Positions 1-64,000 of a stretch of DNA of 64,000 bases are shown one piece after another. This DNA is from an uncultured Chitinophagaceae bacterium (GTDB taxonomy: Bacteria; Bacteroidota; Bacteroidia; Chitinophagales; Chitinophagaceae). The stretch lies in the NCBI GenBank assembly GCA_937862815.1, contig CALMED010000047.1, positions 1 through 64,000 of the forward strand, in the 5' to 3' direction. Position 1 is the first letter of the stretch. Every line of letters begins with the position of its first letter. The position numbers and the translations under genes are program-made. The notes beneath the pieces are model-generated. The model ran no database searches and was not told where the DNA came from. It saw only the letters and a list, made by a program, of their open reading frames with translations.

Positions 1-510
1 ACCCAACCCGTAACCCCTAACCCTCAACCCGTAACAACCAACCAACCACCTGCAACCAGCAACCTCCCCGTCGTCGCCCCCACGGCCATGCGGGATACGG
101 CAACAACCAGGATGGAGAACCGGCCCATGAACGCTCCGCCGGCAATCAGCAACCCCGTGCTCACGAAACGGGAAGCCGATCTCATCCGCACGCTCACCGT
201 GTTTGAAGACAGCATCACCCTGTCGCTCTACGACAACGGCGAGATTGACGGCGACACCGTGAGTGTGTTCCTGAACAACGAAGTGCTGGTATCGAAAGTG
301 GGCCTCTCTGCCACGGCGTATAAAGTGACCATCCCGGTGGAGCCGGGCCAGATTGTGCAACTCACCCTCTATGCCGAAAACCTCGGCCGCATCCCGCCCA
401 ACACCGGTCTGCTGGTGGTATACAGCGGCGACCAGCGCTACCAGGTCTTCTTCACCTCCACGCTTAACAAGAGCGCGGTCATCCTGCTGAAACGCGATGA
501 AAGTCCCTGA
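1..510 (+). CDS. Exported-type protein of unknown function, 3' part only
   Basis: The frame is open from base 1 without a stop, so the start lies outside the window. The visible part begins with a Thr/Pro/Asn/Gln-rich linker of about 55 residues, then a compact module of roughly 100 residues containing DNGEIDGD, FLNNEVL and YAENLGRIPPNTGLL. The same module forms the C-terminal third of the next protein (FDDGVTDGD, YAENEGRIPPNTGLL), so the two are paralogous over this part. Its stop overlaps the next start by 14 nt, indicating co-transcription and probably coupled translation. I do not recognise a named family. The alternating hydrophobic pattern suggests a beta-sandwich, which is inference. 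A Met at base 88 is available but lies within the linker and is unlikely to be the true start. Confidence 0.75.
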   Translation, partial: TQPVTPNPQPVTTNQPPATSNLPVVAPTAMRDTATTRMENRPMNAPPAISNPVLTKREADLIRTLTVFEDSITLSLYDNGEIDGDTVSVFLNNEVLVSKVGLSATAYKVTIPVEPGQIVQLTLYAENLGRIPPNTGLLVVYSGDQRYQVFFTSTLNKSAVILLKRDESP

Positions 511-1390
511 CCGTTTCGCCCTGTTCCTCCTGCTCCTGCTCTTGGGCAGTAACGGCATCGCCCAGCAGGTGACCGGCCTCTGGCAGGGCAATTTCCGCAG
601 CAGTACCCTGCCGCAGACCGGCCGCTACAGCTATGAAGTGCTGCTGTTCCAGAACGGAACCAACCTCACCGGCTTTACGTACTCGGGCAACGGCAGTTTT
701 TACGCCGTGTGCGAACTCAAAGGCAAAGTGTACGAAACGCACATGGTCATCACCGAAACCCGCAACGTGGTGCCCGCCGGTCCGGTACAAGGCGAGATCA
801 AACAGCAGCACATCCTTTTTTTCCAGGATGCGGAAGATGATGAGGTAACGGGTGAGTGGCGGCAGATCAACCGCGTTCCCTTCCAGGTGCGTCCCGAACA
901 GGGTACCACCTTCCTCCGCCGGGCAACGGAGGCGGAACAGTCGCCCCTCCTGCAGGTGCTGCGCCGGCTGGGACGGGTAGCCACAGAACCGGCTGTGCCA
1001 CCGCAGAGCACTGCCAAAGAGTCCAACCCTGCCGACGATCCGCGCCTCCGCGAACGCCCGCTCCTCTTCCGCGATACCGTGTCCGTACAGGGCGACACCC
1101 TGCGGTTCCGCCTCTTTGACGACGGGGTGACCGATGGCGACCGGGTAACCGTGTTGGTTAACGGAGTGGTATTGCTGCAAAATGCGGAACTGGGAGCACA
1201 ACCACAGGAATGGGTACTGTACTGGCCGGCCGGGCAGTCACAGGTGGAGATTGTCTTCTACGCCGAAAACGAAGGCCGCATCCCGCCCAACACCGGCCTG
1301 CTGCGCATCAACGACGGCCGGCAGCAACACGAACTGCGGTTCCGCAGCGACCGGCAGACCAGCGCCGGCGTGGTATTGCGGAAACAATGA
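497..1390 (+). CDS. Secreted two-domain protein of unknown function
   Basis: 297 residues. A clear signal peptide (hydrophobic run, cleavage near GIAQQ) sends it to the periplasm or surface. Residues about 25-150 form a beta-rich N-terminal region (GLWQGNF, SYEVLLFQNG, GEWRQIN) resembling small lipocalin-like or extracellular domains, but no family can be named. A low-complexity linker (about 155-185) leads to a C-terminal module (about 190-297) matching the module in the preceding gene. It overlaps that gene by 14 nt. A strong hairpin-plus-T-run terminator lies about 140 nt downstream, so the pair probably ends a transcription unit. Function unknown. Confidence 0.85.
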   Translation: MKVPDRFALFLLLLLLGSNGIAQQVTGLWQGNFRSSTLPQTGRYSYEVLLFQNGTNLTGFTYSGNGSFYAVCELKGKVYETHMVITETRNVVPAGPVQGEIKQQHILFFQDAEDDEVTGEWRQINRVPFQVRPEQGTTFLRRATEAEQSPLLQVLRRLGRVATEPAVPPQSTAKESNPADDPRLRERPLLFRDTVSVQGDTLRFRLFDDGVTDGDRVTVLVNGVVLLQNAELGAQPQEWVLYWPAGQSQVEIVFYAENEGRIPPNTGLLRINDGRQQHELRFRSDRQTSAGVVLRKQ

Positions 1391-1503
1391 GGGCTTGTTG
1401 TTACCTTGATTGTATTTAATGCATATCAGACTGCTGGAGTTTTGAAAAAATCAAGGCCCTGGCGCCCGGCACTACAGTAGCACACAAGCTTAATCAGAGC
1501 CTG

Positions 1504-1617
1504 CCCCGCCTCAGCGGGGGACCCCTCCCGGGATCGGGGTGTAATCGATCCCGGGGGCCCTTTTTTGGTACTTTGGCGCCTGCCCCGAACCCTTTCGGGG
1601 GGCAAGCAAAAAAGTAC
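1504..1617. repeat. Cluster of palindromes in a 367-base gene-free stretch
   Basis: Between the stop at 1390 and selD at 1758 there is no supportable gene. The stretch holds three perfect hairpins in a row: CCCCGC/GCGGGG at 1504-1519; a 10-bp stem at 1527-1555 (listed as a terminator); and CCCCGAA/TTCGGGG at 1583-1600, enclosed by an outer inverted repeat GTACTTT (1568-1574) / AAAGTAC (1611-1617). The nested last element looks like a dispersed palindromic intergenic repeat rather than a simple terminator. Nothing else was seen from 1618 to 1757 beyond AT-rich sequence that presumably carries the selD promoter. Confidence 0.6.
1527..1566 (+). terminator. Rho-independent terminator after the first gene pair
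   Basis: Perfect 10-bp stem CCCGGGATCG / CGATCCCGGG with a 9-nt loop, followed by GGCCC and six T residues. Confidence 0.65.
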
Positions 1618-1757
1618 AGAAAACTACTCAATAGTGTTTTGTTTAAAGTCCAAAAAAATGATTATAAAAATCACACCTGGATTATTTGCTATTCGCTTGA
1701 TTCCTTCAACGATACATTAAAATAAAAACCATTAATAAACAGTAAGATATTTGCACC

Positions 1758-2816
1758 ATGCAACCAGAACCCATCCGCCTCACCCAGTACTCCCACGGCG
1801 CCGGCTGCGGCTGTAAGATCGCCCCGTCTGTGCTGCAGGAAATTTTGCACGGCAGCAGTGAAAGCACCGCCTTCCCGCAGCTGCTCGTGGGCAACGGGCA
1901 CAACGACGATGCCGCCGTATACGACCTCGGCAACGGCACGGCCCTCATCGCCACCACCGATTTCTTCTCCCCCATTGTGGACGACGCGTTCGACTACGGC
2001 CGCATCGCCGCCGCCAACGCTATCAGCGATGTGTATGCCATGGGCGGGCGTCCCCTGCTGGCCCTGGCCGTGCTGGGCTGGCCCGTAGACAAGCTGCCGG
2101 CCGGCCTCGCCCGGCAGGTGCTGGAAGGCGCCCGCGCCACCTGTGCGGCCGCCGGCATCCCGCTGGCCGGTGGGCACAGCATCGACGCCCCCGAACCGTT
2201 CTTTGGATTGGCCGTCAACGGCAACGTGGAGCGGACGCGGCTCAAGCGCAACAACACGGCACTGGAAGGCGATCTTCTTTACCTCACCAAGCCGCTGGGC
2301 GTGGGCATCCTCAGCACCGCCCGCAAACGGGGCGTACTGGAGCCCGCCCACGAAGGGCTGGCCGAGGCGCAGATGCTGCAGCTGAACGACAGCGGTCCGC
2401 TGCTGGCGGCCCTCGAAGGGGTAACCGCGCTCACCGACGTCACGGGCTTCGGACTGCTGGGCCACCTGCTGGAAATGGCCGGGGGCAGCGGTCTCTCCGC
2501 CGAACTGCACTACAACCGCATCCCCGTGCTGGAAGCCGCCCGCGGCTACCTGGCGCAACGCATCGTGCCCGACGCCACCTACCGTAACTGGAACAGCTAC
2601 AGCAACCGGGTGGGCTTTGCGAAAGACGTGAACGTGCTGGAAGCCTTCAACCTGCTGCCCGACCCGCAGACCAACGGCGGCCTGCTCATCGCCGTGCGCC
2701 CCGCAGCGGCCCCCGCTGTGGAAGCCCTGCTGCGGGAGCGACACCCGGCCGTGGCAGCCACCCCCATCGGGCAACTCACGGCAGCCGGGGAAAAAGAGGT
2801 GAACGTACTGCCCTGA
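1758..2816 (+). CDS. selD: Selenide, water dikinase (selenophosphate synthetase)
   Basis: 352 residues, close to the usual ~345. SelD makes selenophosphate from selenide and ATP, the selenium donor for selenocysteine and for 2-selenouridine in tRNA. The N-terminal signature is intact: LTQYSHGAGCGCK with Cys17, Cys19 and Lys20, matching catalytic Cys17/Lys20 of the E. coli enzyme. Glycine-rich AIRS-family segments follow (NGHNDDAAVYDL, TDFFSPIVDD, AGGHSID, TDVTGFGLLGH), with DPQTNGGLL near the C-terminus. The catalytic position is TGC, so this is a Cys, not a Sec, form. No selA, selB, selC or selenouridine synthase gene is nearby, so the pathway served cannot be told from context. It stands alone behind a terminator. 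Confidence 0.97.
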   Translation: MQPEPIRLTQYSHGAGCGCKIAPSVLQEILHGSSESTAFPQLLVGNGHNDDAAVYDLGNGTALIATTDFFSPIVDDAFDYGRIAAANAISDVYAMGGRPLLALAVLGWPVDKLPAGLARQVLEGARATCAAAGIPLAGGHSIDAPEPFFGLAVNGNVERTRLKRNNTALEGDLLYLTKPLGVGILSTARKRGVLEPAHEGLAEAQMLQLNDSGPLLAALEGVTALTDVTGFGLLGHLLEMAGGSGLSAELHYNRIPVLEAARGYLAQRIVPDATYRNWNSYSNRVGFAKDVNVLEAFNLLPDPQTNGGLLIAVRPAAAPAVEALLRERHPAVAATPIGQLTAAGEKEVNVLP

Positions 2817-2873
2817 ATCATTTGCAAAGGGGAGCAGGACTTCGTATCTTACCCGGCATCTAAACGGCACTAT

Positions 2874-3203
2874 ATGGATCCCAAAACCACCGCCTGGCTG
2901 GCCTACCTCACCCCCGTTGGGTGGATCATCGCCCTCCTGCAACACGGCAACATGCAACCAAAAAGCAGCCTCGTGGTCTTTCACCTGCGGCAGATGTTTG
3001 GCCTGCTGGTGGCCTTTGCCTGTGTGCAGATCGTGAGTTATGTAACCGCTTTCCTGCCGGGCTCCTTTGCCCTGCTCTGGGTCCTGTACGTGTTTCTCTT
3101 CGTGCTCTGGCTCTCCGGTATCCTCAGCGCCATCAACGGGGAAGAAAAACCCCTTCCTTTCTTTGGGGTGCTGTTTCAGGAGTGGTTTGCCTTTATTAAA
3201 TAA
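2874..3203 (+). CDS. Small integral membrane protein, DUF4870/Tic20-like
   Basis: 109 residues with three to four hydrophobic segments (about 8-24, 40-62, 64-86). The opening TAWLAYLTPVGWIIALLQ, a middle VVFHLRQMFGL and the final short cytoplasmic stretch resemble the DUF4870/Tic20-like group of small bacterial membrane proteins, whose role is not established. It starts 57 nt after selD and ends 8 nt before the next gene, so it may be co-transcribed with the CotH-type gene. No catalytic residues are visible. Confidence 0.7.
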   Translation: MDPKTTAWLAYLTPVGWIIALLQHGNMQPKSSLVVFHLRQMFGLLVAFACVQIVSYVTAFLPGSFALLWVLYVFLFVLWLSGILSAINGEEKPLPFFGVLFQEWFAFIK

Positions 3204-3211
3204 GCCGGTAC

Positions 3212-4648
3212 ATGCGTTGTTCCTGCCCACACCCCTTGCTTCCCTTCCGCTTCGCCACGCTGTTGCTGGCAGCTGTTCTGCTGCTCACCGCCGGTTCGTG
3301 CCGCAAACAACAGGGCGGCCCTCCGCTTTCCGAAACCGATTCACTGGTCCTGTTCCGCCTCACCGACCTGCCGGAGATCCGGCTTGAAATAAGCCCGGAA
3401 GAATGGAACAAACTGCTCAGTAATTTCGACCAGAACCCCAAAAACGAAACCTATATCCTCGCGGGGTACCGGTTTAAACTGGGAGGGAAGGAGATCCTGC
3501 TCGACAGCATGGGCATCCGCCTCCGCGGCAACACCAGCCGGCGCCGGCCGGAGGGCACTACCGGGCAACCGCACCAGGTGGTGAACCCCGACTGGCACCA
3601 TGCTCATTTTGCATTGAAATTCGACAAGTACCGGAAAGAACAACGGTTCAACGGCAAAGCCCGGCTGAACCTCAAGTGGTTTAAAGACGACGCAAGCTAT
3701 GTACGCGAAATCTATGCCTACGACCTGTTCCGGCGCTTCGGCGTATGGTCGGCCCCGCAGGCTTCCTACTGCCGGCTCTCCCTGCACGTGAGCGGCGATC
3801 CCCGTCCCGCCTATTTTGGCGTGTACGCCCTGGTTGAACACGTGGATGAAGATTTTATAACGGCCCGCAGCGGGCAGTGGGGCAACGTACCCGGCTTTCT
3901 GTGGAAATGCGGCTGGGCCGGCAGCTATTCTGCCAACTTTGTGAGCACGGCCAGCGTGGGTGTGGAAGACGTAAAGCTCGACCCGGCCCGGTCGAAGTAC
4001 TTTGCCTACGACCTCAAAACACGGGAAAAGGAACTGGCCGCGGCGGAAGCGCAGCTGACAGACTTTATCCGGGAGCTGAACAGCCGCACAGGTGCCGGCT
4101 TTGAAGCCTGGGCGGAACAAAACATCAACGTGGAGCTTCTGCTGAAAGCCTACGCCGTTAATGTATTGGTGGGCATGTGGGACGATTACTGGGTCAACAC
4201 CAACAATTTCTACATCTATTTCACGCCGGCCGGAAAGGCCCATTTCATTCCGTACGACTACGACAATACCCTCGGCACCTCCCTGCTGATGCCCAACAGC
4301 GGTACGCAGGACCCGATGCAGTGGGGCCCGGCGACCGATCGCCCGCTGATCACCAAAATCCTGGCGGTGGACCGCTGGCGGCAGCAGTACCGCAACTATC
4401 TCCGGGAACTGGTGGCGCAGGGGCAATCGCTCTTTGCCTACCCGGCCAGCCTGCAACGCATCCTGGCCTGGCAGCAGCTGGTGGGCGCCTGGGTGAGCAA
4501 CGACACCGGAGAAGACATGGTGATTGAAGACAAACCTGCCGGTTGGGGCAACGCCCCGTTTTACCGGCTGCTGTCGGGCAACGATGCCGGCGGAGCCAAC
4601 GGTCCCGCCAACTTCTTCACCACCCGTACCCGGCAGATAAACTGGTAG
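3212..4648 (+). CDS. CotH-family lipoprotein (predicted protein kinase-like)
   Basis: 478 residues. The N-terminus has a hydrophobic run and a lipobox ending TAGSC, so the mature protein is probably a lipid-anchored envelope protein. CotH-family features: a conserved RLRGNTSRR segment (about 107), LNLKWFKDDASYVREIYAYD, a catalytic-core-like GVYALVEHVDEDF (about 200), and a DDYWVNTNNFYIYF...FIPYDYDNTLG block (about 325-355) corresponding to the metal/ATP-binding end. CotH of Bacillus phosphorylates spore-coat protein; bacterial homologues in Bacteroidota are uncharacterised, so substrate is unknown. A GC-rich hairpin follows the stop. Confidence 0.85.
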   Translation: MRCSCPHPLLPFRFATLLLAAVLLLTAGSCRKQQGGPPLSETDSLVLFRLTDLPEIRLEISPEEWNKLLSNFDQNPKNETYILAGYRFKLGGKEILLDSMGIRLRGNTSRRRPEGTTGQPHQVVNPDWHHAHFALKFDKYRKEQRFNGKARLNLKWFKDDASYVREIYAYDLFRRFGVWSAPQASYCRLSLHVSGDPRPAYFGVYALVEHVDEDFITARSGQWGNVPGFLWKCGWAGSYSANFVSTASVGVEDVKLDPARSKYFAYDLKTREKELAAAEAQLTDFIRELNSRTGAGFEAWAEQNINVELLLKAYAVNVLVGMWDDYWVNTNNFYIYFTPAGKAHFIPYDYDNTLGTSLLMPNSGTQDPMQWGPATDRPLITKILAVDRWRQQYRNYLRELVAQGQSLFAYPASLQRILAWQQLVGAWVSNDTGEDMVIEDKPAGWGNAPFYRLLSGNDAGGANGPANFFTTRTRQINW

Positions 4649-4662
4649 CACGTCCAAAAAAA

Positions 4663-4682
4663 CCGGCCCCTTACGGGGCCGG
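4663..4682. terminator. Bidirectional terminator between convergent genes
   Basis: Perfect 8-bp stem CCGGCCCC-TTAC-GGGGCCGG. Seven A residues on the left give a U-tract for leftward transcripts; a short T-run is on the right. It separates the CotH-type gene (+) from the PorP/SprF gene (-). Confidence 0.75.
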
Positions 4683-4747
4683 CGTTTCAAGCGGGAACAG
4701 GTGCTGTTGTCTGCGGTTTTTCAGTTGATGCGTTGGTGCGGCTGCAT

Positions 4748-5650
4748 TTATTTTTCCCGGGCGAGGTTATAACGGAGCATGAATTCATGCCCGAAGAAAC
4801 CGCCGTACTGGGTGTTGACAGGATTTCTGTAAACATCGAAGGAATAGCCCAGGTTGAGACCGTTGGCCAGGTTGATGCCGGCCGAAAGCATGATCTCCTG
4901 CGACCAGCGCCAGCCCACACCCCACCAGAACAGTTTCTTGTGCTCCACCCGCACGTTGGTAAGCACTTCGCTGGGCGCGTTGGGCAGGTAGATGACCAGG
5001 GCATTGGGCTTGATGACGGTTTCGTCATCCAGCCGGATATTATACGCGCCGTGGAAATAATAATGCCGGTAGAGGCGTGCCTGCGCCGTGGGGGTGAGGT
5101 TGCCCTCGTAAAACTCCAGTTTGCTCTGCACCAGCTGCGACACCGAAGCGCCCAGCTGAAAACGGTCATCGGTGTACGAGATACCAAAGCCGGCATCGGC
5201 CTTCAGCTTATTGTTGGCGGCGCCGATGGCGGGGTCGTTGCCCAACTCACGGGTAAGTTCCGCCTTGTTGAGGGAAAACTGCTGGAAACGACCCTCGAGG
5301 CCCACCGAAAAGATACCCCCGTTGCCGGTGTGGATGTGTTTGGCAAAAGACAGCTGCGCCCCGGTGCGGGAAGTGGGGCCGGTCTTATCGGAGTACAGGT
5401 ACCCCCCCAGGCCGATCTTCTGATCGGGCAGCTCGAACGAACCGAATGCAGTGGCTGTGGTGGGTCGCCCGCTGATGCCCGACCACTGGGTGCGGTAGGT
5501 AACCCCCACCATTTTCTGGAAATTAACCCCGGCCGTGGAGGGGTTGTGCAGCACCCCCTGCATGTCAAACAGCGAGGAGGTCTGCAACTGCTGGCCATAC
5601 CCGCTGAGGAACAGGCCGCTGAACAGAACGATATTGAGAAGCTTCTTCAT
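4748..5650 (-). CDS. PorP/SprF-family outer-membrane protein (T9SS-associated)
   Basis: 300 residues with a signal peptide (MKKLLNIVLFSGLFLSGYGQ). The PorP/SprF family signature follows: QGVLHNPSTAGVN near the mature N-terminus, then YRTQWSGI, GLGGYLYSDKTGP and alternating beta-barrel strands. In Flavobacterium, SprF is needed for secretion of the adhesin SprB, and SprF-like proteins are generally encoded next to proteins with type B T9SS tails. Here it lies 20 nt downstream of a 1125-residue type B protein on the same strand, matching that pairing, so its client is most likely that protein. Transcription ends at the hairpin at 4663. Confidence 0.93.
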   Translation of the reverse strand: MKKLLNIVLFSGLFLSGYGQQLQTSSLFDMQGVLHNPSTAGVNFQKMVGVTYRTQWSGISGRPTTATAFGSFELPDQKIGLGGYLYSDKTGPTSRTGAQLSFAKHIHTGNGGIFSVGLEGRFQQFSLNKAELTRELGNDPAIGAANNKLKADAGFGISYTDDRFQLGASVSQLVQSKLEFYEGNLTPTAQARLYRHYYFHGAYNIRLDDETVIKPNALVIYLPNAPSEVLTNVRVEHKKLFWWGVGWRWSQEIMLSAGINLANGLNLGYSFDVYRNPVNTQYGGFFGHEFMLRYNLAREK

Positions 5651-5670
5651 AACGTGTTTCGTTTTGGTGG

Positions 5671-8600
5671 TTATCGTATAATGGTTACATCACCCGACTT
5701 CTCAGCAACGGCTCCGTTGATGAGGTTGTACCGGATCTTGTAGTAATAGGTACCATCGGGAACGGCCTTGCCGTTGAAGGTGCCATCCCAGTCGTTCTGG
5801 TAGTTGTCGTTTTTATACACCGTCATGCCCGAGCGGTTGAACACGGTAACCGACACGCGGGACACACAGGCGGTACCGTTGGTCACCAGCCAGCGTTCGT
5901 TGATGCCGTCGCCGTTGGGCGTGAAGGCCTTCATGGGATCCACGCACACAGGTATTACGGTTACCAGCACATTGTCGGTGGAGGTACAGTTTTCGTTGTT
6001 CACCACGGTGAGGGTGTACACGGTGTTGGTAATGGGACTCACGGAAGGTGTGAGTGTACCCGCACCTGCTACCACGGTGGCCGCGGGTGTCCAGCGGATG
6101 GATGTGGCGGTGGCGAGGTTGGCTACCCCTTCGAGCGTGGCCTTGCTGCCCACGAGGATGGTCTTATCGGGACCAGCTGTAATCACCGGGTTAGGCCGTA
6201 TGCTGATGCGCACGGTAGCCGTGGTGGTACAGGCGCTGGTGGTAGCCCGCACGGTGTAAACGGTGGGAGCGTTGACCCGGGCAACGGGGTTGCTGATGTT
6301 GCCGGCAGACAGACCGGCACCCGGTGTCCACAAATAAGCCGTTGCATTGCCGGTGGCCCGCAGCTGTACAGGGGCGCCGGCGCATACCGATGTATCGGCC
6401 GGGGTGGCGGTAACGGTCAGGTTGTTGTTAAAGCCAACGGTCACAGTCTTGGTGATGAGACCACAGTAGGCATCCTGCACCGTGAGCGTTTTGGGTCCCT
6501 GGCTTTGCCCTGTAAACACATTGGAAGTCTGGAAGGGTCCGCCGTTGATGCTGTAGCGGTAGGGGGCAATGCCGCCGTTCACGGTAACCGTGATGGTACC
6601 GCTGTTGGGACTGGTACAGGAAGCGTTGGTGGTGGTTTCGGACACCGACATCTTGAGCAGGGTGGTATCACCATACTCCATGATGGTACCGTTGGCCTGG
6701 GGAGCAGCGATGCCTGTTACGAAAAGAATGCGGTTTTGCATGGACACAGAAGGAAGCACTTTCGATGGCGCGAAGCTCATGGTTTCGAAAATGTTGCCCG
6801 TGGGCGAAACATCCTTGATCCAGGTGGCGCCTCCGTCGGTGGTCTTGAACAACTGGCTGCCGGAGGTCACGTAGCCGTTGTTGGCATCGTGCATGCGCAG
6901 GCCCACGATGTTGCCGGGAGCATCTGTTGCAAGATTGCCGGTGATATCGGTCCAGGTGGTACCGCCATTGGTGGTTCTGTACACCCGGCGGATGCCGGTA
7001 TTGGTGAACATGTTCCCTATCACCACCACGGTATTGGCATCCAGTGCCTGGATTTCGGTATACGTAACAAAAGCGTTAGGGAAACCGGTGGGTCCGTTGT
7101 TGAGCGCCGGGAAGGGGCTGATATTGGTCCAGGTGGCACCGCCATCGGTGGTCTTGTACACCGCGTTGCGGCTGCCGGCAATATACCCTACTGTGCGGCT
7201 GCCAAAGCTCATGCGGCTGAAGCGGGGCGCGGTGGTGCCCACCGGGAATCCGCCAAAGGTCTGCCAGCTGGCGCCTCCGTTGTAGGAGCGCACAATAGTG
7301 GTGGTGCGGCTGGCGGCAGGTACGCTGAAGGCGCTGTAGGCTACGGCCCAAACGGTGTCTTTTCCGCTGGCATCCACATCATCGAACTGGAGTGCGACAT
7401 TGTTATACAGGGGGTCCAGCGTGGTTCCTTTGTCAGTGGTATTGTAGATGGTACCGGCATTGGTTACCAGGTAGGCCATGCCCGGAATGGGATAAGCCAG
7501 TCCGTTGATGGCAATATTGAGATTGGCAAAATCCTGGCGCCGCTTGTCCTGCCAGGTCTTGCCGCCATCTTCTGTCACCGTCACCGAAGGTCCGCCCACG
7601 GCCATGCCGTTATTACAATCGGGAAACTCCATCTCGAAATGTGTTACAACGAGGGGGACGGTCTTGTAGGGAGTCCGCCATTGGCCGCCGGGAACCGAAT
7701 CGGCCCATACTCCGTTGCTGCCGGCCGAAATAAAGCGGCCTGTGGGGGTAATCTCCAGGGCCCAGGTGGCAAACGTGCTGAAGTTTTCACCCTTGGGCAG
7801 ACTGCTCTCCTCTACCCAGTTGTTGCCATTGTCAACGGAGGTCCACATACGGGCAAAGTTGCCGCTGGAAAACAGTTTGCCGTTGGAGGCCCGCCGGAGC
7901 TGATAAGGATTAGAGGCATTAAGCACCTGCGGGTTGGGGATGGGGGGACCGGCATTGGGTCCCTGTGTAGGCGGAAACGGAAAGTTCAGAATTTCGTAGC
8001 GTCCCTGCTCCGGCTGGCCGGTAGCCAGGTTCACGGTGTTGTCGGCAGGTCCGGTGTTCACCCGTACCACGCAGTTGTTGTTGAACGACATGAGGACAAT
8101 CTGGTTGTCGTTAATGATGCTCAGGGCGCGGTATTGCTGAATAGCCGGGGCAATTGCAGCCGCATTGTACTGTGTGCCACAGGTTACCGTATTGGTATTG
8201 ATACCGGAATAACCCAGGCGTTCCTTGCTGAGCGAGTAATCGGTCAACACCCCGTTCTGGAATTTCCATACCAGGGCCGCGTTGTTGGCACTGGTGCCGA
8301 CGGTACCGCCCGTAGGCAAACAGGTGGAGGCATTGGCCGCCGGGATGGGCGGAAAATGCACCTGGCCACCGCCGGTTACATAGCCGACTCCGGAAGAGGT
8401 AAACTCAATGCGCCAGATCTCTTTGCCCTTAGCCGTTACATCCCAGATGAGGGGGGCCAGGTTGGGGTTGTTGATATAGCCCACCCGGGTCTTGCCGCCA
8501 ATGGGGGCAGCCAGCGAATCCCAGGAGGCACCGCCGTTGCGGGTTACGTATAATTTGGGGATGGAGTCGGGTGTATTCCACTGGCCGCCGATGTAACCGG

Positions 8601-9048
8601 TGTTATCATCGGTGAACCACACGGCGTTGATGTTGCGGTTGCTGTTGAAAAAGGGCGTGGTTACAAAACTCCACGTCACACCGCCATTGGTGGTCTTGGC
8701 CATCATGCCGCCGCTGCCCACCACGTAAGCCGTATTCGTACTGACGTAATGCACGTCACTCATAACTGCAGGCAGTTGCTGGCCGGCCGCATTCACATAA
8801 GTCAGCGGTCCATACGTCCAGTTGGTACCTCCGTTGGTGGTGTAAGCCACCCCGGCCTGGCCCACGGCGATGCCTCTTGCATTATCAAAAAAATCAAGGT
8901 CCAGCACGGTGAACCCGAATGGAGTCGGGTTACTGTAACGCCAGTTGGTGGTGTTGTACGTCACCTGGCCCTGCGTAATAAGTGTAAAACAGGAAATCAG
9001 CAGCAACAGCAGGAGCCGTTGCCCTTTCCCACAGCAGTAGTTGGTCAT
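5671..9048 (-). CDS. T9SS type B surface protein with Asp-box/YCF48-like propeller and SprB repeat
   Basis: 1125 residues from the Met at 9048, chosen because it opens a typical signal peptide (LLLLLLISCFTLITQGQ); the frame stays open upstream but that stretch is antisense to the neighbour. About residues 30-800 hold at least nine Asp-box/BNR-type turns such as TTNGGTNW, TTNGGVTW, TRNGGASW, TEDGGKTW and TTDGGATW, expected to form beta-propellers like YCF48/sortilin folds. Then comes a SprB-type repeat (NGGIAPYRYSINGG), two Ig-like domains, and a C-terminal type B domain (KAFTPNGDGIN, VFNRSGMTVY, DGTYYYKI) that directs export through the T9SS. Probably a large surface or released protein with ligand-binding propellers. 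It heads an operon with the PorP/SprF gene. Confidence 0.92.
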   Translation of the reverse strand: MTNYCCGKGQRLLLLLLISCFTLITQGQVTYNTTNWRYSNPTPFGFTVLDLDFFDNARGIAVGQAGVAYTTNGGTNWTYGPLTYVNAAGQQLPAVMSDVHYVSTNTAYVVGSGGMMAKTTNGGVTWSFVTTPFFNSNRNINAVWFTDDNTGYIGGQWNTPDSIPKLYVTRNGGASWDSLAAPIGGKTRVGYINNPNLAPLIWDVTAKGKEIWRIEFTSSGVGYVTGGGQVHFPPIPAANASTCLPTGGTVGTSANNAALVWKFQNGVLTDYSLSKERLGYSGINTNTVTCGTQYNAAAIAPAIQQYRALSIINDNQIVLMSFNNNCVVRVNTGPADNTVNLATGQPEQGRYEILNFPFPPTQGPNAGPPIPNPQVLNASNPYQLRRASNGKLFSSGNFARMWTSVDNGNNWVEESSLPKGENFSTFATWALEITPTGRFISAGSNGVWADSVPGGQWRTPYKTVPLVVTHFEMEFPDCNNGMAVGGPSVTVTEDGGKTWQDKRRQDFANLNIAINGLAYPIPGMAYLVTNAGTIYNTTDKGTTLDPLYNNVALQFDDVDASGKDTVWAVAYSAFSVPAASRTTTIVRSYNGGASWQTFGGFPVGTTAPRFSRMSFGSRTVGYIAGSRNAVYKTTDGGATWTNISPFPALNNGPTGFPNAFVTYTEIQALDANTVVVIGNMFTNTGIRRVYRTTNGGTTWTDITGNLATDAPGNIVGLRMHDANNGYVTSGSQLFKTTDGGATWIKDVSPTGNIFETMSFAPSKVLPSVSMQNRILFVTGIAAPQANGTIMEYGDTTLLKMSVSETTTNASCTSPNSGTITVTVNGGIAPYRYSINGGPFQTSNVFTGQSQGPKTLTVQDAYCGLITKTVTVGFNNNLTVTATPADTSVCAGAPVQLRATGNATAYLWTPGAGLSAGNISNPVARVNAPTVYTVRATTSACTTTATVRISIRPNPVITAGPDKTILVGSKATLEGVANLATATSIRWTPAATVVAGAGTLTPSVSPITNTVYTLTVVNNENCTSTDNVLVTVIPVCVDPMKAFTPNGDGINERWLVTNGTACVSRVSVTVFNRSGMTVYKNDNYQNDWDGTFNGKAVPDGTYYYKIRYNLINGAVAEKSGDVTIIR

Positions 9049-9116
9049 TGTAGCGGGTTTTAGAAAAGAAAAGTTCAATTGCGGGACAAGGTTACTGCAG
9101 GTGCCGCGTATCATTT

Positions 9117-9132
9117 GTAGAATTAATTCTAC
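9117..9132. promoter_or_regulatory. Perfect 16-bp palindrome in a divergent promoter region
   Basis: GTAGAATTAATTCTAC is an exact inverted repeat, centred in the 129-nt gap between two divergently transcribed giant T9SS genes. Its length and position fit a dimeric regulator operator, but no regulator is identified. Confidence 0.5.
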
Positions 9133-9177
9133 CAACGTTCTTACTTTATTGTCGAAATCTTTGAGCTTTGGTACACC

Positions 9178-12100
9178 ATGCGCACCTCCCTGCTCCATAT
9201 CATCCGGCTTTTTTTCCTGCTCCTGGCGGGCTTTACCGCCGTTCAGGCACAGGACCTCTCCAACCGGGGGCGGGAGTTCTGGCTGGGCTACGGTTTCAAT
9301 TACAGCTTTTTTCACGAACCACCCATCAATAACCAGGACCTGCAGCTCTATATCAGCGCCCAGCAGGCCACCACGGTCACCATCACCATCAACGGCACCG
9401 CCTACAGCCAGACCCTGAACATACCGGCCAACACGGTGGACTTTTCCGTGATCATTCCCAAGTCGGGGGCCAACGATGCCCGCATCACCGATGAAGGGCT
9501 CTTCAACCGCGGGATCCGCATCGTGAGTACCGAACCGGTGGCTGTATACGCCCACCAGTACAACGTGCAGGTGTCGGGCGCCACCATGCTGATGCCGGTG
9601 GAGACCTACGGCTACTCCTACTATTCGGTGAACTACAGCCAGACCTCCTCCAACTCCAACCCACCCTCGTGGTATTCCTGGTTTTTTGTGATTGCCTCCG
9701 AAGACAATACCCGCATCCAGATCACCCCGTCCGACACCACCAAGAACGGGTGGCTGCCCGGGCAGACCTATACCGTAAACCTGAACAAGGGGCAGATATA
9801 CAATGTGATGGGCAAGGGCGTTTTCGGCACCAGCGCGGCCCTGGCGAGCAAAGACATGACGGGCAGCAAGATTGTTTCGGTGCCCGGGGCCGACGGCAAA
9901 TGCCACCCGGTGGGCGTTTTCTCCGGTTCGGGCGGCATCCGCCTCTGTCCGGGCGACGGCGGCGAGTACATGGGCCAGCAGATGTTCCCGGCCCGCGCCT
10001 GGGGTACCCGCTACCTCACCTACCACCTCACCAACACCACCACGGGTAACTTTTTTGCCCCCTTTCTCAATTATTACCGGGTGTGTGTACTGGATCCCAC
10101 CACCGTGGTGCGGCGTAACGGGGTGCCCTTGACGGGACTGATCCGGAATTTCTACTACGAATTTTCCAGCACCACCGGCGACTACATCGAATCCGACAAA
10201 CCCATCCTCGTTTCGCAGTACACCCCCAATGCCAACCAATGCGTGGGCACCAGCACGTTCTCCTACGGCGACCCCGAGATGGTATACCTCAGCCCCATTG
10301 AACAGGGGCAGAACGACGTGCTGTTTTACAAAAGCCGCCGGTCGAGCATTGACTTTGTACACACCAACATCTACCTGCCCACCGCAGCCGTGGGATCGCT
10401 GCGGGTGGACGGCGCCGCCCTGCCTGCCGCCAACATCATTCCGCACCCGGCCAATCCCGCCTACTCGGTGGCAGTGGCCCGGCATACCGGCCCGGCTTCG
10501 TCGCACCGCATTACCTGCGACTCCAACTTCAACGCTACCGTGTACGGTATCGGGTTATTCGAAAGCTATGGCTACAACGTGGGTACCCGCATCAACAACC
10601 TCAACAACTTCAGCAGCATCGCCAACACGCTCAACAGCACCGGCCTTGTTGATACCTTCACCTGTCCCAAAACACCCGTGCGCCTCTTCGCCAAGCTGGC
10701 TTTCCCCGCCAGCTCCATCACCTGGCAGCTGAGCGCGGTGAGCGGCGTTACCCCCAATGCCGATGTCGTCATCAACAACCCCGTTCCGGTACGCACCGAA
10801 CGCATCAACAACCGCGACTACTACGTGTACTCACTGAACCAGGATTTTGTATTCAGCAGTCCGGGTACCTACACCATCCCCATCACCTATTCGGCAGCCG
10901 TGATTGAAAACTGCAACCAGACCGACTTTGCCGAGATCCGGGTGCTGGTGAAACCGGGGCCGGTGGCCGATTTCCGCGTGGCGGGGCAGGGCTGCGCTGT
11001 GGACACCCTGTTTTTTGAGGGCACCTCCGATAAGAAGAACTTCAACATCGTGGGCTATCTCTGGAATTTTGAGGACAACACCACGCAAACCACGGAAAAC
11101 GCTGCCAAGAAATTCAGCAACACCAACCCCCAGCAGGTGAAGTACACCATACGGGCCGACAACGGCTGTATCCACGACACCACCAAGACGGTGCTGCCCA
11201 ACAGCCAGCCCCTGGCCAAATTCGGGCTGCCAGCCAGCTATTGCGCCGGCGACTCCATCCGGGTGACCGACAGCTCCGTGATCAACAGCGGCAGCATCGT
11301 GAACTGGCGCTGGGACTTCGGCGACGGCCGCGTGGTGAACGCTTCCAACGGGAACCCCTTGTCGCACCGATACGCCGCCACCGGCACCTACACCATCCGC
11401 CTGGTAGTGACCTCCGCCGAAGGATGCGTGAGCGACACCGCCGCACAGACCGTTACCATCACCAACCGGCCGCAGGCGCGGTTTGGCACCGGCACAGCCC
11501 CCTGCCTGGGAGAAGCCCTCCGCTTCAGCGACAGCTCCACCATCACCAACGGCACCCTCACCCGCTGGAGCTGGAACTTCGGCGACGGCAACACCGCCAC
11601 CTACACCAACGGCAACCCGTTCGACTATACCTACGCCACGGCCGGCTCCTACACCGTGCAGCTGGTGGTGCAGAGCGGCACCGCCTGTACCGATACATTC
11701 ACCCGCAGCATCACCATCCAGCCCCGGCCGGCCGCCGCCTTCAGCAGCAACCCCACCGTGTGCCAGGGCAGTGCGCTCACGTTTACCGATAACTCCACCA
11801 TCGCCTCCGGCAGTATCACCAGCTGGAACTGGATTTTTGGCGACGGCAACAGCAGCAACCGCACCAGTGGCGCTCCGTTCACGCATACCTACACCAGCCC
11901 CGGCAGTTTCACGGCCGCCCTGGTGGTGCGCAGCGGCAACGGCTGCAACAGCGATACCGTCAAGCAGAGCATCACCGTCTTTCCCCGCCCGGTGGCCAAC
12001 TTCGGATTCGACCAAAGCAGCTGCCGCAACCCCGGCGAACCCGTACGCATCAGCGACAGCTCCGCCATCGCCTCCGGCAGCATCACCAGCTGGAACTGGA

Positions 12101-13803
12101 ACTTCGGCGACGGCAACAGCGCCAGCTACACCAACGGCAATCCGTTCGACTACCTCTTCCAGGGAACAGGCAGTTACCCGGTGAAACTGGTAACCGTGTC
12201 CAATAACAACTGTGCCAGCGATACCACCACCAAAACACTGGTGGTATCGGTAAAGCCCGTGGCCGGGTTCAACCTGAGCAAAAACGAGGCCTGCGCCGGC
12301 GATACCATCCGCTTCACCGATAACTCCACCATCGCAGGCGGCAGCATCACCACCTGGAACTGGGACTTCGGCAACGGGCAGACCAGCATCCGCAACAACA
12401 ACTCCCCCTTCATCTTTGCATTCAATACGCCGGGCACGTTTACCATCACCCTGCGGGTAACTTCCGCCGGCAACTGCGACAGCGACCCCGTCACCGCCAC
12501 CGTCACCATCCACGAACAACCGCAGGCATCCTTCATCACCGGCGGCACCGTGTGTACCGGCGATTCCGTGCTCTTTACCGGCTCCGCCACACCCGGCACC
12601 GGCAGTATCACCGGCTGGAACTGGAACTTCGGCAACGGCACCACGTTGGTACGCACCACGGCACAACCCTTCTACTACACGTACCCGGCTGCCGGCAACT
12701 ACAGCGCCAGCCTGAGCGTTACCAGCGACAAGGGCTGCGCCAGCCCCGCCTTCACCGTACCGGTGCAGGTAACGGCCCGTCCTTCCGCGGCGTTCACCGT
12801 CAGCGGAAAACCCTGCGCCGACAGCCTCTACACCTTTGTGTCGGCCACGCCCGCCAACAACAACCCCGCTGCCACCTGGTACTGGGCTTTTGGCGACGGG
12901 CAAACGGCCACCTCGGGCAACAGCAACACCATCAGCCACCCCTATGCCGTGCGGGCGGGTGGATATACCGTCACCCACGTGGTGCAGTACAGTCCCTCCT
13001 GCGTAAGCGATACGGTGCGCTTCACGCTGCCGGCCATCCGGCCCAACCCGGTTGCTTCTTTCAGCATTGCGGGCGATACACTGTGCGTGGACAAGCCCCT
13101 GCTGTTGCAGGCCGCGTCCAGCGCTCCCGCAGCCCAATGGAACTGGGACCTGGGGAACCGCACCAGCAACCAGGCACCGCCCTTTACCATTCAGTATGCA
13201 GCAGGCGGCAATTACACCATCCGGTTAACCGTGACCGATAGTGCCGGCTGCGGATCGGTACCGGTGAACAATGCGGTGGCCATCCGTCCCGCACCGGTGC
13301 TCAACGCGGGACCCGACAAATACATCAATCCCGGCGGGTCGGTGGTGCTGGATGCCACCTGCTCCAACGCGGGCGATTACGATTTCCGGTGGACGCCCGC
13401 CACCGGTCTGAGCAACAGCACCACGCTCACCCCCACCGCTTCGCCCGACACTTCCACCCGCTACGTGGTGCAGGCCGTACACCGTACAGCACTGTGTACC
13501 GCCACCGATGACGTGGTGGTGTTCGTGATTTCGAAGCTCTTTGTACCCAACGCCTTTACCCCCAACGGCGACGGTGTGAACGATCTGTGGCGCATACCGG
13601 GGCTGGAACTGTATCCCGATGCGGAACTGGTACTGTTCAACCGCTGGGGCCAGCAGGTGCTGCGCTCCCGCAACTACAACCGCAACCCGTGGAACGGTAC
13701 CCTCGGCGGGAAGGAAGTGGCGCCGGGCCTGTTTACCTATATCATTTTCCTGAATAACGATCAAAAAGAAGTCATGCGGGGCACGGTTACCCTTATCCGG
13801 TAA
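9178..13803 (+). CDS. Giant IgGFc-binding/PKD-repeat surface protein, T9SS type B
   Basis: 1541 residues. Signal peptide (FFLLLAGFTAVQAQ) then an IgGFc-binding N-terminal-type domain of about 450 residues, opening with SNRGREFWLGYG and containing AHQYNVQ, METYGYSYYSVNY and GTRYLTYHL. From about residue 595 to 1390 nine PKD-like modules follow, each starting like VADFRVAG, AAAFSSN or VASFSIAG and carrying the WNFGDGN core. An Ig-like segment (LNAGPDKYINPGGSVVL) precedes the type B tail from about 1453 (FVPNAFTPNGDGVND, LFNRWGQQV, GTVTLIR). Expected to be exported by the T9SS and act as a surface adhesin; ligand unknown. It is the first gene of a likely four-gene operon and is paralogous to the gene at 14453. 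Confidence 0.93.
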   Translation: MRTSLLHIIRLFFLLLAGFTAVQAQDLSNRGREFWLGYGFNYSFFHEPPINNQDLQLYISAQQATTVTITINGTAYSQTLNIPANTVDFSVIIPKSGANDARITDEGLFNRGIRIVSTEPVAVYAHQYNVQVSGATMLMPVETYGYSYYSVNYSQTSSNSNPPSWYSWFFVIASEDNTRIQITPSDTTKNGWLPGQTYTVNLNKGQIYNVMGKGVFGTSAALASKDMTGSKIVSVPGADGKCHPVGVFSGSGGIRLCPGDGGEYMGQQMFPARAWGTRYLTYHLTNTTTGNFFAPFLNYYRVCVLDPTTVVRRNGVPLTGLIRNFYYEFSSTTGDYIESDKPILVSQYTPNANQCVGTSTFSYGDPEMVYLSPIEQGQNDVLFYKSRRSSIDFVHTNIYLPTAAVGSLRVDGAALPAANIIPHPANPAYSVAVARHTGPASSHRITCDSNFNATVYGIGLFESYGYNVGTRINNLNNFSSIANTLNSTGLVDTFTCPKTPVRLFAKLAFPASSITWQLSAVSGVTPNADVVINNPVPVRTERINNRDYYVYSLNQDFVFSSPGTYTIPITYSAAVIENCNQTDFAEIRVLVKPGPVADFRVAGQGCAVDTLFFEGTSDKKNFNIVGYLWNFEDNTTQTTENAAKKFSNTNPQQVKYTIRADNGCIHDTTKTVLPNSQPLAKFGLPASYCAGDSIRVTDSSVINSGSIVNWRWDFGDGRVVNASNGNPLSHRYAATGTYTIRLVVTSAEGCVSDTAAQTVTITNRPQARFGTGTAPCLGEALRFSDSSTITNGTLTRWSWNFGDGNTATYTNGNPFDYTYATAGSYTVQLVVQSGTACTDTFTRSITIQPRPAAAFSSNPTVCQGSALTFTDNSTIASGSITSWNWIFGDGNSSNRTSGAPFTHTYTSPGSFTAALVVRSGNGCNSDTVKQSITVFPRPVANFGFDQSSCRNPGEPVRISDSSAIASGSITSWNWNFGDGNSASYTNGNPFDYLFQGTGSYPVKLVTVSNNNCASDTTTKTLVVSVKPVAGFNLSKNEACAGDTIRFTDNSTIAGGSITTWNWDFGNGQTSIRNNNSPFIFAFNTPGTFTITLRVTSAGNCDSDPVTATVTIHEQPQASFITGGTVCTGDSVLFTGSATPGTGSITGWNWNFGNGTTLVRTTAQPFYYTYPAAGNYSASLSVTSDKGCASPAFTVPVQVTARPSAAFTVSGKPCADSLYTFVSATPANNNPAATWYWAFGDGQTATSGNSNTISHPYAVRAGGYTVTHVVQYSPSCVSDTVRFTLPAIRPNPVASFSIAGDTLCVDKPLLLQAASSAPAAQWNWDLGNRTSNQAPPFTIQYAAGGNYTIRLTVTDSAGCGSVPVNNAVAIRPAPVLNAGPDKYINPGGSVVLDATCSNAGDYDFRWTPATGLSNSTTLTPTASPDTSTRYVVQAVHRTALCTATDDVVVFVISKLFVPNAFTPNGDGVNDLWRIPGLELYPDAELVLFNRWGQQVLRSRNYNRNPWNGTLGGKEVAPGLFTYIIFLNNDQKEVMRGTVTLIR

Positions 13804-13832
13804 ACACTACGCCGCATTAATGCATCCGCCAT

Positions 13833-14447
13833 ATGTCGCAAACCGCCATCCTCATCGCCGATGATCACAGCATGATCCGCAAAGGACTCAAACTGTACCT
13901 CCAGCTCAACCTGGGACAGGACGACCTCACCGAAGTGGGGAGTTGCCACGAGGTGATGAAAGAGCTGGTGAAGAAAAAATACACGCACCTCGTACTCGAC
14001 ATCCTGCTGGCCGACGGCAGTTCGCTGGAAATCATCCCCAATATCCGGCGCGTATATCCAAACCTGCAGATCCTGATCTTTTCCATGCAGCCGGCGGAAG
14101 TGTATGCCGAAGCGCTGCGCCAGTACCAGGTCAACCAATACCTGTCGAAGACCGCCAGTGAAGATGAAATCATACGGGTATTGACGCTTTTCATCCACAA
14201 CCAGCCGCAGACAGTGGTCCTTGAAGGCATGACACGACGCGACAATCCTTTCTCCGCCCTGGCTCCCCGCGAGCTGGAAGTGCTGCACTATGTGCTGCAG
14301 GGGCTGGGCACCAAGGGCATTGCCGAAACCCTCAACCTCAAAATGAATACCGTCTCCACCATCAAGACCCGCATCTACGAAAAAACCAGTGCCGCCAACA
14401 TCAGAGAACTGCTGGAGCTGGCGAGCCTGTACAACGTGAATTACTGA
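13833..14447 (+). CDS. LuxR/NarL-type response regulator
   Basis: 204 residues. An N-terminal receiver domain (acidic ADDH at 10-13, phospho-acceptor Asp56 in LVLDILLADGSS) is joined to a C-terminal LuxR-type helix-turn-helix (LAPRELEVLHYVLQGL, GIAETLNLKMNTVSTIKTRI). It would be phosphorylated by a histidine kinase and bind promoter DNA. It sits 29 nt after one giant IgGFc/PKD gene and 5 nt before the other; a sensor kinase without its own receiver follows as fourth gene and is the natural partner. By position it may control these surface proteins, which is inference. Confidence 0.93.
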   Translation: MSQTAILIADDHSMIRKGLKLYLQLNLGQDDLTEVGSCHEVMKELVKKKYTHLVLDILLADGSSLEIIPNIRRVYPNLQILIFSMQPAEVYAEALRQYQVNQYLSKTASEDEIIRVLTLFIHNQPQTVVLEGMTRRDNPFSALAPRELEVLHYVLQGLGTKGIAETLNLKMNTVSTIKTRIYEKTSAANIRELLELASLYNVNY

Positions 14448-14452
14448 TAAGA

Positions 14453-17400
14453 ATGGTACCCATACCGGTACCGGCCATCCTGTATTTATTTCCTTTGCAT
14501 GTGAACCTGCCGCGTCTTCATATCATCCTGTTCCTGTTGCTGACGGGTTGCTGGTTGCAGTCAGCGGGGCAGAACCGCTCCAACCGCGGCCGGGAGTTCT
14601 GGCTGGGTTATGGGCATAATGTGCTGTTTACCCAGGGCAACCCGCCCAACAGCCAGAACCTGGTGTTGTACCTCAGTACCGAACAACCCGCCACGGTAAC
14701 CGTAAGCGTGAATGGTACAGGGTGGAGCCGCACCGTATCCATCCCCGCCAACAGCGTGGACGCCGGCATCGTGGTACCCAAGAGTGGGGCAGACGATGCC
14801 CGCCTGCTGGGCGAAGGGTTGTCGGGCCGCGGCATCCACATCCGCAGCGATGTACCCATCGTGGCCTATGCCCACCAGTACGGCGATGTGTCGTCGGCCG
14901 CCACCATGCTGATGCCGGTGGAAACCTACGGCTACAGCTATTACTCGCTCAACTACACGCAGGTGTCTAACTACCCCGACAGCTATTCGTGGTTTTTTGC
15001 CGTGGCATCGGAAGACAATACCCGCCTGGAAATCACACCGGCCGACAGTACCCAGGGCGGATGGCTGCCGGGGCAGACCTATACCGTGCTACTCAACCGC
15101 GGGCAGATCTGGAACGTATTTGGCAAACGTTCCGGCACCTATACCGGCAAGGACCTCAGCGGCAGCAAGATCGTGTCGGTGACCGGCCCCGACGGCAACT
15201 GCCATCCCGTGGCCGTCTTTTCCGGCAGCAGCCGCAACGTATTATGCGATGGCAACGGCGGCGACATCCTGCAGCAGCAGATCTTCCCGGCCAACACCTG
15301 GGGCACCCGCTACCTCACCCATCCTTCCAAGGTGGAAGCCGGGCAAGGGGTGACCACCCCGTTTCTGAACATCTACCGCATAGCCGTTCGCAACCCCGGC
15401 ACCGTTGTAAAGCGGAACGGTGCCGTACTCACCGGTCTGATCAACAATTTTTATTATGAATTCACCAGCCTCACCGGCGACTACATTGAAGCCGATCAAC
15501 CCGTGCTGGTGGCCCAGTACCCCGGTTCGGCCAATGGCTGCGCCGGCACAGCATCGCCCGTGATGGGCGACCCCGAAATGCTGTACCTCAGTCCCATGGA
15601 GCAGGGGGTGAAGAAAGCGGTGTTCTACCATACCCGCAACCAGGCCATTGACATCAACTACGTGAATGTGATCGTGCCCAAAACCGGGCTGTCCTCCCTG
15701 CGCATTGATGGCACTGCGCCCCTTGCCATTGAAACGGCCGACCATCCCGCCCTCAGCAGCTATGCCGTGGTACAGAAACGGCTCACCGGACCCGCTGCCC
15801 AGCACACCATCACCTGCGACTCATCGTTTATTGCCCACATTAACGGATCGGGATTCTTTGAGAGTTACGCTTACAACGTGGGAGCCTTTGTGAATAATCT
15901 CAATGCTTACAGCTACATCGAAAACACGTTAAGCAGTACTGGTGGCGCCGACTCCTTTACCTGCCCCGGTGCCCCCTTCCGGCTCTATGCCCGGCTGGCT
16001 TACCGCGTTACCAGGCTGGTGTGGGGCGCGGGACAGGTCAGCGGCATCAGCCCCGGCCGGGATACGGTGCAGCTCAACCCGGTTCCGGAAGACTCGCTGC
16101 TGCTAAATGGCCGCCGGTATTACACCTACCGCTACCCCGGTGAGTTGCGGGCACAACAGGCAGGTACCTTCGAGATTCCGGTAACCTGCAGCGCTCCCGA
16201 TATTGACGCCTGCAACCAGACGGAAACCGTGTTTCTGCCCGTAGTGGTGCGGGAAGGGCCGGTGGCCGGCTTCACCACCAGCGGCAACACCTGCGCCGGC
16301 GACACCCTGTTCTTCACCGGCCTGGTCAACGCTGCCGGCTTTACGATCAACCGCTATCGCTGGACCTTCCCCGGCAACAGCTTTGCCGATGTAAAAGATA
16401 CCAGCCGGGTCTTCCCCGCCTCCGGCAGTTACGATGTGTTCTTCCGCATCACCAGCACCAACGGCTGTTTCAGCGAGCTGGGCAAAACGCTCACCATTGC
16501 TCCCCTGCCGGTGGCCGCCTTCACCGGGCCGGCCGAAGGCTGCAGCGGTGCGGCGCTCACCTTCACCGATGCCTCCACGGCCGGCACGGGCAGCATCGCC
16601 GGCTGGAACTGGGGCGATGGCAGTTCCACCACCTCCACCACCGGTTCGGCAGTGAGCCACAGCTATGCCGTGGGCACCTATACCGTAGGTCTGCAGGTGG
16701 TGAGTGCGGCCGGCTGCCGCAGCCAGACCGCCGTACAAAACGTGGTGGTGCATCCTAACCCCGTTGCCGCCTTTACCGCTGCCAGCGCCGCCTGTGCGGG
16801 CGATACCCTGCGCATCACCGATGCGTCGCAGGCCGCAACGGCGCCCCTGGAGCGCTGGAACTGGAACCTGGGCGACGGCAACACCGTAGCAGCCGGTAAC
16901 GGTAACCCCGTGCAGCATCGCTATACAAACGCCGGCACCTACACCATCCGCCTGCAGGTGGAAGACAGCCGGGGTTGCAGCTCGCCCCTGGCCGGCAACA
17001 ACCTCACCGTGCATCCCCTGCCCGACCTGCAGGCAGGAGCCGATAAGAGCATTTTTGCCGGCAGCAGTGTGGTGCTGGATGCTGCGGTCAGCAACCCCAA
17101 CGACCACACCTTTGCGTGGACACCTGCCACCGGGCTGAGCGACGCCGCTGTGCTCAACCCCGTAGCCCGCCCCGCTGCCACCACACGGTACACCCTCTCC
17201 GCCACCCACCGGAGCCGCGGCTGCCGCAGCACCGATGAGGTGCTGGTAACGGTGCTCGCGGGCCTGTTCATCCCCAACGCCTTTACCCCCAACGGCGACG
17301 GCCTGAACGATGCCTGGCGCATACCGGGGCTCGACCTCTACCCCGCAGCCGAAGTGATCATCTTCAACCGCTGGGGCCAGGAACTGCTGCGCCGCCGCAA

Positions 17401-17530
17401 CTACAACCAGCGTCCGTGGGACGGCACCTACGGCAACCAGCCGGTACCCGCCGGAACCTATCCCTATCGCATCCTGCTGAACAACGATGCCGGTGAAAGC
17501 CGCAGCGGCATGGTGACTGTTGTGCGCTGA
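14453..17530 (+). CDS. IgGFc-binding/PKD-repeat surface protein, T9SS type B (paralogue)
   Basis: 1025 residues, a shorter paralogue of the protein at 9178. The IgGFc-binding-like domain is well conserved (SNRGREFWLGYGHN, AHQYGDV, METYGYSYYSLNY, GTRYLTHPSK), but only three PKD-like modules follow (VAGFTTSG, VAAFTGPA, VAAFTAAS; about 602-865) before the Ig-like segment (LQAGADKSIFAG) and the type B tail (FIPNAFTPNGDGLND, IFNRWGQELL, GMVTVVR). The ATG at 14453 gives a long N-terminal region before the hydrophobic core; an in-frame GTG at 14501 would give a more compact signal peptide (NLPRLHIILFLLLTGC) and may be the true start. It starts 5 nt after the response regulator. Confidence 0.9.
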   Translation: MVPIPVPAILYLFPLHVNLPRLHIILFLLLTGCWLQSAGQNRSNRGREFWLGYGHNVLFTQGNPPNSQNLVLYLSTEQPATVTVSVNGTGWSRTVSIPANSVDAGIVVPKSGADDARLLGEGLSGRGIHIRSDVPIVAYAHQYGDVSSAATMLMPVETYGYSYYSLNYTQVSNYPDSYSWFFAVASEDNTRLEITPADSTQGGWLPGQTYTVLLNRGQIWNVFGKRSGTYTGKDLSGSKIVSVTGPDGNCHPVAVFSGSSRNVLCDGNGGDILQQQIFPANTWGTRYLTHPSKVEAGQGVTTPFLNIYRIAVRNPGTVVKRNGAVLTGLINNFYYEFTSLTGDYIEADQPVLVAQYPGSANGCAGTASPVMGDPEMLYLSPMEQGVKKAVFYHTRNQAIDINYVNVIVPKTGLSSLRIDGTAPLAIETADHPALSSYAVVQKRLTGPAAQHTITCDSSFIAHINGSGFFESYAYNVGAFVNNLNAYSYIENTLSSTGGADSFTCPGAPFRLYARLAYRVTRLVWGAGQVSGISPGRDTVQLNPVPEDSLLLNGRRYYTYRYPGELRAQQAGTFEIPVTCSAPDIDACNQTETVFLPVVVREGPVAGFTTSGNTCAGDTLFFTGLVNAAGFTINRYRWTFPGNSFADVKDTSRVFPASGSYDVFFRITSTNGCFSELGKTLTIAPLPVAAFTGPAEGCSGAALTFTDASTAGTGSIAGWNWGDGSSTTSTTGSAVSHSYAVGTYTVGLQVVSAAGCRSQTAVQNVVVHPNPVAAFTAASAACAGDTLRITDASQAATAPLERWNWNLGDGNTVAAGNGNPVQHRYTNAGTYTIRLQVEDSRGCSSPLAGNNLTVHPLPDLQAGADKSIFAGSSVVLDAAVSNPNDHTFAWTPATGLSDAAVLNPVARPAATTRYTLSATHRSRGCRSTDEVLVTVLAGLFIPNAFTPNGDGLNDAWRIPGLDLYPAAEVIIFNRWGQELLRRRNYNQRPWDGTYGNQPVPAGTYPYRILLNNDAGESRSGMVTVVR

Positions 17531-17621
17531 GACAGGAATTTTCCCAACGGGCGTGTGGCTGATTTTTTTGCCACTGAAAACCATAATCTCCTGTGCTTAT
17601 GCTGTAACTTGTTGGCCGCAC

Positions 17622-20600
17622 ATGATCCGCTGTTTTCTTATCCTGCTCTGCCTTGCGCCGGGGCTGCCGGCCATGGCCCAACCCGGTGGCATCACCGTAC
17701 GGCATTACTCCACCGAAAACGGCCTGCCGTCCAACGGCATCCAGGGGATGCAGTGGGATGAAGCCAACCGTTTCCTGTGGCTGGCCACCGAGGCCGGTTT
17801 TGTACGGTTCAACGGGGCCGAGATGAAAAGCTTCAGCCGCCAGAACACCCCCTTCATTGAAAGCGAACGCACCAGCTTTTTCATCCGCAACCTTCAGGGA
17901 AAAATGCTGGGATCGGATATGCGGGGCAACCTGCTGCAGGTGGCGGGTAACCGGCTGGAACCTTACCCGTTTTCGATGTCACGGGAAAGAAACAACTGGG
18001 GACAGTACCGGCTGTTGATGGCCTCCGATTCCCTCTACACGGCAGGATTCCGTTGGTTCAGTAAAATGCGGCCGTATTTACTCATTGCCCACCTTGTGCC
18101 GCTATCCGACACGTCCTGCCTGTTACTTCAGCAGCCAGGTTTATTTCACTTCACGGCCGGGCAAGACGAACCGGTTGAAATGCCGGCCGGCCGGGAGCTG
18201 AAAAAAATTTTCGTGGCAGGCGATGCGGTCTATGGTCTGAACCAACGGGGTCAGGCTTTCCGCATTGGCAACAACGGAGCAACCGTGGAACCGGTTACCG
18301 TTTTGCAAAACGGCAACCGCCAGCCCCTCCTCCTGAATCCTTCCCGGCTCTTTTGGGAAAGCGGCATGCCGGCCCCGTTGTACCTGGAAGATGGCATTTG
18401 CCGGTCGCTGGAGAAAACGAAAGAAGGGTTGCTGGCAACAACCTTGTTCCGCGGTATTGAAGTGGACGCGTTGGTGCGGCACCTGCAGTACAGCCCCGCA
18501 CTGCAACTCCTCTTCCTGGGCACCGAGTCCAAAGGCCTCTACATCGTTCAACCGCAGCAGGTACAGGTGTACAAAGCCGACAGAAAAAAACAACAGGTCC
18601 GCAACTCGCATTATGCCCAGGTGGTATTGCCGGGGGGCAATGTGCTCACCAACGAAGGGGTGGAGCTGGGACCCTTTCCGCCCGGTACCCCCACGCTGCC
18701 CATCAGCGGCAAGTTTATTTTCTCCACACAGTTGAGCGGCGACTCCCTGCTGTGGTTCGCCCAGCAGAGTGGTAAAAACGATATCGTATGCCTCAACCAA
18801 TACAATAAACGAACAGGCCGGCACACCGCGTTTCCGCACATCCGGATCCGGGAACAATACGGGTTGGTCACCACCGCGGCCGGCACCTTCCTGGCCAATG
18901 AGCAGGGACTGGCCCGGCTGGAGGGCGACAGCCTCCGCTTTCTGTTCCGCCACCGGGGAAGCTCATCAGATCTGCTTACCTACGAACTGCTGGAAAGTGC
19001 GCCGGGCGAGCTGGTGCTGGCCGGATGTTTCGGGTTGCTGCGCTACCGGCTGGCCACGGGGCAGCTCGACACCCTGTACAACAAGGAAACCTACTGTGTA
19101 CGCAGCATCCGGAAGCTGGGCGACTACCTGTTCATCGGCACTTACGGCGACGGCTATTACATCTGGAAGGACGGCGTGCTGCGGTCCATGCCCGCCGACA
19201 AAAACCGGTACCTGCTGTACACGCACTGTTTTATGCCCGACAGCAACGGGTATGTGTGGATGAGCACCAACCGGGGATTATTCAAAGCCCGGCTGGCCGA
19301 TATCACCACCGCTTTTGAAACCGGCGGCGATGTGGTATACTATCACTACTTCGGGAAAAACGACGGAATGCAGACCACCGAACTGAACGGGGGCTGTACC
19401 CCCTGCGCCGTGCGGGTTCCCGACGGGCGGTTTTCCTTCCCGTCCATGGACGGCCTGGTATGGATCCACCCGGAGCAGGCACAGCCCATCCTGCCGGAAG
19501 GGGATATCTGGATAGACGAATGGGAGGTGGAAGAACAACGGTACCTCCTTACCGGAGACAGCATCCCCGTTCTGCCGGCGGGCACCCGGGAGCTCACCCT
19601 CCGCCTGGCGGTACCTGCCTGGGCCCACCCCGAGAACCTGTACCTGGAATACCGGCTTCAGGATACGGCCGCCTGGCGGCTGGTACGTGTGGAACAGGGC
19701 ATGAAACTGCAGCTGGGCAACCTCTCATATGGGCGCCACCGGGTACAGCTGCGCAAACGCAACGGCTTTGGCAGCGGCAACTTCAGCTACCTGTCCTTCA
19801 CCTTCCGCATCCGCACGCCCTGGTACCTGCAGTGGTGGTTCGTGCTGCTGGCGGTAATGGGTACGGGTGGACTGATCACCGGCGCTGTGTACCTGCGCAT
19901 CCGGCAGTTACGCCGCATCCAGTACCGGCTGGAAACCCTGGTGGCACAAAAGACACAGGAGCTGCAGCGGCAAAACACGCTGCTGGAGAAAAACGACACC
20001 ATTAAAACGCGGCTCATCTCCATCATCAGCCACGACATTGTAACACCACTGAAATTTGTAGCCGCCGCCGGGCGCAAGCTGGTGGCCAATAAGGCGCAGA
20101 TGAGCGAGAGCCTGCAACAGGAAACCATCCGGGAGATGACGCATACGGCCCAGGACCTGCAGCTGCTGTCCACCAACATCCTCAACTGGATCAAGTACCA
20201 GAATAAAAACCGGCGGATGGTGCAGGAGCCGGTACAGGTGAAGGCACTGGTGGACCAGATCATGGGCGTGCTGCAGATCATGGCCCGCGAAAAAGGACTG
20301 GAACTGTGCAACGAAACCGATCCGGCGCTGGAGCTCGTGCAGTTTGCCGAGCCCCTGCGCATTCTCGTTTACAACCTGCTGTCGAATGCCATCAGTTTCT
20401 CCGACCGCGGCACTATCACCGTCTTCAGCACCCGCAACGAACAACTGGTGCGCCTGCATGTACGCGACGAAGGCATTGGCATGATGCCGGAACAGGTGCA
20501 GAACCTGTTGTCGGAAGACTACGTGGTGGTGAGCCCGGGCAGCGACCAGCGCAGGGGCAACGGGCTGGGGTACCTCATCATCAAAGACCTGCTGCAGCTG

Positions 20601-20696
20601 ATGCAGGTGGGCATGGAAATACAAAGTGAAAAGGGAAAAGGCACCGAAGTAACCCTGCTTTTTCTGCGCAAACAACCGGAAGAAACCCCGGCCTGA
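17622..20696 (+). CDS. Sensor histidine kinase with periplasmic two-component propeller
   Basis: 1024 residues from the ATG at 17622, chosen for the signal peptide MIRCFLILLCLAPGLPAMAQ. The periplasmic part opens with HYSTENGLPSNGIQGMQWD, typical of the Reg_prop/two-component propeller, and continues as repeated beta-propeller blades to about 660, then a Y_Y_Y-like domain (YLEYRLQDTAAWRLV). One membrane segment (about 733-757) leads to a dimerisation coiled coil and a HisKA domain with His804 in ISHDIVTPLK, then an HATPase domain (NLLSNAISF, DEGIGM, GNGLGYLI). There is no receiver, AraC or LuxR domain, unlike many Bacteroidota hybrids, so the LuxR regulator two genes upstream is the likely partner. 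The stimulus is unknown. Confidence 0.9.
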   Translation: MIRCFLILLCLAPGLPAMAQPGGITVRHYSTENGLPSNGIQGMQWDEANRFLWLATEAGFVRFNGAEMKSFSRQNTPFIESERTSFFIRNLQGKMLGSDMRGNLLQVAGNRLEPYPFSMSRERNNWGQYRLLMASDSLYTAGFRWFSKMRPYLLIAHLVPLSDTSCLLLQQPGLFHFTAGQDEPVEMPAGRELKKIFVAGDAVYGLNQRGQAFRIGNNGATVEPVTVLQNGNRQPLLLNPSRLFWESGMPAPLYLEDGICRSLEKTKEGLLATTLFRGIEVDALVRHLQYSPALQLLFLGTESKGLYIVQPQQVQVYKADRKKQQVRNSHYAQVVLPGGNVLTNEGVELGPFPPGTPTLPISGKFIFSTQLSGDSLLWFAQQSGKNDIVCLNQYNKRTGRHTAFPHIRIREQYGLVTTAAGTFLANEQGLARLEGDSLRFLFRHRGSSSDLLTYELLESAPGELVLAGCFGLLRYRLATGQLDTLYNKETYCVRSIRKLGDYLFIGTYGDGYYIWKDGVLRSMPADKNRYLLYTHCFMPDSNGYVWMSTNRGLFKARLADITTAFETGGDVVYYHYFGKNDGMQTTELNGGCTPCAVRVPDGRFSFPSMDGLVWIHPEQAQPILPEGDIWIDEWEVEEQRYLLTGDSIPVLPAGTRELTLRLAVPAWAHPENLYLEYRLQDTAAWRLVRVEQGMKLQLGNLSYGRHRVQLRKRNGFGSGNFSYLSFTFRIRTPWYLQWWFVLLAVMGTGGLITGAVYLRIRQLRRIQYRLETLVAQKTQELQRQNTLLEKNDTIKTRLISIISHDIVTPLKFVAAAGRKLVANKAQMSESLQQETIREMTHTAQDLQLLSTNILNWIKYQNKNRRMVQEPVQVKALVDQIMGVLQIMAREKGLELCNETDPALELVQFAEPLRILVYNLLSNAISFSDRGTITVFSTRNEQLVRLHVRDEGIGMMPEQVQNLLSEDYVVVSPGSDQRRGNGLGYLIIKDLLQLMQVGMEIQSEKGKGTEVTLLFLRKQPEETPA

Positions 20697-20699
20697 TGC

Positions 20700-21197
20700 T
20701 TACCCGTTGCGGCGGTTGAGATCGAGCCCCTGGTAAAAACCGAGATCACGGTTCGTGAGCAGCTTGGTGAGCAGGGCGATCTGCCCGGTGTGGTACGCAT
20801 AGTGCTCGGTGATGTGCAGAACGATGGCCAGCCCGGTTTTTTCGAACCCCTGCACCCGGTAGGTACGAAGGAGGGCGGCTTCGTCCTGCATACCAATTAC
20901 AGTTTTCACCTCTTCAACAACCGCTTGTAACTGTTGAAAAAGTTCTTCTTTGGAGCGCCCGTCCCTTGTGCTGAACTCCTGGTCCCGCTGCCGCTCATCC
21001 GGCATACCGCCCAGGCCGGAAAGAACGTATTGCGTCAGATTACCACATAAATGCAGTACCAGGTTGGCAATGGAATTGGTGGCGGCGTTGGGCTGATGCC
21101 AGACTTGCCCGTTGGTGAGCAGTTGCAGGCAGGCTTGTACCCGTTGGGTATAGGTGGTGAGGTGCTGGCTGCAGTTGAGGAGAATGGCCTGTTGCAT
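20700..21197 (-). CDS. DinB-like four-helix-bundle protein
   Basis: 165 residues from the Met at 21197 (MQQAILLNCSQHL); the ORF extends 22 codons further, but that part is atypical. Helical, with NLVLHLCGN near the centre, an acidic VEEVKTVIG helix, and a conserved HITEHYAYHTGQIALLTK at the C-terminus. Spaced histidines (HLCGN, HITEHYAYH) fit the DinB/YfiT-like metal-binding bundle, a family including thiol transferases and many uncharacterised proteins. Activity cannot be predicted. It converges on the kinase gene, with stops only a few nucleotides apart. Confidence 0.8.
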   Translation of the reverse strand: MQQAILLNCSQHLTTYTQRVQACLQLLTNGQVWHQPNAATNSIANLVLHLCGNLTQYVLSGLGGMPDERQRDQEFSTRDGRSKEELFQQLQAVVEEVKTVIGMQDEAALLRTYRVQGFEKTGLAIVLHITEHYAYHTGQIALLTKLLTNRDLGFYQGLDLNRRNG

Positions 21198-21299
21198 GAA
21201 TTTTTTCTGGCTTGAAAGGATGTACCTATTTGTTAGTATCGTAAATCCGGGATAGACTTGCACGCATGAAACGCAGCAAACACTGCCGCGTCGGGCAAT

Positions 21300-21968
21300 T
21301 CAACGTGTTAACCCCGTAAATAAGTGAATATTATTTTGTACATACCAGATCAGCTGGGTGGATTTATTCAGCCCCAGCTTCTGGTAGATGTGGTGCCGGT
21401 GCACCTCTACGGTTTTGGGGCTGATAGAGAGCTTTTCGCCAATCTGGCGTGAGCTGAGTCCCTTGTACACAAGGTATGCAATTTCCCGTTCCTTTATTGT
21501 AAGCGCCCCCTGTATTGTTGCCGGCCTGGAAGAGCTTGCCCCCAGAAACAATCCGGCTACAGAATCCTTCACCTCCCTGCACTGGAATCTTTTCCCCTGC
21601 AGGATGGTGGCAATAGCTTCGTTTACCTCTTCCAATCCGGACGTCTTGGTGATAAAGCCGTGTACACCGGAAGAAAAAGCCTTCTTTACAGTTACAAGGT
21701 CCGTGTAGGCAGACACAACGAGATACTTTGTGAAAGGTGAAATAGCTTTGAGATCTGGCAGCAGGTCAAGGGACGATCCATCTGCCAATGCAATATCCAG
21801 CAACACAACATCCGGCTTGTGCTCAGTTACAGCGGATGCAAGTGAACTGCAGTCACTTACCCGCTGCACAACCTGGTAATTCTCATTCTTTGCAAGCAGT
21901 ATCTGCCACATTTCTGCTATCAATATATGGTCGTCGGCAATAAGGATACGAACTGGATTCACCTTCAA
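21300..21968 (-). CDS. LuxR/NarL-type response regulator of the H-NOX cassette
   Basis: 222 residues. Receiver domain with acidic ADDH (11-14), phospho-acceptor Asp58 in VVLLDIALADGSS, and the conserved Lys region GFITKTSG. The C-terminal LuxR-type HTH contains LTIKEREIAYLVYKGLSS and PKTVEVHRHHIYQKLGL. It lies 137 nt downstream of the hybrid kinase on the same strand and has its own promoter-like sequence just upstream. The kinase ends in an Hpt domain, which would pass phosphate to a separate receiver; this protein is the evident acceptor. It is thus the predicted DNA-binding output of the haem sensor pathway. Target genes are not visible. Confidence 0.93.
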   Translation of the reverse strand: MKVNPVRILIADDHILIAEMWQILLAKNENYQVVQRVSDCSSLASAVTEHKPDVVLLDIALADGSSLDLLPDLKAISPFTKYLVVSAYTDLVTVKKAFSSGVHGFITKTSGLEEVNEAIATILQGKRFQCREVKDSVAGLFLGASSSRPATIQGALTIKEREIAYLVYKGLSSRQIGEKLSISPKTVEVHRHHIYQKLGLNKSTQLIWYVQNNIHLFTGLTR

Positions 21969-21985
21969 ATGATTTTATGTTTCCC

Positions 21986-22014
21986 GAAAGATATTTTAAT
22001 TATCTATGTACAAA
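21986..22014 (-). promoter_or_regulatory. Promoter-like sequence for the response regulator
   Basis: Read on the minus strand: TTTG (22014-22011), 17 nt, then TATCTTTC (21993-21986), seven of eight matches to the Bacteroidota -7 consensus TAnnTTTG. The predicted transcript would start about 10 nt before the start codon at 21968. Confidence 0.45.
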
Positions 22015-22105
22015 AACCATCTGCACGGGATATAGTTTAATTTTTTTTAAATTCATCCATGAGACCGCCTATGTAAATAAGTGCAAGCACATATATAACC
22101 GGCTG

Positions 22106-25100
22106 TTACCGGATGCCTTCCATGATTTGTTCAAATCTTCCGGACAGCTGCCGCAGTATGGAGTCGGGTAACCGCAGGTCCTTCCTGCTCCGGATCCTTG
22201 TTTCGGCTGCCACAATCAACGCTTCTGTTTCGTAGAGTGCCAGCATGCGGGCAAGGGGCTTCAGCTGGTGCAGAGCCCTGGCTATAGCGTCTGTATCTGC
22301 ATACTGCTGTGCTTCCTGCAGCCTGTTCAGTAAAACCGGAATATTCTGGCGCAACAATATTTTCATTTGTTCAAGGAATGCCGGGTCGTCCGACATGCCT
22401 GAAAAGTAACGGAGATGTTCCGGTTGCAGCGACGTGTTTTCGTCGGGGAGCAAGCTGCCCCTTTGGGATCCGGTTTCAAGTACTGTTGCTATTGCCTTTT
22501 GCAACTCCTGTTCGTTATACGGCTTCGTAACATAACCGTTCATGCCTGCGGCCTTGTATAGTTCACGGCTCTCCTTCATTGCATTTGCAGTAATGGCTAT
22601 GATGGGAACCGAAGACCAGCTCTTCCCCGATTTCCGGATTGCCTTCGCCGTATCAATACCATCCATTACCGGCATTTCAATATCCATAAGAATGATGTCG
22701 AACGGAGATTGCTCCATTGCCTCCAGCACCTGTTTGCCCGTTTCAGCGAGCTGGAACGAACAATCCCATTGACCAAGGAGGTGTTGCAATAAAAACTGGT
22801 TGATGGGATTGTCTTCGGCAGCCAGTATCCGCAGACTTTTCCGGACTTCAACCGGAAGAACGTCCGGTGCTGTTGACTCTGCCTGCTCAGATAATCCGGC
22901 AAGGGGTAACGTAAGATGCAGGGTAAAATCCGAGCCTTCGCCGGGTTTGCTTGCTACGTGAAGACTGCCGCCCATCAATTGAGCAAGGTGCCGGCTGATG
23001 GCCAGTCCCAGCCCGGTGCCACCATACTTCCGGGAAATCGCAGATCCGGCCTGTGTATAAGGTTCAAAGATGGCATTGAGTGAATGTTGCTCTATACCCG
23101 TTCCCGAATCGGAAACAACGATACTGAATTCACAATTACCACCGTTCCTTTCAAGGATATTCAATTGAATCCGGATTCCGCCCTCTGCGGTAAACTTAAC
23201 CGCGTTGCTGAGCAGGTTATTCAGAATCTGCCGTATGCGGAATGCATCACCGGCAACCGGCACAACTTCTGCCGGAGCATCATACGTGAAACGCACATTC
23301 TTCTCAGCAGCCAGTAAGGCAAACGGAGCTGCGGCCTGCCGGATAAGTTCCACCAGGTCAAACCTGATTGACTCAGGCTCTATGCTGCCGTTTATGATTT
23401 TTTCAAAGTCCAGCACATCGTTCACAATCCGCAACAACTGATTTCCGGCCGACCGGATCATTTCCGTATATGCCTGCTGCTCGGCCTGTAATGCTGTTTT
23501 CAACAGCAATTCGGTTACGCCGAGTATTCCATTCAACGGTGTGCGGATCTCATGACTCATGGTGGCAAAAAAGCGTTCTTTTACCGAAGCTTCCTCAGCT
23601 GTTTGTCGCAATGCTTCCTGCAGTTGCTGTTCCATTTTTTTCCGCTCGGTTATATCAATGCCATAGCCGATAACCATTTCGATGTTCTGGTGGCTGTTCA
23701 ATACGGGAAAAAATATCCGAAGGTGGTGCTCCAGGTTTCCGTCCGGCAGCCGGAGCTCCTCTTCAAACCGCTGCGGCATCTTATCCTGCAGTAATTGCTG
23801 AAAAAGCTGCCTGCGGTTCAGAAAGACGGCGGGCTCTTTCCCTGTATGCAAGCGGTAATCCTCATCTGTTTTCCCGATCAGCCACCCGCGTACTGCAGGA
23901 TTTTTCACTGCCCGCGGATTTAAAAAGAGGTATTCCTGCCTCTTATTAAAAACAGCTATATCGGCGGGCAGGTTATTCAGGATGTCTTCATAAAATGAAC
24001 GTTGTGCATGCAGGGCTTCCTTGGCGTTTGCTTCAACAGTAATATCGTCGTACACCCATAAATGCCCCATGTATTGCTGCCCGTTATATATGGGAATGAA
24101 GTCCCGGCTGAAAACCCGGCCATCCTGCAGTTCCAGCAGGTCGGCCTTAGCCACTTCCCGCTGCAGCAGCAGGTGACGGATGCGCTCTGTAAATGCATCA
24201 GGATCCTTAAATAAATGTTTGGACTGCCCGGCCGCTTCAGAACAATCTGTACCCGTGAGCTGGGCGGGCGAAGCCGGTATTCCAAACATGTCGCAGAAGC
24301 GTTGATTCACCAACTCAATGGTGCAGTTTTCGTTTTCCAGCAGCACCCCGGCCTGCAGGTTTCCAATCAATGCACCCAGGCGGTTGGCCGTTCCTTCCAG
24401 GTGCAACGCAAGCTGTTTTAAATCCGTCACATCCCGGCTGTAGATGTTAATGTAGTTCTCGCCCGGCAAATGAAAACAGTTGAACGAAAAAAGCCGGTCG
24501 CCTGCAGCCGCCTCCACTACCAACCTTCCCTTAGCGGCGCTGGTTTCCGCTGCCACCGCATTCAGGAAGACGGCAGGAGTAAGTTGTTTTCCGTTGTATA
24601 CAATGCGGGAGGGCAGTCCGTCAGCAGCCGGATTCTGCATAAGGATGGCACCTTCGAGGTCAATCCGGAGCACCGGGTCCGGATCCTGCATCGGAAGTGA
24701 TGCAATCTGCTCTTTCTCTTTAACGGCTTCCTGCAGTAAACGGCTTTGTTCCGCCATTTTCTCGTACAGATCCCGGATGTCGCGGGTCGCAATTTCCTGG
24801 GTATGCAACAGGTGCAGCAGATCCACCAACGGATCATGTGGCGCAAAATCATTCAGGGTCAACCCGGCAGCGGTTACTTCGTCCATTCCCGAATACCAGG
24901 GGGAGCCAAGGAAAACAACCTGTGTGTCGTCCAGCACTTCAAACTGACCCCGCAATAATATTCCTTCTTTTTTCGTGAACCGCACAATGGCCAGCTGGCC
25001 GGCCAGCCCGGCCAGCGATGAAAAACTGCTTACCTCATCTGCGGGTCGGTACAATTCAAACAACTCCGCGAAACGGCAGCCGGCAACGGAACCCGTAAGT

Positions 25101-25207
25101 TTTTCCAGCGACTGGCCGGCGGACCGGATCACCAGTCCTTCACTCATCAACAGATGAAAGGGGAAAAGCCGGTGCATCTGCCCGGTGCGAAAGAAGAGTC
25201 CCATCAC
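22106..25207 (-). CDS. HNOBA/PAS hybrid histidine kinase with receiver and Hpt domains
   Basis: 1033 residues, no membrane segment, hence cytoplasmic. Residues about 10-165 match the HNOBA (haem-NO-binding-associated) domain of soluble guanylate cyclases: RLFPFHLLMSEGLVI, LRGQFEVLDDTQVVFLGSP, GLTLNDFAPHDPLVDLL, then a coiled coil. Three PAS-like regions follow (about 170-260, 275-390, 405-520). The HisKA box has His552 (SHEIRTPLNG); the HATPase has NNLLSNAVKF, DSGTG and GGTGLGL. A receiver (about 790-905) has Asp842 in LMDIEMPVMDG. A C-terminal Hpt-like helix bundle has His980 in LHQLKPLA. Predicted relay His552 to Asp842 to His980 to the LuxR regulator downstream. It overlaps the upstream H-NOX gene by 4 nt, so the two are translationally coupled and the HNOBA domain is the obvious docking site for H-NOX. 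Confidence 0.93.
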   Translation of the reverse strand: MMGLFFRTGQMHRLFPFHLLMSEGLVIRSAGQSLEKLTGSVAGCRFAELFELYRPADEVSSFSSLAGLAGQLAIVRFTKKEGILLRGQFEVLDDTQVVFLGSPWYSGMDEVTAAGLTLNDFAPHDPLVDLLHLLHTQEIATRDIRDLYEKMAEQSRLLQEAVKEKEQIASLPMQDPDPVLRIDLEGAILMQNPAADGLPSRIVYNGKQLTPAVFLNAVAAETSAAKGRLVVEAAAGDRLFSFNCFHLPGENYINIYSRDVTDLKQLALHLEGTANRLGALIGNLQAGVLLENENCTIELVNQRFCDMFGIPASPAQLTGTDCSEAAGQSKHLFKDPDAFTERIRHLLLQREVAKADLLELQDGRVFSRDFIPIYNGQQYMGHLWVYDDITVEANAKEALHAQRSFYEDILNNLPADIAVFNKRQEYLFLNPRAVKNPAVRGWLIGKTDEDYRLHTGKEPAVFLNRRQLFQQLLQDKMPQRFEEELRLPDGNLEHHLRIFFPVLNSHQNIEMVIGYGIDITERKKMEQQLQEALRQTAEEASVKERFFATMSHEIRTPLNGILGVTELLLKTALQAEQQAYTEMIRSAGNQLLRIVNDVLDFEKIINGSIEPESIRFDLVELIRQAAAPFALLAAEKNVRFTYDAPAEVVPVAGDAFRIRQILNNLLSNAVKFTAEGGIRIQLNILERNGGNCEFSIVVSDSGTGIEQHSLNAIFEPYTQAGSAISRKYGGTGLGLAISRHLAQLMGGSLHVASKPGEGSDFTLHLTLPLAGLSEQAESTAPDVLPVEVRKSLRILAAEDNPINQFLLQHLLGQWDCSFQLAETGKQVLEAMEQSPFDIILMDIEMPVMDGIDTAKAIRKSGKSWSSVPIIAITANAMKESRELYKAAGMNGYVTKPYNEQELQKAIATVLETGSQRGSLLPDENTSLQPEHLRYFSGMSDDPAFLEQMKILLRQNIPVLLNRLQEAQQYADTDAIARALHQLKPLARMLALYETEALIVAAETRIRSRKDLRLPDSILRQLSGRFEQIMEGIR

Positions 25208-25746
25208 CAGCTTAATTGAAAGATTTCATGATCAGCTCCTGCGTTACGGTGCTGCAGTATTTCAATCTGCAGGTTGGCCTGAAACATTTTCCCCAAGCCC
25301 TGGAGCAGGCCGCAGACAAACGGTTGCAGGCCCTCCCTGGTGGAATAATAATGCAGCCGGAGCGAATTGGTTTCCACATGACTGACCCTGAACTCAGGCG
25401 GAGTAAGGCGCGGGTAAATCAACTGGATGCGGTTGTGAAATTGCGGCAGGTTGACCAGGAACTCCCGCAACGTGCTTCCACCGGCTTCCATCAGGTGGCT
25501 GTACTTTTCTTTCCCGGTTTTAAGCACCCAGTACTCGCCAAATGCTATCAACACATCGGCAAGCGGAATCTGCATCTCGTCTGCAACAGACCGGGCCAGC
25601 CGGAAGGTGAGCGCATCATCGTAGGGTTCATTGCTGATAAAAAAGTCTACCTCCACACCGCTGCGTAACTTGATCCTATCCCAGGCCTCTTCTCCAAACT
25701 GTTCCTTCACAAGATCTTCAATGGCTTTGTTTACAAGTCCGTACAT
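25204..25746 (-). CDS. hnoX: H-NOX haem-based nitric oxide sensor
   Basis: 180 residues, the normal length for a stand-alone H-NOX protein. The opening MYGLVNKAIEDLVKEQFGEEAW is typical. The proximal haem ligand is His104 (LPQFHNRI); the conserved proline is Pro117 (LTPPEF, 13 residues on, the same spacing as His102-Pro115 in the Thermoanaerobacter protein); the haem-propionate motif YxSxR is Tyr133-Ser135-Arg137. The residue at the position of the O2-stabilising distal Tyr140 is Pro142, so no tyrosine is available there, which favours NO rather than O2 binding (inference from the family). Gas binding would alter the kinase encoded by the overlapping downstream gene. Confidence 0.95.
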   Translation of the reverse strand: MYGLVNKAIEDLVKEQFGEEAWDRIKLRSGVEVDFFISNEPYDDALTFRLARSVADEMQIPLADVLIAFGEYWVLKTGKEKYSHLMEAGGSTLREFLVNLPQFHNRIQLIYPRLTPPEFRVSHVETNSLRLHYYSTREGLQPFVCGLLQGLGKMFQANLQIEILQHRNAGADHEIFQLSW

Positions 25747-25781
25747 GAATTTCCATGCGTCTGTTTTTTTTACGCTGCCCT

Positions 25782-25789
25782 CAAAGTTA
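25782..25789 (-). promoter_or_regulatory. Promoter -7 box for the H-NOX operon
   Basis: TAACTTTG on the minus strand is an exact match to the Bacteroidota -7 consensus TAnnTTTG, 35 nt upstream of the H-NOX start. The -33 element is weak (TTTC about 22 nt further up). The rest of the 246-base gap to 25992 shows no gene. Confidence 0.45.
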
Positions 25790-25992
25790 GCCTGGGACGT
25801 GATTCCGATGGGAAATCCCTGTTAATTTGTAAAGGAAACCCCGTTCCTTTTTTTAAAATCTTACTTACAATTATTTACCACCATAAGTAATTTTATATAG
25901 CCGTGTGCTGTCTGTCTGCACCCGTCCCTCTGACTCCGGGTTCCTGATTTTAATCACAACAGCTCCGGCCCCAAAGTGAGCCGGTATACTCT

Positions 25993-26961
25993 TTATCGCC
26001 TCAACAAAAAAAGCACAGGCACTTCCAGCCGCTGCCGCCAGGCCTGCTCGCTGTGATCGGCGCCGGGGAAATAGCGGGTGATCCAGTTTTTGCGGCGGAA
26101 GCCCTTTTCCCGCATCACCACATCTGCCTGCCGTTGCAAGGGCGGGTACAGGGCATCGAGCGTGGCATCGCCGTAATCAAAATAAATTTTATGCGTGCGG
26201 GGATGGGGCAAATGGTTGCGCATGTATTGCAGGAAGGCTGCGGGGATGGGGTTGTTTTCCACGGTGAAGATGCCCGGCCAGTGCGTACTCAAACAGGCAG
26301 CGCCGCCAAACACTTCCGGGTATTCGCAGATGGCATAGAGGCTGATGAGTCCGCCCATGCTGCTGCCGGCAACAAAGGTGTTCTTCCGGTCGTTTTTTGT
26401 GGAGTAGGCACTGTCAATAAATGGTTTGAGCTCAGTTACGAGGAACTTCAGGTAGGCATCGGAATGAACCTCCTCCCCCTGGAACACGGCCTGCCCGCTG
26501 GTGCGGAGCGACGTGTACAACGAATCCCGCACATCCGGTGCGAGCGACTCAAAAGGTTTCTGCGGAAAATAATCGGTGTGCCGGTATTTACCACCATTCC
26601 AGACCCCCACCACGATGCAGTCGCGTATTTTCTTCTGCCGCAGCAGGCGGCCCAGGGTTTCATCCACGCCCCATTCCTGTTGGTTCCAGGTAGTGGTGGA
26701 ATCGAAGAGCATCTGCCCGTCGTGCATGTACAGCACCGCGTACTGCTTTTCCGGCGTATAGCCCTCCGGCAACCATACGTCCACGTGCCGGGCGGTAACA
26801 AAAGCGGATGGAAACTCCGCGTGCCGGATGAGCCGGCCGGTAGCCACCCGGGGCAGCTGGCTCCAGCCAGGCGCCGTGAATAGGGTCTGCAACAAAAGCG
26901 TCCATACAAAAGACAGCACACTTTGATACAGCGGAAATGGTTTGATCATACTTGTTTCCAT
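25993..26961 (-). CDS. Exported alpha/beta-hydrolase esterase (esterase D/Fes-like)
   Basis: 322 residues with an N-terminal hydrophobic export signal. Fold features of the putative-esterase family (PF00756 type): VDVWLPEGY, YAVLYMHDGQMLFD, IVVGVWNGGKYRHTDY, the nucleophile elbow GSSMGG with Ser201, and a C-terminal GADHSEQAW with the likely catalytic His. Relatives hydrolyse siderophore, feruloyl or acyl esters; the substrate here cannot be assigned. A second Met at residue 5 could be the start. It is transcribed alone, divergent from the gene at 27156. Confidence 0.88.
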   Translation of the reverse strand: METSMIKPFPLYQSVLSFVWTLLLQTLFTAPGWSQLPRVATGRLIRHAEFPSAFVTARHVDVWLPEGYTPEKQYAVLYMHDGQMLFDSTTTWNQQEWGVDETLGRLLRQKKIRDCIVVGVWNGGKYRHTDYFPQKPFESLAPDVRDSLYTSLRTSGQAVFQGEEVHSDAYLKFLVTELKPFIDSAYSTKNDRKNTFVAGSSMGGLISLYAICEYPEVFGGAACLSTHWPGIFTVENNPIPAAFLQYMRNHLPHPRTHKIYFDYGDATLDALYPPLQRQADVVMREKGFRRKNWITRYFPGADHSEQAWRQRLEVPVLFLLRR

Positions 26962-27106
26962 TACAATTTATCTGCCTCCTTGTCCTTCCCCGGGATAACC
27001 AGGGCCGGCAGCGTGGTGGCTATGCCGGATGGAAGGCACCAACAGCCGGGGTTGGATACGTGAATATAAAAACTTACCGCGAGTTTAATATACCGCCGTT
27101 TGGGTA

Positions 27107-27137
27107 TTGACCGGGAAGAACAATCTGATTAAAATTG
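27107..27137 (+). promoter_or_regulatory. Promoter-like sequence for the 27156 gene
   Basis: TTG (27107-27109), 20 nt, then TAAAATTG (27130-27137), seven of eight matches to TAnnTTTG, 18 nt before the chosen start. Confidence 0.4.
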
Positions 27138-27155
27138 TACCGCAATTATCTACAT

Positions 27156-27833
27156 ATGAAGCAAACCTTCTCTGCCTGGCTGTTGCTCCTGTTGCCGGCG
27201 TTGAGCATCGCCCAGACAGCTTCCCTCCCCCTGTCCAAACGGATTGTACCGACCACCGAGCAAAAAGGCGCTTTCCAGTACCAACCCGCTGCCGGCGACC
27301 GGCTGGTGTATGAAGTGAAATCACCGGACGGTACCCGGTACAATTTTACGGTGACGCTGAAACGCTATGAAACCGACCCGGACAAGAACCATCCGTTTCC
27401 CATTGCCTTCGACTGGACCATGGGCGCCCCGCACAACAGCAGCGGCAGCGTGGAAATCTGTGGCAGCTGTTATACCGATGCCACCCGTTACCAAAACTAT
27501 TTCACCAGCGGCTCCCGTCTGCAGCTGAGTAATGCTTCCACTGTTTTCATGAGTGGACTGAATTATTTTGAGCCGGAGCAGAACGACGAAAAGAAAACGG
27601 TGATGGTCATGGACGGAAAGGAGATTAGCTTTTACGATCGCCTGGGCTACGAAACCCAGCCCGTAAAAGTGGGGAAGAAAACAGTACAACTGCTGATGAA
27701 AAAGTACAACAGCTCGCCCACGCTCGACGGGGAAAATTCGGTGTATGTGCAAGTGGGCTACGACCGGCTGATCCTGGGGATGGAGCTGGGCTTCCACATA
27801 CAGCTGAAGGAAATTCTCCCGGCCAAAAAATAA
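27156..27833 (+). CDS. Secreted protein of unknown function
   Basis: 225 residues from the ATG at 27156, chosen because MKQTFSAWLLLLLPALSIAQ is a clean signal peptide; the ORF has seven further upstream codons. The mature protein is beta-rich (YQPAAGDRLVYEV, GTRYNFTVTLKRYET) with one Cys pair (EICGSCY) and a C-terminal YVQVGYDRLILGMELGFHI. No family recognised. It is the first of several same-strand genes for exported proteins; the next starts 4 nt downstream. Confidence 0.85.
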   Translation: MKQTFSAWLLLLLPALSIAQTASLPLSKRIVPTTEQKGAFQYQPAAGDRLVYEVKSPDGTRYNFTVTLKRYETDPDKNHPFPIAFDWTMGAPHNSSGSVEICGSCYTDATRYQNYFTSGSRLQLSNASTVFMSGLNYFEPEQNDEKKTVMVMDGKEISFYDRLGYETQPVKVGKKTVQLLMKKYNSSPTLDGENSVYVQVGYDRLILGMELGFHIQLKEILPAKK

Positions 27834-27837
27834 ACGC

Positions 27838-28356
27838 ATGAAAACCTTTCTTCAGTTGCTCCTTGTTTTATTGACAAGCGGACACCTTGCCGCACAGATG
27901 AGTCCCTTCGATGGTTCCTACACCGTACTGGTGAAAGTGCAGGCCAAGAACCTGCCCGCCGATGTGCGTCTCGAACTGCAGGAAGTGGAGGCGCCGGCCG
28001 ACTCCTGCCGCTTCAGTTCCAAACCCCTGCACATCCAGTTCCAGGTGCCGGAAAAAGTGCTCATCGAAAACCGCTACAACAACAAAAGCTGGGAATACAG
28101 AGCCCGGGAGTATGCAAAAGACGCCTCGTTTATGGCACCGGGTTACTATGCGGTGGTGCTGCACCAGGGCGAACGCACCTGCATGACGCCGGAGGGCAAC
28201 GACTACCGGAGGAAGGACCGCAGCTTCCGGATTGTGGCGGTGCAGAAAGACAAAACCACTGTGCTGGCAACCGTACCGCCGGAGCAGGTGTACAACCTCA
28301 GCCGCATGCGGGGCCGGTGGAATGAAATGATGGCCATTGAAGTAAATTATCCATAA
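27838..28356 (+). CDS. Secreted protein of unknown function
   Basis: 172 residues with a signal peptide (LLLVLLTSGHLAAQ). The mature part looks like a single beta-sandwich-type domain (SYTVLVKVQAKNLP, HIQFQVPEKVLIENRY, APGYYAVVLHQGERTC). It starts 4 nt after the preceding stop and 12 nt before the next gene, so co-transcription is likely. No motif allows a function to be assigned. Confidence 0.82.
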   Translation: MKTFLQLLLVLLTSGHLAAQMSPFDGSYTVLVKVQAKNLPADVRLELQEVEAPADSCRFSSKPLHIQFQVPEKVLIENRYNNKSWEYRAREYAKDASFMAPGYYAVVLHQGERTCMTPEGNDYRRKDRSFRIVAVQKDKTTVLATVPPEQVYNLSRMRGRWNEMMAIEVNYP

Positions 28357-28368
28357 AACCAAAACAAT

Positions 28369-28746
28369 ATGCTCCAACAAATGCTATCGATTTTACAAAA
28401 CACAGCTGCCGGCAACACCAACACGCTGTTGCTTGCAACCACAGCAACAGCCGCCGCCGTCCTACTAACAGCCCGGCAAAAGAAATTGCGCCTTGTACAA
28501 AAATGGCTTCTTGCTGCTGTGTTGCGCAGGCGGCAGAAAAAGGGGAATGGAATTGCCCTGCTTTTAGGTTTTCTTACTCTGCTGCTGGGTATTGCCGCAT
28601 TAATTGGCATTATTTATTTCGCAGCTATTGGGAACTACCTGATGGTGCTGGTGAGTACAGGTATTGTGCTGGCCATTGTCTTTATCGTTGCTTATGGAGG
28701 TTCAAAAAGTATGGCTCTCAGGAGTTCCGAAAAATCAGAACGCTGA
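28369..28746 (+). CDS. Small membrane protein of unknown function
   Basis: 125 residues with one N-terminal hydrophobic segment (about 19-35), a basic loop (RQKKLRLVQKW, LRRRQKKG), and two strong segments (about 62-82 and 86-107). The tail is charged (SSEKSER). No family recognised. It lies in the run of envelope-protein genes and ends 3 nt before the next start. Composition looks less GC-rich than neighbours by eye. Confidence 0.7.
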   Translation: MLQQMLSILQNTAAGNTNTLLLATTATAAAVLLTARQKKLRLVQKWLLAAVLRRRQKKGNGIALLLGFLTLLLGIAALIGIIYFAAIGNYLMVLVSTGIVLAIVFIVAYGGSKSMALRSSEKSER

Positions 28747-28749
28747 TGC

Positions 28750-29430
28750 ATGATGATGACAAGCTTGTTCATATCAATCGTTGGATGGTTTGCCGGGTTT
28801 ATTCCGCCGGCCGAACCCTGCACGGCAACCTGGTACAGCATCCGGTACCCTGCCGCTGTCATACAACAGTGCAATACGGCGGCGCGGGTGGAGGGCTTGA
28901 CGGAAATCGAAAAAGAAGTGGTGCTGCTCACCAATCTCGTTCGCTACGATCCGGCCCTCTTTGCCCACCACGTGCTGCGGCCTTTTATTCAACAGTGCGA
29001 CCGGAGCCTGCTGTTCGACAGCAGCACCGCGGCTGTGCAATCGCTCTATACCGACCTGGCCAACACCAAACCTATGCAGGTGTTGCAGGTGGAGCCACTG
29101 CTCAACCAAACAACCGCCTCGCATGCCGACTACTGCAGCCGTACCGGCCACATCGGCCACGCCAACATGACGGAGCGCTGGCAGCGCATTAAAAATGAAC
29201 TCGGACATATTTCCGCCGGCGAAAACTGCAGCTATGTGCCGGCTTCCAAAAACACCGCCCTGCACCATGTGATTGCCCTGCTGGTGGATGCCGATACCCC
29301 GTCGTACGGACACCGGTACGCCATCCTGAACAAAAGTTTTCAATACATAGGGGTGGCGGTGCGCAGCTTTCCCCAGGACCGCTACTGCATGGTGCAGAAT
29401 TTCAGTACGGCCCGGAATGTGAGCGAATAA
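28750..29430 (+). CDS. Exported CAP-domain (SCP/PR-1-like) protein
   Basis: 226 residues. A short hydrophobic N-terminus (LFISIVGWFAGFIPPAEPC) suggests export. The CAP fold is indicated by an early helix EIEKEVVLLTNLVRYDP, a central SHADYCSRTGHIGHANMTERW, AGENCSY, and a C-terminal HRYAILNKSFQYIGVAV, which fit the order of CAP signature motifs. Bacterial CAP proteins are extracellular and of mostly unknown role. Three consecutive ATGs (28750, 28753, 28756) make the exact start uncertain. Several cysteines may form disulphides after export. Confidence 0.82.
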   Translation: MMMTSLFISIVGWFAGFIPPAEPCTATWYSIRYPAAVIQQCNTAARVEGLTEIEKEVVLLTNLVRYDPALFAHHVLRPFIQQCDRSLLFDSSTAAVQSLYTDLANTKPMQVLQVEPLLNQTTASHADYCSRTGHIGHANMTERWQRIKNELGHISAGENCSYVPASKNTALHHVIALLVDADTPSYGHRYAILNKSFQYIGVAVRSFPQDRYCMVQNFSTARNVSE

Positions 29431-29480
29431 AAACACAGGAACGATCCAGCGAAACATAAACCCATACCAACCATCTCTTA

Positions 29481-31118
29481 ATGGTACATAATTCAACAAA
29501 CAGAAGGTCACTGACGGGCGGATTGCTCTGGATGCTGCTGGCCGCACCCCTGTTTCTGCAGGCACAACCCGCCGCCCGCACCTACTGCAATTACAACTAC
29601 CCGGAAATCGGCTTTGCAATGGGCTATTTCTGCGATGCCCGGCAAATCGGAAAAAACGACACCGCCATCGCATATACCTATGAGCAACGCGACCGTTCGA
29701 ATCAAAGTATTTTATATGAACAGTCAATGGTCGTTTTTCAGAAATACAAAACCAGGCGCTCCGCTTCGTTGCAGGAAATAGAAAAGCAGGGCAGAGCCGC
29801 ATTGGAAAACCGGTTGTCGCAAATGCGCACCCCTTTTAAAATAACCACGTCAAAAACCATTACCGGCGAAGGATATGAACCAACGCTGCGGTATACCAAT
29901 GAGGGCATGCGCTACACCCACTATACGTATATCGAAACTTCAGCGGGCAATAATTTTGCATTGGAGTATGTGATCAACTTCTATTTCGACAATGGCTTCG
30001 TTGCCGCCACCTCCATCGTTGAATGCCTGAAAAAGCTGTCGGCTTCCGAAGCTGCACAGTACAAGAGCAATACACCGCCGGCTTTTGCATCTTTTGCCAC
30101 GCGCCCCACCAATATTGAGTACAAAACCAGCGGCCGGTACCAGGTGAGCAGCAGTGCTGTGGGGCTTTCGTTTGAATTGGCGCAACACAACCTGGAAGCC
30201 AGTGAATCGGCAGAACAAAAAACGGTGTTGATTGATTACTGCGGTATTTCGCAGGATAACCGGGCGGCTTATGGCGCCCAAAATCCCATCACGTTGAAAC
30301 TGGTAAAAAAACTGGGCGTCAACGACAAGTTTGCAACCATTGCGGCCCCCTATCTCAAAGAATCCTTCAACAACGAACTGAACGGCTACGATGCGAAGAA
30401 ATACCCGGCGTTTAAAAATATGGTGATCTTCAAAAAACGGTGGGAATACATGCCGGGCCGGTTCTACGATCATCCCGAACCTTACCGCTACCTGTTTGAG
30501 TACAATGGATATGTGTACGATTTGGCGGGCGAAAACCCGCAAAAAGCGATCCTGGATTCACTCCTGAAAACCATCCAGGTGTACAAAGGTGCACCCACCA
30601 CCGCTGCCACCACCCCGGCGACCGGCACCAACGCAAACGAAGCCTTCAACCGCGACCTGCTGCTGGGCATGGAGGAATGGCTGAAAGACCAGTTTGCGAC
30701 CGTCAAGGGCAGGGAGAAACCTTCCAATACCCTCGGGGCACTGATGACCAAACGGTTTGAAACAACGCTGAAACTGGGAAGCTATCCCACCGAAATCGTG
30801 GAAGAGGGGCTGGCACCCGATAAGCGGCGCGACTGGACGGGCACTCTCGGCAGTTTCGACAGCAAGGCGAATGCGTTAAAAATGTATAACGACTGGCAAA
30901 AAACATTTTCAACCTTTAAACACGAGCTGTTCCAGCTGAAACTGGTGCGAAAAACGGAGGATGAAGTGGTATGGTCGCCGCACCAGCTGCAACAGGGCCT
31001 GCCGCCGCAGTTTTCTAAAATGGAACTGCGGCTCCGTCTGAAAGAATCGTTCCTGGTGGAAAACGGGAAGATGGTGACCCGTTACGAGGTGCTGCTGACC
31101 ACAGGAAGTAAACTGTAA
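29481..31118 (+). CDS. Large secreted protein of unknown function
   Basis: 545 residues with a signal peptide (LLWMLLAAPLFLQAQ). The mature N-terminus (YCNYNYPEIGFAMGYFCD) has two cysteines that could pair. The middle part contains alternating strands and helices without a recognisable catalytic motif; a Thr/Ala/Pro linker (about 370-385) separates a C-terminal domain (NRDLLLGMEEWLKDQF...YEVLLTTGSKL). No family recognised. It follows the CAP-domain gene by 50 nt and precedes a small lipoprotein by 10 nt. Confidence 0.82.
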   Translation: MVHNSTNRRSLTGGLLWMLLAAPLFLQAQPAARTYCNYNYPEIGFAMGYFCDARQIGKNDTAIAYTYEQRDRSNQSILYEQSMVVFQKYKTRRSASLQEIEKQGRAALENRLSQMRTPFKITTSKTITGEGYEPTLRYTNEGMRYTHYTYIETSAGNNFALEYVINFYFDNGFVAATSIVECLKKLSASEAAQYKSNTPPAFASFATRPTNIEYKTSGRYQVSSSAVGLSFELAQHNLEASESAEQKTVLIDYCGISQDNRAAYGAQNPITLKLVKKLGVNDKFATIAAPYLKESFNNELNGYDAKKYPAFKNMVIFKKRWEYMPGRFYDHPEPYRYLFEYNGYVYDLAGENPQKAILDSLLKTIQVYKGAPTTAATTPATGTNANEAFNRDLLLGMEEWLKDQFATVKGREKPSNTLGALMTKRFETTLKLGSYPTEIVEEGLAPDKRRDWTGTLGSFDSKANALKMYNDWQKTFSTFKHELFQLKLVRKTEDEVVWSPHQLQQGLPPQFSKMELRLRLKESFLVENGKMVTRYEVLLTTGSKL

Positions 31119-31128
31119 TCGCATTGTT

Positions 31129-31581
31129 ATGAAATCAACCCTTCTCATTTTGCTATCCGCCCTGCTGCTCACCGCCTGCAGCGACTCCTGCAACAACAAA
31201 ACCGTAAAAGTACCCGATCTGCCCTACCTGGGTGCCGACTCGCTGCACCAGTTCAGGGTGGGCGACCGGTTCCTCCTGGCCACCAGCACCAACAGCTGCT
31301 GCATGTACTGCTGGCAGGCAGACAGTACCCTGCAACCTTCAGTTCCGGAATCGCCGTTGCTGCGCTTCATTGAAACCATTGAAGACCCTTCCGATCCCGA
31401 CTGTGCCGGCTGCAGCAACTTTTATTACCGCGTTTACGAGTGTGTGGCGCCGGGCAGCGATACGCTGCGCTATGCGGTGATGCCCATGGGCGGGCTGGGC
31501 GGCGCGTCCGGTTGCGAAGAAGTGAATCCGGCACAGGTCGACAGCAGTTATTTCCGCAACTACATCTTTACCATCCGGTAG
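31129..31581 (+). CDS. Small cysteine-rich lipoprotein
   Basis: 150 residues. Lipobox LLTAC gives a lipid-modified Cys, so an envelope lipoprotein. The mature part carries many cysteines (DSCNN, NSCCMYCW, CAGCSN, YECV, SGCEE), consistent with disulphides or metal binding, but no family is recognised. Last gene of the rightward run; a strong hairpin follows. Confidence 0.82.
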   Translation: MKSTLLILLSALLLTACSDSCNNKTVKVPDLPYLGADSLHQFRVGDRFLLATSTNSCCMYCWQADSTLQPSVPESPLLRFIETIEDPSDPDCAGCSNFYYRVYECVAPGSDTLRYAVMPMGGLGGASGCEEVNPAQVDSSYFRNYIFTIR

Positions 31582-31612
31582 AATTCCATCCGCCTGTCCA
31601 CTAACAACGATT

Positions 31613-31652
31613 GCAAAAAAAACGGAGACACACTTAACCCGTGTCTCCGTTT
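31613..31652. terminator. Bidirectional terminator
   Basis: Perfect 11-bp stem AACGGAGACAC / GTGTCTCCGTT with a 9-nt loop. Eight A residues on the left give a strong U-tract for leftward transcripts; a shorter T-run is on the right. It separates the lipoprotein gene (+) from the M16 peptidase gene (-). Confidence 0.8.
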
Positions 31653-31690
31653 AAAAAACCGTGTTTTGCCGCTTTGTAAGCCGGGGCGAT

Positions 31691-34531
31691 TTATTTCTTC
31701 ACGTTCCCGTCGGTATCCAGCTCCACAATTTCATATCCCAGCTTCTGCAAACCGGGCAGGATCTTCGCCTTATCTCCCACCAGCAGGATGTTCATCTTGC
31801 CGGTGGTGATCCACTTACGGGCCAGTGCATTCACTTCAGCTGCGGTGAGGTTCTGAACAATCTGGTTCTGCTGGTCTACATAACTGGCGGGCAGGTTGTA
31901 TTCGAGCAGGCGACCGATGAAGCCGGCTTTCTGGAAGGCCGTTTCATACCGCAGGGCATCGCGCTGCCCGATAGCGCTCTTCATAAACGTAAGCTCCTCC
32001 GCTGTAATACCATCTTTCACGTAGGCGTCCAGGTCGTTCATCAGTTCCACCAGGGCGCTGTCGGTGGCCTCAGCTTTGATGCCGGCACTGAATTCAAAGG
32101 TGCCGCCGTATTTGCTGCCGTCGAAGCCGCTGCGGGCACCATAGGTCCAGCCTTTGTCTTCCCGCAGTTTGAGATTGATGCGGCTGTTGAAAGCGCCGCC
32201 CAGGTTGTAGTTCATCAACCCGGCGCGGAAGAATTCACCCGTGGCATCGTAGAGCAGGTTGGTGGGATAGCCCACCCGGAACTGGGTTTGGGCCGCCTTG
32301 GGCACGTCTACCAGGTAGATGCGGGTCTTTTCCACCTCCACCCCCGGACCGGGTTGCGGAATCTCCAGTTTGCGGTTGGGCAGCTTGTTCAGAAAGCCCA
32401 GCTTCGGCAGAATCTCTGCTTCGGTGATATCGCCCACCACCACCACGCGGGTTCCCTGCGAGGTAAGCGTGTTTTTGTAATACTCGCGGATGTCTTCCGG
32501 CTTCAGGTTCTTAACGGTTACTTCCGTGCCCTCATCACTCACACCCAGGATGTGTTCTTTGCCGTAGTTGAGGCGGCTGAACACCAGGTCGGCAATGGCT
32601 TCGGGTTGCGACTTCAGCTGCTTAAACCCTTCCAGGCGCTGCCGTTGCATGCGCTTAAACGCGTCGTCGGTAAACTTCGGCTTCAGCAGGCGCTCTTCCA
32701 GCAAGGCCATCGTGGCGTCGAGGTTCTTCTTCAGGCATTGTACCTGCACGGTAAACCCTTCCAGCCCGCCATACACGCTGATGCTGCTGCCCAGCTTCTG
32801 CAACTCGCGGCTCATCTCCTCGGCCGTGCGCAACTCAGTATCGTCGTTCATCATGGACGCAAAGAAATCGGCGAGGCCCAGTTTGCTCTTATCCTGCGAC
32901 TGCAACAGATGACCGCCGGGCAACTGGATGATGAGTGTAACGGTGGGCACTTCGGTATTGGTGGTGCCAATGAGCCGCACGCCGTTGGCCATGTTTTCGG
33001 TCCAGTAAGCCGGTACTTTCACCACGGGGTTGGGTCCGTTGCCGGGCATCTTGCTGCGGTCGAATTTGTCTTTTGCCTTCACGTATTTCAGTCCGGCATA
33101 CCCGTAGTCGGGCGCTTTGTAGTTGGCGGTGGAGATGGTGTGGTTGTCATCGGCCACGATCTGCTGCTCCTGTCCCTTGGGCACCACGGAGAGCGTGACC
33201 CCGTGCGCATTTTTAACGTACGTATAATACACCCGCATCACATCTTCCTTGGTCACCCGGTCGTACATCGTAATGATATCCCTGATCTTGTTGGGGTTGC
33301 CGGTAAAGGTCTGGAAGGCGGCGAGCTGCGACACTTTGCCACTCACGCTCTGCAGCCCGCTGATGAGCTGCGCTTCGATGCCGCCTTTGAAGCGGGTGAT
33401 GTCCTCCTCGGTTACACCCCGCACTTCAAAGCTGTCGAGCGCCCGTTTGAACGCGGCATACGAACTGGCAGGCGACTTACCCGGCATGGGCACCACGGTA
33501 AACCAGAACTCACCAGCCAGTTCGCTCAGCTGACTGCTGGCTCCTGCCTGCAGGGCCAGCTGGGGTTTCACCAGCTGCTGGTAGAGGATGGAGTTGTTGC
33601 CCTGTCCCAGTACCTGTGCCAGGCAGGCCAGTGCCGCCATGTCTTTGTGGTAGTTGGGCACGGTGGCATAGGCCTTCAGGAACAACGGAAAGCGGGCATA
33701 GTTATCCACGTAGTGCACAAAGCGGGAGCGGTCAACATGGGGCGTCATGGCCGGCATGTTCTTCACTTCGGGGCCACGGGGGATGGAACCGAAATACTTC
33801 TGTACCAGCTGCAGTACTTCTTTGGTATTGAAATCACCACCTATGGTAAGGGTGGCATTGTTGGGACCATACCAGCGGAGGAAGAAATTCTTGAGGTCGT
33901 TTACATCCACCCGGTCGAGGTCTTCCACATACCCGATGGTAAGCCAGCTGTAGGGATGCCCGTAGGGATATAGGTTTTTGGCCAGGTATTCCTGGGCGAG
34001 TCCGTAGGGACGGTTGTCGTAATTCTGTCCACGCTCATTCTTCACCGTAGCCCGCTGCACTTCAAACTTCTGTTGGGTCACGGCGTCGAGCAGGAAGCCC
34101 ATGCGGTCGGCCTCCAGCCAGAGCATTTTCTCCAGCTGGTTGGCGGGCACCGTCTGGAAGTAATTGGTGCGGTCGCGGTTGGTGGTGCCGTTGAGGGTAC
34201 CGCCTGCTTCGGTTACAATTTTAAAGTGCTGTTCGTCGGCCACATTGTCGCTGCCCTGGAACATCATGTGTTCAAAGAAGTGGGCAAAGCCGCTCTTCCC
34301 GATCTCTTCACGGGCGCTGCCCACGTGGTAGGTAACGTCTACATGCACCAGCGGATCGCTTTTGTCTTCGTGCAGGATGACCGTAAGGCCGTTGGGCAGG
34401 ACATACTTTTCATAGGGAATCACGAGTTCGCTGCCCTTGCGGGTAACGCGCTCCACCAGGCGTGCCTGGGCGCCGGCCAGTTGCGTACCGGCAAACAGCA
34501 GGAACAATAGCCAGAGTGTTTTACATTTCAT
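31691..34531 (-). CDS. Secreted M16-family zinc metallopeptidase, full-length two-half form
   Basis: 946 residues from the Met at 34531, which opens a signal peptide (LLFLLFAGTQLAGAQ); the ORF extends 26 codons further upstream. The first half holds the inverted zinc motif HFFEH at 84-88 (GFAHFFEHMMFQGS) and the downstream helix with the third zinc ligand region (VQRATVKNERGQNYDNRPYG). The second half repeats the M16 fold without a zinc motif but with the substrate-binding RxxxGxxYGARS segment (REDKGWTYGARSGFDG). This is the pitrilysin/insulysin-like arrangement in one chain, expected to degrade peptides in the periplasm. A terminator lies just beyond its stop. Confidence 0.93.
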   Translation of the reverse strand: MKCKTLWLLFLLFAGTQLAGAQARLVERVTRKGSELVIPYEKYVLPNGLTVILHEDKSDPLVHVDVTYHVGSAREEIGKSGFAHFFEHMMFQGSDNVADEQHFKIVTEAGGTLNGTTNRDRTNYFQTVPANQLEKMLWLEADRMGFLLDAVTQQKFEVQRATVKNERGQNYDNRPYGLAQEYLAKNLYPYGHPYSWLTIGYVEDLDRVDVNDLKNFFLRWYGPNNATLTIGGDFNTKEVLQLVQKYFGSIPRGPEVKNMPAMTPHVDRSRFVHYVDNYARFPLFLKAYATVPNYHKDMAALACLAQVLGQGNNSILYQQLVKPQLALQAGASSQLSELAGEFWFTVVPMPGKSPASSYAAFKRALDSFEVRGVTEEDITRFKGGIEAQLISGLQSVSGKVSQLAAFQTFTGNPNKIRDIITMYDRVTKEDVMRVYYTYVKNAHGVTLSVVPKGQEQQIVADDNHTISTANYKAPDYGYAGLKYVKAKDKFDRSKMPGNGPNPVVKVPAYWTENMANGVRLIGTTNTEVPTVTLIIQLPGGHLLQSQDKSKLGLADFFASMMNDDTELRTAEEMSRELQKLGSSISVYGGLEGFTVQVQCLKKNLDATMALLEERLLKPKFTDDAFKRMQRQRLEGFKQLKSQPEAIADLVFSRLNYGKEHILGVSDEGTEVTVKNLKPEDIREYYKNTLTSQGTRVVVVGDITEAEILPKLGFLNKLPNRKLEIPQPGPGVEVEKTRIYLVDVPKAAQTQFRVGYPTNLLYDATGEFFRAGLMNYNLGGAFNSRINLKLREDKGWTYGARSGFDGSKYGGTFEFSAGIKAEATDSALVELMNDLDAYVKDGITAEELTFMKSAIGQRDALRYETAFQKAGFIGRLLEYNLPASYVDQQNQIVQNLTAAEVNALARKWITTGKMNILLVGDKAKILPGLQKLGYEIVELDTDGNVKK

Positions 34532-34630
34532 ACTTGATGCAATTTTTTTCGATGAATGAAGAAATGCAAAAGTAACCCCATCGGGCATGCCGGCTGGATT
34601 AAATTTCAAAAAAGAAAGGGGCTAAGCCGT

Positions 34631-34668
34631 AAAAAAAAGCAGCCACCCGTACACCAACAGGTGGCTGC
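34631..34668 (-). terminator. Terminator for the DUF4397 gene
   Basis: Perfect 9-bp stem GCAGCCACC / GGTGGCTGC; on the minus strand it is followed by eight T residues, 40 nt beyond the stop at 34708. Confidence 0.8.
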
Positions 34669-34707
34669 AACCAAAACCACAATCCAACTATAAAAAGATG
34701 ACAACTA

Positions 34708-35406
34708 TTAATTGTGCAGAATGATGCTGGCGCCGAGGGGGGTAGTTGTATTTCCTACGATGCCGCGGGCAAATACCGTATAAATTTTACCAGCCTGCAG
34801 GTTGATGCCGTTCAGAGTCAGCACCGATGTGGTGGTACCGGCAACGCGAACGTCGAAATTGTACGTTCCGGCGTCAACGGGGGCGAAAGCCTGGTTGGCA
34901 GCAGCGGTGGTTTGTGTTTCAAACGCACGGTTGCTGAATACGGGCGTAAACGTGCTGCCGCTCAGTACACCTACGGTTACCGAAGGAGCGCCGGGGCTCA
35001 GGTGGAAGAAGCGGATATGAGCCTTGCCGCTGGCAGGAGCCGCCAGGTTATCTTCTACCAGGATGGCGCCGATGGAAGCCAACAGGTTGAAAGCGAAGAC
35101 CGAGTAATTTTTGTCTTTGGTGAAGGGAATGTCGGCATTGATCACGGTTGTGGTGGTGCCGGCAGCATTCACTTTGATGTTGCGGGTACCAGCTGCTACG
35201 GTGAGGTAACCGGTGCTGTTGGGGAAGGTCAACGCGGCGCTGTTGACTTTGTTGTTATCAACCAGCAGATCAACACCGGGTGCGTTGGGCGAAGCGTGTG
35301 TAACCAGTACACGGGCTTCTTCTTTTTTTTCTTTTTTGCAGGCGGCAAAGGTGAAAGCAACCAGGGCCATCAGGGCTACAGGTGCAAGCGTGCGTAATTT
35401 TTTCAT
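34708..35406 (-). CDS. DUF4397 lipoprotein
   Basis: 232 residues. Signal peptide with lipobox TFAAC followed by a Lys/Glu-rich tether (KKEKKEEA). The mature protein is a DUF4397 tandem Ig-like pair: RVLVTHASPNAPGVDLLVDN opens the first domain and HIRFFHLSPGAPSVTVGVL the second, with YNFDVRVAGTTTSVLTL near the end. These proteins are surface or periplasmic lipoproteins of unknown role, common in Bacteroidota. A promoter-like sequence lies upstream and a terminator downstream, so it is a single-gene unit. Confidence 0.93.
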   Translation of the reverse strand: MKKLRTLAPVALMALVAFTFAACKKEKKEEARVLVTHASPNAPGVDLLVDNNKVNSAALTFPNSTGYLTVAAGTRNIKVNAAGTTTTVINADIPFTKDKNYSVFAFNLLASIGAILVEDNLAAPASGKAHIRFFHLSPGAPSVTVGVLSGSTFTPVFSNRAFETQTTAAANQAFAPVDAGTYNFDVRVAGTTTSVLTLNGINLQAGKIYTVFARGIVGNTTTPLGASIILHN

Positions 35407-35428
35407 TTTTTGTTTTGTTTAGGACAGA

Positions 35429-35457
35429 TTAACATAGTCCTGCACAAAACAGTTCAA
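35429..35457 (-). promoter_or_regulatory. Promoter-like sequence for the DUF4397 gene
   Basis: Minus strand: TTTTTG ending at 35455, 18 nt, then TATGTTAA (35436-35429), a six-of-eight match to TAnnTTTG, 23 nt before the start codon. Confidence 0.35.
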
Positions 35458-35539
35458 AAAAAAATACTCAGTTAACGGGTAAATAACAATTGTTGATACT
35501 TATAACAAAAAGAGTTGTTTAAGTCTAAACAAAACAACA

Positions 35540-35833
35540 TCAGGCCCTTGCCGGAACGGGTTGGGCGGATGCCGCACCCCGCCAGATCCACATCAGTGTG
35601 AAGCTGGGGATGAAGTCGAAACCGGGCAGCAACTCCTCTACAAAATGAAAGAGGGTGCCGAAGGCGGCTTTGCGTCCGCCGAAGGTGCGGTAAAAAATAA
35701 GTGCTGAAAGGGGCGCCCACAGCAGGTCGCCGAATTCACCCAATACAGGGAGGGTGTAACTGGCATAGCCAATGAGGTCCATCAACAGGCAGAACAACAA
35801 CGTGGGGCGGCGGAGCGGTTGCATGGGCGGCAT
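35540..35833 (-). CDS. Small membrane protein of unknown function
   Basis: 97 residues. Two or three hydrophobic stretches (LLFCLLMDLIGYASYTL, LLWAPLSALIFY, FIPSFTLMWIW) and a conserved-looking GRKAAFGTLFHFVEELLPGF. It looks like a genuine small inner-membrane protein of a type seen in Bacteroidota, but no function can be given. It stands alone, with a long repeat-bearing non-coding stretch upstream. Confidence 0.65.
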   Translation of the reverse strand: MPPMQPLRRPTLLFCLLMDLIGYASYTLPVLGEFGDLLWAPLSALIFYRTFGGRKAAFGTLFHFVEELLPGFDFIPSFTLMWIWRGAASAQPVPARA

Positions 35834-35913
35834 TGTTTACGGGTTGATGGCAAAGGTCGGGGTTTGGTTGCAAGGGGGGTGTTAAAGCGGAGGGGAGAAC
35901 GATTGGGGATTTG

Positions 35914-35989
35914 AGATTTCGGATTTCGGATTTCGGATTTCGGATTTCGGATTTTTGGATTTCGGATTTTTGGATTTCGGATTTTTGGA
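35914..35989. repeat. Tandem repeat of GGATTTC with a 15-bp higher-order unit
   Basis: Four to five copies of the heptamer GGATTTC are followed by three copies of a 15-bp unit (GGATTTCGGATTTTT). It lies in the 574-base gene-free stretch 35834-36407. Open frames through it (reading as ISDF or KSEIRNP repeats) are low-complexity products of the repeat and are not genes. Confidence 0.8.
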
Positions 35990-36102
35990 CGCGTTCAGCC
36001 GGGAGGCGTTGCACAACCGGAAAAACGTTCCTCCCCCCGGCGGGGGATGCAAGAACAGAAATAAAGATGAAGCCAGAACTCCGTGGCAAAGATCCTTCGC
36101 TG

Positions 36103-36202
36103 CGCTCAGGATGACGTTCGGGTTGGAGCGGTTTTGATGCCTGCGTTCACAGGGAAATTTGCAGGGGAGAAAGTTTAAAAAATAAAGCCGTCATGCTGAG
36201 CG
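36103..36202. repeat. 100-bp MITE-like element with 14-bp terminal inverted repeats
   Basis: CGCTCAGGATGACG (36103-36116) and CGTCATGCTGAGCG (36189-36202) are inverted repeats with one mismatch, enclosing about 70 bp with no gene. The left arm is preceded by CCTTCGCTG, a motif often seen in dispersed non-coding repeats of this phylum. No transposase is present. Confidence 0.55.
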
Positions 36203-36205
36203 TAA

Positions 36206-36346
36206 GCGCTTGCCCGCCTGAGCCACCGCACGGGCGGGAAGCACCCCATCAGGTGCGCAGGTAATCCTTACCCTACACGGTTCGTTGGAAGCTTTTAGCC
36301 GCAGACGCAACGTCCCGGCCCCCGCACGGCCAGGGGGAGACGTTGC
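36206..36346. repeat. Two strong stem-loops in non-coding DNA
   Basis: The first (about 36207-36242) pairs GCTT(G)CCCGCC with GGCGGGAAGC. The second (36307-36346) pairs GCAACGTC with GACGTTGC, with an inner CCCCC/GGGGG. They lie upstream of the hydrolase gene at 36408 and lack T-runs, so they look like parts of dispersed repeats rather than terminators. No further structure was seen in the rest of 35834-36407. Confidence 0.5.
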
Positions 36347-36407
36347 TGAGACGAGAGAAGATCCCCCCACCAATGACTATCTTTAATCACCGTCAACCTG
36401 GCAACAC

Positions 36408-37334
36408 ATGAAAAAAACGCTGTCCGTCCTTTTCATCCTCGCCGCCCTGCTGGCCCTGCTCTTCCTCCTCCTGCGTACGCCCGACCTGCCGCTGGACGAA
36501 CTGAAGCAGCGCTACACCAACGCCTCCTCGCAGTTCATGCCCATTGCGGGCATGGAGGTCCACTACCGCGACGAAGGCCCGCGGACGGATTCCCTGCCTA
36601 TCCTGCTGCTGCACGGCACCGCCAGCAGCCTGCATACCTGGGACAGCCTCGTAGCCCTGCTGCCGCAGAAACGCTGCATCCGGCTCGATTTGCCGGGCTA
36701 CGGCTTAACGGGTCCCCACCCGCAGGGTGATTACCGCTCGTCCACTTATAGCTTGGTGTTCGATACCCTGCTGCAGCGGTTGGGTGTTGAGCAATGCATC
36801 GTGGCCGGTAACTCGCTGGGGGGCTTTCTTACCTGGACCTACGCGCTGGACCGTCCGCAGGTGAAAGGCATTGTATTGGTGGATCCCGGCGGATTTACCA
36901 ATGCCGCCGCTCCCTCCAACATCGGCTTCGTGCTGGCCAAAACACCCGGGGTGAACCGGCTGGTGAAATACATCACCCCCCGGTCGCTCTTCCGCAAAAG
37001 CCTGGAGCAGTCGTACGGCAACCCCCAACGGGTTACCGACGAACTGGTGCAACGCCACTACGAACTCACCCTGCGCCCCGGCAACCGGCAGGCCATCCTC
37101 GACCGCTTCAGCAAAGGCTTTGAAGTGGCCGATACCAACCGTCTGCGGGAGCTGAGCATCCCGGCGCTGGTACTCTGGGGCGACCGCGACCGCATCATCC
37201 CGCCTTCCCACGCCCGCCTCTTTACCGGCTACCTGCCACAGGCCACCCTCGTGGTGTACCCCGGGCTGGGACATGTACCCATGGAAGAAAAACCGGAACG
37301 GGTGGCGGCGGAGATGAACAAGTGGATGAAATAA
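36408..37334 (+). CDS. Alpha/beta hydrolase with N-terminal membrane anchor
   Basis: 308 residues. A single N-terminal hydrophobic segment (about 5-22) should anchor or export it. The alpha/beta-hydrolase core is complete: oxyanion LLLHGTASSLHTW, nucleophile elbow GNSLGG with Ser136, acid in LWGDRDRIIPP, and His in GLGHVPMEEKPE. Cap-domain sequence (NRLVKYITPRSLFRKSL) is of the common esterase/haloalkane-dehalogenase-like type, so substrate is undetermined. It stands apart from its neighbours by non-coding stretches. The following 261 bases hold no gene, only short GGTTCAAG-type repeats near 37335-37380. Confidence 0.92.
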   Translation: MKKTLSVLFILAALLALLFLLLRTPDLPLDELKQRYTNASSQFMPIAGMEVHYRDEGPRTDSLPILLLHGTASSLHTWDSLVALLPQKRCIRLDLPGYGLTGPHPQGDYRSSTYSLVFDTLLQRLGVEQCIVAGNSLGGFLTWTYALDRPQVKGIVLVDPGGFTNAAAPSNIGFVLAKTPGVNRLVKYITPRSLFRKSLEQSYGNPQRVTDELVQRHYELTLRPGNRQAILDRFSKGFEVADTNRLRELSIPALVLWGDRDRIIPPSHARLFTGYLPQATLVVYPGLGHVPMEEKPERVAAEMNKWMK

Positions 37335-37595
37335 GCTTCAAGGGGTTCAAAAAATTTCAGCGGTTCAAGAGGTTCAAGAATGTTGATGGGTTTCCGCGCC
37401 ATGTGCCATCATCCGCGTCATCTTCGGGAAACTCCGTCCACTGCAGGAAAACGGTGATTCACCGGGAGGGAACGGTACAAGCCATGAAAGTGGAAATAAA
37501 AAGAACTCCTAAAAACACCGTTCTGCCGCCGATTTGCGGGAATAATCGTAGCATACAAGAGCGCAAGACGTTATTTTTACGCCAAACAAACACCC

Positions 37596-40500
37596 ATGCG
37601 CTTCCGAAAATGGATCATCGGACTGCTGGTGCTGCTCCTGGCACCCCTGCTCCTGGCAACGGGGGTGTTTGTGTACGTGTACTACAACCAGCAGGTGATC
37701 ACCGGTCGCCTGGTGAAGGCCCTCAACGAAGAATTTGAAGGCACGTTTAAGCTGGAAAAATCCCGCGTAACGCTGTTCAAAGGTTTTCCCTATGTGTCGG
37801 TCGACCTCAAAGGCCTCGCCTTCTACGAAAAGAGCGACACGCCCCGGCCGCCCCTCTACCGCTTCGACGATGTGTACGCCGGCTTCAACATCAAAGACCT
37901 GCTGGCCCGCCGTTATGTGATCAAACGCCTGCAGTTCAACGGCGGCTACGTACGCCTGCACCGGCTCGAAGACGGCTCGCTCACCCTGTTGAACGCCAAA
38001 CGGTCGCGGGACACCACCGCTGCCACCGACAGCACAACACAAATGCACCTGGAACTACGCCGCATCGTGGTGCGCAACACACGCATCGACTACGACGAAG
38101 CCGACTCGGTACGTGAACTGCACGCTGATATCCGGAAAGCCAAAATAGGGTTGCGGTACAAAGAAGGACAGGTGCAGCTGCAGGTGCAATCCCAACTGGA
38201 ACTCGACGTCTGGGAAAACGGGAAAAAGACCTTTTTTTACGATAAACGGGTGGAAACCGATCTGAAGCTCAACTTCGACAATACCACCCGGTTGTTCACC
38301 CTTCAGCCCAGCCGCCTGCAACTCAACGAAGCCCGCTTTGAAGCAGCCGGAACCGTGCTGGCCGACAGTGTGTCCCTGCTCGACCTCCGCCTGCAGGGCA
38401 ACAAACCCGATTTCAACCTGCTCACTGCCTTCGCCCCGCCCGATATCGCCGCGGCTCTCAACCGTTACAAAAACGAAGGACAGGTGTACTTCCGGGCCAC
38501 CATCCGCGGCAAGGCCGGTGGCGGTCACACCCCCGCCATCGAAGCCGAATTCGGCTGCGAAAACGCCTACTTCCTCAACCCCGGCATGCAGAAAAAACTC
38601 GACCAGCTGCAGTTTGCCGGGAGCTTCACCAATGGCCCGGGCCGCTCGCTCGAAACATCGGAACTGCGCCTCACCCGGTTTTTCGCCCGCCCGGCCGAAG
38701 GGCTCTTTGAAGGGCAGCTCTTTATCCGAAACTTCACCGATCCTTACATCAAACTCGATGTGCATGCCGATCTCGACCTCGACTTCATCGGCAAGTTTTT
38801 CCAGCTGGAAGCGCTCAACCGCATATCGGGGCGCGTATTGCTCGACATGAACTTCGACGAGCTGGTGGACCTCAACTTCCCCACGGCCAACCTGGCCCGG
38901 CTCAAAAAAGGGATTGACTCAGAACTCACCATCGAAAACCTCTCATTCGACCTCCCCGGCTACCCGCTGCCCGTGCAGGGGATGAATGCCCACGCGGTGA
39001 TGCGCAACGGGCAGGTGCAGCTCGACTCCCTGCAGTTCCGCATCGGCAAAAGCGACCTTTTTGTGAGCGGAACGCTGAACGACCTGCCGGCCCTCTTCCA
39101 CCGCTTCGACAAGCCCATCCGTTCGGAACTGGAACTGCGCAGCCGGTTGCTCGACATCCGCGAACTGCTGTCGCACGACACCGCCCTCGGCAATGCGTAC
39201 CAGGAAGAGATCCGCGACTTCCGCACCCGGCTGTCATTTGACACCCGCGCCCGGGAGCTCTTCGGCTTCCGCTACCTGCCCCGCGGCACCTTTACCGTTA
39301 CCGGGCTGTTTGCCCAGCTGCAGCACTATCCCCACCGCCTGCACGACGTGGACCTCACCGTGGAAGTGGGCGAAACTGACCTGCAGTTTCTGAACTGCAA
39401 CGCCGAACTGGACAGTTCCGATGTACACTTCAGCGGCGCCGTGATCAACTACCCCAAGTGGTTCCAGCCGCAACCCTACGGGCAAAGCCGTTACGAGTTC
39501 CGGCTTACCGCCGGTGTACTGAAACTGCACGACCTGCTCAGCTACAAAGGCGAGAACTACCTGCCACCCGAATACCGGCATGAAGTCTTCCGCAACATCA
39601 CCCTCGCGGGACGAGCCGGCGTGTACTACAACAAAGGCGTGCAGCGGGTGGAGCTGCAGCTAGACGAACTGTCGGCCAACATGAAAGTCCACCCCCTGCG
39701 GCTGGAACAGTTCCGGGGCAAGGCGGTGTACCGCGACGGGCAGCTGACCATTGAGGATTTCAGCGGACGCATGGGGGCCAGCGATTTCCGCATCCGGATG
39801 CATTACCACCTCAACGACAGCACAGCCACCAACTCCTTCGCCTTGCAGTCGGACCGCCTCGACCTCGACGCCCTGCTGCAGGGTCAGGGTACCGGCAGCG
39901 ACAGCGGTCACGCGGAGGCGTTCAACATCTTCGCCCTGCCCTTCCCCAACCTTGATTTCTCGGCCACGGTGCAGCAGCTGCAGTACCACAAATACTGGCT
40001 CAGCCGTTTTCACACCCGGCTGCGGCTGCAACGCAACCACCTCCTGTACGTAGATACACTGGATGTGCACGTGGCGCAGGGCGACCTGCAGCTGAAAGGC
40101 TATTTTAACGGCACCGATCCGCGCCGCATCTATTTTAACAGTACCCTGCAGGCGCACAATGTGGAGCTGGACAAGCTGCTGTTCAAACTCGACAACTTCG
40201 GGCAGGATGTATTGCTGAGCGATAACCTGAAAGGCCGGGTGAGCGGCCAGATCCGCAGCAACCTGCTGGTGCACCCCGATCTTACGCCCATCCTCGAAAA
40301 AAGCGAGGCGCACCTCGATCTTACCATTACAGATGGCGTACTCCTGCGCTTTGCGCCCCTGCAGGCCATGAGCCGTTTCTTCAAGGATAAAAACCTGGCC
40401 ATGGTGCGCTTTGATACCCTGCGCAATGTGTTTGACCTGAAAAACAGCGTGCTGGAAATACCACGGATGCAGATCAACAGTTCCATTGGCTTCCTGGAGC

Positions 40501-40748
40501 TGGAGGGCCGGCAGGGGCTGGATTTACAGATGGATTACCTGATGCGGCTGCCGCTGCGCCTCGTGACACAGGTGGGCTGGCAGGCGCTGTTTGGCGGGCG
40601 CAGGCAAGAGGAAGTGGATCCGGAGCAGGAAGATGCCATCCAGGTGCGGGACCCGGCCCGCAACACCCGCTTCCTGCAGGTGCGGGTAACGGGTACGCCC
40701 GAAAAATACGACGTGCAGCTGGGGCGGGGCAGGCGGGCACGCCCCTGA
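37596..40748 (+). CDS. AsmA-family envelope protein
   Basis: 1050 residues. An N-terminal signal anchor (IIGLLVLLLAPLLLATGVFVYVYY) is followed directly by an AsmA-type start (LVKALNEEFEGTFKLEKSRVTLFKGFPYVSVDLKGL) and a long run of beta-strands forming the repeating-groove fold. The C-terminal region (LEKSEAHLDLTITDGVLLRFAPLQAMSRFF...LRNVFDLKNSVLEIPRMQINSSIG) is the AsmA-like C-terminal block. AsmA-like proteins are thought to help move lipids between the membranes; here this rests on family resemblance. The tail PEKYDVQLGRGRRARP is basic. It is a single gene. Confidence 0.9.
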   Translation: MRFRKWIIGLLVLLLAPLLLATGVFVYVYYNQQVITGRLVKALNEEFEGTFKLEKSRVTLFKGFPYVSVDLKGLAFYEKSDTPRPPLYRFDDVYAGFNIKDLLARRYVIKRLQFNGGYVRLHRLEDGSLTLLNAKRSRDTTAATDSTTQMHLELRRIVVRNTRIDYDEADSVRELHADIRKAKIGLRYKEGQVQLQVQSQLELDVWENGKKTFFYDKRVETDLKLNFDNTTRLFTLQPSRLQLNEARFEAAGTVLADSVSLLDLRLQGNKPDFNLLTAFAPPDIAAALNRYKNEGQVYFRATIRGKAGGGHTPAIEAEFGCENAYFLNPGMQKKLDQLQFAGSFTNGPGRSLETSELRLTRFFARPAEGLFEGQLFIRNFTDPYIKLDVHADLDLDFIGKFFQLEALNRISGRVLLDMNFDELVDLNFPTANLARLKKGIDSELTIENLSFDLPGYPLPVQGMNAHAVMRNGQVQLDSLQFRIGKSDLFVSGTLNDLPALFHRFDKPIRSELELRSRLLDIRELLSHDTALGNAYQEEIRDFRTRLSFDTRARELFGFRYLPRGTFTVTGLFAQLQHYPHRLHDVDLTVEVGETDLQFLNCNAELDSSDVHFSGAVINYPKWFQPQPYGQSRYEFRLTAGVLKLHDLLSYKGENYLPPEYRHEVFRNITLAGRAGVYYNKGVQRVELQLDELSANMKVHPLRLEQFRGKAVYRDGQLTIEDFSGRMGASDFRIRMHYHLNDSTATNSFALQSDRLDLDALLQGQGTGSDSGHAEAFNIFALPFPNLDFSATVQQLQYHKYWLSRFHTRLRLQRNHLLYVDTLDVHVAQGDLQLKGYFNGTDPRRIYFNSTLQAHNVELDKLLFKLDNFGQDVLLSDNLKGRVSGQIRSNLLVHPDLTPILEKSEAHLDLTITDGVLLRFAPLQAMSRFFKDKNLAMVRFDTLRNVFDLKNSVLEIPRMQINSSIGFLELEGRQGLDLQMDYLMRLPLRLVTQVGWQALFGGRRQEEVDPEQEDAIQVRDPARNTRFLQVRVTGTPEKYDVQLGRGRRARP

Positions 40749-40758
40749 ATGACCGGGA

Positions 40759-40809
40759 GACCTGTACCGTTTGCTGTGCGGTGGGCTGCCCGGCAAACCT
40801 TACAGGTCT
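40759..40809. repeat. Palindromic dispersed element, copy 1
   Basis: Inverted repeat AGACCTGT (40759-40766) / ACAGGTCT (40802-40809), with inner GTTTGC / GCAAAC pairing. It shares GCCCGGCAAACCTTA and the AGGTCT end with the copies at 43089 and 43949. Confidence 0.7.
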
Positions 40810-40833
40810 AAGGCCATTGAAAAAACTTCGCTT

Positions 40834-41772
40834 ATGCAATACCGTTGTATGATCGCCGCATTTCTCCTGTGTCTGCAATTGCAGACGCGGGCCGCCAACG
40901 ACACCGTTCCCCTGCGGTTTTCTCCCCTGGGGCGGGCCTTTGTGGGTACCGACAGCGCCAGCGGCATTTTTTTCCGCAGCACCGTGGAAGAGATGCAACT
41001 GGAAAGGGAGAGGCTGAAGTTGGGCAACCAGCTCATCACCCTTTTTACCAGCCTTAACACGGGGCAGGAACTGAAAGGTGTCCGGCGTCACAAGGGGGTG
41101 TTTACGAAAGAGGGTAACACCTTGTCGTATGTACATCTCTTCATTCCCCTGCAAACCAATATTACCTACACCCGCGAAAAAACGGGGAACCGCGAGTACA
41201 CCGTTGGCTCTAACGAAAGCACCTCGGTGTACTGGGACCTGGGCCAGGGCTACCTGGTGGCGGGAGCGGATACCGTGGCCTCGTTCCGGCTGCACGTTCT
41301 TAACCTCAAACGCGACAGTCTGCCGGCCGGCATACGGGAGGTGTTTGCCAACCGCAAATCCACCGCTTCGTGGCGGGGGTTCAACACCCTTTTTGAGGCG
41401 GCCTGGGCCATTACCGGCACCTGGGAGGGCAAACCCTTTGCTGCTTGTCTCGACGACGAAACCAATACCCTCCGCTGGTGGGAGGAAGACAACCTGGTGG
41501 CACAGTTTGGCTTCCCGTCAAAAGTATTGCGGCGCAAAGAACCCATCGTAGGGGCCGTGAAGCCGGCCGAATGGAGCGCCTATCCCATCCGCGATTTTGA
41601 AGCTGACCAGCGGTTCTACAATGCCATGCCCAAAAAGTTTCCCCGCTCTGCAGTGCAGGAAACCTGGCTCGTCTTTCCCGGTGCGGCGGGGGAAACCCCA
41701 TCGCTGCAGGGCTGGCTGCAACGGGTGAGCTTTGCCTGGTGGCTGACCTATGTGGTGTTGCGGGAAGTATAG
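40834..41772 (+). CDS. Secreted protein of unknown function (intact copy of a duplicated gene)
   Basis: 312 residues from the ATG at 40834, which gives the signal peptide MIAAFLLCLQLQTRA; upstream in-frame sequence reads through the palindromic repeat and is not coding. The mature protein has a central beta-rich region (YTVGSNESTSVYWDLGQGY) and a C-terminal part (LRWWEEDNLVAQFGFPSK, RDFEADQRFYNAMPKKFP, ETWLVFPGAAGE) that is duplicated as a truncated copy at 43996. No family recognised. Confidence 0.85.
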   Translation: MQYRCMIAAFLLCLQLQTRAANDTVPLRFSPLGRAFVGTDSASGIFFRSTVEEMQLERERLKLGNQLITLFTSLNTGQELKGVRRHKGVFTKEGNTLSYVHLFIPLQTNITYTREKTGNREYTVGSNESTSVYWDLGQGYLVAGADTVASFRLHVLNLKRDSLPAGIREVFANRKSTASWRGFNTLFEAAWAITGTWEGKPFAACLDDETNTLRWWEEDNLVAQFGFPSKVLRRKEPIVGAVKPAEWSAYPIRDFEADQRFYNAMPKKFPRSAVQETWLVFPGAAGETPSLQGWLQRVSFAWWLTYVVLREV

Positions 41773-41859
41773 TTCCGGTATCTTACGGCAACGATCAAGT
41801 TCTGCTATGGCTTTAGCCCGCCGGGTTGCTCAACATTGTCACCATTAAATCCCCTTCGA

Positions 41860-42972
41860 ATGCATAAACTACTGCCCGTTCTTTTGCTAATGCTGTTGCA
41901 ACTGCCGGCCACGGCCCAGCACCTGCAACCCGGCTTCAACAAAAAGGAATACATCGAACTGCTCAAAGTATCGGCCCGCACCACGGGCGATACTGCCTAC
42001 TACAGCCAGATTGACCCCCCGGAACATTTTCGTATGGCGTACCAGTCGGCGGCATTGGCGCTTGATAACCGGTGGGATTTATGGACCGACAGCCGGGGGG
42101 TGGCCCTCATCAGCCTGCGGGGCACCACTTCCAAACAGGAAAGCTGGCTGGAAAACTTTTATGCCGCCATGGTCCCGGCAAAAGGCGAGTTGCAACTGGG
42201 GCCCGGTCAGCCATTTGTTTACACCCTCGCCGGTCATTCGCAGGCGGCCGTGCACGTAGGCTGGCTGGTGGGCATGGCCTTTCTTTCAAAAGATATCCTG
42301 CCGCGGATGGATTCGTTGTACCAACAGGGCACCCGCGATTTTTTGATGATGGGTCACAGCCAGGGCGGCGCCATTGCCTACCTCCTGACCGCACATCTGC
42401 TGCAATTAAAAAAAGAAGGCCGGTTGCCCGCCGATATCCAACTCAAAACTTATTGCAGCGCTGCGCCCAAACCGGGCAACCTGCATTTTGCCAACGAATA
42501 CGAAGCGCAAACACAAAACGGATGGGCTTTTAATGTGGTGAACGCGGCCGACTGGGTACCCGAAACACCCATCTCCATTCAAACCCTGCAGGATTTCAAT
42601 TACGTCAACCCATTTGTACATGCCAACGAGATCATCCGCAAACAAAAGCGGCTGCCCAACCGGGTGGTGATGCGGCATATCTATAACCAACTGAACAAGC
42701 CTACGCTCAAAGCACAGCAGCGCTACGAAACCTACCTGGGTAAAATGACAAGCAAGCTGGTGGTGAAGCAAATCAATGGGCTGGAAGTGCCCCCTTTTTA
42801 CGGCAGCAATCACTATGTACGTACCGGTATCCACATTGTGCTGCAACCCGATGAGTCGTACTACAAGCTGTTTCCCGACGACCGCAACCAGGTGTTCATG
42901 CATCATGCACATCCACCTTATATTTATTTAACCGAAATGCTTGCGACGCCCTTTTACAGTAATAATCGCTGA
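41860..42972 (+). CDS. Secreted class 3 lipase-like hydrolase
   Basis: 370 residues from the ATG at 41860, which starts a signal peptide (LPVLLLMLLQLPATAQ). Lipase class 3 features: VALISLRGTTSKQESWLENF (the region around the oxyanion strand), the nucleophile elbow GHSQGG with Ser167, and a following AAPKPGNLHFANEYE with NAADWVPETP, which may bring the catalytic acid. A first GHSQAA at 125-130 is an imperfect elbow-like motif. Probably a secreted esterase or lipase; substrate unknown. Confidence 0.85.
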   Translation: MHKLLPVLLLMLLQLPATAQHLQPGFNKKEYIELLKVSARTTGDTAYYSQIDPPEHFRMAYQSAALALDNRWDLWTDSRGVALISLRGTTSKQESWLENFYAAMVPAKGELQLGPGQPFVYTLAGHSQAAVHVGWLVGMAFLSKDILPRMDSLYQQGTRDFLMMGHSQGGAIAYLLTAHLLQLKKEGRLPADIQLKTYCSAAPKPGNLHFANEYEAQTQNGWAFNVVNAADWVPETPISIQTLQDFNYVNPFVHANEIIRKQKRLPNRVVMRHIYNQLNKPTLKAQQRYETYLGKMTSKLVVKQINGLEVPPFYGSNHYVRTGIHIVLQPDESYYKLFPDDRNQVFMHHAHPPYIYLTEMLATPFYSNNR

Positions 42973-43088
42973 AATGCAGTATGCTGGCCATATTGGGCAG
43001 CACACCTGCAGCAACCCTTCGAGGAGTTGGCTGATAGTGGCCGCATGATCCGGCAGCCTGCAATGGTCCCCGTTGGGTGTGGAGCAGC

Positions 43089-43137
43089 CCTATAAGTCCT
43101 GCAGCGCTGGTGGGCGGCCCGGCAAACCTTATAGGTC
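43089..43137. repeat. Palindromic dispersed element, copy 2
   Basis: CCTATAAG (43089-43096) / CTTATAGG (43128-43135) inverted repeat around GCAGCGCTGG and GCCCGGCAAACC, shared with copies 1 and 3. It abuts the 3' end of the LRR-protein gene. Confidence 0.65.
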
Positions 43138-43138
43138 T

Positions 43139-43621
43139 TTACAGCGGAGTGCCATTTAGAATCAATTTGCAATCCGGCAGTAATTCATGCAATCCGGCAA
43201 TTTTTTCTTGTATTGCATCCGGGTCATCTGCCGAAAACAAAAGCGTCGTAAGCCGCGACAGGTTGGTTAATTGTAATAAACCATCGATCGTTACAGCAGT
43301 CCCTTTAACATGCAGAAGTTCCAGCGTCGTCAACTTATTCAGAAACGAACAGCATCCGTTATCAAGATTTCTGCAACCCTTTAATCGTAGTTCTTTCAGG
43401 TATTGCAAATGAGAAAGAAGGTGAATACTCTGGTTTCCGATTTCAGTTTCATCCAAATCAAGCAGATCCACCCCTTTTACATTCTGTAGTAAAAAGGCAA
43501 ATCCATCATCATCCAGGTCATTGAACGGGCGAAAATCCAGGTGATGATAGTACGCTTCCATGCTATCGGCCAGTTTTCCGTAACGACGTCGTAGTTCCTT
43601 TTCTTTCTTTCTTTTGTTCAT
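43139..43621 (-). CDS. Leucine-rich-repeat protein
   Basis: 160 residues, no signal peptide, basic N-terminus (MNKRKKEKELRRRYG). Residues about 48-135 contain LRR-like units with the pattern LxxLxxLxLxxC: SHLQYLKELRLKGCRNLD, NKLTTLELLHVKGTAV, TNLSRLTTLLFSADD. Likely a cytoplasmic protein-interaction module; partner unknown. Its 3' end coincides with the second palindromic element, so the terminal residues may have been altered by that insertion. Confidence 0.75.
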   Translation of the reverse strand: MNKRKKEKELRRRYGKLADSMEAYYHHLDFRPFNDLDDDGFAFLLQNVKGVDLLDLDETEIGNQSIHLLSHLQYLKELRLKGCRNLDNGCCSFLNKLTTLELLHVKGTAVTIDGLLQLTNLSRLTTLLFSADDPDAIQEKIAGLHELLPDCKLILNGTPL

Positions 43622-43684
43622 GTATCTGATGTTAACCGGAAAGCGTTACCGGGAAGGGGTACAGCTATTGCATCCATAATCCTT

Positions 43685-43786
43685 TCAGTCAAAGAATACC
43701 TTATGGATGATTTTATACAACAGCATACCAACGGCAATGCCCATGCCGTACCTGAACATGTCTGTTTGATAAAATTTCTGTTTCAT
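43685..43786 (-). CDS. 33-residue single-pass membrane peptide
   Basis: ATG at 43786 to TGA at 43685. The product begins MKQKFYQTDMFRYGMG, continues with a hydrophobic stretch (IAVGMLLYKII) and ends HKVFFD: a polar start, a short membrane-type helix and a charged end, which looks selected rather than random. A -7-like TATCTTTA lies at 43832-43825 on the same strand. Function unknown. It lies 64 nt upstream of the LRR gene on the same strand and may be co-transcribed. Confidence 0.5.
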   Translation of the reverse strand: MKQKFYQTDMFRYGMGIAVGMLLYKIIHKVFFD

Positions 43787-43948
43787 GGTTCTGTTTGGTT
43801 GTTCACTTTTATCAACCGCTCCGGTAAAGATATGTTGCCTGGTTGTGAAAGGTGTTTGCTTTCGTTTCCGCTACGTCCCTGCAAGAAAGACACCTGTGAA
43901 CAAGGCAAATCCGGATACAGTCCGGCAAGATTTTAAAAAGGGAAAAAC

Positions 43949-43991
43949 TATGAGGTTTGCAGCGCTGCCAACCTGCCCTGCAAACCTTATA
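43949..43991. repeat. Palindromic dispersed element, copy 3
   Basis: TATGAGGTTTGCAG (43949-43962) / CTGCAAACCTTATA (43978-43991), a 14-bp inverted repeat with one mismatch. It lies directly at the left edge of the truncated gene duplicate. Confidence 0.7.
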
Positions 43992-43995
43992 AATA

Positions 43996-44308
43996 AACGG
44001 CTACCTTCCGCCGGTGGGAGGAAGACAACCTGGTGGTGCAGTTTAGCTTCCCGTCAAAAGTATTGCGGCGCAAAGAAACCATCATGGGGGGATTAAAACC
44101 GGCCGACTGGAGCGCCGACCCCATCCGCGATTTTGAATCCGACCAGAAGCTCTACAATGCCATGCCCAAAAAGTTTCCCCGATCTGCGGTGCAGGAAACC
44201 TGGCTCGTATTTCCCGGAGCGGTGGGAGAAACCCTATCGCTGCCCGGCTGGTTGCAACGGGTGAGCCTGGCCTGGTGGCTGACCTATATTGTGCTGCGGG
44301 AAGTGTGA
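43996..44308 (+). pseudogene. Truncated 3' duplicate of the gene at 40834
   Basis: From about 43996 the sequence matches the last ~100 codons of the 40834 gene at high nucleotide identity (RRWEEDNLVVQFSFPSKVLRR, RDFESDQKLYNAMPKKFP, LAWWLTYIVLREV). The frame is open to the same stop, but the signal peptide and first two thirds are missing. The break coincides with the palindromic element ending at 43991. An internal ATG at 44033 exists but would yield an unexported fragment, so this is treated as a gene remnant. Confidence 0.85.
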
Positions 44309-44391
44309 TGCCGGGGTCTTAGACTACCCACACGACCCGGCTGCTAACGCGGAGAGTTGCCTATCTTTCAGAATCGTTTAAACAGCCCGGC

Positions 44392-45246
44392 ATGACCGCA
44401 CCGCTCCGTTTTCTTTTTGTTACCCTGCTGGCTACAGCTGCATACCAGCCGGCCACCGGCCAGCAACACCTAACCGCGGTGAGCTTCAATATCCGGTACG
44501 ACAATCCCGCCGACGGGGCCCAGGCCTGGCCTCACCGGTTGCCCGTGGTGCTGCGCTTTCTCACCCGGGAACAACCCGACCTGCTGGGTCTGCAGGAAGT
44601 GCTGCACCACCAATACATGCAGCTCGACTCCGCCCTGCCGGGCTACACCTCGGTGGCGGCCGGTCGCACAGATGGGAAAATAGCCGGCGAAATGAACCCG
44701 GTGTTCTTCCGAAAAGACCGGTTTCAGCTGCTCCAATCCAATACGTTCTGGCTCTCCGAAACACCCGGCATCGCCGGCTCCAGGGCCTGGGGCGCCGGGC
44801 TACCCCGGATCGTTACCTGGGTGGAGCTGCTGGACCGGCAACGGCAGCGACGTCTCTTCTTCTTCAACACGCATTTTGCCCACGACTCCGAGGCGGCACG
44901 CACCCGCAGCGCCGCCCTGCTGCGGCGGATGGTGGACAGCATCGCCGCGGGCGCCCCTTTCTTCCTCACAGGCGACTTCAACATGCCGCCCACCGCCGAG
45001 GGCTATGCCCTTCTCACACAGTCCCCGCGCCTGCTGCACGACAGTTATGTGATTGCCGAAACCCCTCCCCAGGGACCGACCGATACCTTCAACGGCTTTT
45101 CCGGCCAGCCCCATCCCGGCCGCATCGACTACATCTTTGTGAGCAACGGCCTGCGGGTACTGCAGCACCGCACGGTTTACAGAAAAGAAAACGGCCTCTT
45201 TATTTCCGACCACTGGCCGGTGGTGGCCGGAGTGCTGGTTCCCTGA
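44392..45246 (+). CDS. Secreted endonuclease/exonuclease/phosphatase-family hydrolase
   Basis: 284 residues with a signal peptide (FLFVTLLATAAYQPATGQ). All EEP motifs are present in order: AVSFNIRYDN, LLGLQEVLHHQ (metal-binding Glu), FFNTHFAHDS, LTGDFNMPP, and RIDYIFVS...SDHWPVVA (catalytic His). Family members hydrolyse phosphodiester or phosphomonoester bonds in nucleic acids, phospholipids or inositol phosphates; the exported form in Bacteroidota is usually uncharacterised. A single gene. Confidence 0.93.
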   Translation: MTAPLRFLFVTLLATAAYQPATGQQHLTAVSFNIRYDNPADGAQAWPHRLPVVLRFLTREQPDLLGLQEVLHHQYMQLDSALPGYTSVAAGRTDGKIAGEMNPVFFRKDRFQLLQSNTFWLSETPGIAGSRAWGAGLPRIVTWVELLDRQRQRRLFFFNTHFAHDSEAARTRSAALLRRMVDSIAAGAPFFLTGDFNMPPTAEGYALLTQSPRLLHDSYVIAETPPQGPTDTFNGFSGQPHPGRIDYIFVSNGLRVLQHRTVYRKENGLFISDHWPVVAGVLVP

Positions 45247-45357
45247 ACATGGACTTTGTTTTCACAGGGAAAAAGCCGCAACGTATCCGGATTGGTCCAC
45301 CCCGACATCCTGCTTGTACAGCAGAAAAACCGGTTCATCCCTTTAGAACCGGGAAAC

Positions 45358-45388
45358 TTGAAAACCCGGCACGAAGCGTCTAATTTTA
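45358..45388 (+). promoter_or_regulatory. Promoter-like sequence for the 45411 gene
   Basis: TTG (45358-45360), 20 nt, TAATTTTA (45381-45388), seven of eight matches to TAnnTTTG, 22 nt before the ATG. Confidence 0.5.
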
Positions 45389-45410
45389 GTATAAATCAAA
45401 CAACTGTTTT

Positions 45411-45992
45411 ATGAAAAAATTGCTAACCCTTGCGCTGGTTTTGCTGACATACGGCGCGGTGGGTCAGATATCCGGCGGCGTAAAAGCCGGTGTTAACGTC
45501 AGCAACTTTACCGGCGCCACCTTTCAAAATGCAACCCAAAAAGCACTTATCGGCTACCACGCCGGCGGCCTTCTCAACTTCAAGCTGGGTGCCGTTGCCC
45601 TCCAGCCGGAACTGCTGGTATCGGCCAGCGGCGCAAAGATTGAGCGCAGCGGGTTGACGCAGAACTACAAACTTACCTACGCCACCATCCCGGTAATGGT
45701 GCAACTCGACCTCGGCGGCTTTTACCTGGAAGGTGGTCCCCAGCTGGGCTTTAAAATCAGCGAAAGCATCCCCGACCAAACGATTGAAAACTTTGGCAAA
45801 GGACTCGACCTGGCAGCCGGCGTTGGCCTGGGCTACCGCAGCAGTATGGGCCTCGGCTTCGGGCTGCGCTACCTGGTGGGCTTGTCGAAGGTGGGCGACT
45901 TTAACCCCACAACACAGCAGAACCCCGACTTCAAACACAGCACCATCCAGGCAGGCATCTTCCTGATGGTTGGTGGCAAGAAAAAAGACTGA
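45411..45992 (+). CDS. Outer-membrane beta-barrel protein (OMP_b-brl_2/PorT-like)
   Basis: 193 residues with a signal peptide (LLTLALVLLTYGAVGQ). The mature start GGVKAGVNVSNFTG and repeated amphipathic strands (ALQPELLVSASGAKIE, ATIPVMVQLDLGGFYLEGGPQLGF, GLGFGLRYLVGLSKVG) are typical of the small eight-stranded barrels of this phylum. It carries a promoter-like sequence upstream and a hairpin downstream and is probably a single-gene unit. Role unknown. Confidence 0.92.
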   Translation: MKKLLTLALVLLTYGAVGQISGGVKAGVNVSNFTGATFQNATQKALIGYHAGGLLNFKLGAVALQPELLVSASGAKIERSGLTQNYKLTYATIPVMVQLDLGGFYLEGGPQLGFKISESIPDQTIENFGKGLDLAAGVGLGYRSSMGLGFGLRYLVGLSKVGDFNPTTQQNPDFKHSTIQAGIFLMVGGKKKD

Positions 45993-46013
45993 TGCACGTC
46001 CCGGTCATCTTAC

Positions 46014-46046
46014 AACACCCTTTCGACTCCTTGCCGAAAGGGTGTT
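46014..46046 (+). terminator. Hairpin terminator after the beta-barrel gene
   Basis: Perfect 12-bp stem AACACCCTTTCG / CGAAAGGGTGTT with a 9-nt loop, 21 nt after the stop; the T-run is short. Confidence 0.6.
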
Positions 46047-46096
46047 CTCATTGCTCCCACACAGTTGAGGCAGCTGTTTCATTCCTGCATTAAGCT

Positions 46097-47263
46097 ATGT
46101 TTATGCGAATCCTTCTCTTCCTCTTCCTGCTGGCAGGCCCCGGCGGGCTGGCCGCCCAGCAAACAAACACCAATGGTGCCCTGGGTCTGCCCGGTGATAA
46201 CCTCAACCTCTACGCGGCGCTCAAACTGTTCCAGGAATGCAAAACCCTGGAAGAGTTTGAGCAAAAACTCAACGACGAGGAACAGAAAATCAACAACCTC
46301 GACCTGGACGGTAATAACGAAACCGACTATATCCATGTGTCCGACCAGGTGAAAGACGGCGTGCACAACATCACCCTGGAAATTGCGCTGTCTGAAAATG
46401 AAAAACAGGCCGTGGCAGTTTTCATCGTTTCAAAAACCGGCGAGGAGGAAGTGCAGATCCAGGTGGTGGGCGATGAAGACCTGTACGGAAAAGATTACAT
46501 CATTGAACCCAACTACGAAGAAGCCGGCGGCACACCCAACCCCGGATATACGGGTAACAATACCGCCCGTGAGGAGGGCGAAACGTATGAACTGCGGAGC
46601 ACTTCGTTTCGCGAAGTGTACCAATGGCCCATTATCCGGTTCATCTATGTGCCGGCTTACCGGCCCTGGTTATCGCCGTGGTACCGGGGCTACTACCCGT
46701 CTTGGTGGCGCCCCTGGCGACCCTACTGGTGGCATTGGTATTACGGGTACCACTACCACTGGAATTACTGGTACTACGGGTACTACCGCCGCTGGGGCTG
46801 GTACCGTTACCAGCACTGGCACAGCTGGTACTATGGTCCGGGGAGCTGGCGGCAGCGTTCCGGGACTTACCATGCCCGTTACAAGGCGGGCGACTACCGT
46901 AAAACGTATTCCAGGCCCGAATCGGTTACCGATGGTTCGGCTGCCTTCAAGACCCGGTTTCCCACCGCGCCCACTGCGGCCAAATTGCCGCCTCCCGCCA
47001 AAGTGCCAACGTTTGAACCCTCATTGGTTAAACCGGTGAGCCGTCCCGCACCTACGGGCCAACCATCAAAACCTGGCGTCACGAAACCGGCTGTTAACCG
47101 CCCGGCAACAAAACCCACCGTTACGCGACCGCAGCCCGCCAAGCCGGTTACCCGTCCGTCTAGCAAGCCTGCCACCAAACCAGCCACCCGGCCAACGGGA
47201 ACCCGCCCGGCCACCCGGCCAGTCAGCAAGCCCGTAACCCCAGCAAAAAACGGAAACAACTGA
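46097..47263 (+). CDS. Exported protein with a Trp/Tyr/Arg-rich centre and Pro/Thr/Lys tail
   Basis: 388 residues. Signal peptide (LLFLFLLAGPGGLAAQ). Residues about 25-140 form a conserved-looking domain (NLYAALKLFQECKTLEEFEQKLND, NNLDLDGNNETDYIHV, QVVGDEDLYGKDYIIEPNY) with an acidic Asp/Asn loop. Residues about 190-255 are extremely rich in Trp, Tyr, Arg and His (YPSWWRPWRPYWWHWYYGYH). From about 295 the protein is a Pro/Thr/Lys/Arg/Ala repeat tail (TRPATRPVSKPV). Such tails can bind cell wall or polysaccharide, but that is inference. Family not recognised. Confidence 0.85.
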   Translation: MFMRILLFLFLLAGPGGLAAQQTNTNGALGLPGDNLNLYAALKLFQECKTLEEFEQKLNDEEQKINNLDLDGNNETDYIHVSDQVKDGVHNITLEIALSENEKQAVAVFIVSKTGEEEVQIQVVGDEDLYGKDYIIEPNYEEAGGTPNPGYTGNNTAREEGETYELRSTSFREVYQWPIIRFIYVPAYRPWLSPWYRGYYPSWWRPWRPYWWHWYYGYHYHWNYWYYGYYRRWGWYRYQHWHSWYYGPGSWRQRSGTYHARYKAGDYRKTYSRPESVTDGSAAFKTRFPTAPTAAKLPPPAKVPTFEPSLVKPVSRPAPTGQPSKPGVTKPAVNRPATKPTVTRPQPAKPVTRPSSKPATKPATRPTGTRPATRPVSKPVTPAKNGNN

Positions 47264-47296
47264 ATTGCTGCAGGGCAAAAAATCAAAACAACAAAG

Positions 47297-47328
47297 CAGG
47301 CTGCTTCCCGTGGAAAGCAGCCTGTTTT
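47297..47328. terminator. Bidirectional terminator between convergent genes
   Basis: 10-bp stem CAGGCTGCTT / AAGCAGCCTG with an 8-nt loop, then TTTT; A-rich on the left side. It lies between the W/Y-rich gene (+) and aqpZ (-). Confidence 0.75.
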
Positions 47329-47355
47329 GCTAAAAACGCTGTCCTGTCCGGGTGA

Positions 47356-48033
47356 TCAGGCACCCCGCAGCCACTTGTACACCATGCCCGCGCAGGCGGC
47401 CGCCACTACCGGCACTACCATAAACAACCAGAGTTGCTCCAGCGCCCATCCGCCCACGAATACCGCCTGGCTGATGCTGCGGGCCGGGTTGACCGATGTA
47501 TTGGTAACGGGAATGCTGATGAGATGAATCAACGTCAAGGCCAGCCCGATAGCAATACCGGCGAAGCCCTGCGGCGCTTTTTCATCGGTGGCGCCCAGGA
47601 TCACCAGCAGGAACATGAAGGTCATCACAAACTCGGTGACCAATGCGGCGGTCATGCTGTAGTTGCCCGGCGAATGTTCGCCGTACCCGTTGGCGGCAAA
47701 GGAGCCGATGTTGCTGCCGTTACCGGTGGCAATAACATACAGCACGCCTGCCGCTGCCAATGCGCCCAGCACCTGTGCCAGCACATAGGGAAGAAGGGCG
47801 TTGGCGGCAAAACGTCCGCCTGCCCACAGCCCGATGGTGACGGCTGGGTTGAGGTGGGCGCCGGAAATATGCCCCAGGGCATAGGCACTGGTGAGTACCG
47901 TTAACCCAAACGCCAGCGAAACGCCCAGGAGGCCAATGCCCACACCGGGAAAAGCGGCGGCCAGCACGGCACTGCCGCAACCGCCCAGCACCAGCCAGAA
48001 GGTGCCGAGAAATTCTGCTGCATACGATTTCAT
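47356..48033 (-). CDS. aqpZ: Aquaporin Z
   Basis: 225 residues from the Met at 48033 ([20 protein letters not shown]), the usual AqpZ start; the ORF extends 18 codons upstream. Six transmembrane helices and both NPA loops are present: HLNPAVTIG and TSVNPARS. The helix [21 protein letters not shown] matches the water-selective AqpZ signature, with the narrow-filter His and Arg conserved, and [15 protein letters not shown] is typical of AqpZ rather than glycerol facilitators. It conducts water across the inner membrane. Confidence 0.96.
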
Positions 48034-48098
48034 ATCTGTGATTGAATTGGTGAAAAACGTTCTTTGCCGGCGGTGAGCAACAGCCAATGCACCCCGGG

Positions 48099-48539
48099 TT
48101 AACAGCCGCAGTGCCCGGTAACGGCCATTTCCGCAGCGGCTTTACCCGGGAAGCTGACCTGCAGGCTGCCGGTTACCGGAACCGGCTCCGGCTGCGTGGA
48201 TGTGCCTTCGGTTAACGAAAGCTCCACCCGGTAGCCTTCTCCCTCATACACCATGCGGCGGCCACCATTCTGCAGGGGTTCCAACTTCATGCGGTTGAGC
48301 AGTACCACCTTTCCGTCGAGCATCATCGACGCTGCTCCGCTGCCATCGGGACGGGCATTGTTATCGTTCACCAATACAAAACCGCTGTTGGCCGTCAAAA
48401 GGCAGGTGCATCCCGCCCGGAAAGCGTGGGGCAGCTCCGTAAAACTGCCCACCAGCACAGCCGGCTGCTGCCCGTTGTTGTTCACACACGACCGGAAGAT
48501 GATCAGGGTGGCAAGAAAGAGCAATAAACTACGAACCAT
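48099..48539 (-). CDS. Small lipoprotein of unknown function
   Basis: 146 residues. A hydrophobic N-terminus with a probable lipobox (IFRSC) followed by VNNNGQQPA. The mature part has a conserved-looking middle ([37 protein letters not shown]; a single segment of strands) and ends with a Cys pair (GHCGC). No family recognised. It sits 11 nt downstream of the DUF4377/META gene on the same strand, so it is probably co-transcribed. Confidence 0.78.
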
Positions 48540-48550
48540 CGAAGCTGGTT

Positions 48551-49216
48551 TTAATCGCCCTTGCGGAAGCGGAGTAATTCCTTCCCCGTTTCATCATATA
48601 AAAAGAGGCGGAGTTGTTCCCGTTTATACGTGCGTGCGGCCTGTACGGCCGCCCGGAACTGACGGCTTACCGGCCGTTGTGTGCACCCGGTTCCCTGCGC
48701 CGGCAGCCCGCTGAACTGCAGGCGGCCTCCGTCTTCCAGCCGGAACGATCCGCGGAATGCTTCACATCCATCGTGTCCCAGGAACTGCAGGTTGTTAACC
48801 TGCAATTCGAGGTAAGGACGCTGTGCGGGAAGCTCCGTCACTCCTTCCATGTGCTCGAGCCACCAGCTATCGTTGATCAACACCTGCGGGTCGGCTGTTT
48901 TTTCGAGTACACGGATCAAACGGTACCGAATAGACGAACCATCGGCAGGAACCTGGCCGGCCGGCAGCCGGGTCTCCTCCACTTCCAGCTTGTAGCGGTA
49001 TCCTGTTTCAAATTCAAATCCTTCGATGGGCGAATAAAACTGCTGCCACCCGCCTTCTTTGAATTCATTGCGCTGCACCTGCAGGCAGGTGGTGGGCATC
49101 ACCCCGGCGGTGCAGGGCTTTTTAAAACTGTTCACCCAAAAGATCATGCCGGAAGATGGTTGTTTTGACAGGGTTGCGCAGGAAAGACACAGCAGGAGCA
49201 GCGTATATGCTTTCAT
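48551..49216 (-). CDS. DUF4377 plus META-domain lipoprotein
   Basis: 221 residues. N-terminal hydrophobic signal with a probable lipobox (LLLLCLSC). Residues about 24-100 match DUF4377 (IFWVNSFKKPCTAG, CLQVQRNE, YRYKLEVEE). Residues about 115-220 form an HslJ-type META domain: WWLEHMEGVTELPAQRPYLEL, FLGHDGCEAFRGSF (the conserved GCNxxxG-like loop), and ALTLF-like end KREQLRLFLYD. META domains in HslJ are linked to novobiocin and heat-shock tolerance; specific role here unknown. The neighbouring gene upstream also carries a META domain. Confidence 0.88.
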   Translation of the reverse strand: MKAYTLLLLCLSCATLSKQPSSGMIFWVNSFKKPCTAGVMPTTCLQVQRNEFKEGGWQQFYSPIEGFEFETGYRYKLEVEETRLPAGQVPADGSSIRYRLIRVLEKTADPQVLINDSWWLEHMEGVTELPAQRPYLELQVNNLQFLGHDGCEAFRGSFRLEDGGRLQFSGLPAQGTGCTQRPVSRQFRAAVQAARTYKREQLRLFLYDETGKELLRFRKGD

Positions 49217-49226
49217 AAAACGGCTT

Positions 49227-50171
49227 TTATTTCTTTACGGCCACAAACTTCATGGCGGGAGCCATGCGGCTTCTGCTGAACTGCAATACCCCCTCGTTGA
49301 TGGTGTAGTCGGTTACCTCTTCCAGCGCCTTAAGAAAAGCCTGTTCCTGTTCGGGTACCCTGCAGGCCATACGGGTTACCGCCGCCCTCCCGATCTTGAT
49401 GCGGTTCATCCCGCTTGTTTCAAACCCTGCATTCACAATATTGCAACCGGTGTGGCCGGTAAGACGGCCGGTTGCTGCGTTAAAAATGAGATGGGGTTCC
49501 TTCACCCATCCTTCCTGTACCGGCCGGCCCCGCAACTCCGTGAGTTTCCAGTACGTGCCACTCAGTTCCGTAGCATTTTCTGCGAGTACGGGCCGGGGGC
49601 TGATCCCTTTCTTCAGCACGTATTTATCGGCCAGGCTGCCGCTGACCTTCTGGCCGCCTTTATCCAGCTGGGTCAATCTGTTCTCTCCCACCTGGTACTG
49701 TGTGCCGTCAAACGCTCCGCCTTTGAGTGTAATCACCGAGCCGGCATCGTTCCAGTTGAATGTGCCGGCAGATACCTGCGCTTTCCCTTCTTTTCCCTTG
49801 TACAGGGTGCTGAGCGTGAAGGTGTTATTCGTTGCCAGAGTAAGAATGGTTTCGATGCCTTCGCAGTCGGCGCAGGGCAATACTCCCCGGTAAGCGCCGT
49901 GCCAGTCGAGTGTGTTCCGGCTGCTGTGCGCCCCATCGGGCTTTGTTACGGCGGGTCTGGTGGCCGGCTTCACCGGTTGCTTTTGTTCAGCTGGCTCTTT
50001 GTTGGAAGCCGGCTCCGGTTGCGGCTCCACGGGCTCAGCAAGGGCTGCGGTATCCGCGGCAGGGGTTGTGGCGCTGTCGGCCGGCGGCGCAGCGGCGTTA
50101 TCATCGGCCGGGTTGCCACAGGAATAAGCGATAAAGACCATACAGGAAAAGAGAAGTTGCTTCAGGTTCAT
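49227..50171 (-). CDS. NlpE-like plus META-domain lipoprotein
   Basis: 314 residues from the Met at 50171, giving a signal peptide with lipobox AYSC. A Pro/Ala/Glu/Lys-rich tether (about 20-88) holds it off the membrane. Residues about 92-205 are NlpE N-terminal-like: WHGAYRGVLPCADCEGIET with the CxxC pair, and TLATNNTFTLSTLY. Residues about 210-314 are an HslJ-type META domain: SGTYWKLTELRGRPV, GHTGCNIVNAGFE, and MACRVPEQEQAFLKALEEVTDY. E. coli NlpE monitors lipoprotein traffic and surface contact through Cpx; whether this one signals is unknown. It ends 10 nt before the next META-domain gene, so an operon is likely. Confidence 0.9.
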   Translation of the reverse strand: MNLKQLLFSCMVFIAYSCGNPADDNAAAPPADSATTPAADTAALAEPVEPQPEPASNKEPAEQKQPVKPATRPAVTKPDGAHSSRNTLDWHGAYRGVLPCADCEGIETILTLATNNTFTLSTLYKGKEGKAQVSAGTFNWNDAGSVITLKGGAFDGTQYQVGENRLTQLDKGGQKVSGSLADKYVLKKGISPRPVLAENATELSGTYWKLTELRGRPVQEGWVKEPHLIFNAATGRLTGHTGCNIVNAGFETSGMNRIKIGRAAVTRMACRVPEQEQAFLKALEEVTDYTINEGVLQFSRSRMAPAMKFVAVKK

Positions 50172-50406
50172 GATTGTATGCATTGGAGTGAAAAAAATCT
50201 GCCTGTTTGTTTTCGGAGGGAACCGATGCAGCAGCCATTGCAGGGGCCGGAACAATCTGACCCATTCATTTGCTGTTGTTAAAATAGTAAGACCCCGCTA
50301 TACCATTGTGGCGGAATGACGAAAAAGGGATATTTCTTTTCCAAAGCTCCTGCCGGGCGGATAGGCGCTCTTATTTTGTGGAGCGACTTTTTAGCAGACG
50401 GCACAT

Positions 50407-51600
50407 TCAGCGGTCGAAAACCTGCTGCAGAAAGAATTGAAATTGCGGATTGCGTTCATAAAAAAGGATGCCGTGTTCCCACTGCCGGTGGTGACGCCGT
50501 TCTTTGCGCAGGAGTGAGTCGGCTTTGATGCGGTACGAAAAATCCACGGCTGCCGTTTGCACCTGCGGCGCCTTCCGTCGCAGAACGGATAGCGTTTTTT
50601 GCACTTCCTGCTTGGCATCGGCGCCCAGGGCCGTGGAACCGAAAGAACGGGCAAAAAGTCCGCCCTTGGTAACAGCAAAATCGTAGTGGTTGTAGCCCAC
50701 GACCACTTTTTTGAGAGAAAGGGGAGCGCCTAACGGTACCGTATTGGTGATATCTTCGAAGGTATTCACCCCCGGTATGGCCGGCGCCAGCATGGCCAGC
50801 ACCACTTTTTCATGGTGCGGGGTGGGGATATGGGTGGATTTGTATTCCTGTTCCAGTTTTTCCTGGAAGCGCCGGTTCCATTTCAACGGGTTGAAGAGGG
50901 CATGGGTGGCCACGCTGGCCCCCAGGCTGTGGGTGAGGATGGTGATGTTGGTGCGGGCATCCACCCGGCTGAGGAGGTAGCGGATGCCCAGACCCACCTT
51001 GGCCGAGTTGGCCTGGGCCTTGCCCCAGATACCTGCGGTGATGGGGTTGTCGCCCATGTCGGTGAGCCCGTCCCAGTAGATCTCCACAAAGGTGGCCGGC
51101 CGGTTCAGCTGGCGGGCAATGGTGCGCCGCAGGGAATAATAATCGGCATCGGGGTTGGGGGCGTTGAAGCCGTGAATCAGGAACACGAGGTGGCGGTTGC
51201 CCAATTGCTGCATGCTGGCCTCCATCTGCTGCAGGGCACGGTCCTGTAAGAGGCGCTGCAGCCGCAGGAACAGGCGCACACTATCGGTGCCGGTTAAACG
51301 GTATTTCTCCCGGATGAGGGTTTGCGAAAGACTGTCGTGCCGGGTGAGGGCTCCCTCCAGGGTGGCGTAGTCGGCCGTGCGGCGGCGCTGCTTCATCGAA
51401 CGGCGCTGGTGTTCCAGGTAAAAATAGTGAGGCGACACATGCAATTCGGGCGGGTAGAGATCCCCTTCGCGATCGTAGTACAACTTGACTACACCCGGTT
51501 CTTCAAGGCGGGGTGTCATCAGCACGTTGCGGGTTTTGCTGCAGGAAAGCAGGAGCAACAGGGAAAGGAGAAACAACGAAGGTGTAAGACGGGCACACAT
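50407..51600 (-). CDS. Lipoprotein alpha/beta hydrolase (DUF900-like)
   Basis: 397 residues. Lipobox-type signal (LLSLLLLLSC). After a helical N-terminal region (about 60-130) the hydrolase core begins HLVFLIHGFNAPNPDADYYSLRR, with the nucleophile elbow THSLGASVATHAL and a later KVVVGYNHYDFAVTKG. This order fits DUF900-type alpha/beta hydrolases; substrate unknown. No operon partner: the next same-strand gene upstream starts a separate unit. Confidence 0.82.
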   Translation of the reverse strand: MCARLTPSLFLLSLLLLLSCSKTRNVLMTPRLEEPGVVKLYYDREGDLYPPELHVSPHYFYLEHQRRSMKQRRRTADYATLEGALTRHDSLSQTLIREKYRLTGTDSVRLFLRLQRLLQDRALQQMEASMQQLGNRHLVFLIHGFNAPNPDADYYSLRRTIARQLNRPATFVEIYWDGLTDMGDNPITAGIWGKAQANSAKVGLGIRYLLSRVDARTNITILTHSLGASVATHALFNPLKWNRRFQEKLEQEYKSTHIPTPHHEKVVLAMLAPAIPGVNTFEDITNTVPLGAPLSLKKVVVGYNHYDFAVTKGGLFARSFGSTALGADAKQEVQKTLSVLRRKAPQVQTAAVDFSYRIKADSLLRKERRHHRQWEHGILFYERNPQFQFFLQQVFDR

Positions 51601-51633
51601 GGCCTAAAGATACACGCCCAACGCCTCCGGCCT

Positions 51634-51843
51634 TTAAGTTCCCGTCTCTTTCTTTTCAAACAGAAAGACCTCCTCAATGGGCAGGCCAAACACCTGCGCC
51701 ACCTCCCAGGCCAGCCGGAGTGAAGGGTTGTAGGTCCCTTTTTCCAGGAACACAATCGTTTCGCGCCGCACCTGCACGCGGCGGGCCAGGTCGTCCTGCG
51801 TCATCCCGGTCTTTGCCCGTAATTCGCGGATGCGGTTATTCAT
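51634..51843 (-). CDS. XRE-family transcriptional regulator, YozG-like
   Basis: 69 residues from the Met at 51843 (NNRIRELRAKTGMTQDDLARRV). The whole protein is one helix-turn-helix (TQDDLARRVQVRRETIVFLEKGTYNPSLRLAWEVAQVF) ending PIEEVFLFEKKE, the standard stand-alone XRE regulator. It overlaps the preceding membrane-protein gene by 8 nt, the typical arrangement of these regulators with a small membrane protein. It probably represses its own operon at the palindrome over the promoter. Confidence 0.93.
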   Translation of the reverse strand: MNNRIRELRAKTGMTQDDLARRVQVRRETIVFLEKGTYNPSLRLAWEVAQVFGLPIEEVFLFEKKETGT

Positions 51844-52234
51844 GACCCCCGCCTTTGAAGTGATAAAACAGCCAGCTGCCGGCAAAGAGCAGCCCCATCC
51901 CAATAATGCCCGATCCAATCAGCGGCTCGGGCTCCAGCTTGTATTTGTCGCCCACGTACATCAGCACCAGCCACCCGTAGAGCGACACAAAGTAGGAAAG
52001 GGCGGCCGCCTTGCGGATCACGGCGCGGGTGAGTTCGTCCTCCTGCGGCTCGCGGCGCCTTACGGCCTGAAGTCGCTTCCAACCCACGAAAACGGCAAAA
52101 GCCACCAGTATAATCACTCCGGCGAGGGCAGGCAGTTCGCTGCCCATCAGGGCGGTGCCGCCGCCAAAGACCCAGAGCAGGGTCGTTGCCAGCACCAGAC
52201 CGGCTACCAGGAAAACAAGGGTTACACGTGACAT
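51836..52234 (-). CDS. Small membrane protein partnered with XRE regulator (DUF2178-like)
   Basis: 132 residues with four transmembrane segments (about 3-25, 33-51, 82-98, 106-125) and a charged loop (WKRLQAVRRREPQEDELTRAVIRKA) between the first and second pairs. DUF2178-like membrane proteins are commonly encoded with small XRE regulators, as here. Role unknown. The promoter and a palindrome lie upstream at 52258-52297. Confidence 0.83.
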   Translation of the reverse strand: MSRVTLVFLVAGLVLATTLLWVFGGGTALMGSELPALAGVIILVAFAVFVGWKRLQAVRRREPQEDELTRAVIRKAAALSYFVSLYGWLVLMYVGDKYKLEPEPLIGSGIIGMGLLFAGSWLFYHFKGGGHE

Positions 52235-52257
52235 AAAACGAGATTTTGTTATAAATA

Positions 52258-52274
52258 TCTAACACTAAGTTAGA
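52258..52274. promoter_or_regulatory. Operator-like palindrome over the -7 box
   Basis: TCTAACACTAAGTTAGA: perfect 6-bp arms with a 5-nt spacer. It fully covers the -7 box of the promoter at 52265-52297, a position suited to repression by the XRE protein encoded in the operon. Confidence 0.5.
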
Positions 52275-52297
52275 AATAAATAACATCCGTTTCCAAA
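52265..52297 (-). promoter_or_regulatory. Promoter of the membrane protein/XRE operon
   Basis: Minus strand: TTTG (52297-52294), 21 nt, TAACTTAG (52272-52265), seven of eight matches to TAnnTTTG; start codon at 52234. Confidence 0.55.
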
Positions 52298-52334
52298 TTT
52301 ATTTTCCGGGGCTACATACCTACCCACCAAAGGG

Positions 52335-53396
52335 CTAGGATGCCGGTGACGTCGGGACCGCTTCCTGGCGCTGCAGCGCCTTGCGAACCGCCGGCGCCAC
52401 TTTGGTGCCGAAAATTTCAATGGATTTCATGAGCGCGGCGTGGGGTGGGCCGCCCACGTCCATGTGCGCCGCAAAGCGGGTGAGTCCCAGCTGCTCCTGC
52501 AGCAGCAGGATGCGGTCCACGGCTTCATTCGCATCGCCAATCACCAGGGCGCCCTGGCGGCTGCGGCCGAAGTCGAACTGCCGGCGCTGGTAGGGCGGCC
52601 AGCCGCGGGTGCTGCCCACGCGGTCCATCTGGGCGGCATAGTGCAGGTAGTAGTCGTTGGCCACCTGGTTGCTGTCGTCCCCAAAGAAGCAATGCATGTG
52701 CACGCCGGTCTGCATCCGGCTTTCATCGTGTCCCAGCTGCCGGTAAGCCTTGCGGTAATAGTCGAACATCGGCTGAAACTGCACCGGCGCCCCGCCAATG
52801 ATGGCAAAGATGACGGGCAGTCCCAGCCGGGCGGCCCGCAGCACCGATTCGGGCGTTCCGCCCACGGCCACCCAGATGGGCAGCCCCTCTGCCTGCGCCG
52901 CCCGGGGCAGGACCTGCTGGTTCTGCAGGGCGGGACGCATCGTTCCCTTCCAGGTGATGCGCTCTTCGCGGTTCACCCGCACCAGGAGGTCGAGTTTTTC
53001 TTCGAACAGGACCTCGTAGTCGTTGAGGTTATAGCCGTAGAGCGGAAAGGATTCGATGAAACTGCCGCGGCCGGCGGTGATTTCGGCGCGGCCGTTGCTG
53101 AGGTGGTCAATGGTGGCATACTGCTGGTACACCCGCACCGGGTCGGTGGAGCTGAGCACGGTAACAGCGCTGCCCAGCCTGATGCGGCGGGTGATGGGTG
53201 CCGCGGCGGCGAGGATGATCTCGGGGGTGGACACGGCATAGTCGGGCCGGTGGTGCTCGCCGATGCCGAAGAAATCGAGCCCCAGCTCATCCATCAACTT
53301 AATTTCTTCCAGCAGCTCCCGCAGGCGGGGGCCGGTGGGTTGCACCACGCCGTTCACATAGTGGTTGTCGCCAAACATGCTGATGCCGAGTTCCAT
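52335..53396 (-). CDS. LLM-class flavin-dependent oxidoreductase
   Basis: 353 residues from the Met at 53396 (MELGISMFGDN), the usual family start; the ORF has 8 more upstream codons. Luciferase-like TIM-barrel signatures: DELGLDFFGIGEHHRPDYAVSTP, RIRLGSAVTVLSSTDPVRVYQQYATIDHLSNGRAEITAGRGSF, LPIWVAVGGTPESVLRAARLGLPVI (only short parts diagnostic on their own). Such enzymes use reduced FMN and O2 to oxidise small organic substrates; the substrate here is not predictable. Single gene. The region 53421-53533 upstream carries short repeats. Confidence 0.92.
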   Translation of the reverse strand: MELGISMFGDNHYVNGVVQPTGPRLRELLEEIKLMDELGLDFFGIGEHHRPDYAVSTPEIILAAAAPITRRIRLGSAVTVLSSTDPVRVYQQYATIDHLSNGRAEITAGRGSFIESFPLYGYNLNDYEVLFEEKLDLLVRVNREERITWKGTMRPALQNQQVLPRAAQAEGLPIWVAVGGTPESVLRAARLGLPVIFAIIGGAPVQFQPMFDYYRKAYRQLGHDESRMQTGVHMHCFFGDDSNQVANDYYLHYAAQMDRVGSTRGWPPYQRRQFDFGRSRQGALVIGDANEAVDRILLLQEQLGLTRFAAHMDVGGPPHAALMKSIEIFGTKVAPAVRKALQRQEAVPTSPAS

Positions 53397-53455
53397 GGTT
53401 GTTCTGATTGAGAAGTGCAAAGGTACCGAAACAATGGCGGGTGGTGAAGTGGTCA

Positions 53456-53532
53456 GGCCGCGGGAAGCGTCCCGACCGGGGAGAAGCGTTCAAGCCGCGG
53501 GAAGCGTCCCAATCGGGAGCGTCCCGACCGGG
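53456..53532. repeat. Imperfect direct repeats of a GC-rich 25-bp unit
   Basis: A unit like GCCGCGGGAAGCGTCCCGAC occurs at 53456-53480, again at 53493-53518 with two changes, and a shortened form (GCGTCCCGACCGGG) at 53519-53532. The units contain GGGA/TCCC palindromic cores. They lie between mqnC and the LLM gene. Confidence 0.6.
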
Positions 53533-53533
53533 C

Positions 53534-54676
53534 TCAATAATTCACCACCTGTTCCTCGATCGTCTGCGGCAGTTCCCGCCATTCGTACTGCTGGTTGCGC
53601 AGCTGCGGCTCGAAGCCGGCTTCGCGGATGGCTTCCTGGATGGATTTGTAAGTGAAGCGGTGCGGGGCCCCGGCGGCACTCACCACGTTTTCTTCCAGCA
53701 TGATGCTGCCGAAGTCGTTGGCACCGGCGTGCAGGGCCAGCTGGGCGGTTTGCCTGCCCACGGTGAGCCAGCTTGCCTGAATGTTTTTGATGTTGGGCAG
53801 CATGATGCGGCTGAGCGCGATCATGCGGATGTATTCTTCGGCCGTGGTAAGGTTGTGCACCCCGCGGATGCGGGTGAGGAGGGTGTCCACGTCCTGGAAG
53901 GTCCACGGAATAAAGGCAAGAAAACCCTTGGCATCGTCCGGCTTGCGGCTCTGCACCTCGCGGATCTTCTCCAGGTGCTCAAAGCGCTCGCGGATGGTTT
54001 CCACGTGGCCAAACATCATAGTGGCGCTGGTGGTGATGTGGAGGTTGTGGGCTTCGTGCATGATGTCGAGCCACTCCTGCGCCCCGCATTTACCCTTGCT
54101 GATGAGGCGGCGCACCCGGTCAATGAGAATTTCGGCCCCGGCACCCGGCAACGAATCCATGCCCGCCTCCTGCAACGCCTGCAGCACCTGGCGGTGGGTG
54201 TAGCGCTCACCGTTGGGACCGCGGGATATCTTGGTGATATGCGCCACTTCGGGGGGGCCAAGGGTGTGCAGTTTGATGGCGGGGTACAACTGCTTCAGCT
54301 GTTTGAACAGGGTGGTGTAGAAGTCGAGCCCCAGTTCCGGGTGATGCCCACCCTGCAGCAGCAGCTGGTCGCCGCCCCAGCGGATGGTTTCTTCGATCTT
54401 AACTTTATACGTCTCGATGTCGGTGATATACGACTCGGGGTGGCCCGGCACGCGGAAGAAGTTGCAGAACTTGCAGTTGGCCACGCACACGTTGGTGGTG
54501 TTGACGTTGCGGTCGATCTGCCAGGTGACCTTGCCGTGCGGCACCTGCAGCTTGCGCAGCTCATCGGCCACATACATCAGCTCGGTAAGGGGCGCGTATT
54601 CGTAGAGGTACATGCCTTCCTCCACCGTGAGAAATTCGAAACGCAGGGCCTTCTGGTACAATTCGTTCAGGTTCAT
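53534..54676 (-). CDS. mqnC: Cyclic dehypoxanthinyl futalosine synthase (menaquinone biosynthesis)
   Basis: 380 residues from the Met at 54676 (MNLNELYQKALRF); the ORF extends 53 codons upstream without family character. Radical SAM motif CVANCKFC (Cys64, Cys68, Cys71) binds the 4Fe-4S cluster. Family-typical segments: VNTTNVCVANCKFCNFFR, GGDQLLLQGGHHPELGLDFY, LPGAGAEILIDRVR and FIPWTFQDVDT. MqnC converts dehypoxanthine futalosine to its cyclic form in the futalosine route to menaquinone, so this organism probably makes menaquinone that way. No other mqn genes are in the window. Confidence 0.95.
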   Translation of the reverse strand: MNLNELYQKALRFEFLTVEEGMYLYEYAPLTELMYVADELRKLQVPHGKVTWQIDRNVNTTNVCVANCKFCNFFRVPGHPESYITDIETYKVKIEETIRWGGDQLLLQGGHHPELGLDFYTTLFKQLKQLYPAIKLHTLGPPEVAHITKISRGPNGERYTHRQVLQALQEAGMDSLPGAGAEILIDRVRRLISKGKCGAQEWLDIMHEAHNLHITTSATMMFGHVETIRERFEHLEKIREVQSRKPDDAKGFLAFIPWTFQDVDTLLTRIRGVHNLTTAEEYIRMIALSRIMLPNIKNIQASWLTVGRQTAQLALHAGANDFGSIMLEENVVSAAGAPHRFTYKSIQEAIREAGFEPQLRNQQYEWRELPQTIEEQVVNY

Positions 54677-54844
54677 GGGACTCGTTTTATCCGGCATACG
54701 GGCACACCAACAGCGGCGGCCGCGGAATTGTTGGCGGCCCGTCATTTCCGGGATGTTCAAAGGTACAGCCGCAACCATTACCGGCCGTAAAGCGTTAATC
54801 AATAAATACTTGCCGGTTCGGCGGGAATTCGTCAATATTGAAGC

Positions 54845-56032
54845 ATGAAGCGATGGTTGTTATTGGGGTTGACACTGGTGCTGGCGACCGCATCGGCACG
54901 GGCGCAGGAGGAATACCCCGTGGCAAGGCTGCTCACCCGGTTTAAGTTTGAGCAGCTCAACGGGGGCATCGTAATCATCAAAGCCACCCTCAACGACCTC
55001 AAAGACACCCTCAACTTTATCCTCGACACAGGCAGCGGGGGCATCTCGCTCGACACCCTCACGGCCGCCTACTACAAGCTGCCCCTCACGCCCAGCGAGC
55101 GCACGGTGCGGGGCATCGGCGGGGTGAAATCGCTGCACTTCTACAACGGCGGCATCCTGCACCTGCCGGGGCTGACCGTGGAGCGGCTCGACTTCCACAT
55201 CAACGACTACGAAATCCTTTCCGAAGTGTACGGCATCCGGGTGGACGGCATCATCGGCTATTCCTTCTTCCGGCGCTACGTGGTGTCGCTCAACTACGAC
55301 ACGCAGGAGATGGCGGTGTACGCCCCGGGCAGCTACGCCTACCCCCGCAACGGCTTCCTGCTCAAACCCACGTTTGCCAACATCCCGGTCACCCGCCACG
55401 AGATCGGCGACCTGAAAGACTATTTTTCCAATTTCTACTTCGACACCGGGGCCGGCCTTTGCGTGATGTTCAGCCGCAAGTTCATCGACGACAGCGTTTT
55501 CCTCAACCCCCGCCGCAAGATCGTTACCACCCAGGTGGAGGGCATTGCGGGCAAGATCACCATGAAACTGTCGGTGATGAAGCGCATAAAGATCGGCAAC
55601 CACAGCTTCCGTAAAGTGCCCATCCATATTTACGACGACTCGGTAAACGTGTTTAACTACCCCTACCTGGTGGGTCTGCTGGGGAGCGACCTGCTGCGCC
55701 GGTTCAACCTGGTGATCAACTACCCCGAGCAGTCCATCCACCTCACGCCCAACACGCACATCCGGGAGCGGTTCGACTATTCCTACACCGGGATGAACCT
55801 GTATTTTATTGAAGGCAAGGTGATGGTGACCGAAGTGCACCAGGGCTCACCGGCCGAGCAAGCCGGTCTGCAGCCGGGCGATATCATCTTTGGCATCAAC
55901 AATAATTTTTCCAACAACATCCAGCAATACAAAAACCTGCTGCAGCAGGAAGGTCAGAAGTTGCGCATCATCCTCTTCCGCAACAACGCACCCATGCTGG
56001 TGGAGCTGAAAGTGGGAACCATCCTGCGCTGA
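54845..56032 (+). CDS. Secreted retropepsin-like aspartyl protease with PDZ domain
   Basis: 395 residues with a signal peptide (LLLGLTLVLATASARAQ). Two aspartyl-protease motifs: FILDTGSGGISL (about 59) and FDTGAGLCVMF (about 200), i.e. both lobes of a single-chain retropepsin-like fold. A PDZ domain at the C-terminus (VHQGSPAEQAGLQPGDIIFGIN) probably selects substrate termini. Acts in the periplasm or at the surface; substrates unknown. Ends 84 nt before the M16 pair. Confidence 0.92.
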   Translation: MKRWLLLGLTLVLATASARAQEEYPVARLLTRFKFEQLNGGIVIIKATLNDLKDTLNFILDTGSGGISLDTLTAAYYKLPLTPSERTVRGIGGVKSLHFYNGGILHLPGLTVERLDFHINDYEILSEVYGIRVDGIIGYSFFRRYVVSLNYDTQEMAVYAPGSYAYPRNGFLLKPTFANIPVTRHEIGDLKDYFSNFYFDTGAGLCVMFSRKFIDDSVFLNPRRKIVTTQVEGIAGKITMKLSVMKRIKIGNHSFRKVPIHIYDDSVNVFNYPYLVGLLGSDLLRRFNLVINYPEQSIHLTPNTHIRERFDYSYTGMNLYFIEGKVMVTEVHQGSPAEQAGLQPGDIIFGINNNFSNNIQQYKNLLQQEGQKLRIILFRNNAPMLVELKVGTILR

Positions 56033-56116
56033 AAACAGCCCTTGGTTTCTTTTCCTGTCATGTGCCGCCTTTTCCCGAATTTTGCACGCTGCCGGCGAAC
56101 CGGCATCCTATCGGTT

Positions 56117-57355
56117 ATGATCCACTTTGAACGGTTTACATTGGCAAACGGGCTGAAAGTCCTGGTACACGAAGATCCCTCCACCCCCATGGCTGTTGTG
56201 AACGTGCTGTACGACGTGGGTGCACGCGACGAAGACCCGCACCGCACCGGCTTCGCCCACCTGTTTGAACACCTCATGTTCGGCGGATCGGTACACATTG
56301 ACGATTACGACGAGCCCCTGCAACGGGCCGGCGGCGAAAACAACGCCTACACCACCAACGACCTCACCAACTATTACTGCCAGCTGCCCGCCGAAAACCT
56401 GGAGACAGCCTTCTGGCTGGAGAGCGACCGCATGCTCAGCCTGGCCTTCAGTGAAAAAAGCCTGGATGTGCAGCGCAAGGTGGTGAGCGAGGAGTTCAAA
56501 GAGCACTACCTCAACAAACCCTACGGCGATGCCTGGCACCAGATGCGGGAGCTGGCCTACAAAGTGCACCCCTACCAATGGATGACCATCGGCCGGGAGC
56601 TGAAGCACATCGAAGAGGCGCAGCTGGCCGACGTGAAAGCCTTTTTCTTCAAGCATTACACCCCGGCCAATGCCATCCTGGTGGTGGCCGGCAACGTAAA
56701 GACCGAACCGGTACGCAGGCTGGCGGAAAAATGGTTCGGGGGTATTCCCTCCGGAAACCGCTACGAGCGCCACCTGCCCCAGGAACCACGGCAGCAGGAA
56801 GCACGCCGGCAGGAACTGCGGGCCGATGTACCGCTCGACGCCTTTTACAAAACCTGGCACATGGCCGGCCGCCTGGAGCGGGGTTACTACCTGGCCGACC
56901 TCATCACCGACATCCTCGGCGGGGGGGCCTCCTCGCGCCTCTACCAGAAACTGGTGAAGGAACAGCAGCTGTTCAGCAACATCGACTGCTTCCATTTCGG
57001 GAGCCTCGACGCGGGGTTGCTCAGCATTGAAGGCAAGCTGGTGAAAGGCATTACCCCGGAAGCGGCCGAAGCGGCGGTGGAAGCGGAGATCCGGCAGCTG
57101 ACACAGGAGCGGGTGAGCGACAAGGAACTCCAGAAAGTGATTCACAAAACCGAAAGCACCATCCTGTTCGAAGACATGGGCGTGATGAGCCGCGCCAACA
57201 GCCTGGCTTTTTACGAACTGCTGGGCGACGCAGCACTGATGAATACGGAACTGCAGCAATACGAGTCCGTTACCACCACAGAGCTCCTCGACGAGTGCCA
57301 GCGGATCTTTGCACCTGCCAACAGCAACACCCTGTATTACCTCAGCAATAACTGA
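56117..57355 (+). CDS. M16 metallopeptidase, active subunit
   Basis: 412 residues from the ATG at 56117 (MIHFERFTLANGLKV), the usual M16B start; the ORF extends 25 codons upstream. The inverted zinc motif is HLFEH at 48-52 (GFAHLFEHLMFGGS), followed by EEFKEHYLNKPYG. No signal peptide, hence cytoplasmic unless exported otherwise. A -7-like GAATTTTG at 56077 may give it its own promoter. The next gene encodes a partner without the zinc motif, matching the active/inactive heterodimer of bacterial M16B peptidases. Confidence 0.93.
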   Translation: MIHFERFTLANGLKVLVHEDPSTPMAVVNVLYDVGARDEDPHRTGFAHLFEHLMFGGSVHIDDYDEPLQRAGGENNAYTTNDLTNYYCQLPAENLETAFWLESDRMLSLAFSEKSLDVQRKVVSEEFKEHYLNKPYGDAWHQMRELAYKVHPYQWMTIGRELKHIEEAQLADVKAFFFKHYTPANAILVVAGNVKTEPVRRLAEKWFGGIPSGNRYERHLPQEPRQQEARRQELRADVPLDAFYKTWHMAGRLERGYYLADLITDILGGGASSRLYQKLVKEQQLFSNIDCFHFGSLDAGLLSIEGKLVKGITPEAAEAAVEAEIRQLTQERVSDKELQKVIHKTESTILFEDMGVMSRANSLAFYELLGDAALMNTELQQYESVTTTELLDECQRIFAPANSNTLYYLSNN

Positions 57356-57374
57356 TTTCACCCCAATTTTTTCC

Positions 57375-58673
57375 ATGCAAACGACCACCGCGGAACTCAA
57401 CCGCTCTCTTGCTCCTGAGATCAAAGACGCCACCGAATTTGACCTGCACCTGAAAGGCTGCGACCGTTACACGCTCGACAACGGCGTGGAGGTGGTGGCC
57501 ATCAACGCCGGCACCCAGGAAGTAATGAGCCTCGAGTGGGTGTTCTATGCCGGCAACTGGTACGAGGAGCAGAACCTGGTGGCCGCCACCACCAACTTTC
57601 TGCTGAAGAACGGCACCTCCACCAAATCGGCCTTCGACATCAACGAACACTTCGAATACTACGGCGCCTTTCTCAACCGCAGCTGCTACAACGAAACCGC
57701 CACCATGAGCCTGCATACGCCCGTGCGGCACCTGCAGGCCCTGCTGCCGGTGGTGAGTGAGCTGCTCACCGACGCCGTGTTCCCCGCTTCCGAACTGCAG
57801 ATCTACCGGCAGAACGCGAAGCAGCGCCTGGCGGTTAACCTGAAGAAATGCGACTTTGTGGCCAGCCGCCTGATTGACGCCTACGTGTTTGGCGAACACC
57901 ATCCCTACGGCACGTTCAGCCGCTTTGAAGACTACGACGCCCTGCAGGAAGAGCAACTGCGGGCCTACTACGACCGTTTTTACCGCAACGGGCGCTGCAT
58001 CATCTTTGCCGCGGGCCTCTTGCCGCAGGACCTGCCCCAGCTGCTGAACCAGGCCTTTGGGCAACTGCCCCTCAACCGCCTTCCCCTGCCCACCGTGGAA
58101 CACCCCTTCACGCCGGCAACGGAAAAAAAATACCGCCTCGAAAACGACCCCAACGGGGTGCAGGGCGCCATCCGGATGGCCCGGCCCTTCCCCACGCGTC
58201 ACCACCCCGACTTTACGAAGGTGCAGGTGCTCAACGCCCTGTTTGGCGGGTTCTTCGGGTCGAGACTGATGAGCAATATCCGCGAAGACAAAGGCTATAC
58301 CTACGGCATCCACAGCTACATCCAGAACCACCTGCACGACTCGGCCTGGATGATCAGCACCGAAGCCGGCCGCGATGTATGCGAAGCCACCATCCAGGAA
58401 GTGTATTACGAAATGGAGCATCTCCGCGATGAACCCGTGGACGCGGAAGAGCTGCAACTGGTGCGCAACTACCTCATCGGAAGCATCCTGGGCGACCTCG
58501 ACGGTCCCTTCCAGGTGATCGCCCGCTGGAAAAACATCCTGCTCAACGGGCTCGACGTTTCCTATTTCCACCGCTCGGTGCACGACATCAAAAACACCTC
58601 CGCCGAAGAGTTGCAGGCACTGGCAAACAAGTACCTGCAGCCCGATGCGTTTTATGAGTTGGTGGTGGTGTAA
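57375..58673 (+). CDS. M16 peptidase-like protein, catalytically inactive partner
   Basis: 432 residues from the ATG at 57375, 19 nt after the active subunit. The fold is M16 (TLDNGVEVVAINAG, HHPYGTFSRF, GGFFGSRLMSNIREDKGYTYG), but the HxxEH position reads WYEEQNLVAATTNFL, with no zinc ligands. The conserved substrate-binding GYTYG segment is kept. It should pair with the upstream subunit to form the closed peptidase chamber. Confidence 0.92.
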   Translation: MQTTTAELNRSLAPEIKDATEFDLHLKGCDRYTLDNGVEVVAINAGTQEVMSLEWVFYAGNWYEEQNLVAATTNFLLKNGTSTKSAFDINEHFEYYGAFLNRSCYNETATMSLHTPVRHLQALLPVVSELLTDAVFPASELQIYRQNAKQRLAVNLKKCDFVASRLIDAYVFGEHHPYGTFSRFEDYDALQEEQLRAYYDRFYRNGRCIIFAAGLLPQDLPQLLNQAFGQLPLNRLPLPTVEHPFTPATEKKYRLENDPNGVQGAIRMARPFPTRHHPDFTKVQVLNALFGGFFGSRLMSNIREDKGYTYGIHSYIQNHLHDSAWMISTEAGRDVCEATIQEVYYEMEHLRDEPVDAEELQLVRNYLIGSILGDLDGPFQVIARWKNILLNGLDVSYFHRSVHDIKNTSAEELQALANKYLQPDAFYELVVV

Positions 58674-59006
58674 GGAAGTCGGTTTGAAACAAATTTCTTT
58701 GGCGCAGAGAAAGGAGAAGCGGAGGCTTGAGCAGAGGCAATTCAAGGAGTGAATAGGGTTGCGTTCGGTTAGAGAACGTCCACTAAAAATAAGAACCGCC
58801 TCCCCCGGGGTCTCCTGCAAGGGACCCCGGGGTTTTAAGAAAAAGCCCTTCGCGCCGTTGTCTCCTTTGTTCCTTTGTGTGAAACCGCCGCGGGAAACCC
58901 TTAGCTCCGTTGCCTCCCTTGCGGCTTTGCGTGAAAAACCGATCCAACCTCACCCCGTTTCCCTCATTATCCTGAAAGGTGTACCTTGCAGGGAACACTG
59001 TTGTAC
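58674..59006. other. 333-base gene-free stretch with dispersed repeats
   Basis: No gene. It contains the terminator at 58803 and fragments shared with 62350-62576: GGCGCAGAGAAA at 58701, AAGGAGTGAAT at 58744 and GGCTTTGCGTGAAA at 58923. These look like pieces of a dispersed non-coding repeat. Confidence 0.6.
58803..58836 (+). terminator. Hairpin terminator downstream of the M16 pair
   Basis: Perfect 10-bp stem CCCCGGGGTC / GACCCCGGGG with a 10-nt loop, then TTTT, about 130 nt after the stop. Confidence 0.6.
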
Positions 59007-59375
59007 ATGAATTTTGTCATTAAAATACTCATCACCGCCGTCAACGCCTTCGCGTTGGCTTATCTCCTGCCGGGCATTCACATCCGTGATTTTTTAACCG
59101 CTATCATTGTGGCGTTTGTGCTGGCGCTGCTCGATGCGGTGGTGAAACCGGTGCTCATCCTGTTTACGCTGCCGGCCACCATCTTTACGCTGGGACTCTT
59201 CCTCTTTGTGATCAACGCCATCATCATCCTGATGGATGCCTACTTCGTGGGTGGCTTTGAAATTGATCCGCCCAAATTCTGGTACGCCCTGCTCTTCAGC
59301 ATCCTGCTCTCCATCGTGAACTCGGTGGTGCACAAAATGGTGCTCAAGGGCGACCGGAAAAAGACGGATTACTGA
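59007..59375 (+). CDS. YvlD/phage holin family IV-like membrane protein
   Basis: 122 residues from the ATG at 59007 (MNFVIKILITAVNAFALAY). Four transmembrane segments and the family pattern LLPGIHIRDFLTAI, ALLDAVVKPVLILFTLPATI, FLFVINAIIILMDAYFVGGF. This group (PF04020, YvlD) is of unknown function and named holin-like only by annotation; nothing phage-like is nearby. Its 3' end overlaps the convergent next gene by 7 nt. Confidence 0.9.
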   Translation: MNFVIKILITAVNAFALAYLLPGIHIRDFLTAIIVAFVLALLDAVVKPVLILFTLPATIFTLGLFLFVINAIIILMDAYFVGGFEIDPPKFWYALLFSILLSIVNSVVHKMVLKGDRKKTDY

Positions 59376-59698
59376 AGCAGGACCTTCACGCTGTAACGCT
59401 GCACCCGGTTTTCGAGGCTCACCTGGTGCAGGCCGCTTTTGTACTGCTCCAGCGGCAGCGCGAACTGGGTAAGCCGCTCGTCCACCAACGCCCCTTTTAC
59501 CAGGTTGCCCTGCAGGTCAATGACCTTGAGTGCCGACCGGTTCTGGAGCGGGGGAAAGCTGAGAAGGAGCGTACGGCCTGTCTGCCGTACTTTGAGGGGG
59601 CTGTTTTGCGGGGGCGGGGTGGCGCTGCTCAAGGCAAAGAGGAATAAACAGGCCAGCACGCCCGACTTTATAATCGAAATACGGTTTGTTTGGTTCAT
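59369..59698 (-). CDS. Mini-protein: signal peptide plus T9SS type A-like tail
   Basis: 109 residues. Signal peptide (SGVLACLFLFALSSATPPPQ), then about 80 residues that look like a T9SS type A C-terminal domain: LKVIDLQGNLVKGAL, LPLEQYKSGLHQVSLEN, and YSVKVLLQ at the end, with the expected strand spacing. There is almost no cargo between signal and tail. Its job is unknown; it might be a competitor or mimic for the secretion machinery (inference). Divergent from the E1 fusion gene, 18 nt apart. Confidence 0.75.
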   Translation of the reverse strand: MNQTNRISIIKSGVLACLFLFALSSATPPPQNSPLKVRQTGRTLLLSFPPLQNRSALKVIDLQGNLVKGALVDERLTQFALPLEQYKSGLHQVSLENRVQRYSVKVLLQ

Positions 59699-59712
59699 CA
59701 GGGGTAAATTTG
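59685..59712 (+). promoter_or_regulatory. Promoter-like sequence of the E1 fusion gene
   Basis: TTTG (59685-59688), 16 nt, then TAAATTTG (59705-59712), an exact match to TAnnTTTG. It ends 4 nt before the ATG at 59717, so the transcript would have almost no leader. The -33 part lies inside the start of the divergent gene. Confidence 0.45.
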
Positions 59713-59716
59713 GATA

Positions 59717-61726
59717 ATGGACTTCGACCGCAAAGATATATCCAATTCCGGACTGATAACGATCTACCGCTCGCTTTTATTACCCCGCCTCATCGAGGAG
59801 AAGATGCTTGTTTTGTTAAGACAAGGCAAAATCAGCAAGTGGTTCAGCGGCATCGGCCAGGAAGCCATCGCCGTAGGCGCCACGTTAGCCCTGCAGGAAG
59901 ATGAATGGATCATGCCCCTGCACCGCAACCTGGGTGTGTTCACCACCCGCAACATGCCGCTGCACAAACTGTTCATGCAATGGCAGGGCAACCAGGAAGG
60001 ATACAGCAAGGGCCGCGAACGCAGCTTTCACTTCGGCAGCCGCGAACACCATGTGTGCGGCATGATCAGTCACCTCGGCCCCCAGCTGGCCATTGCCGAT
60101 GGCGTGGCGTTGGCACACAAACTCCGAAAAGAAAATAAAGTCTCCCTGGCCTTTACCGGCGAGGGCGGCACCAGCGAAGGCGATTTTCATGAGGCGCTCA
60201 ACGTGGCCGCGGTATGGGACCTCCCCGTCATCTTTATCATTGAAAACAACGGCTACGGCCTCAGCACGCCCACGCAGGAACAGTACCGCTGCCGGCACCT
60301 GGTGGACCGGGCCCGTGGCTATGGCATGGAAGGTGTGCAGATTGACGGCAATAACATCCTCACGGTGCTGGATACGGTACAGGGTGTTCGGGACTACTGC
60401 ATCCGGGAACAGCAACCCTACCTCATTGAATGCATGACATTCCGCATGCGGGGGCATGAAGAAGCCAGCGGCACAAAATATGTGCCCAAGCATTTGTTTG
60501 CAACCTGGGAGCAGAAAGACCCGGTGAAAAACTACGAGCAGTTTCTGCTGGGTGAAGGCGTCTTGCGGGAAGAAGACATCAACAACATCCGCGAACAAAC
60601 GAAACAACACATTGAGCAGGAGCTGCTGATGGGGTTCAATGCCCGGCCCATTGAAGTGAATACGGCAATGGAACTGGAAGACCTTTTCGCTCCTGCACCT
60701 GAACCACTGATTGCCCTGCAGAAAAAAGGAGAGGCGCTGGAAACGGCCGGAGTCATTCGGGGTCCGGAGAAACGTTTTATTGACGCCATCAAAGAAGCCC
60801 TGCAGCAAAGCATGGAGCGGAACCCGGAGCTGGTGCTGATGGGACAGGACATTGCCGAATACGGCGGTGCCTTCAAGATCACTGAAGGATTTGTTGAGCA
60901 ATTTGGCCGGGAACGGGTGCGCAACACGCCCATCTGCGAAAGCGCCATTGTGGGTGCGGCGCTGGGATTGAGCCTCGAAGGCATGAAGGCGATGATGGAA
61001 ATGCAGTTCGCCGATTTTGTGAGTGTGGGATTCAACCAGATTGTGAACAACCTGGCGAAAATCCACTACCGGTGGGGACAGAACGCCGATGTGGTGATCC
61101 GCATGCCCACCGGCGCCGGCGTGGGAGCCGGACCCTTTCACAGCCAGAGTAACGAAGCCTGGTTCACCAAGGTACCCGGACTCAAAATCGTTTATCCCTC
61201 CACGCCCTTTGATGCCAAGGGATTGCTGATAGCGGCAATAGAAGACCCCAACCCGGTGCTGTTCTTTGAGCACAAGGCGCTTTACCGCAGCGTGAGCGGA
61301 CAGGTGCCGGAAGAATTTTATTCTATTGAAATAGGCAAAGCCCGCCATGTACGCAGCGGCGATGAGCTGAGCATCATCACCTACGGCGCGGGCGTGCACT
61401 GGGCCCTGGCGTATGCAGACGGGCATCCGGAACTTTCCATAGATATCACCGACCTCCGCTCCCTCGCCCCGCTCGATTACGCTGCCATCCGGGCAGCCGT
61501 GCAACGTACGGGCCGGGTACTGGTGCTGCACGAAGACACGCTCATCAGCGGCATCGGCGGTGAAGTGGCGGCCTGGATAGCGGAGCATTGCTTTGAATGG
61601 CTCGATGCGCCGGTGATGCGCTGCGCATCGCTGGATACGCCCATTCCGTTCAATATGGAGCTCGAGCAGAACTTCCTCGCCAAAGCCCGGCTGCACGAAA
61701 CAGTGATAATGCTGATGGAGTACTGA
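59717..61726 (+). CDS. 2-oxoacid dehydrogenase E1, fused alpha and beta subunits (branched-chain type)
   Basis: 669 residues. Alpha part about 1-320: GRERSFHFGSREHHVCG, and a thiamine-diphosphate site GEGGTSEGDFHEALN...FIIENNGYG at 147-178. Beta part about 345-669: LMGQDIAEYGGAF, RVRNTPICESAIVGAALG, MPTGAGVGAGPFHSQ and PVLFFEHKALYR. This is the decarboxylating E1 of the branched-chain-type 2-oxoacid dehydrogenase, here one chain instead of two; E2 and E3 genes are not in the window. The diphosphate motif begins GEG rather than the common GDG. The gene overlaps the next by 1 nt (TGATG). Confidence 0.95.
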   Translation: MDFDRKDISNSGLITIYRSLLLPRLIEEKMLVLLRQGKISKWFSGIGQEAIAVGATLALQEDEWIMPLHRNLGVFTTRNMPLHKLFMQWQGNQEGYSKGRERSFHFGSREHHVCGMISHLGPQLAIADGVALAHKLRKENKVSLAFTGEGGTSEGDFHEALNVAAVWDLPVIFIIENNGYGLSTPTQEQYRCRHLVDRARGYGMEGVQIDGNNILTVLDTVQGVRDYCIREQQPYLIECMTFRMRGHEEASGTKYVPKHLFATWEQKDPVKNYEQFLLGEGVLREEDINNIREQTKQHIEQELLMGFNARPIEVNTAMELEDLFAPAPEPLIALQKKGEALETAGVIRGPEKRFIDAIKEALQQSMERNPELVLMGQDIAEYGGAFKITEGFVEQFGRERVRNTPICESAIVGAALGLSLEGMKAMMEMQFADFVSVGFNQIVNNLAKIHYRWGQNADVVIRMPTGAGVGAGPFHSQSNEAWFTKVPGLKIVYPSTPFDAKGLLIAAIEDPNPVLFFEHKALYRSVSGQVPEEFYSIEIGKARHVRSGDELSIITYGAGVHWALAYADGHPELSIDITDLRSLAPLDYAAIRAAVQRTGRVLVLHEDTLISGIGGEVAAWIAEHCFEWLDAPVMRCASLDTPIPFNMELEQNFLAKARLHETVIMLMEY

Positions 61727-62349
61727 TGATGCGTATTGCATGTTTCATAGTAGTGCTGTTGCTGTCGTGCGGGGAAAACCAACAGCCAGCACAGCAGAAG
61801 CAACCGGCAACGGTCGCTCCGGTTACAAAACCGGTGGTCGTCTTACAACCGCTGCAACGATTTGACACCAGTACACTTCCTGCACTGGCCGATTCAATTG
61901 CCGCATTTTATCCGGTTACTGTACAGATTGCCCCGCTGAAGACCCTGCCGGAGCATATTTATTACAAACCCCGCAACCGTTACCGGGCCGACCGGATCAT
62001 CCACTGGCTGCGGCTAAATATGGCTGATTCGTTGCGGGTGGTTGTGGGGCTGACTTCACTCGATATCTCCAGTTCCCGGAAAGGGAATTATGATTACGGC
62101 ATTATGGGATTGGGTTACAATCCGGGACACGCCTGCGTGGTATCTTCTTTCCGCCCGGCAAAAACAGCCAGGAATAAATCCCACCTGCAACAGCGGGTGT
62201 TCAAACTGGTGGTGCATGAACTGGGCCACAACTTCGGACTCCCGCACTGTCCCGATCCGGCGTGCATCATGCGGGATGCGGAAGGAAAGATGACGCTCGA
62301 TGAGGAATCGGGGTTGTGTGAGGCCTGCAAAAAGAAGCTGAAAATCTGA
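61726..62349 (+). CDS. Archaemetzincin-like zinc metalloprotease, lipoprotein form
   Basis: 207 residues; start ATG 61726 (TGATG overlap with the preceding stop) or 61729. Signal with lipobox LLLSC, so lipid-anchored. The catalytic motif HELGHNFGLPHC (His164, Glu165, His168, His174) is followed by CIM (Cys180) and CEACKKK (Cys198, Cys201), the archaemetzincin arrangement with a cysteine-bound structural zinc. The preceding region (YPVTVQIAPLKTLP, VVVGLTSLDISS, GIMGLGYNPGHACVVSSF) fits the family. Peptidase substrate unknown. Co-transcribed with the E1 fusion. Confidence 0.92.
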   Translation: MMRIACFIVVLLLSCGENQQPAQQKQPATVAPVTKPVVVLQPLQRFDTSTLPALADSIAAFYPVTVQIAPLKTLPEHIYYKPRNRYRADRIIHWLRLNMADSLRVVVGLTSLDISSSRKGNYDYGIMGLGYNPGHACVVSSFRPAKTARNKSHLQQRVFKLVVHELGHNFGLPHCPDPACIMRDAEGKMTLDEESGLCEACKKKLKI

Positions 62350-62576
62350 AATGAGAGTTTGTGATTTTTTGAACCACAAAAACGCTAAGGAAATCAAGTA
62401 TTGAAGGAGTGAATGACGGAAGGATTGAATGAGGCTGCATTGGCCTATACGCTGCGACCGCAGCGGGAAAACCTTTGTGGCTTTGCGTGAAACCTGTCTC
62501 CGGCAGGCAGGCTCTGGCGCAGAGAAAAGAGAAAATGAGGTTAACGCAGAGGGAAAAGACACTCCAACCTTACACC
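62350..62576. other. Gene-free stretch with dispersed repeat fragments
   Basis: 227 bases between convergent genes, with AAGGAGTGAAT (62404), GGCTTTGCGTGAAA (62479) and GGCGCAGAGAAA (62516) also found at 58674-59006. No gene and no clear terminator. Confidence 0.55.
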
Positions 62577-63413
62577 TTACCACTTCCCTACCCAATACCG
62601 CTGCTCCATTTCGACAAACCGCTGATACAGCAATTTTGTTGCTTCACCCACCGTACCGTTGCCGATGGATTGACTGTTTACCGAAAGGATGGGTATCAGC
62701 CGTTTAGTGGTGCTGGTGACAAATGCTTCGGCCGCGTCCAGCAACTCGTATAATGAAACAGGTCTGCCTTCTACCGGCATAATTTCACGGGCAACCGATA
62801 AAACCTTCTCGCGGGTAATTCCGTTTAGAATATTTTCTGAAGGAGTTAGTAACGTACCTCCCTTGCTGATCATAAACACATTGGAGCGGGGGAGTTCGCT
62901 GCACCATCCGTCATTCACAAACAGCACATCATCGGCACCTGCCGCTTTTACCATGGGCTGCAGCCACACGCCTACCAGGTAGTTGATGCTTTTCACTTCC
63001 GGCAGTTCCCGTACATGTTCATGGGTGATGAGCCGGAAACCCGGATGCATGCTTTCCGGATCCTGCATGGTGAGCGGATGTTCCGTGATGAGCACACGTG
63101 GTGTACCCGGTGTATACATATCAGCGGAGCTTCCTCCCGTAACCGTGATGCGAATGCCGGAGCAGGAAAAGCGGTGCTGCTGCATCAGCAAACGGATCTG
63201 CTCCTTCCATTCCGCCCGGCTGTAGGGCAGTTCCAGGTGCAGGGAAGCTGCGGAACGTTCCAATCGGTCGAGGTGTTCATCCAAAAACAGCGGTATCCCG
63301 TTCTGTGTACGGAAAAAATCGAATACACCATAGCCGCGTTGTACCGACAGATCGTTGACTGGTACAACTGCCTGCTCGAGGGGAAGGAGGGTATGGTTGA
63401 TGATGGCGTACAT
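62577..63413 (-). CDS. PLP-dependent class IV aminotransferase
   Basis: 278 residues, typical for fold-type IV enzymes (branched-chain or D-amino-acid aminotransferase, or aminodeoxychorismate lyase). Features: early SVQRGYGVFDFFRT, the catalytic Lys141 in EVKSINYLVG, the cofactor-binding ELPRSNVFMI, and GITREKVLSVA, with AEAFVTSTTKRLIPI at the C-terminus. The precise substrate cannot be fixed from sequence. It is 7 nt downstream of a D-aminoacylase-type gene, which suggests D-amino-acid use. Confidence 0.9.
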   Translation of the reverse strand: MYAIINHTLLPLEQAVVPVNDLSVQRGYGVFDFFRTQNGIPLFLDEHLDRLERSAASLHLELPYSRAEWKEQIRLLMQQHRFSCSGIRITVTGGSSADMYTPGTPRVLITEHPLTMQDPESMHPGFRLITHEHVRELPEVKSINYLVGVWLQPMVKAAGADDVLFVNDGWCSELPRSNVFMISKGGTLLTPSENILNGITREKVLSVAREIMPVEGRPVSLYELLDAAEAFVTSTTKRLIPILSVNSQSIGNGTVGEATKLLYQRFVEMEQRYWVGKW

Positions 63414-63420
63414 ACTTGTT

Positions 63421-64000
63421 TTATTGCTGATACCCCGGCCCCTTCAACGTAACGCCACCCCGCACACCATTGTGCTTACCGTTTTCCAATGTCAGTTTTC
63501 CGTTCACCAGCACAAAGGAGAAGCCGGTTGAATATTGATGGGGTTGGTCAAAAGTGGACAAATCCTGTACCGTTGCGGGGTCAAACACCACTATATCGGC
63601 TGCCATGCCTTCCCGCAGCAGGCCGCGGTCTTTCAGCTGAAATTTCTGTGCGGGCAGCGAGGTCATGCGGCGGATGGCCTCCTCCAGTGAGATCACTTTT
63701 TCTTCCCGTACATATTTGCCCAGTACCCGGGCATTGGTGCCATAACCCCGGGGATGCGGCACGCCGGCACCGAAGATGCGGATACTGGCATCGCTGGCAA
63801 ACATGTTGAAGGGATACTGCATGATGCGCTTCACGTCGGGCTCACTCATACCGTGAAACACCATGGAAGCACCGCCGTTGATCATCATTTCGATCACTGT
63901 TTCGGCTTCGGCTTTTGCCTTGTGCTTTCTTCCCTTGATGCGATTGACCTGTTCAATACTCCTGCCGTTCAGCGTGGTGTCGAACCGGTAGTAGGCCACT
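63421..64000 (-). CDS. D-aminoacylase-type amidohydrolase, C-terminal part
   Basis: Only the last ~193 residues are in the window; the frame is open to the right edge and the start lies beyond. Visible features: MVFHGMSEPDVKRIMQYPFNMFASDASIRIF (with the metal-binding Asp region), HPRGYGTNARVLGKYVRE, SLEEAIRRMTSLPAQKF, DRGLLREGMAADIVVFDPATV, and GKLTLENG near the end. This is the N-acyl-D-amino-acid deacylase branch of the amidohydrolases, which releases D-amino acids from their N-acyl forms. The neighbouring aminotransferase may act on the product. Confidence 0.92.
   Translation of the reverse strand, partial: VAYYRFDTTLNGRSIEQVNRIKGRKHKAKAEAETVIEMMINGGASMVFHGMSEPDVKRIMQYPFNMFASDASIRIFGAGVPHPRGYGTNARVLGKYVREEKVISLEEAIRRMTSLPAQKFQLKDRGLLREGMAADIVVFDPATVQDLSTFDQPHQYSTGFSFVLVNGKLTLENGKHNGVRGGVTLKGPGYQQ

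Follow-up and report, generated by a model that had tools for sequence, protein, structure and literature searches.

A putative H-NOX/HNOBA-kinase phosphorelay, most likely for nitric oxide sensing, in an uncultured Chitinophagaceae bacterium

Main finding

Three genes on the minus strand of the window (the whole stretch of 64,000 nucleotides analyzed here, positions 1 to 64,000 of contig CALMED010000047.1, assembly GCA_937862815.1) probably form a gas-sensing phosphorelay, with nitric oxide (NO) as the most likely signal. They encode, in this order, an H-NOX protein, a hybrid histidine kinase with an N-terminal HNOBA domain, and a REC-LuxR response regulator. The reading of these genes as an H-NOX/HNOBA-kinase/LuxR phosphorelay was strengthened by comparative evidence and is well supported, and the proposal of an initial annotation that the pathway is self-contained is plausible.

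Organization and genomic context of the cassette

The H-NOX (HNOB) haem sensor of 180 amino acids (25204..25746, minus strand) is followed by the hybrid kinase (22106..25207, minus strand; domain order HNOBA-PAS-PAS-HisKA-HATPase-REC-Hpt) and by the response regulator, which comprises a receiver with Asp58 and a LuxR/GerE DNA-binding domain (21300..21968, minus strand). The coordinates, gene order and common strand given in the initial annotation were exact. The annotated overlap of the H-NOX and kinase genes exists, its length of 4 nt holding only if the kinase starts at GTG. The junction reads GTGATG with an ATG codon directly after the GTG, the junction of the Lacibacter cauensis ortholog reads TAATG, and the HNOBA alignment favors ATG as the kinase start, so that the true overlap is probably 1 nt. 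The kinase has 1033 amino acids when counted from GTG and 1032 when counted from ATG at 25204.

Located 36-43 nt before the H-NOX start, TAACTTTG (25782..25789, minus strand) fits TAnnTTTG, which we take to be a Bacteroidota promoter element; the match is weak because 5% of the mononucleotide shuffles of the same 246 nt give one too. Kinase and regulator are separated by an AT-rich gap of 137 nt (21969..22105, minus strand) with weak consensus matches only. This gap may hold a separate promoter, and the regulator therefore possibly lies outside the H-NOX operon. A weak terminator-like hairpin was found at the kinase stop, with a total of 5 such matches in the region compared to 5.8 in shuffles. 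About 600 nt past the regulator lies the end of an opposite-strand gene (17520-20696, plus strand), whose 1058-aa product has a HATPase domain and a sub-threshold propeller match. A genome-wide profile search of the 3.89 Mb genome (listed as 100% complete and 8.51% contaminated) returned one HNOB and one HNOBA match, both belonging to the cassette itself.

The H-NOX protein and its putative ligand

The H-NOX protein scored 162.4 bits with the HNOB profile (PF07700, Pfam cut-off 25.5), and its closest solved relative is the H-NOX protein Alr2278 from Nostoc (80 of 179 aligned residues identical, 45%). Haem is bound in this family through the proximal histidine and the YxSxR motif. Both are kept: His104 aligns with Nostoc His105 and Tyr133/Ser135/Arg137 with Nostoc Tyr134/Ser136/Arg138, and the protein would accordingly be expected from its sequence to bind haem. 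Further residues noted in an alignment with 15 relatives were Trp73 and Phe143, the latter at the place of Nostoc Met144, which presumably corresponds to the place of the distal Tyr140 in Thermoanaerobacter. H-NOX proteins that lack the distal tyrosine do not bind O2 stably according to the available part of one report (PMC12329717). Given the 45% identity to the Nostoc protein and the conservation of His104 and YxSxR, NO is the likely ligand.

An unlikely alternative is that the same cassette reports another cue, with H-NOX acting as a sensor of redox state, CO or haem loss. Other H-NOX proteins respond to oxidation, e.g., the heme-free Vibrio cholerae form via the cysteines of a zinc site (PMC8738867, in the part available), and the Nostoc H-NOX has itself been discussed as a redox switch, judging by the title of a paper cited in PMC12329717 (‘Is Nostoc H-NOX a NO sensor or redox switch?’). 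The conserved proximal histidine and YxSxR speak against this alternative. The H-NOX protein also contains a single cysteine (Cys145), which excludes a Vibrio-type zinc site with its three cysteines.

The HNOBA domain and its neighborhoods in relatives

The HNOBA (H-NOXA) PAS-like domain and the helix that follows it occupy residues about 1-171 of the kinase (24695..25207, minus strand). The domain scored 73.5 bits with the HNOBA profile (Pfam cut-off 23.4) and matched by sequence the sGC beta1 subunit and the Nostoc punctiforme kinase 2p04/2p08. With its AlphaFold2 model (pLDDT 85.1), all 23 PDB matches with E<=0.001 were to sGC subunits or to the PAS domain of the N. punctiforme kinase. The annotated presence of HNOBA on a histidine kinase was thus borne out by Pfam, sequence matches and predicted fold. 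The arrangement is not new, since the HNOBA-type PAS domain of the N. punctiforme histidine kinase has a solved structure (PDB 2p04/2p08; PMC2904703, in the part available). By analogy with soluble guanylate cyclase, H-NOX would dock on HNOBA, here as two separate proteins.

The survey of HNOBA-kinase neighborhoods that had been proposed initially was run on 46 HNOBA frames including that of the window. In 32 of these an H-NOX gene was located directly upstream and always in the same orientation; the other 14 lacked a neighboring H-NOX, and of their genomes 13 gave no HNOB match at all. HNOBA, described initially as the natural docking partner of H-NOX in guanylate cyclases, is hence the usual neighbor of H-NOX but not its dedicated partner. 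The 46 frames include the fragment L072, which was kept outside the tree, and both members of the near-identical pairs L074/L075 and L055/L063; they leave out the copies L056, L057 and L064 (of L043, L044 and L055, respectively), the false HNOBA L050, and L076, where an HNOB/HNOBA frame was absent by our own profiles. Matches to the C-terminal part of HNOBA only (from about profile position 120-150) without adjacent HNOB were left out as probable coiled coil. G089 remained among the HNOBA genomes because its joined score of 38.8 bits and our own profile support this assignment, and G263, which was below cut-off and had five stops, was not counted as HNOB.

Among the matches listed for 248 genomes of the order, with the HNOBA matches sorted by hand, 21 genomes had both HNOBA and HNOB, 6 HNOBA only, 24 HNOB only and 197 neither. 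This co-occurrence goes far beyond chance (Fisher p = 4e-13 for the matches listed, a statistic that ignores kinship). Of the at least 27 genomes with HNOBA in this survey, five (G115, G122, G151, G183 and G206) were judged by match coordinates rather than by a fetched neighborhood, and HNOB and HNOBA are adjacent in each.

The 14 frames without adjacent H-NOX and the 13 genomes without HNOB match suggest that HNOBA may have a function independent of H-NOX. Together with the two PAS domains it might sense a separate signal, with H-NOX as an accessory modulator and the main kinase input elsewhere, which we consider somewhat unlikely. It would fit with two close relatives whose layouts match except for the presence of H-NOX (L086: NtrC, H-NOX, kinase; L071: NtrC, kinase) and with at least eight changes of H-NOX adjacency needed on the best HNOBA tree, of which the well-supported branches alone force fewer (4 for label ‘HNOB’). 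The 32 frames with H-NOX directly upstream on the same strand argue against it. A search of 8 gaps beside HNOBA kinases without adjacent H-NOX found no convincing H-NOX remnants (best E 0.047).

In the HNOBA tree L. cauensis groups with L043/L054 and the window is not its sister. Domain shuffling between input and transmitter is not claimed, because the AU test (p = 0.179) does not reject a clade of the HNOBA domains from the window and L. cauensis.

FIST (NosP-type) genes near HNOBA kinases

A FIST (NosP-type) gene was found within three genes of the HNOBA frame at 3 of the 46 loci. At one of them (L054, from a same-genus genome without HNOB match) FIST takes the place of H-NOX, and at L043 and L059 the HNOBA kinase has both H-NOX and FIST beside it. 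Two Flavobacterium loci encode the relay as separate genes (receiver, H-NOX, HNOBA kinase, Hpt, receiver-LytTR), with the Hpt matches of both below the Pfam cut-off. The HNOBA kinase of Bacteroidota could, as a tentative proposal, be an exchangeable hub for two unrelated NO sensors (H-NOX, H-NOX plus a FIST/NosP-type protein, or FIST alone), its transmitter end being matched to a LuxR, NtrC or LytTR output regulator. The window itself has no FIST match. The four FIST matches of the genome are at contig positions 78475-82837, the nearest about 53 kb from the cassette on the same contig, and the NosP/NosK arrangement of a FIST sensor adjoining a kinase does not occur in the window.

FIST was carried by all 6 genomes with HNOBA but no HNOB and by 49 of the 197 other HNOB-less genomes (p = 3e-4 for the matches listed, ignoring kinship), and by 11 of 13 HNOBA-without-HNOB genomes in a wider set that includes those 6. 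A kinase gene of its own adjoins the FIST gene in 11 of 11 regions from 10 of the HNOBA-without-HNOB genomes (not G001; one further FIST gene of G089 is left out of this count), compared to 6 of 9 other regions fetched. We considered whether FIST serves in trans the HNOBA kinases that lack H-NOX and rejected this in view of these 11 adjoining kinases; shared NO biology accounts for the association no less well.

Kinase domains and relay residues

Behind the HNOBA domain the kinase has two PAS domains (residues about 276-390 and 410-523; 23639..24382, minus strand; Pfam PAS_9/PAS_8 and PAS_4), HisKA with the phospho-acceptor His552 and HATPase_c (22907..23581, minus strand), a receiver domain with Asp842 (22490..22828, minus strand) and an Hpt domain with His980 (22127..22363, minus strand). 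The Pfam scores were 74 bits for HisKA (cut-off 26.9), 96.1 for HATPase_c (26.4) and 92.9 for Response_reg (30.2), and the Hpt domain passed marginally (25.9 bits, cut-off 24.6). The TorS, BarA and ArcB models matched the kinase far below their cut-offs. His552, Asp842, His980 and, in the regulator, Asp58 were found where the initial annotation had placed them, which makes the His-Asp-His-Asp set complete with three sites in the kinase and the last in the regulator. The three kinase residues were invariant in 18 of 18 aligned HK-REC-Hpt hybrids, and phosphotransfer may be predicted for each step of the relay.

The regulator and its link to the kinase

The regulator scored 66.9 bits for Response_reg and 59.8 bits for GerE, both above the Pfam cut-offs, and was matched by the EvgA and UvrY models far below their cut-offs; the output of the relay would be transcriptional. 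Its TTG start comes from a mechanical rule, and the alignment with L. cauensis points to a GTG two codons later, with which Asp58 becomes Asp56. Among the matches listed for 58 relatives, the sole clear ortholog was from L. cauensis (231 bits, 49% identical; next-best relative 140.9 bits), with 17 of the 59 genomes scored on 50 first-look candidates only. This ortholog has the same place in the same cassette, beside an orthologous kinase. A quick tree of the HisKA-to-Hpt segments from 18 hybrids placed window and L. cauensis in a clade apart from the other 16 (SH-aLRT 99), both being long branches with a warning by the tool that the placement of the long row is unsure. Regulator ortholog and kinase-core clade are thus common to the same two genomes, which ties the regulator to the kinase, the co-occurrence resting on these two genomes. 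No shared upstream motif was evident by eye between the intergenic regions of window and L. cauensis. The nearest paralog of the regulator in the genome (C2:25539, 37%) adjoins a separate kinase gene and a receiver gene.

It is very unlikely that the LuxR-type regulator merely adjoins the H-NOX operon and belongs to another kinase, either elsewhere or at 17520-20696 on the plus strand. The 137-nt gap with its possible promoter and the nearby end of the HATPase protein gene would allow for this, against which stand the ortholog and kinase-core clade common to both genomes and the 19-kb region of the L. cauensis cassette, where the HNOBA kinase alone matched the kinase core by BLAST and the regulator is present nonetheless.

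Proposed mechanism

For the phosphorelay we propose that NO would bind the ferrous haem of H-NOX and that the bond to His104 would be broken or strained. The altered H-NOX might then act on the N-terminal HNOBA domain and the helix behind it, as it does on the PAS/coiled-coil part of soluble guanylate cyclase, and thereby determine how fast the kinase autophosphorylates at His552. From there the phosphoryl group would pass to Asp842, to His980 of the Hpt domain and to Asp58 of the LuxR-type regulator, which when phosphorylated would change transcription. We lean slightly toward inhibition of the kinase by NO-bound H-NOX rather than activation because the studied H-NOX/HnoK pairs behave in this way, Fe(II)-NO H-NOX being described as an inhibitor of HnoK in the available part of PMC12329717. 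The parallel with guanylate cyclase would predict activation instead.

Comparison with known systems

How HNOBA couples haem to catalysis in the human nitric oxide receptor is, in our judgment, poorly understood. In the cassette this domain links two separate proteins to a kinase output whose individual steps are open to assay, and relatives with H-NOX, FIST, both or neither beside the HNOBA kinase make its role and its need for H-NOX directly testable. The cassette points to gas-controlled transcription in Bacteroidota; a literature search by titles and abstract starts, with thin coverage of subscription papers, found no description of such a system in this phylum.

Nostoc offers the nearest H-NOX by sequence (Alr2278, PDB 2o09 and others) and, in N. 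punctiforme, an HNOBA domain of the same predicted fold on a histidine kinase (2p04, 2p08), the comparison covering H-NOX and HNOBA. The Nostoc genes for HNOBA kinase and H-NOX are presumably neighbors. Animal soluble guanylate cyclase shares with the cassette the succession of H-NOX, HNOBA (PAS) and helix/coiled coil; the cassette, by contrast, encodes H-NOX on its own and has a phosphorelay instead of a cyclase as its output. The HK-REC-Hpt chassis with a LuxR-family regulator is that of EvgS/BarA-type systems, from which the cassette differs by its H-NOX/HNOBA/PAS input and by scores that do not reach the family cut-offs. BvgS/BvgA is a further pair of this kind.

A separate H-NOX controls a histidine kinase also in H-NOX/HnoK (Shewanella, Vibrio, Caulobacter) and H-NOX/HqsK (Vibrio), where, according to the available parts of PMC8738867 and PMC12329717, HqsK is a hybrid kinase feeding LuxU and the outputs of the studied systems are c-di-GMP turnover or quorum sensing. 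As far as these sources go, the cassette differs in having receiver and Hpt fused to an HNOBA kinase and a LuxR-type DNA-binding output. In NosP/NosK systems, too, the haem NO sensor is encoded by its own gene next to that of a histidine kinase (PMC12570481, in the part available), but the FIST family differs from H-NOX. Since both H-NOX/kinase pairs and HNOBA kinases have precedents, their combination here is a little-studied variant and not a new kind of system.

Gene Organization and Relay Residues of the Cassette

The cassette comprises genes for an H-NOX protein (25204-25746; Pfam HNOB), a hybrid kinase of 1033 aa (22106-25207; Pfam HNOBA, PAS domains, HisKA, HATPase_c, Response_reg, and Hpt) and a REC-LuxR regulator (21300-21968; Pfam Response_reg and GerE). 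The coordinates and order of these three same-strand genes were as given in the initial annotation; they are consecutive and lie on the minus strand. The relay residues proposed there (His552, Asp842, and His980 of the kinase, Asp58 of the regulator) were each found at the position given, and the three kinase residues were invariant in all 18 aligned HK-REC-Hpt hybrids. The 4-nt overlap claimed for the H-NOX and kinase genes is obtained with a mechanical GTG start, but an ATG next to this GTG favours 1 nt. The shorter overlap is considered more likely because the junction reads TGATG with the ATG start and TAATG in the ortholog of Lacibacter cauensis (G009), which was assigned to the same genus group as the window genome. 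For the regulator, the probable start is a GTG that lies two codons after the listed TTG. One HNOB gene and one HNOBA gene were identified in the window genome (listed contamination 8.51%). A second REC-LuxR regulator (13833-14447, plus strand) is located approximately 7 kb from the cassette on the opposite strand; the gene next to it encodes a large PKD/IgGFc-binding-like protein that carries a type IX secretion signal domain.

The H-NOX Sensor

The nearest solved structures to the window H-NOX were those of Nostoc Alr2278 (80 of 179 aligned residues identical). His104, Tyr133, Ser135, and Arg137, which we take to have haem roles, align with Nostoc His105, Tyr134, Ser136, and Arg138; Trp73 is conserved, and Phe143, at what is presumably the distal Tyr position, aligns with Met144. 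The single cysteine of the protein excludes a three-cysteine zinc redox site. The proximal His was conserved in 15 of 16 aligned H-NOX proteins, the exception being L090 (7850-8443, plus strand), where an H-NOX with Phe at this position adjoins an HNOBA kinase. According to one source (PMC12329717), H-NOX proteins lacking the distal Tyr bind no O2 stably, and their action on kinases or c-di-GMP enzymes depends on NO.

The HNOBA Domain and Its Association with H-NOX

By sequence, residues 1-186 of the kinase matched sGC beta1 at E 2.8e-7 and, at E ~1e-6, a Nostoc punctiforme PAS domain (2p08/2p04) that belongs to a signal transduction histidine kinase. Residues 2-175 were modelled with AlphaFold2 at a mean pLDDT of 85.1, and all 23 PDB matches of this model at E <= 0.001 were sGC alpha/beta subunits or the N. 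punctiforme kinase domain. Given the 2p08/2p04 match, an HNOBA domain on a histidine kinase is already in the structural record (PMC2904703, PMC2828450).

Of 46 HNOBA frames gathered in three search rounds, 32 had H-NOX immediately upstream on the same strand and 14 had none adjacent. Across 248 genomes of the order, 45 contained HNOB over the cut-off, and HNOBA was found in 27 and both domains in 21 (hand-sorted, among the matches listed); their co-occurrence gave p = 4e-13, among the matches listed and with kinship ignored. For the 14 loci without adjacent H-NOX, 13 genomes had no HNOB match and one (G272) had HNOB elsewhere. Six of these 13 are listed as 99-100% complete, and HNOB absence is less sure in the other seven since no completeness is given for them. 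At L079 the contig ends 402 nt upstream of the HNOBA kinase. H-NOX adjacency changes at least eight times on the best HNOBA tree, and one of two closely related loci with matching layout (L071 and L086) is without H-NOX.

Two further arrangements were observed. A 469-aa PAS protein is located upstream of HNOBA kinases without H-NOX at L055 (3903-5312, plus strand) and L063 (525-1934, plus strand); the L055 protein, which could be another input, has a receiver domain over the cut-off, and its first 140 residues had no Pfam match at E<=0.001. At L084 (7598-9483, plus strand), an H-NOX gene is followed by one for a free-standing 197-aa HNOBA protein with no attached kinase; another H-NOX and a PAS kinase come next.

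Probable Pairing of Kinase and Regulator

Among the 18 full HNOBA...HK-REC-Hpt hybrids, an NtrC-type regulator was found within three genes upstream in 11; the window and L. cauensis were alone in having a LuxR regulator gene directly after the kinase in the same orientation. A search of 59 genomes including its own, with 50 first-look candidates scored in 17 of them, returned a single other clear ortholog of the regulator among the matches scored. This L. cauensis protein is 49% identical and scored 231 bits; the next best match, likewise among those scored, reached 140.9 bits. In a quick tree of the HisKA-to-Hpt segments the window and L. cauensis kinases clustered (SH-aLRT 99) on a long branch apart from the 16 other hybrids; of those 16, 11 have an NtrC-type neighbour. 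The window's end branch was flagged as long, and this kinase type is present in only two genomes. On the ortholog search and the kinase-core tree we tie the regulator to the cassette kinase as its putative partner. At two Flavobacterium loci (L062, L066) the gene row is receiver, H-NOX, HNOBA kinase, small Hpt, and receiver-LytTR, with the Hpt genes scoring 20.0 and 23.1 bits, under the Pfam cut-off of 24.6.

FIST Genes Near HNOBA Kinases

FIST genes, of the NosP type, were found within three genes of the HNOBA frame at three of the 46 loci. L043 and L059 have both FIST and H-NOX; L054, whose genome has no HNOB match, is the only one of the 46 with FIST at the H-NOX place, its gene (12276-13415, minus strand) being located upstream of an HNOBA kinase of 1532 aa (7290-11888, minus strand). 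In the trees L054 is sister to L043. Beside our main reading, these three loci tentatively suggest the less probable one that the HNOBA kinase is an exchangeable hub for H-NOX or FIST. At L116 FIST accompanies a PAS-HK-REC-Hpt kinase, in which Pfam detected no HNOBA, and an NtrC regulator; FIST therefore does not need HNOBA. FIST genes near H-NOX genes are known from a neighbourhood network (PMC8738867), and in Burkholderia a FIST protein exerts NO-dependent control on the adjacent kinase (PMC12570481).

L059 (7453-13504, plus strand) combines the two kinds of NO sensor with two kinases in one row: H-NOX, HNOBA kinase, FIST, and another kinase, followed by a small Hpt gene that scored 21.7 bits, under the cut-off. 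Outside the window, four tandem FIST-domain genes on contig C47 of the same genome (78475-82837; L077 13980-16000, L078 302-2921), approximately 53 kb from the cassette and flanked by kinases of 344 aa and 1969 aa, form a possible multi-sensor NosP-type array.

Proposed Mechanism and Comparison with Known Systems

An NO-driven relay is the best-supported mechanism; what the analysis shows directly is the sequence, the gene order, the predicted fold, and the phyletic distribution, and the biochemical steps are inferred. NO bound by H-NOX would alter its contact with HNOBA, which would set autophosphorylation at His552, and phosphate would then pass to Asp842, on to His980, and finally to Asp58 of the LuxR regulator. 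We lean toward inhibition of the cassette kinase by NO-bound H-NOX, because HnoK is strongly inhibited by this form of H-NOX in the systems that have been studied (PMC12329717). A literature search, conducted mostly outside subscription journals, found no published account of a fused HNOBA relay with DNA-binding outputs in Bacteroidota. Every part of the cassette is known, and the whole represents a less common form of an already established kind of system.
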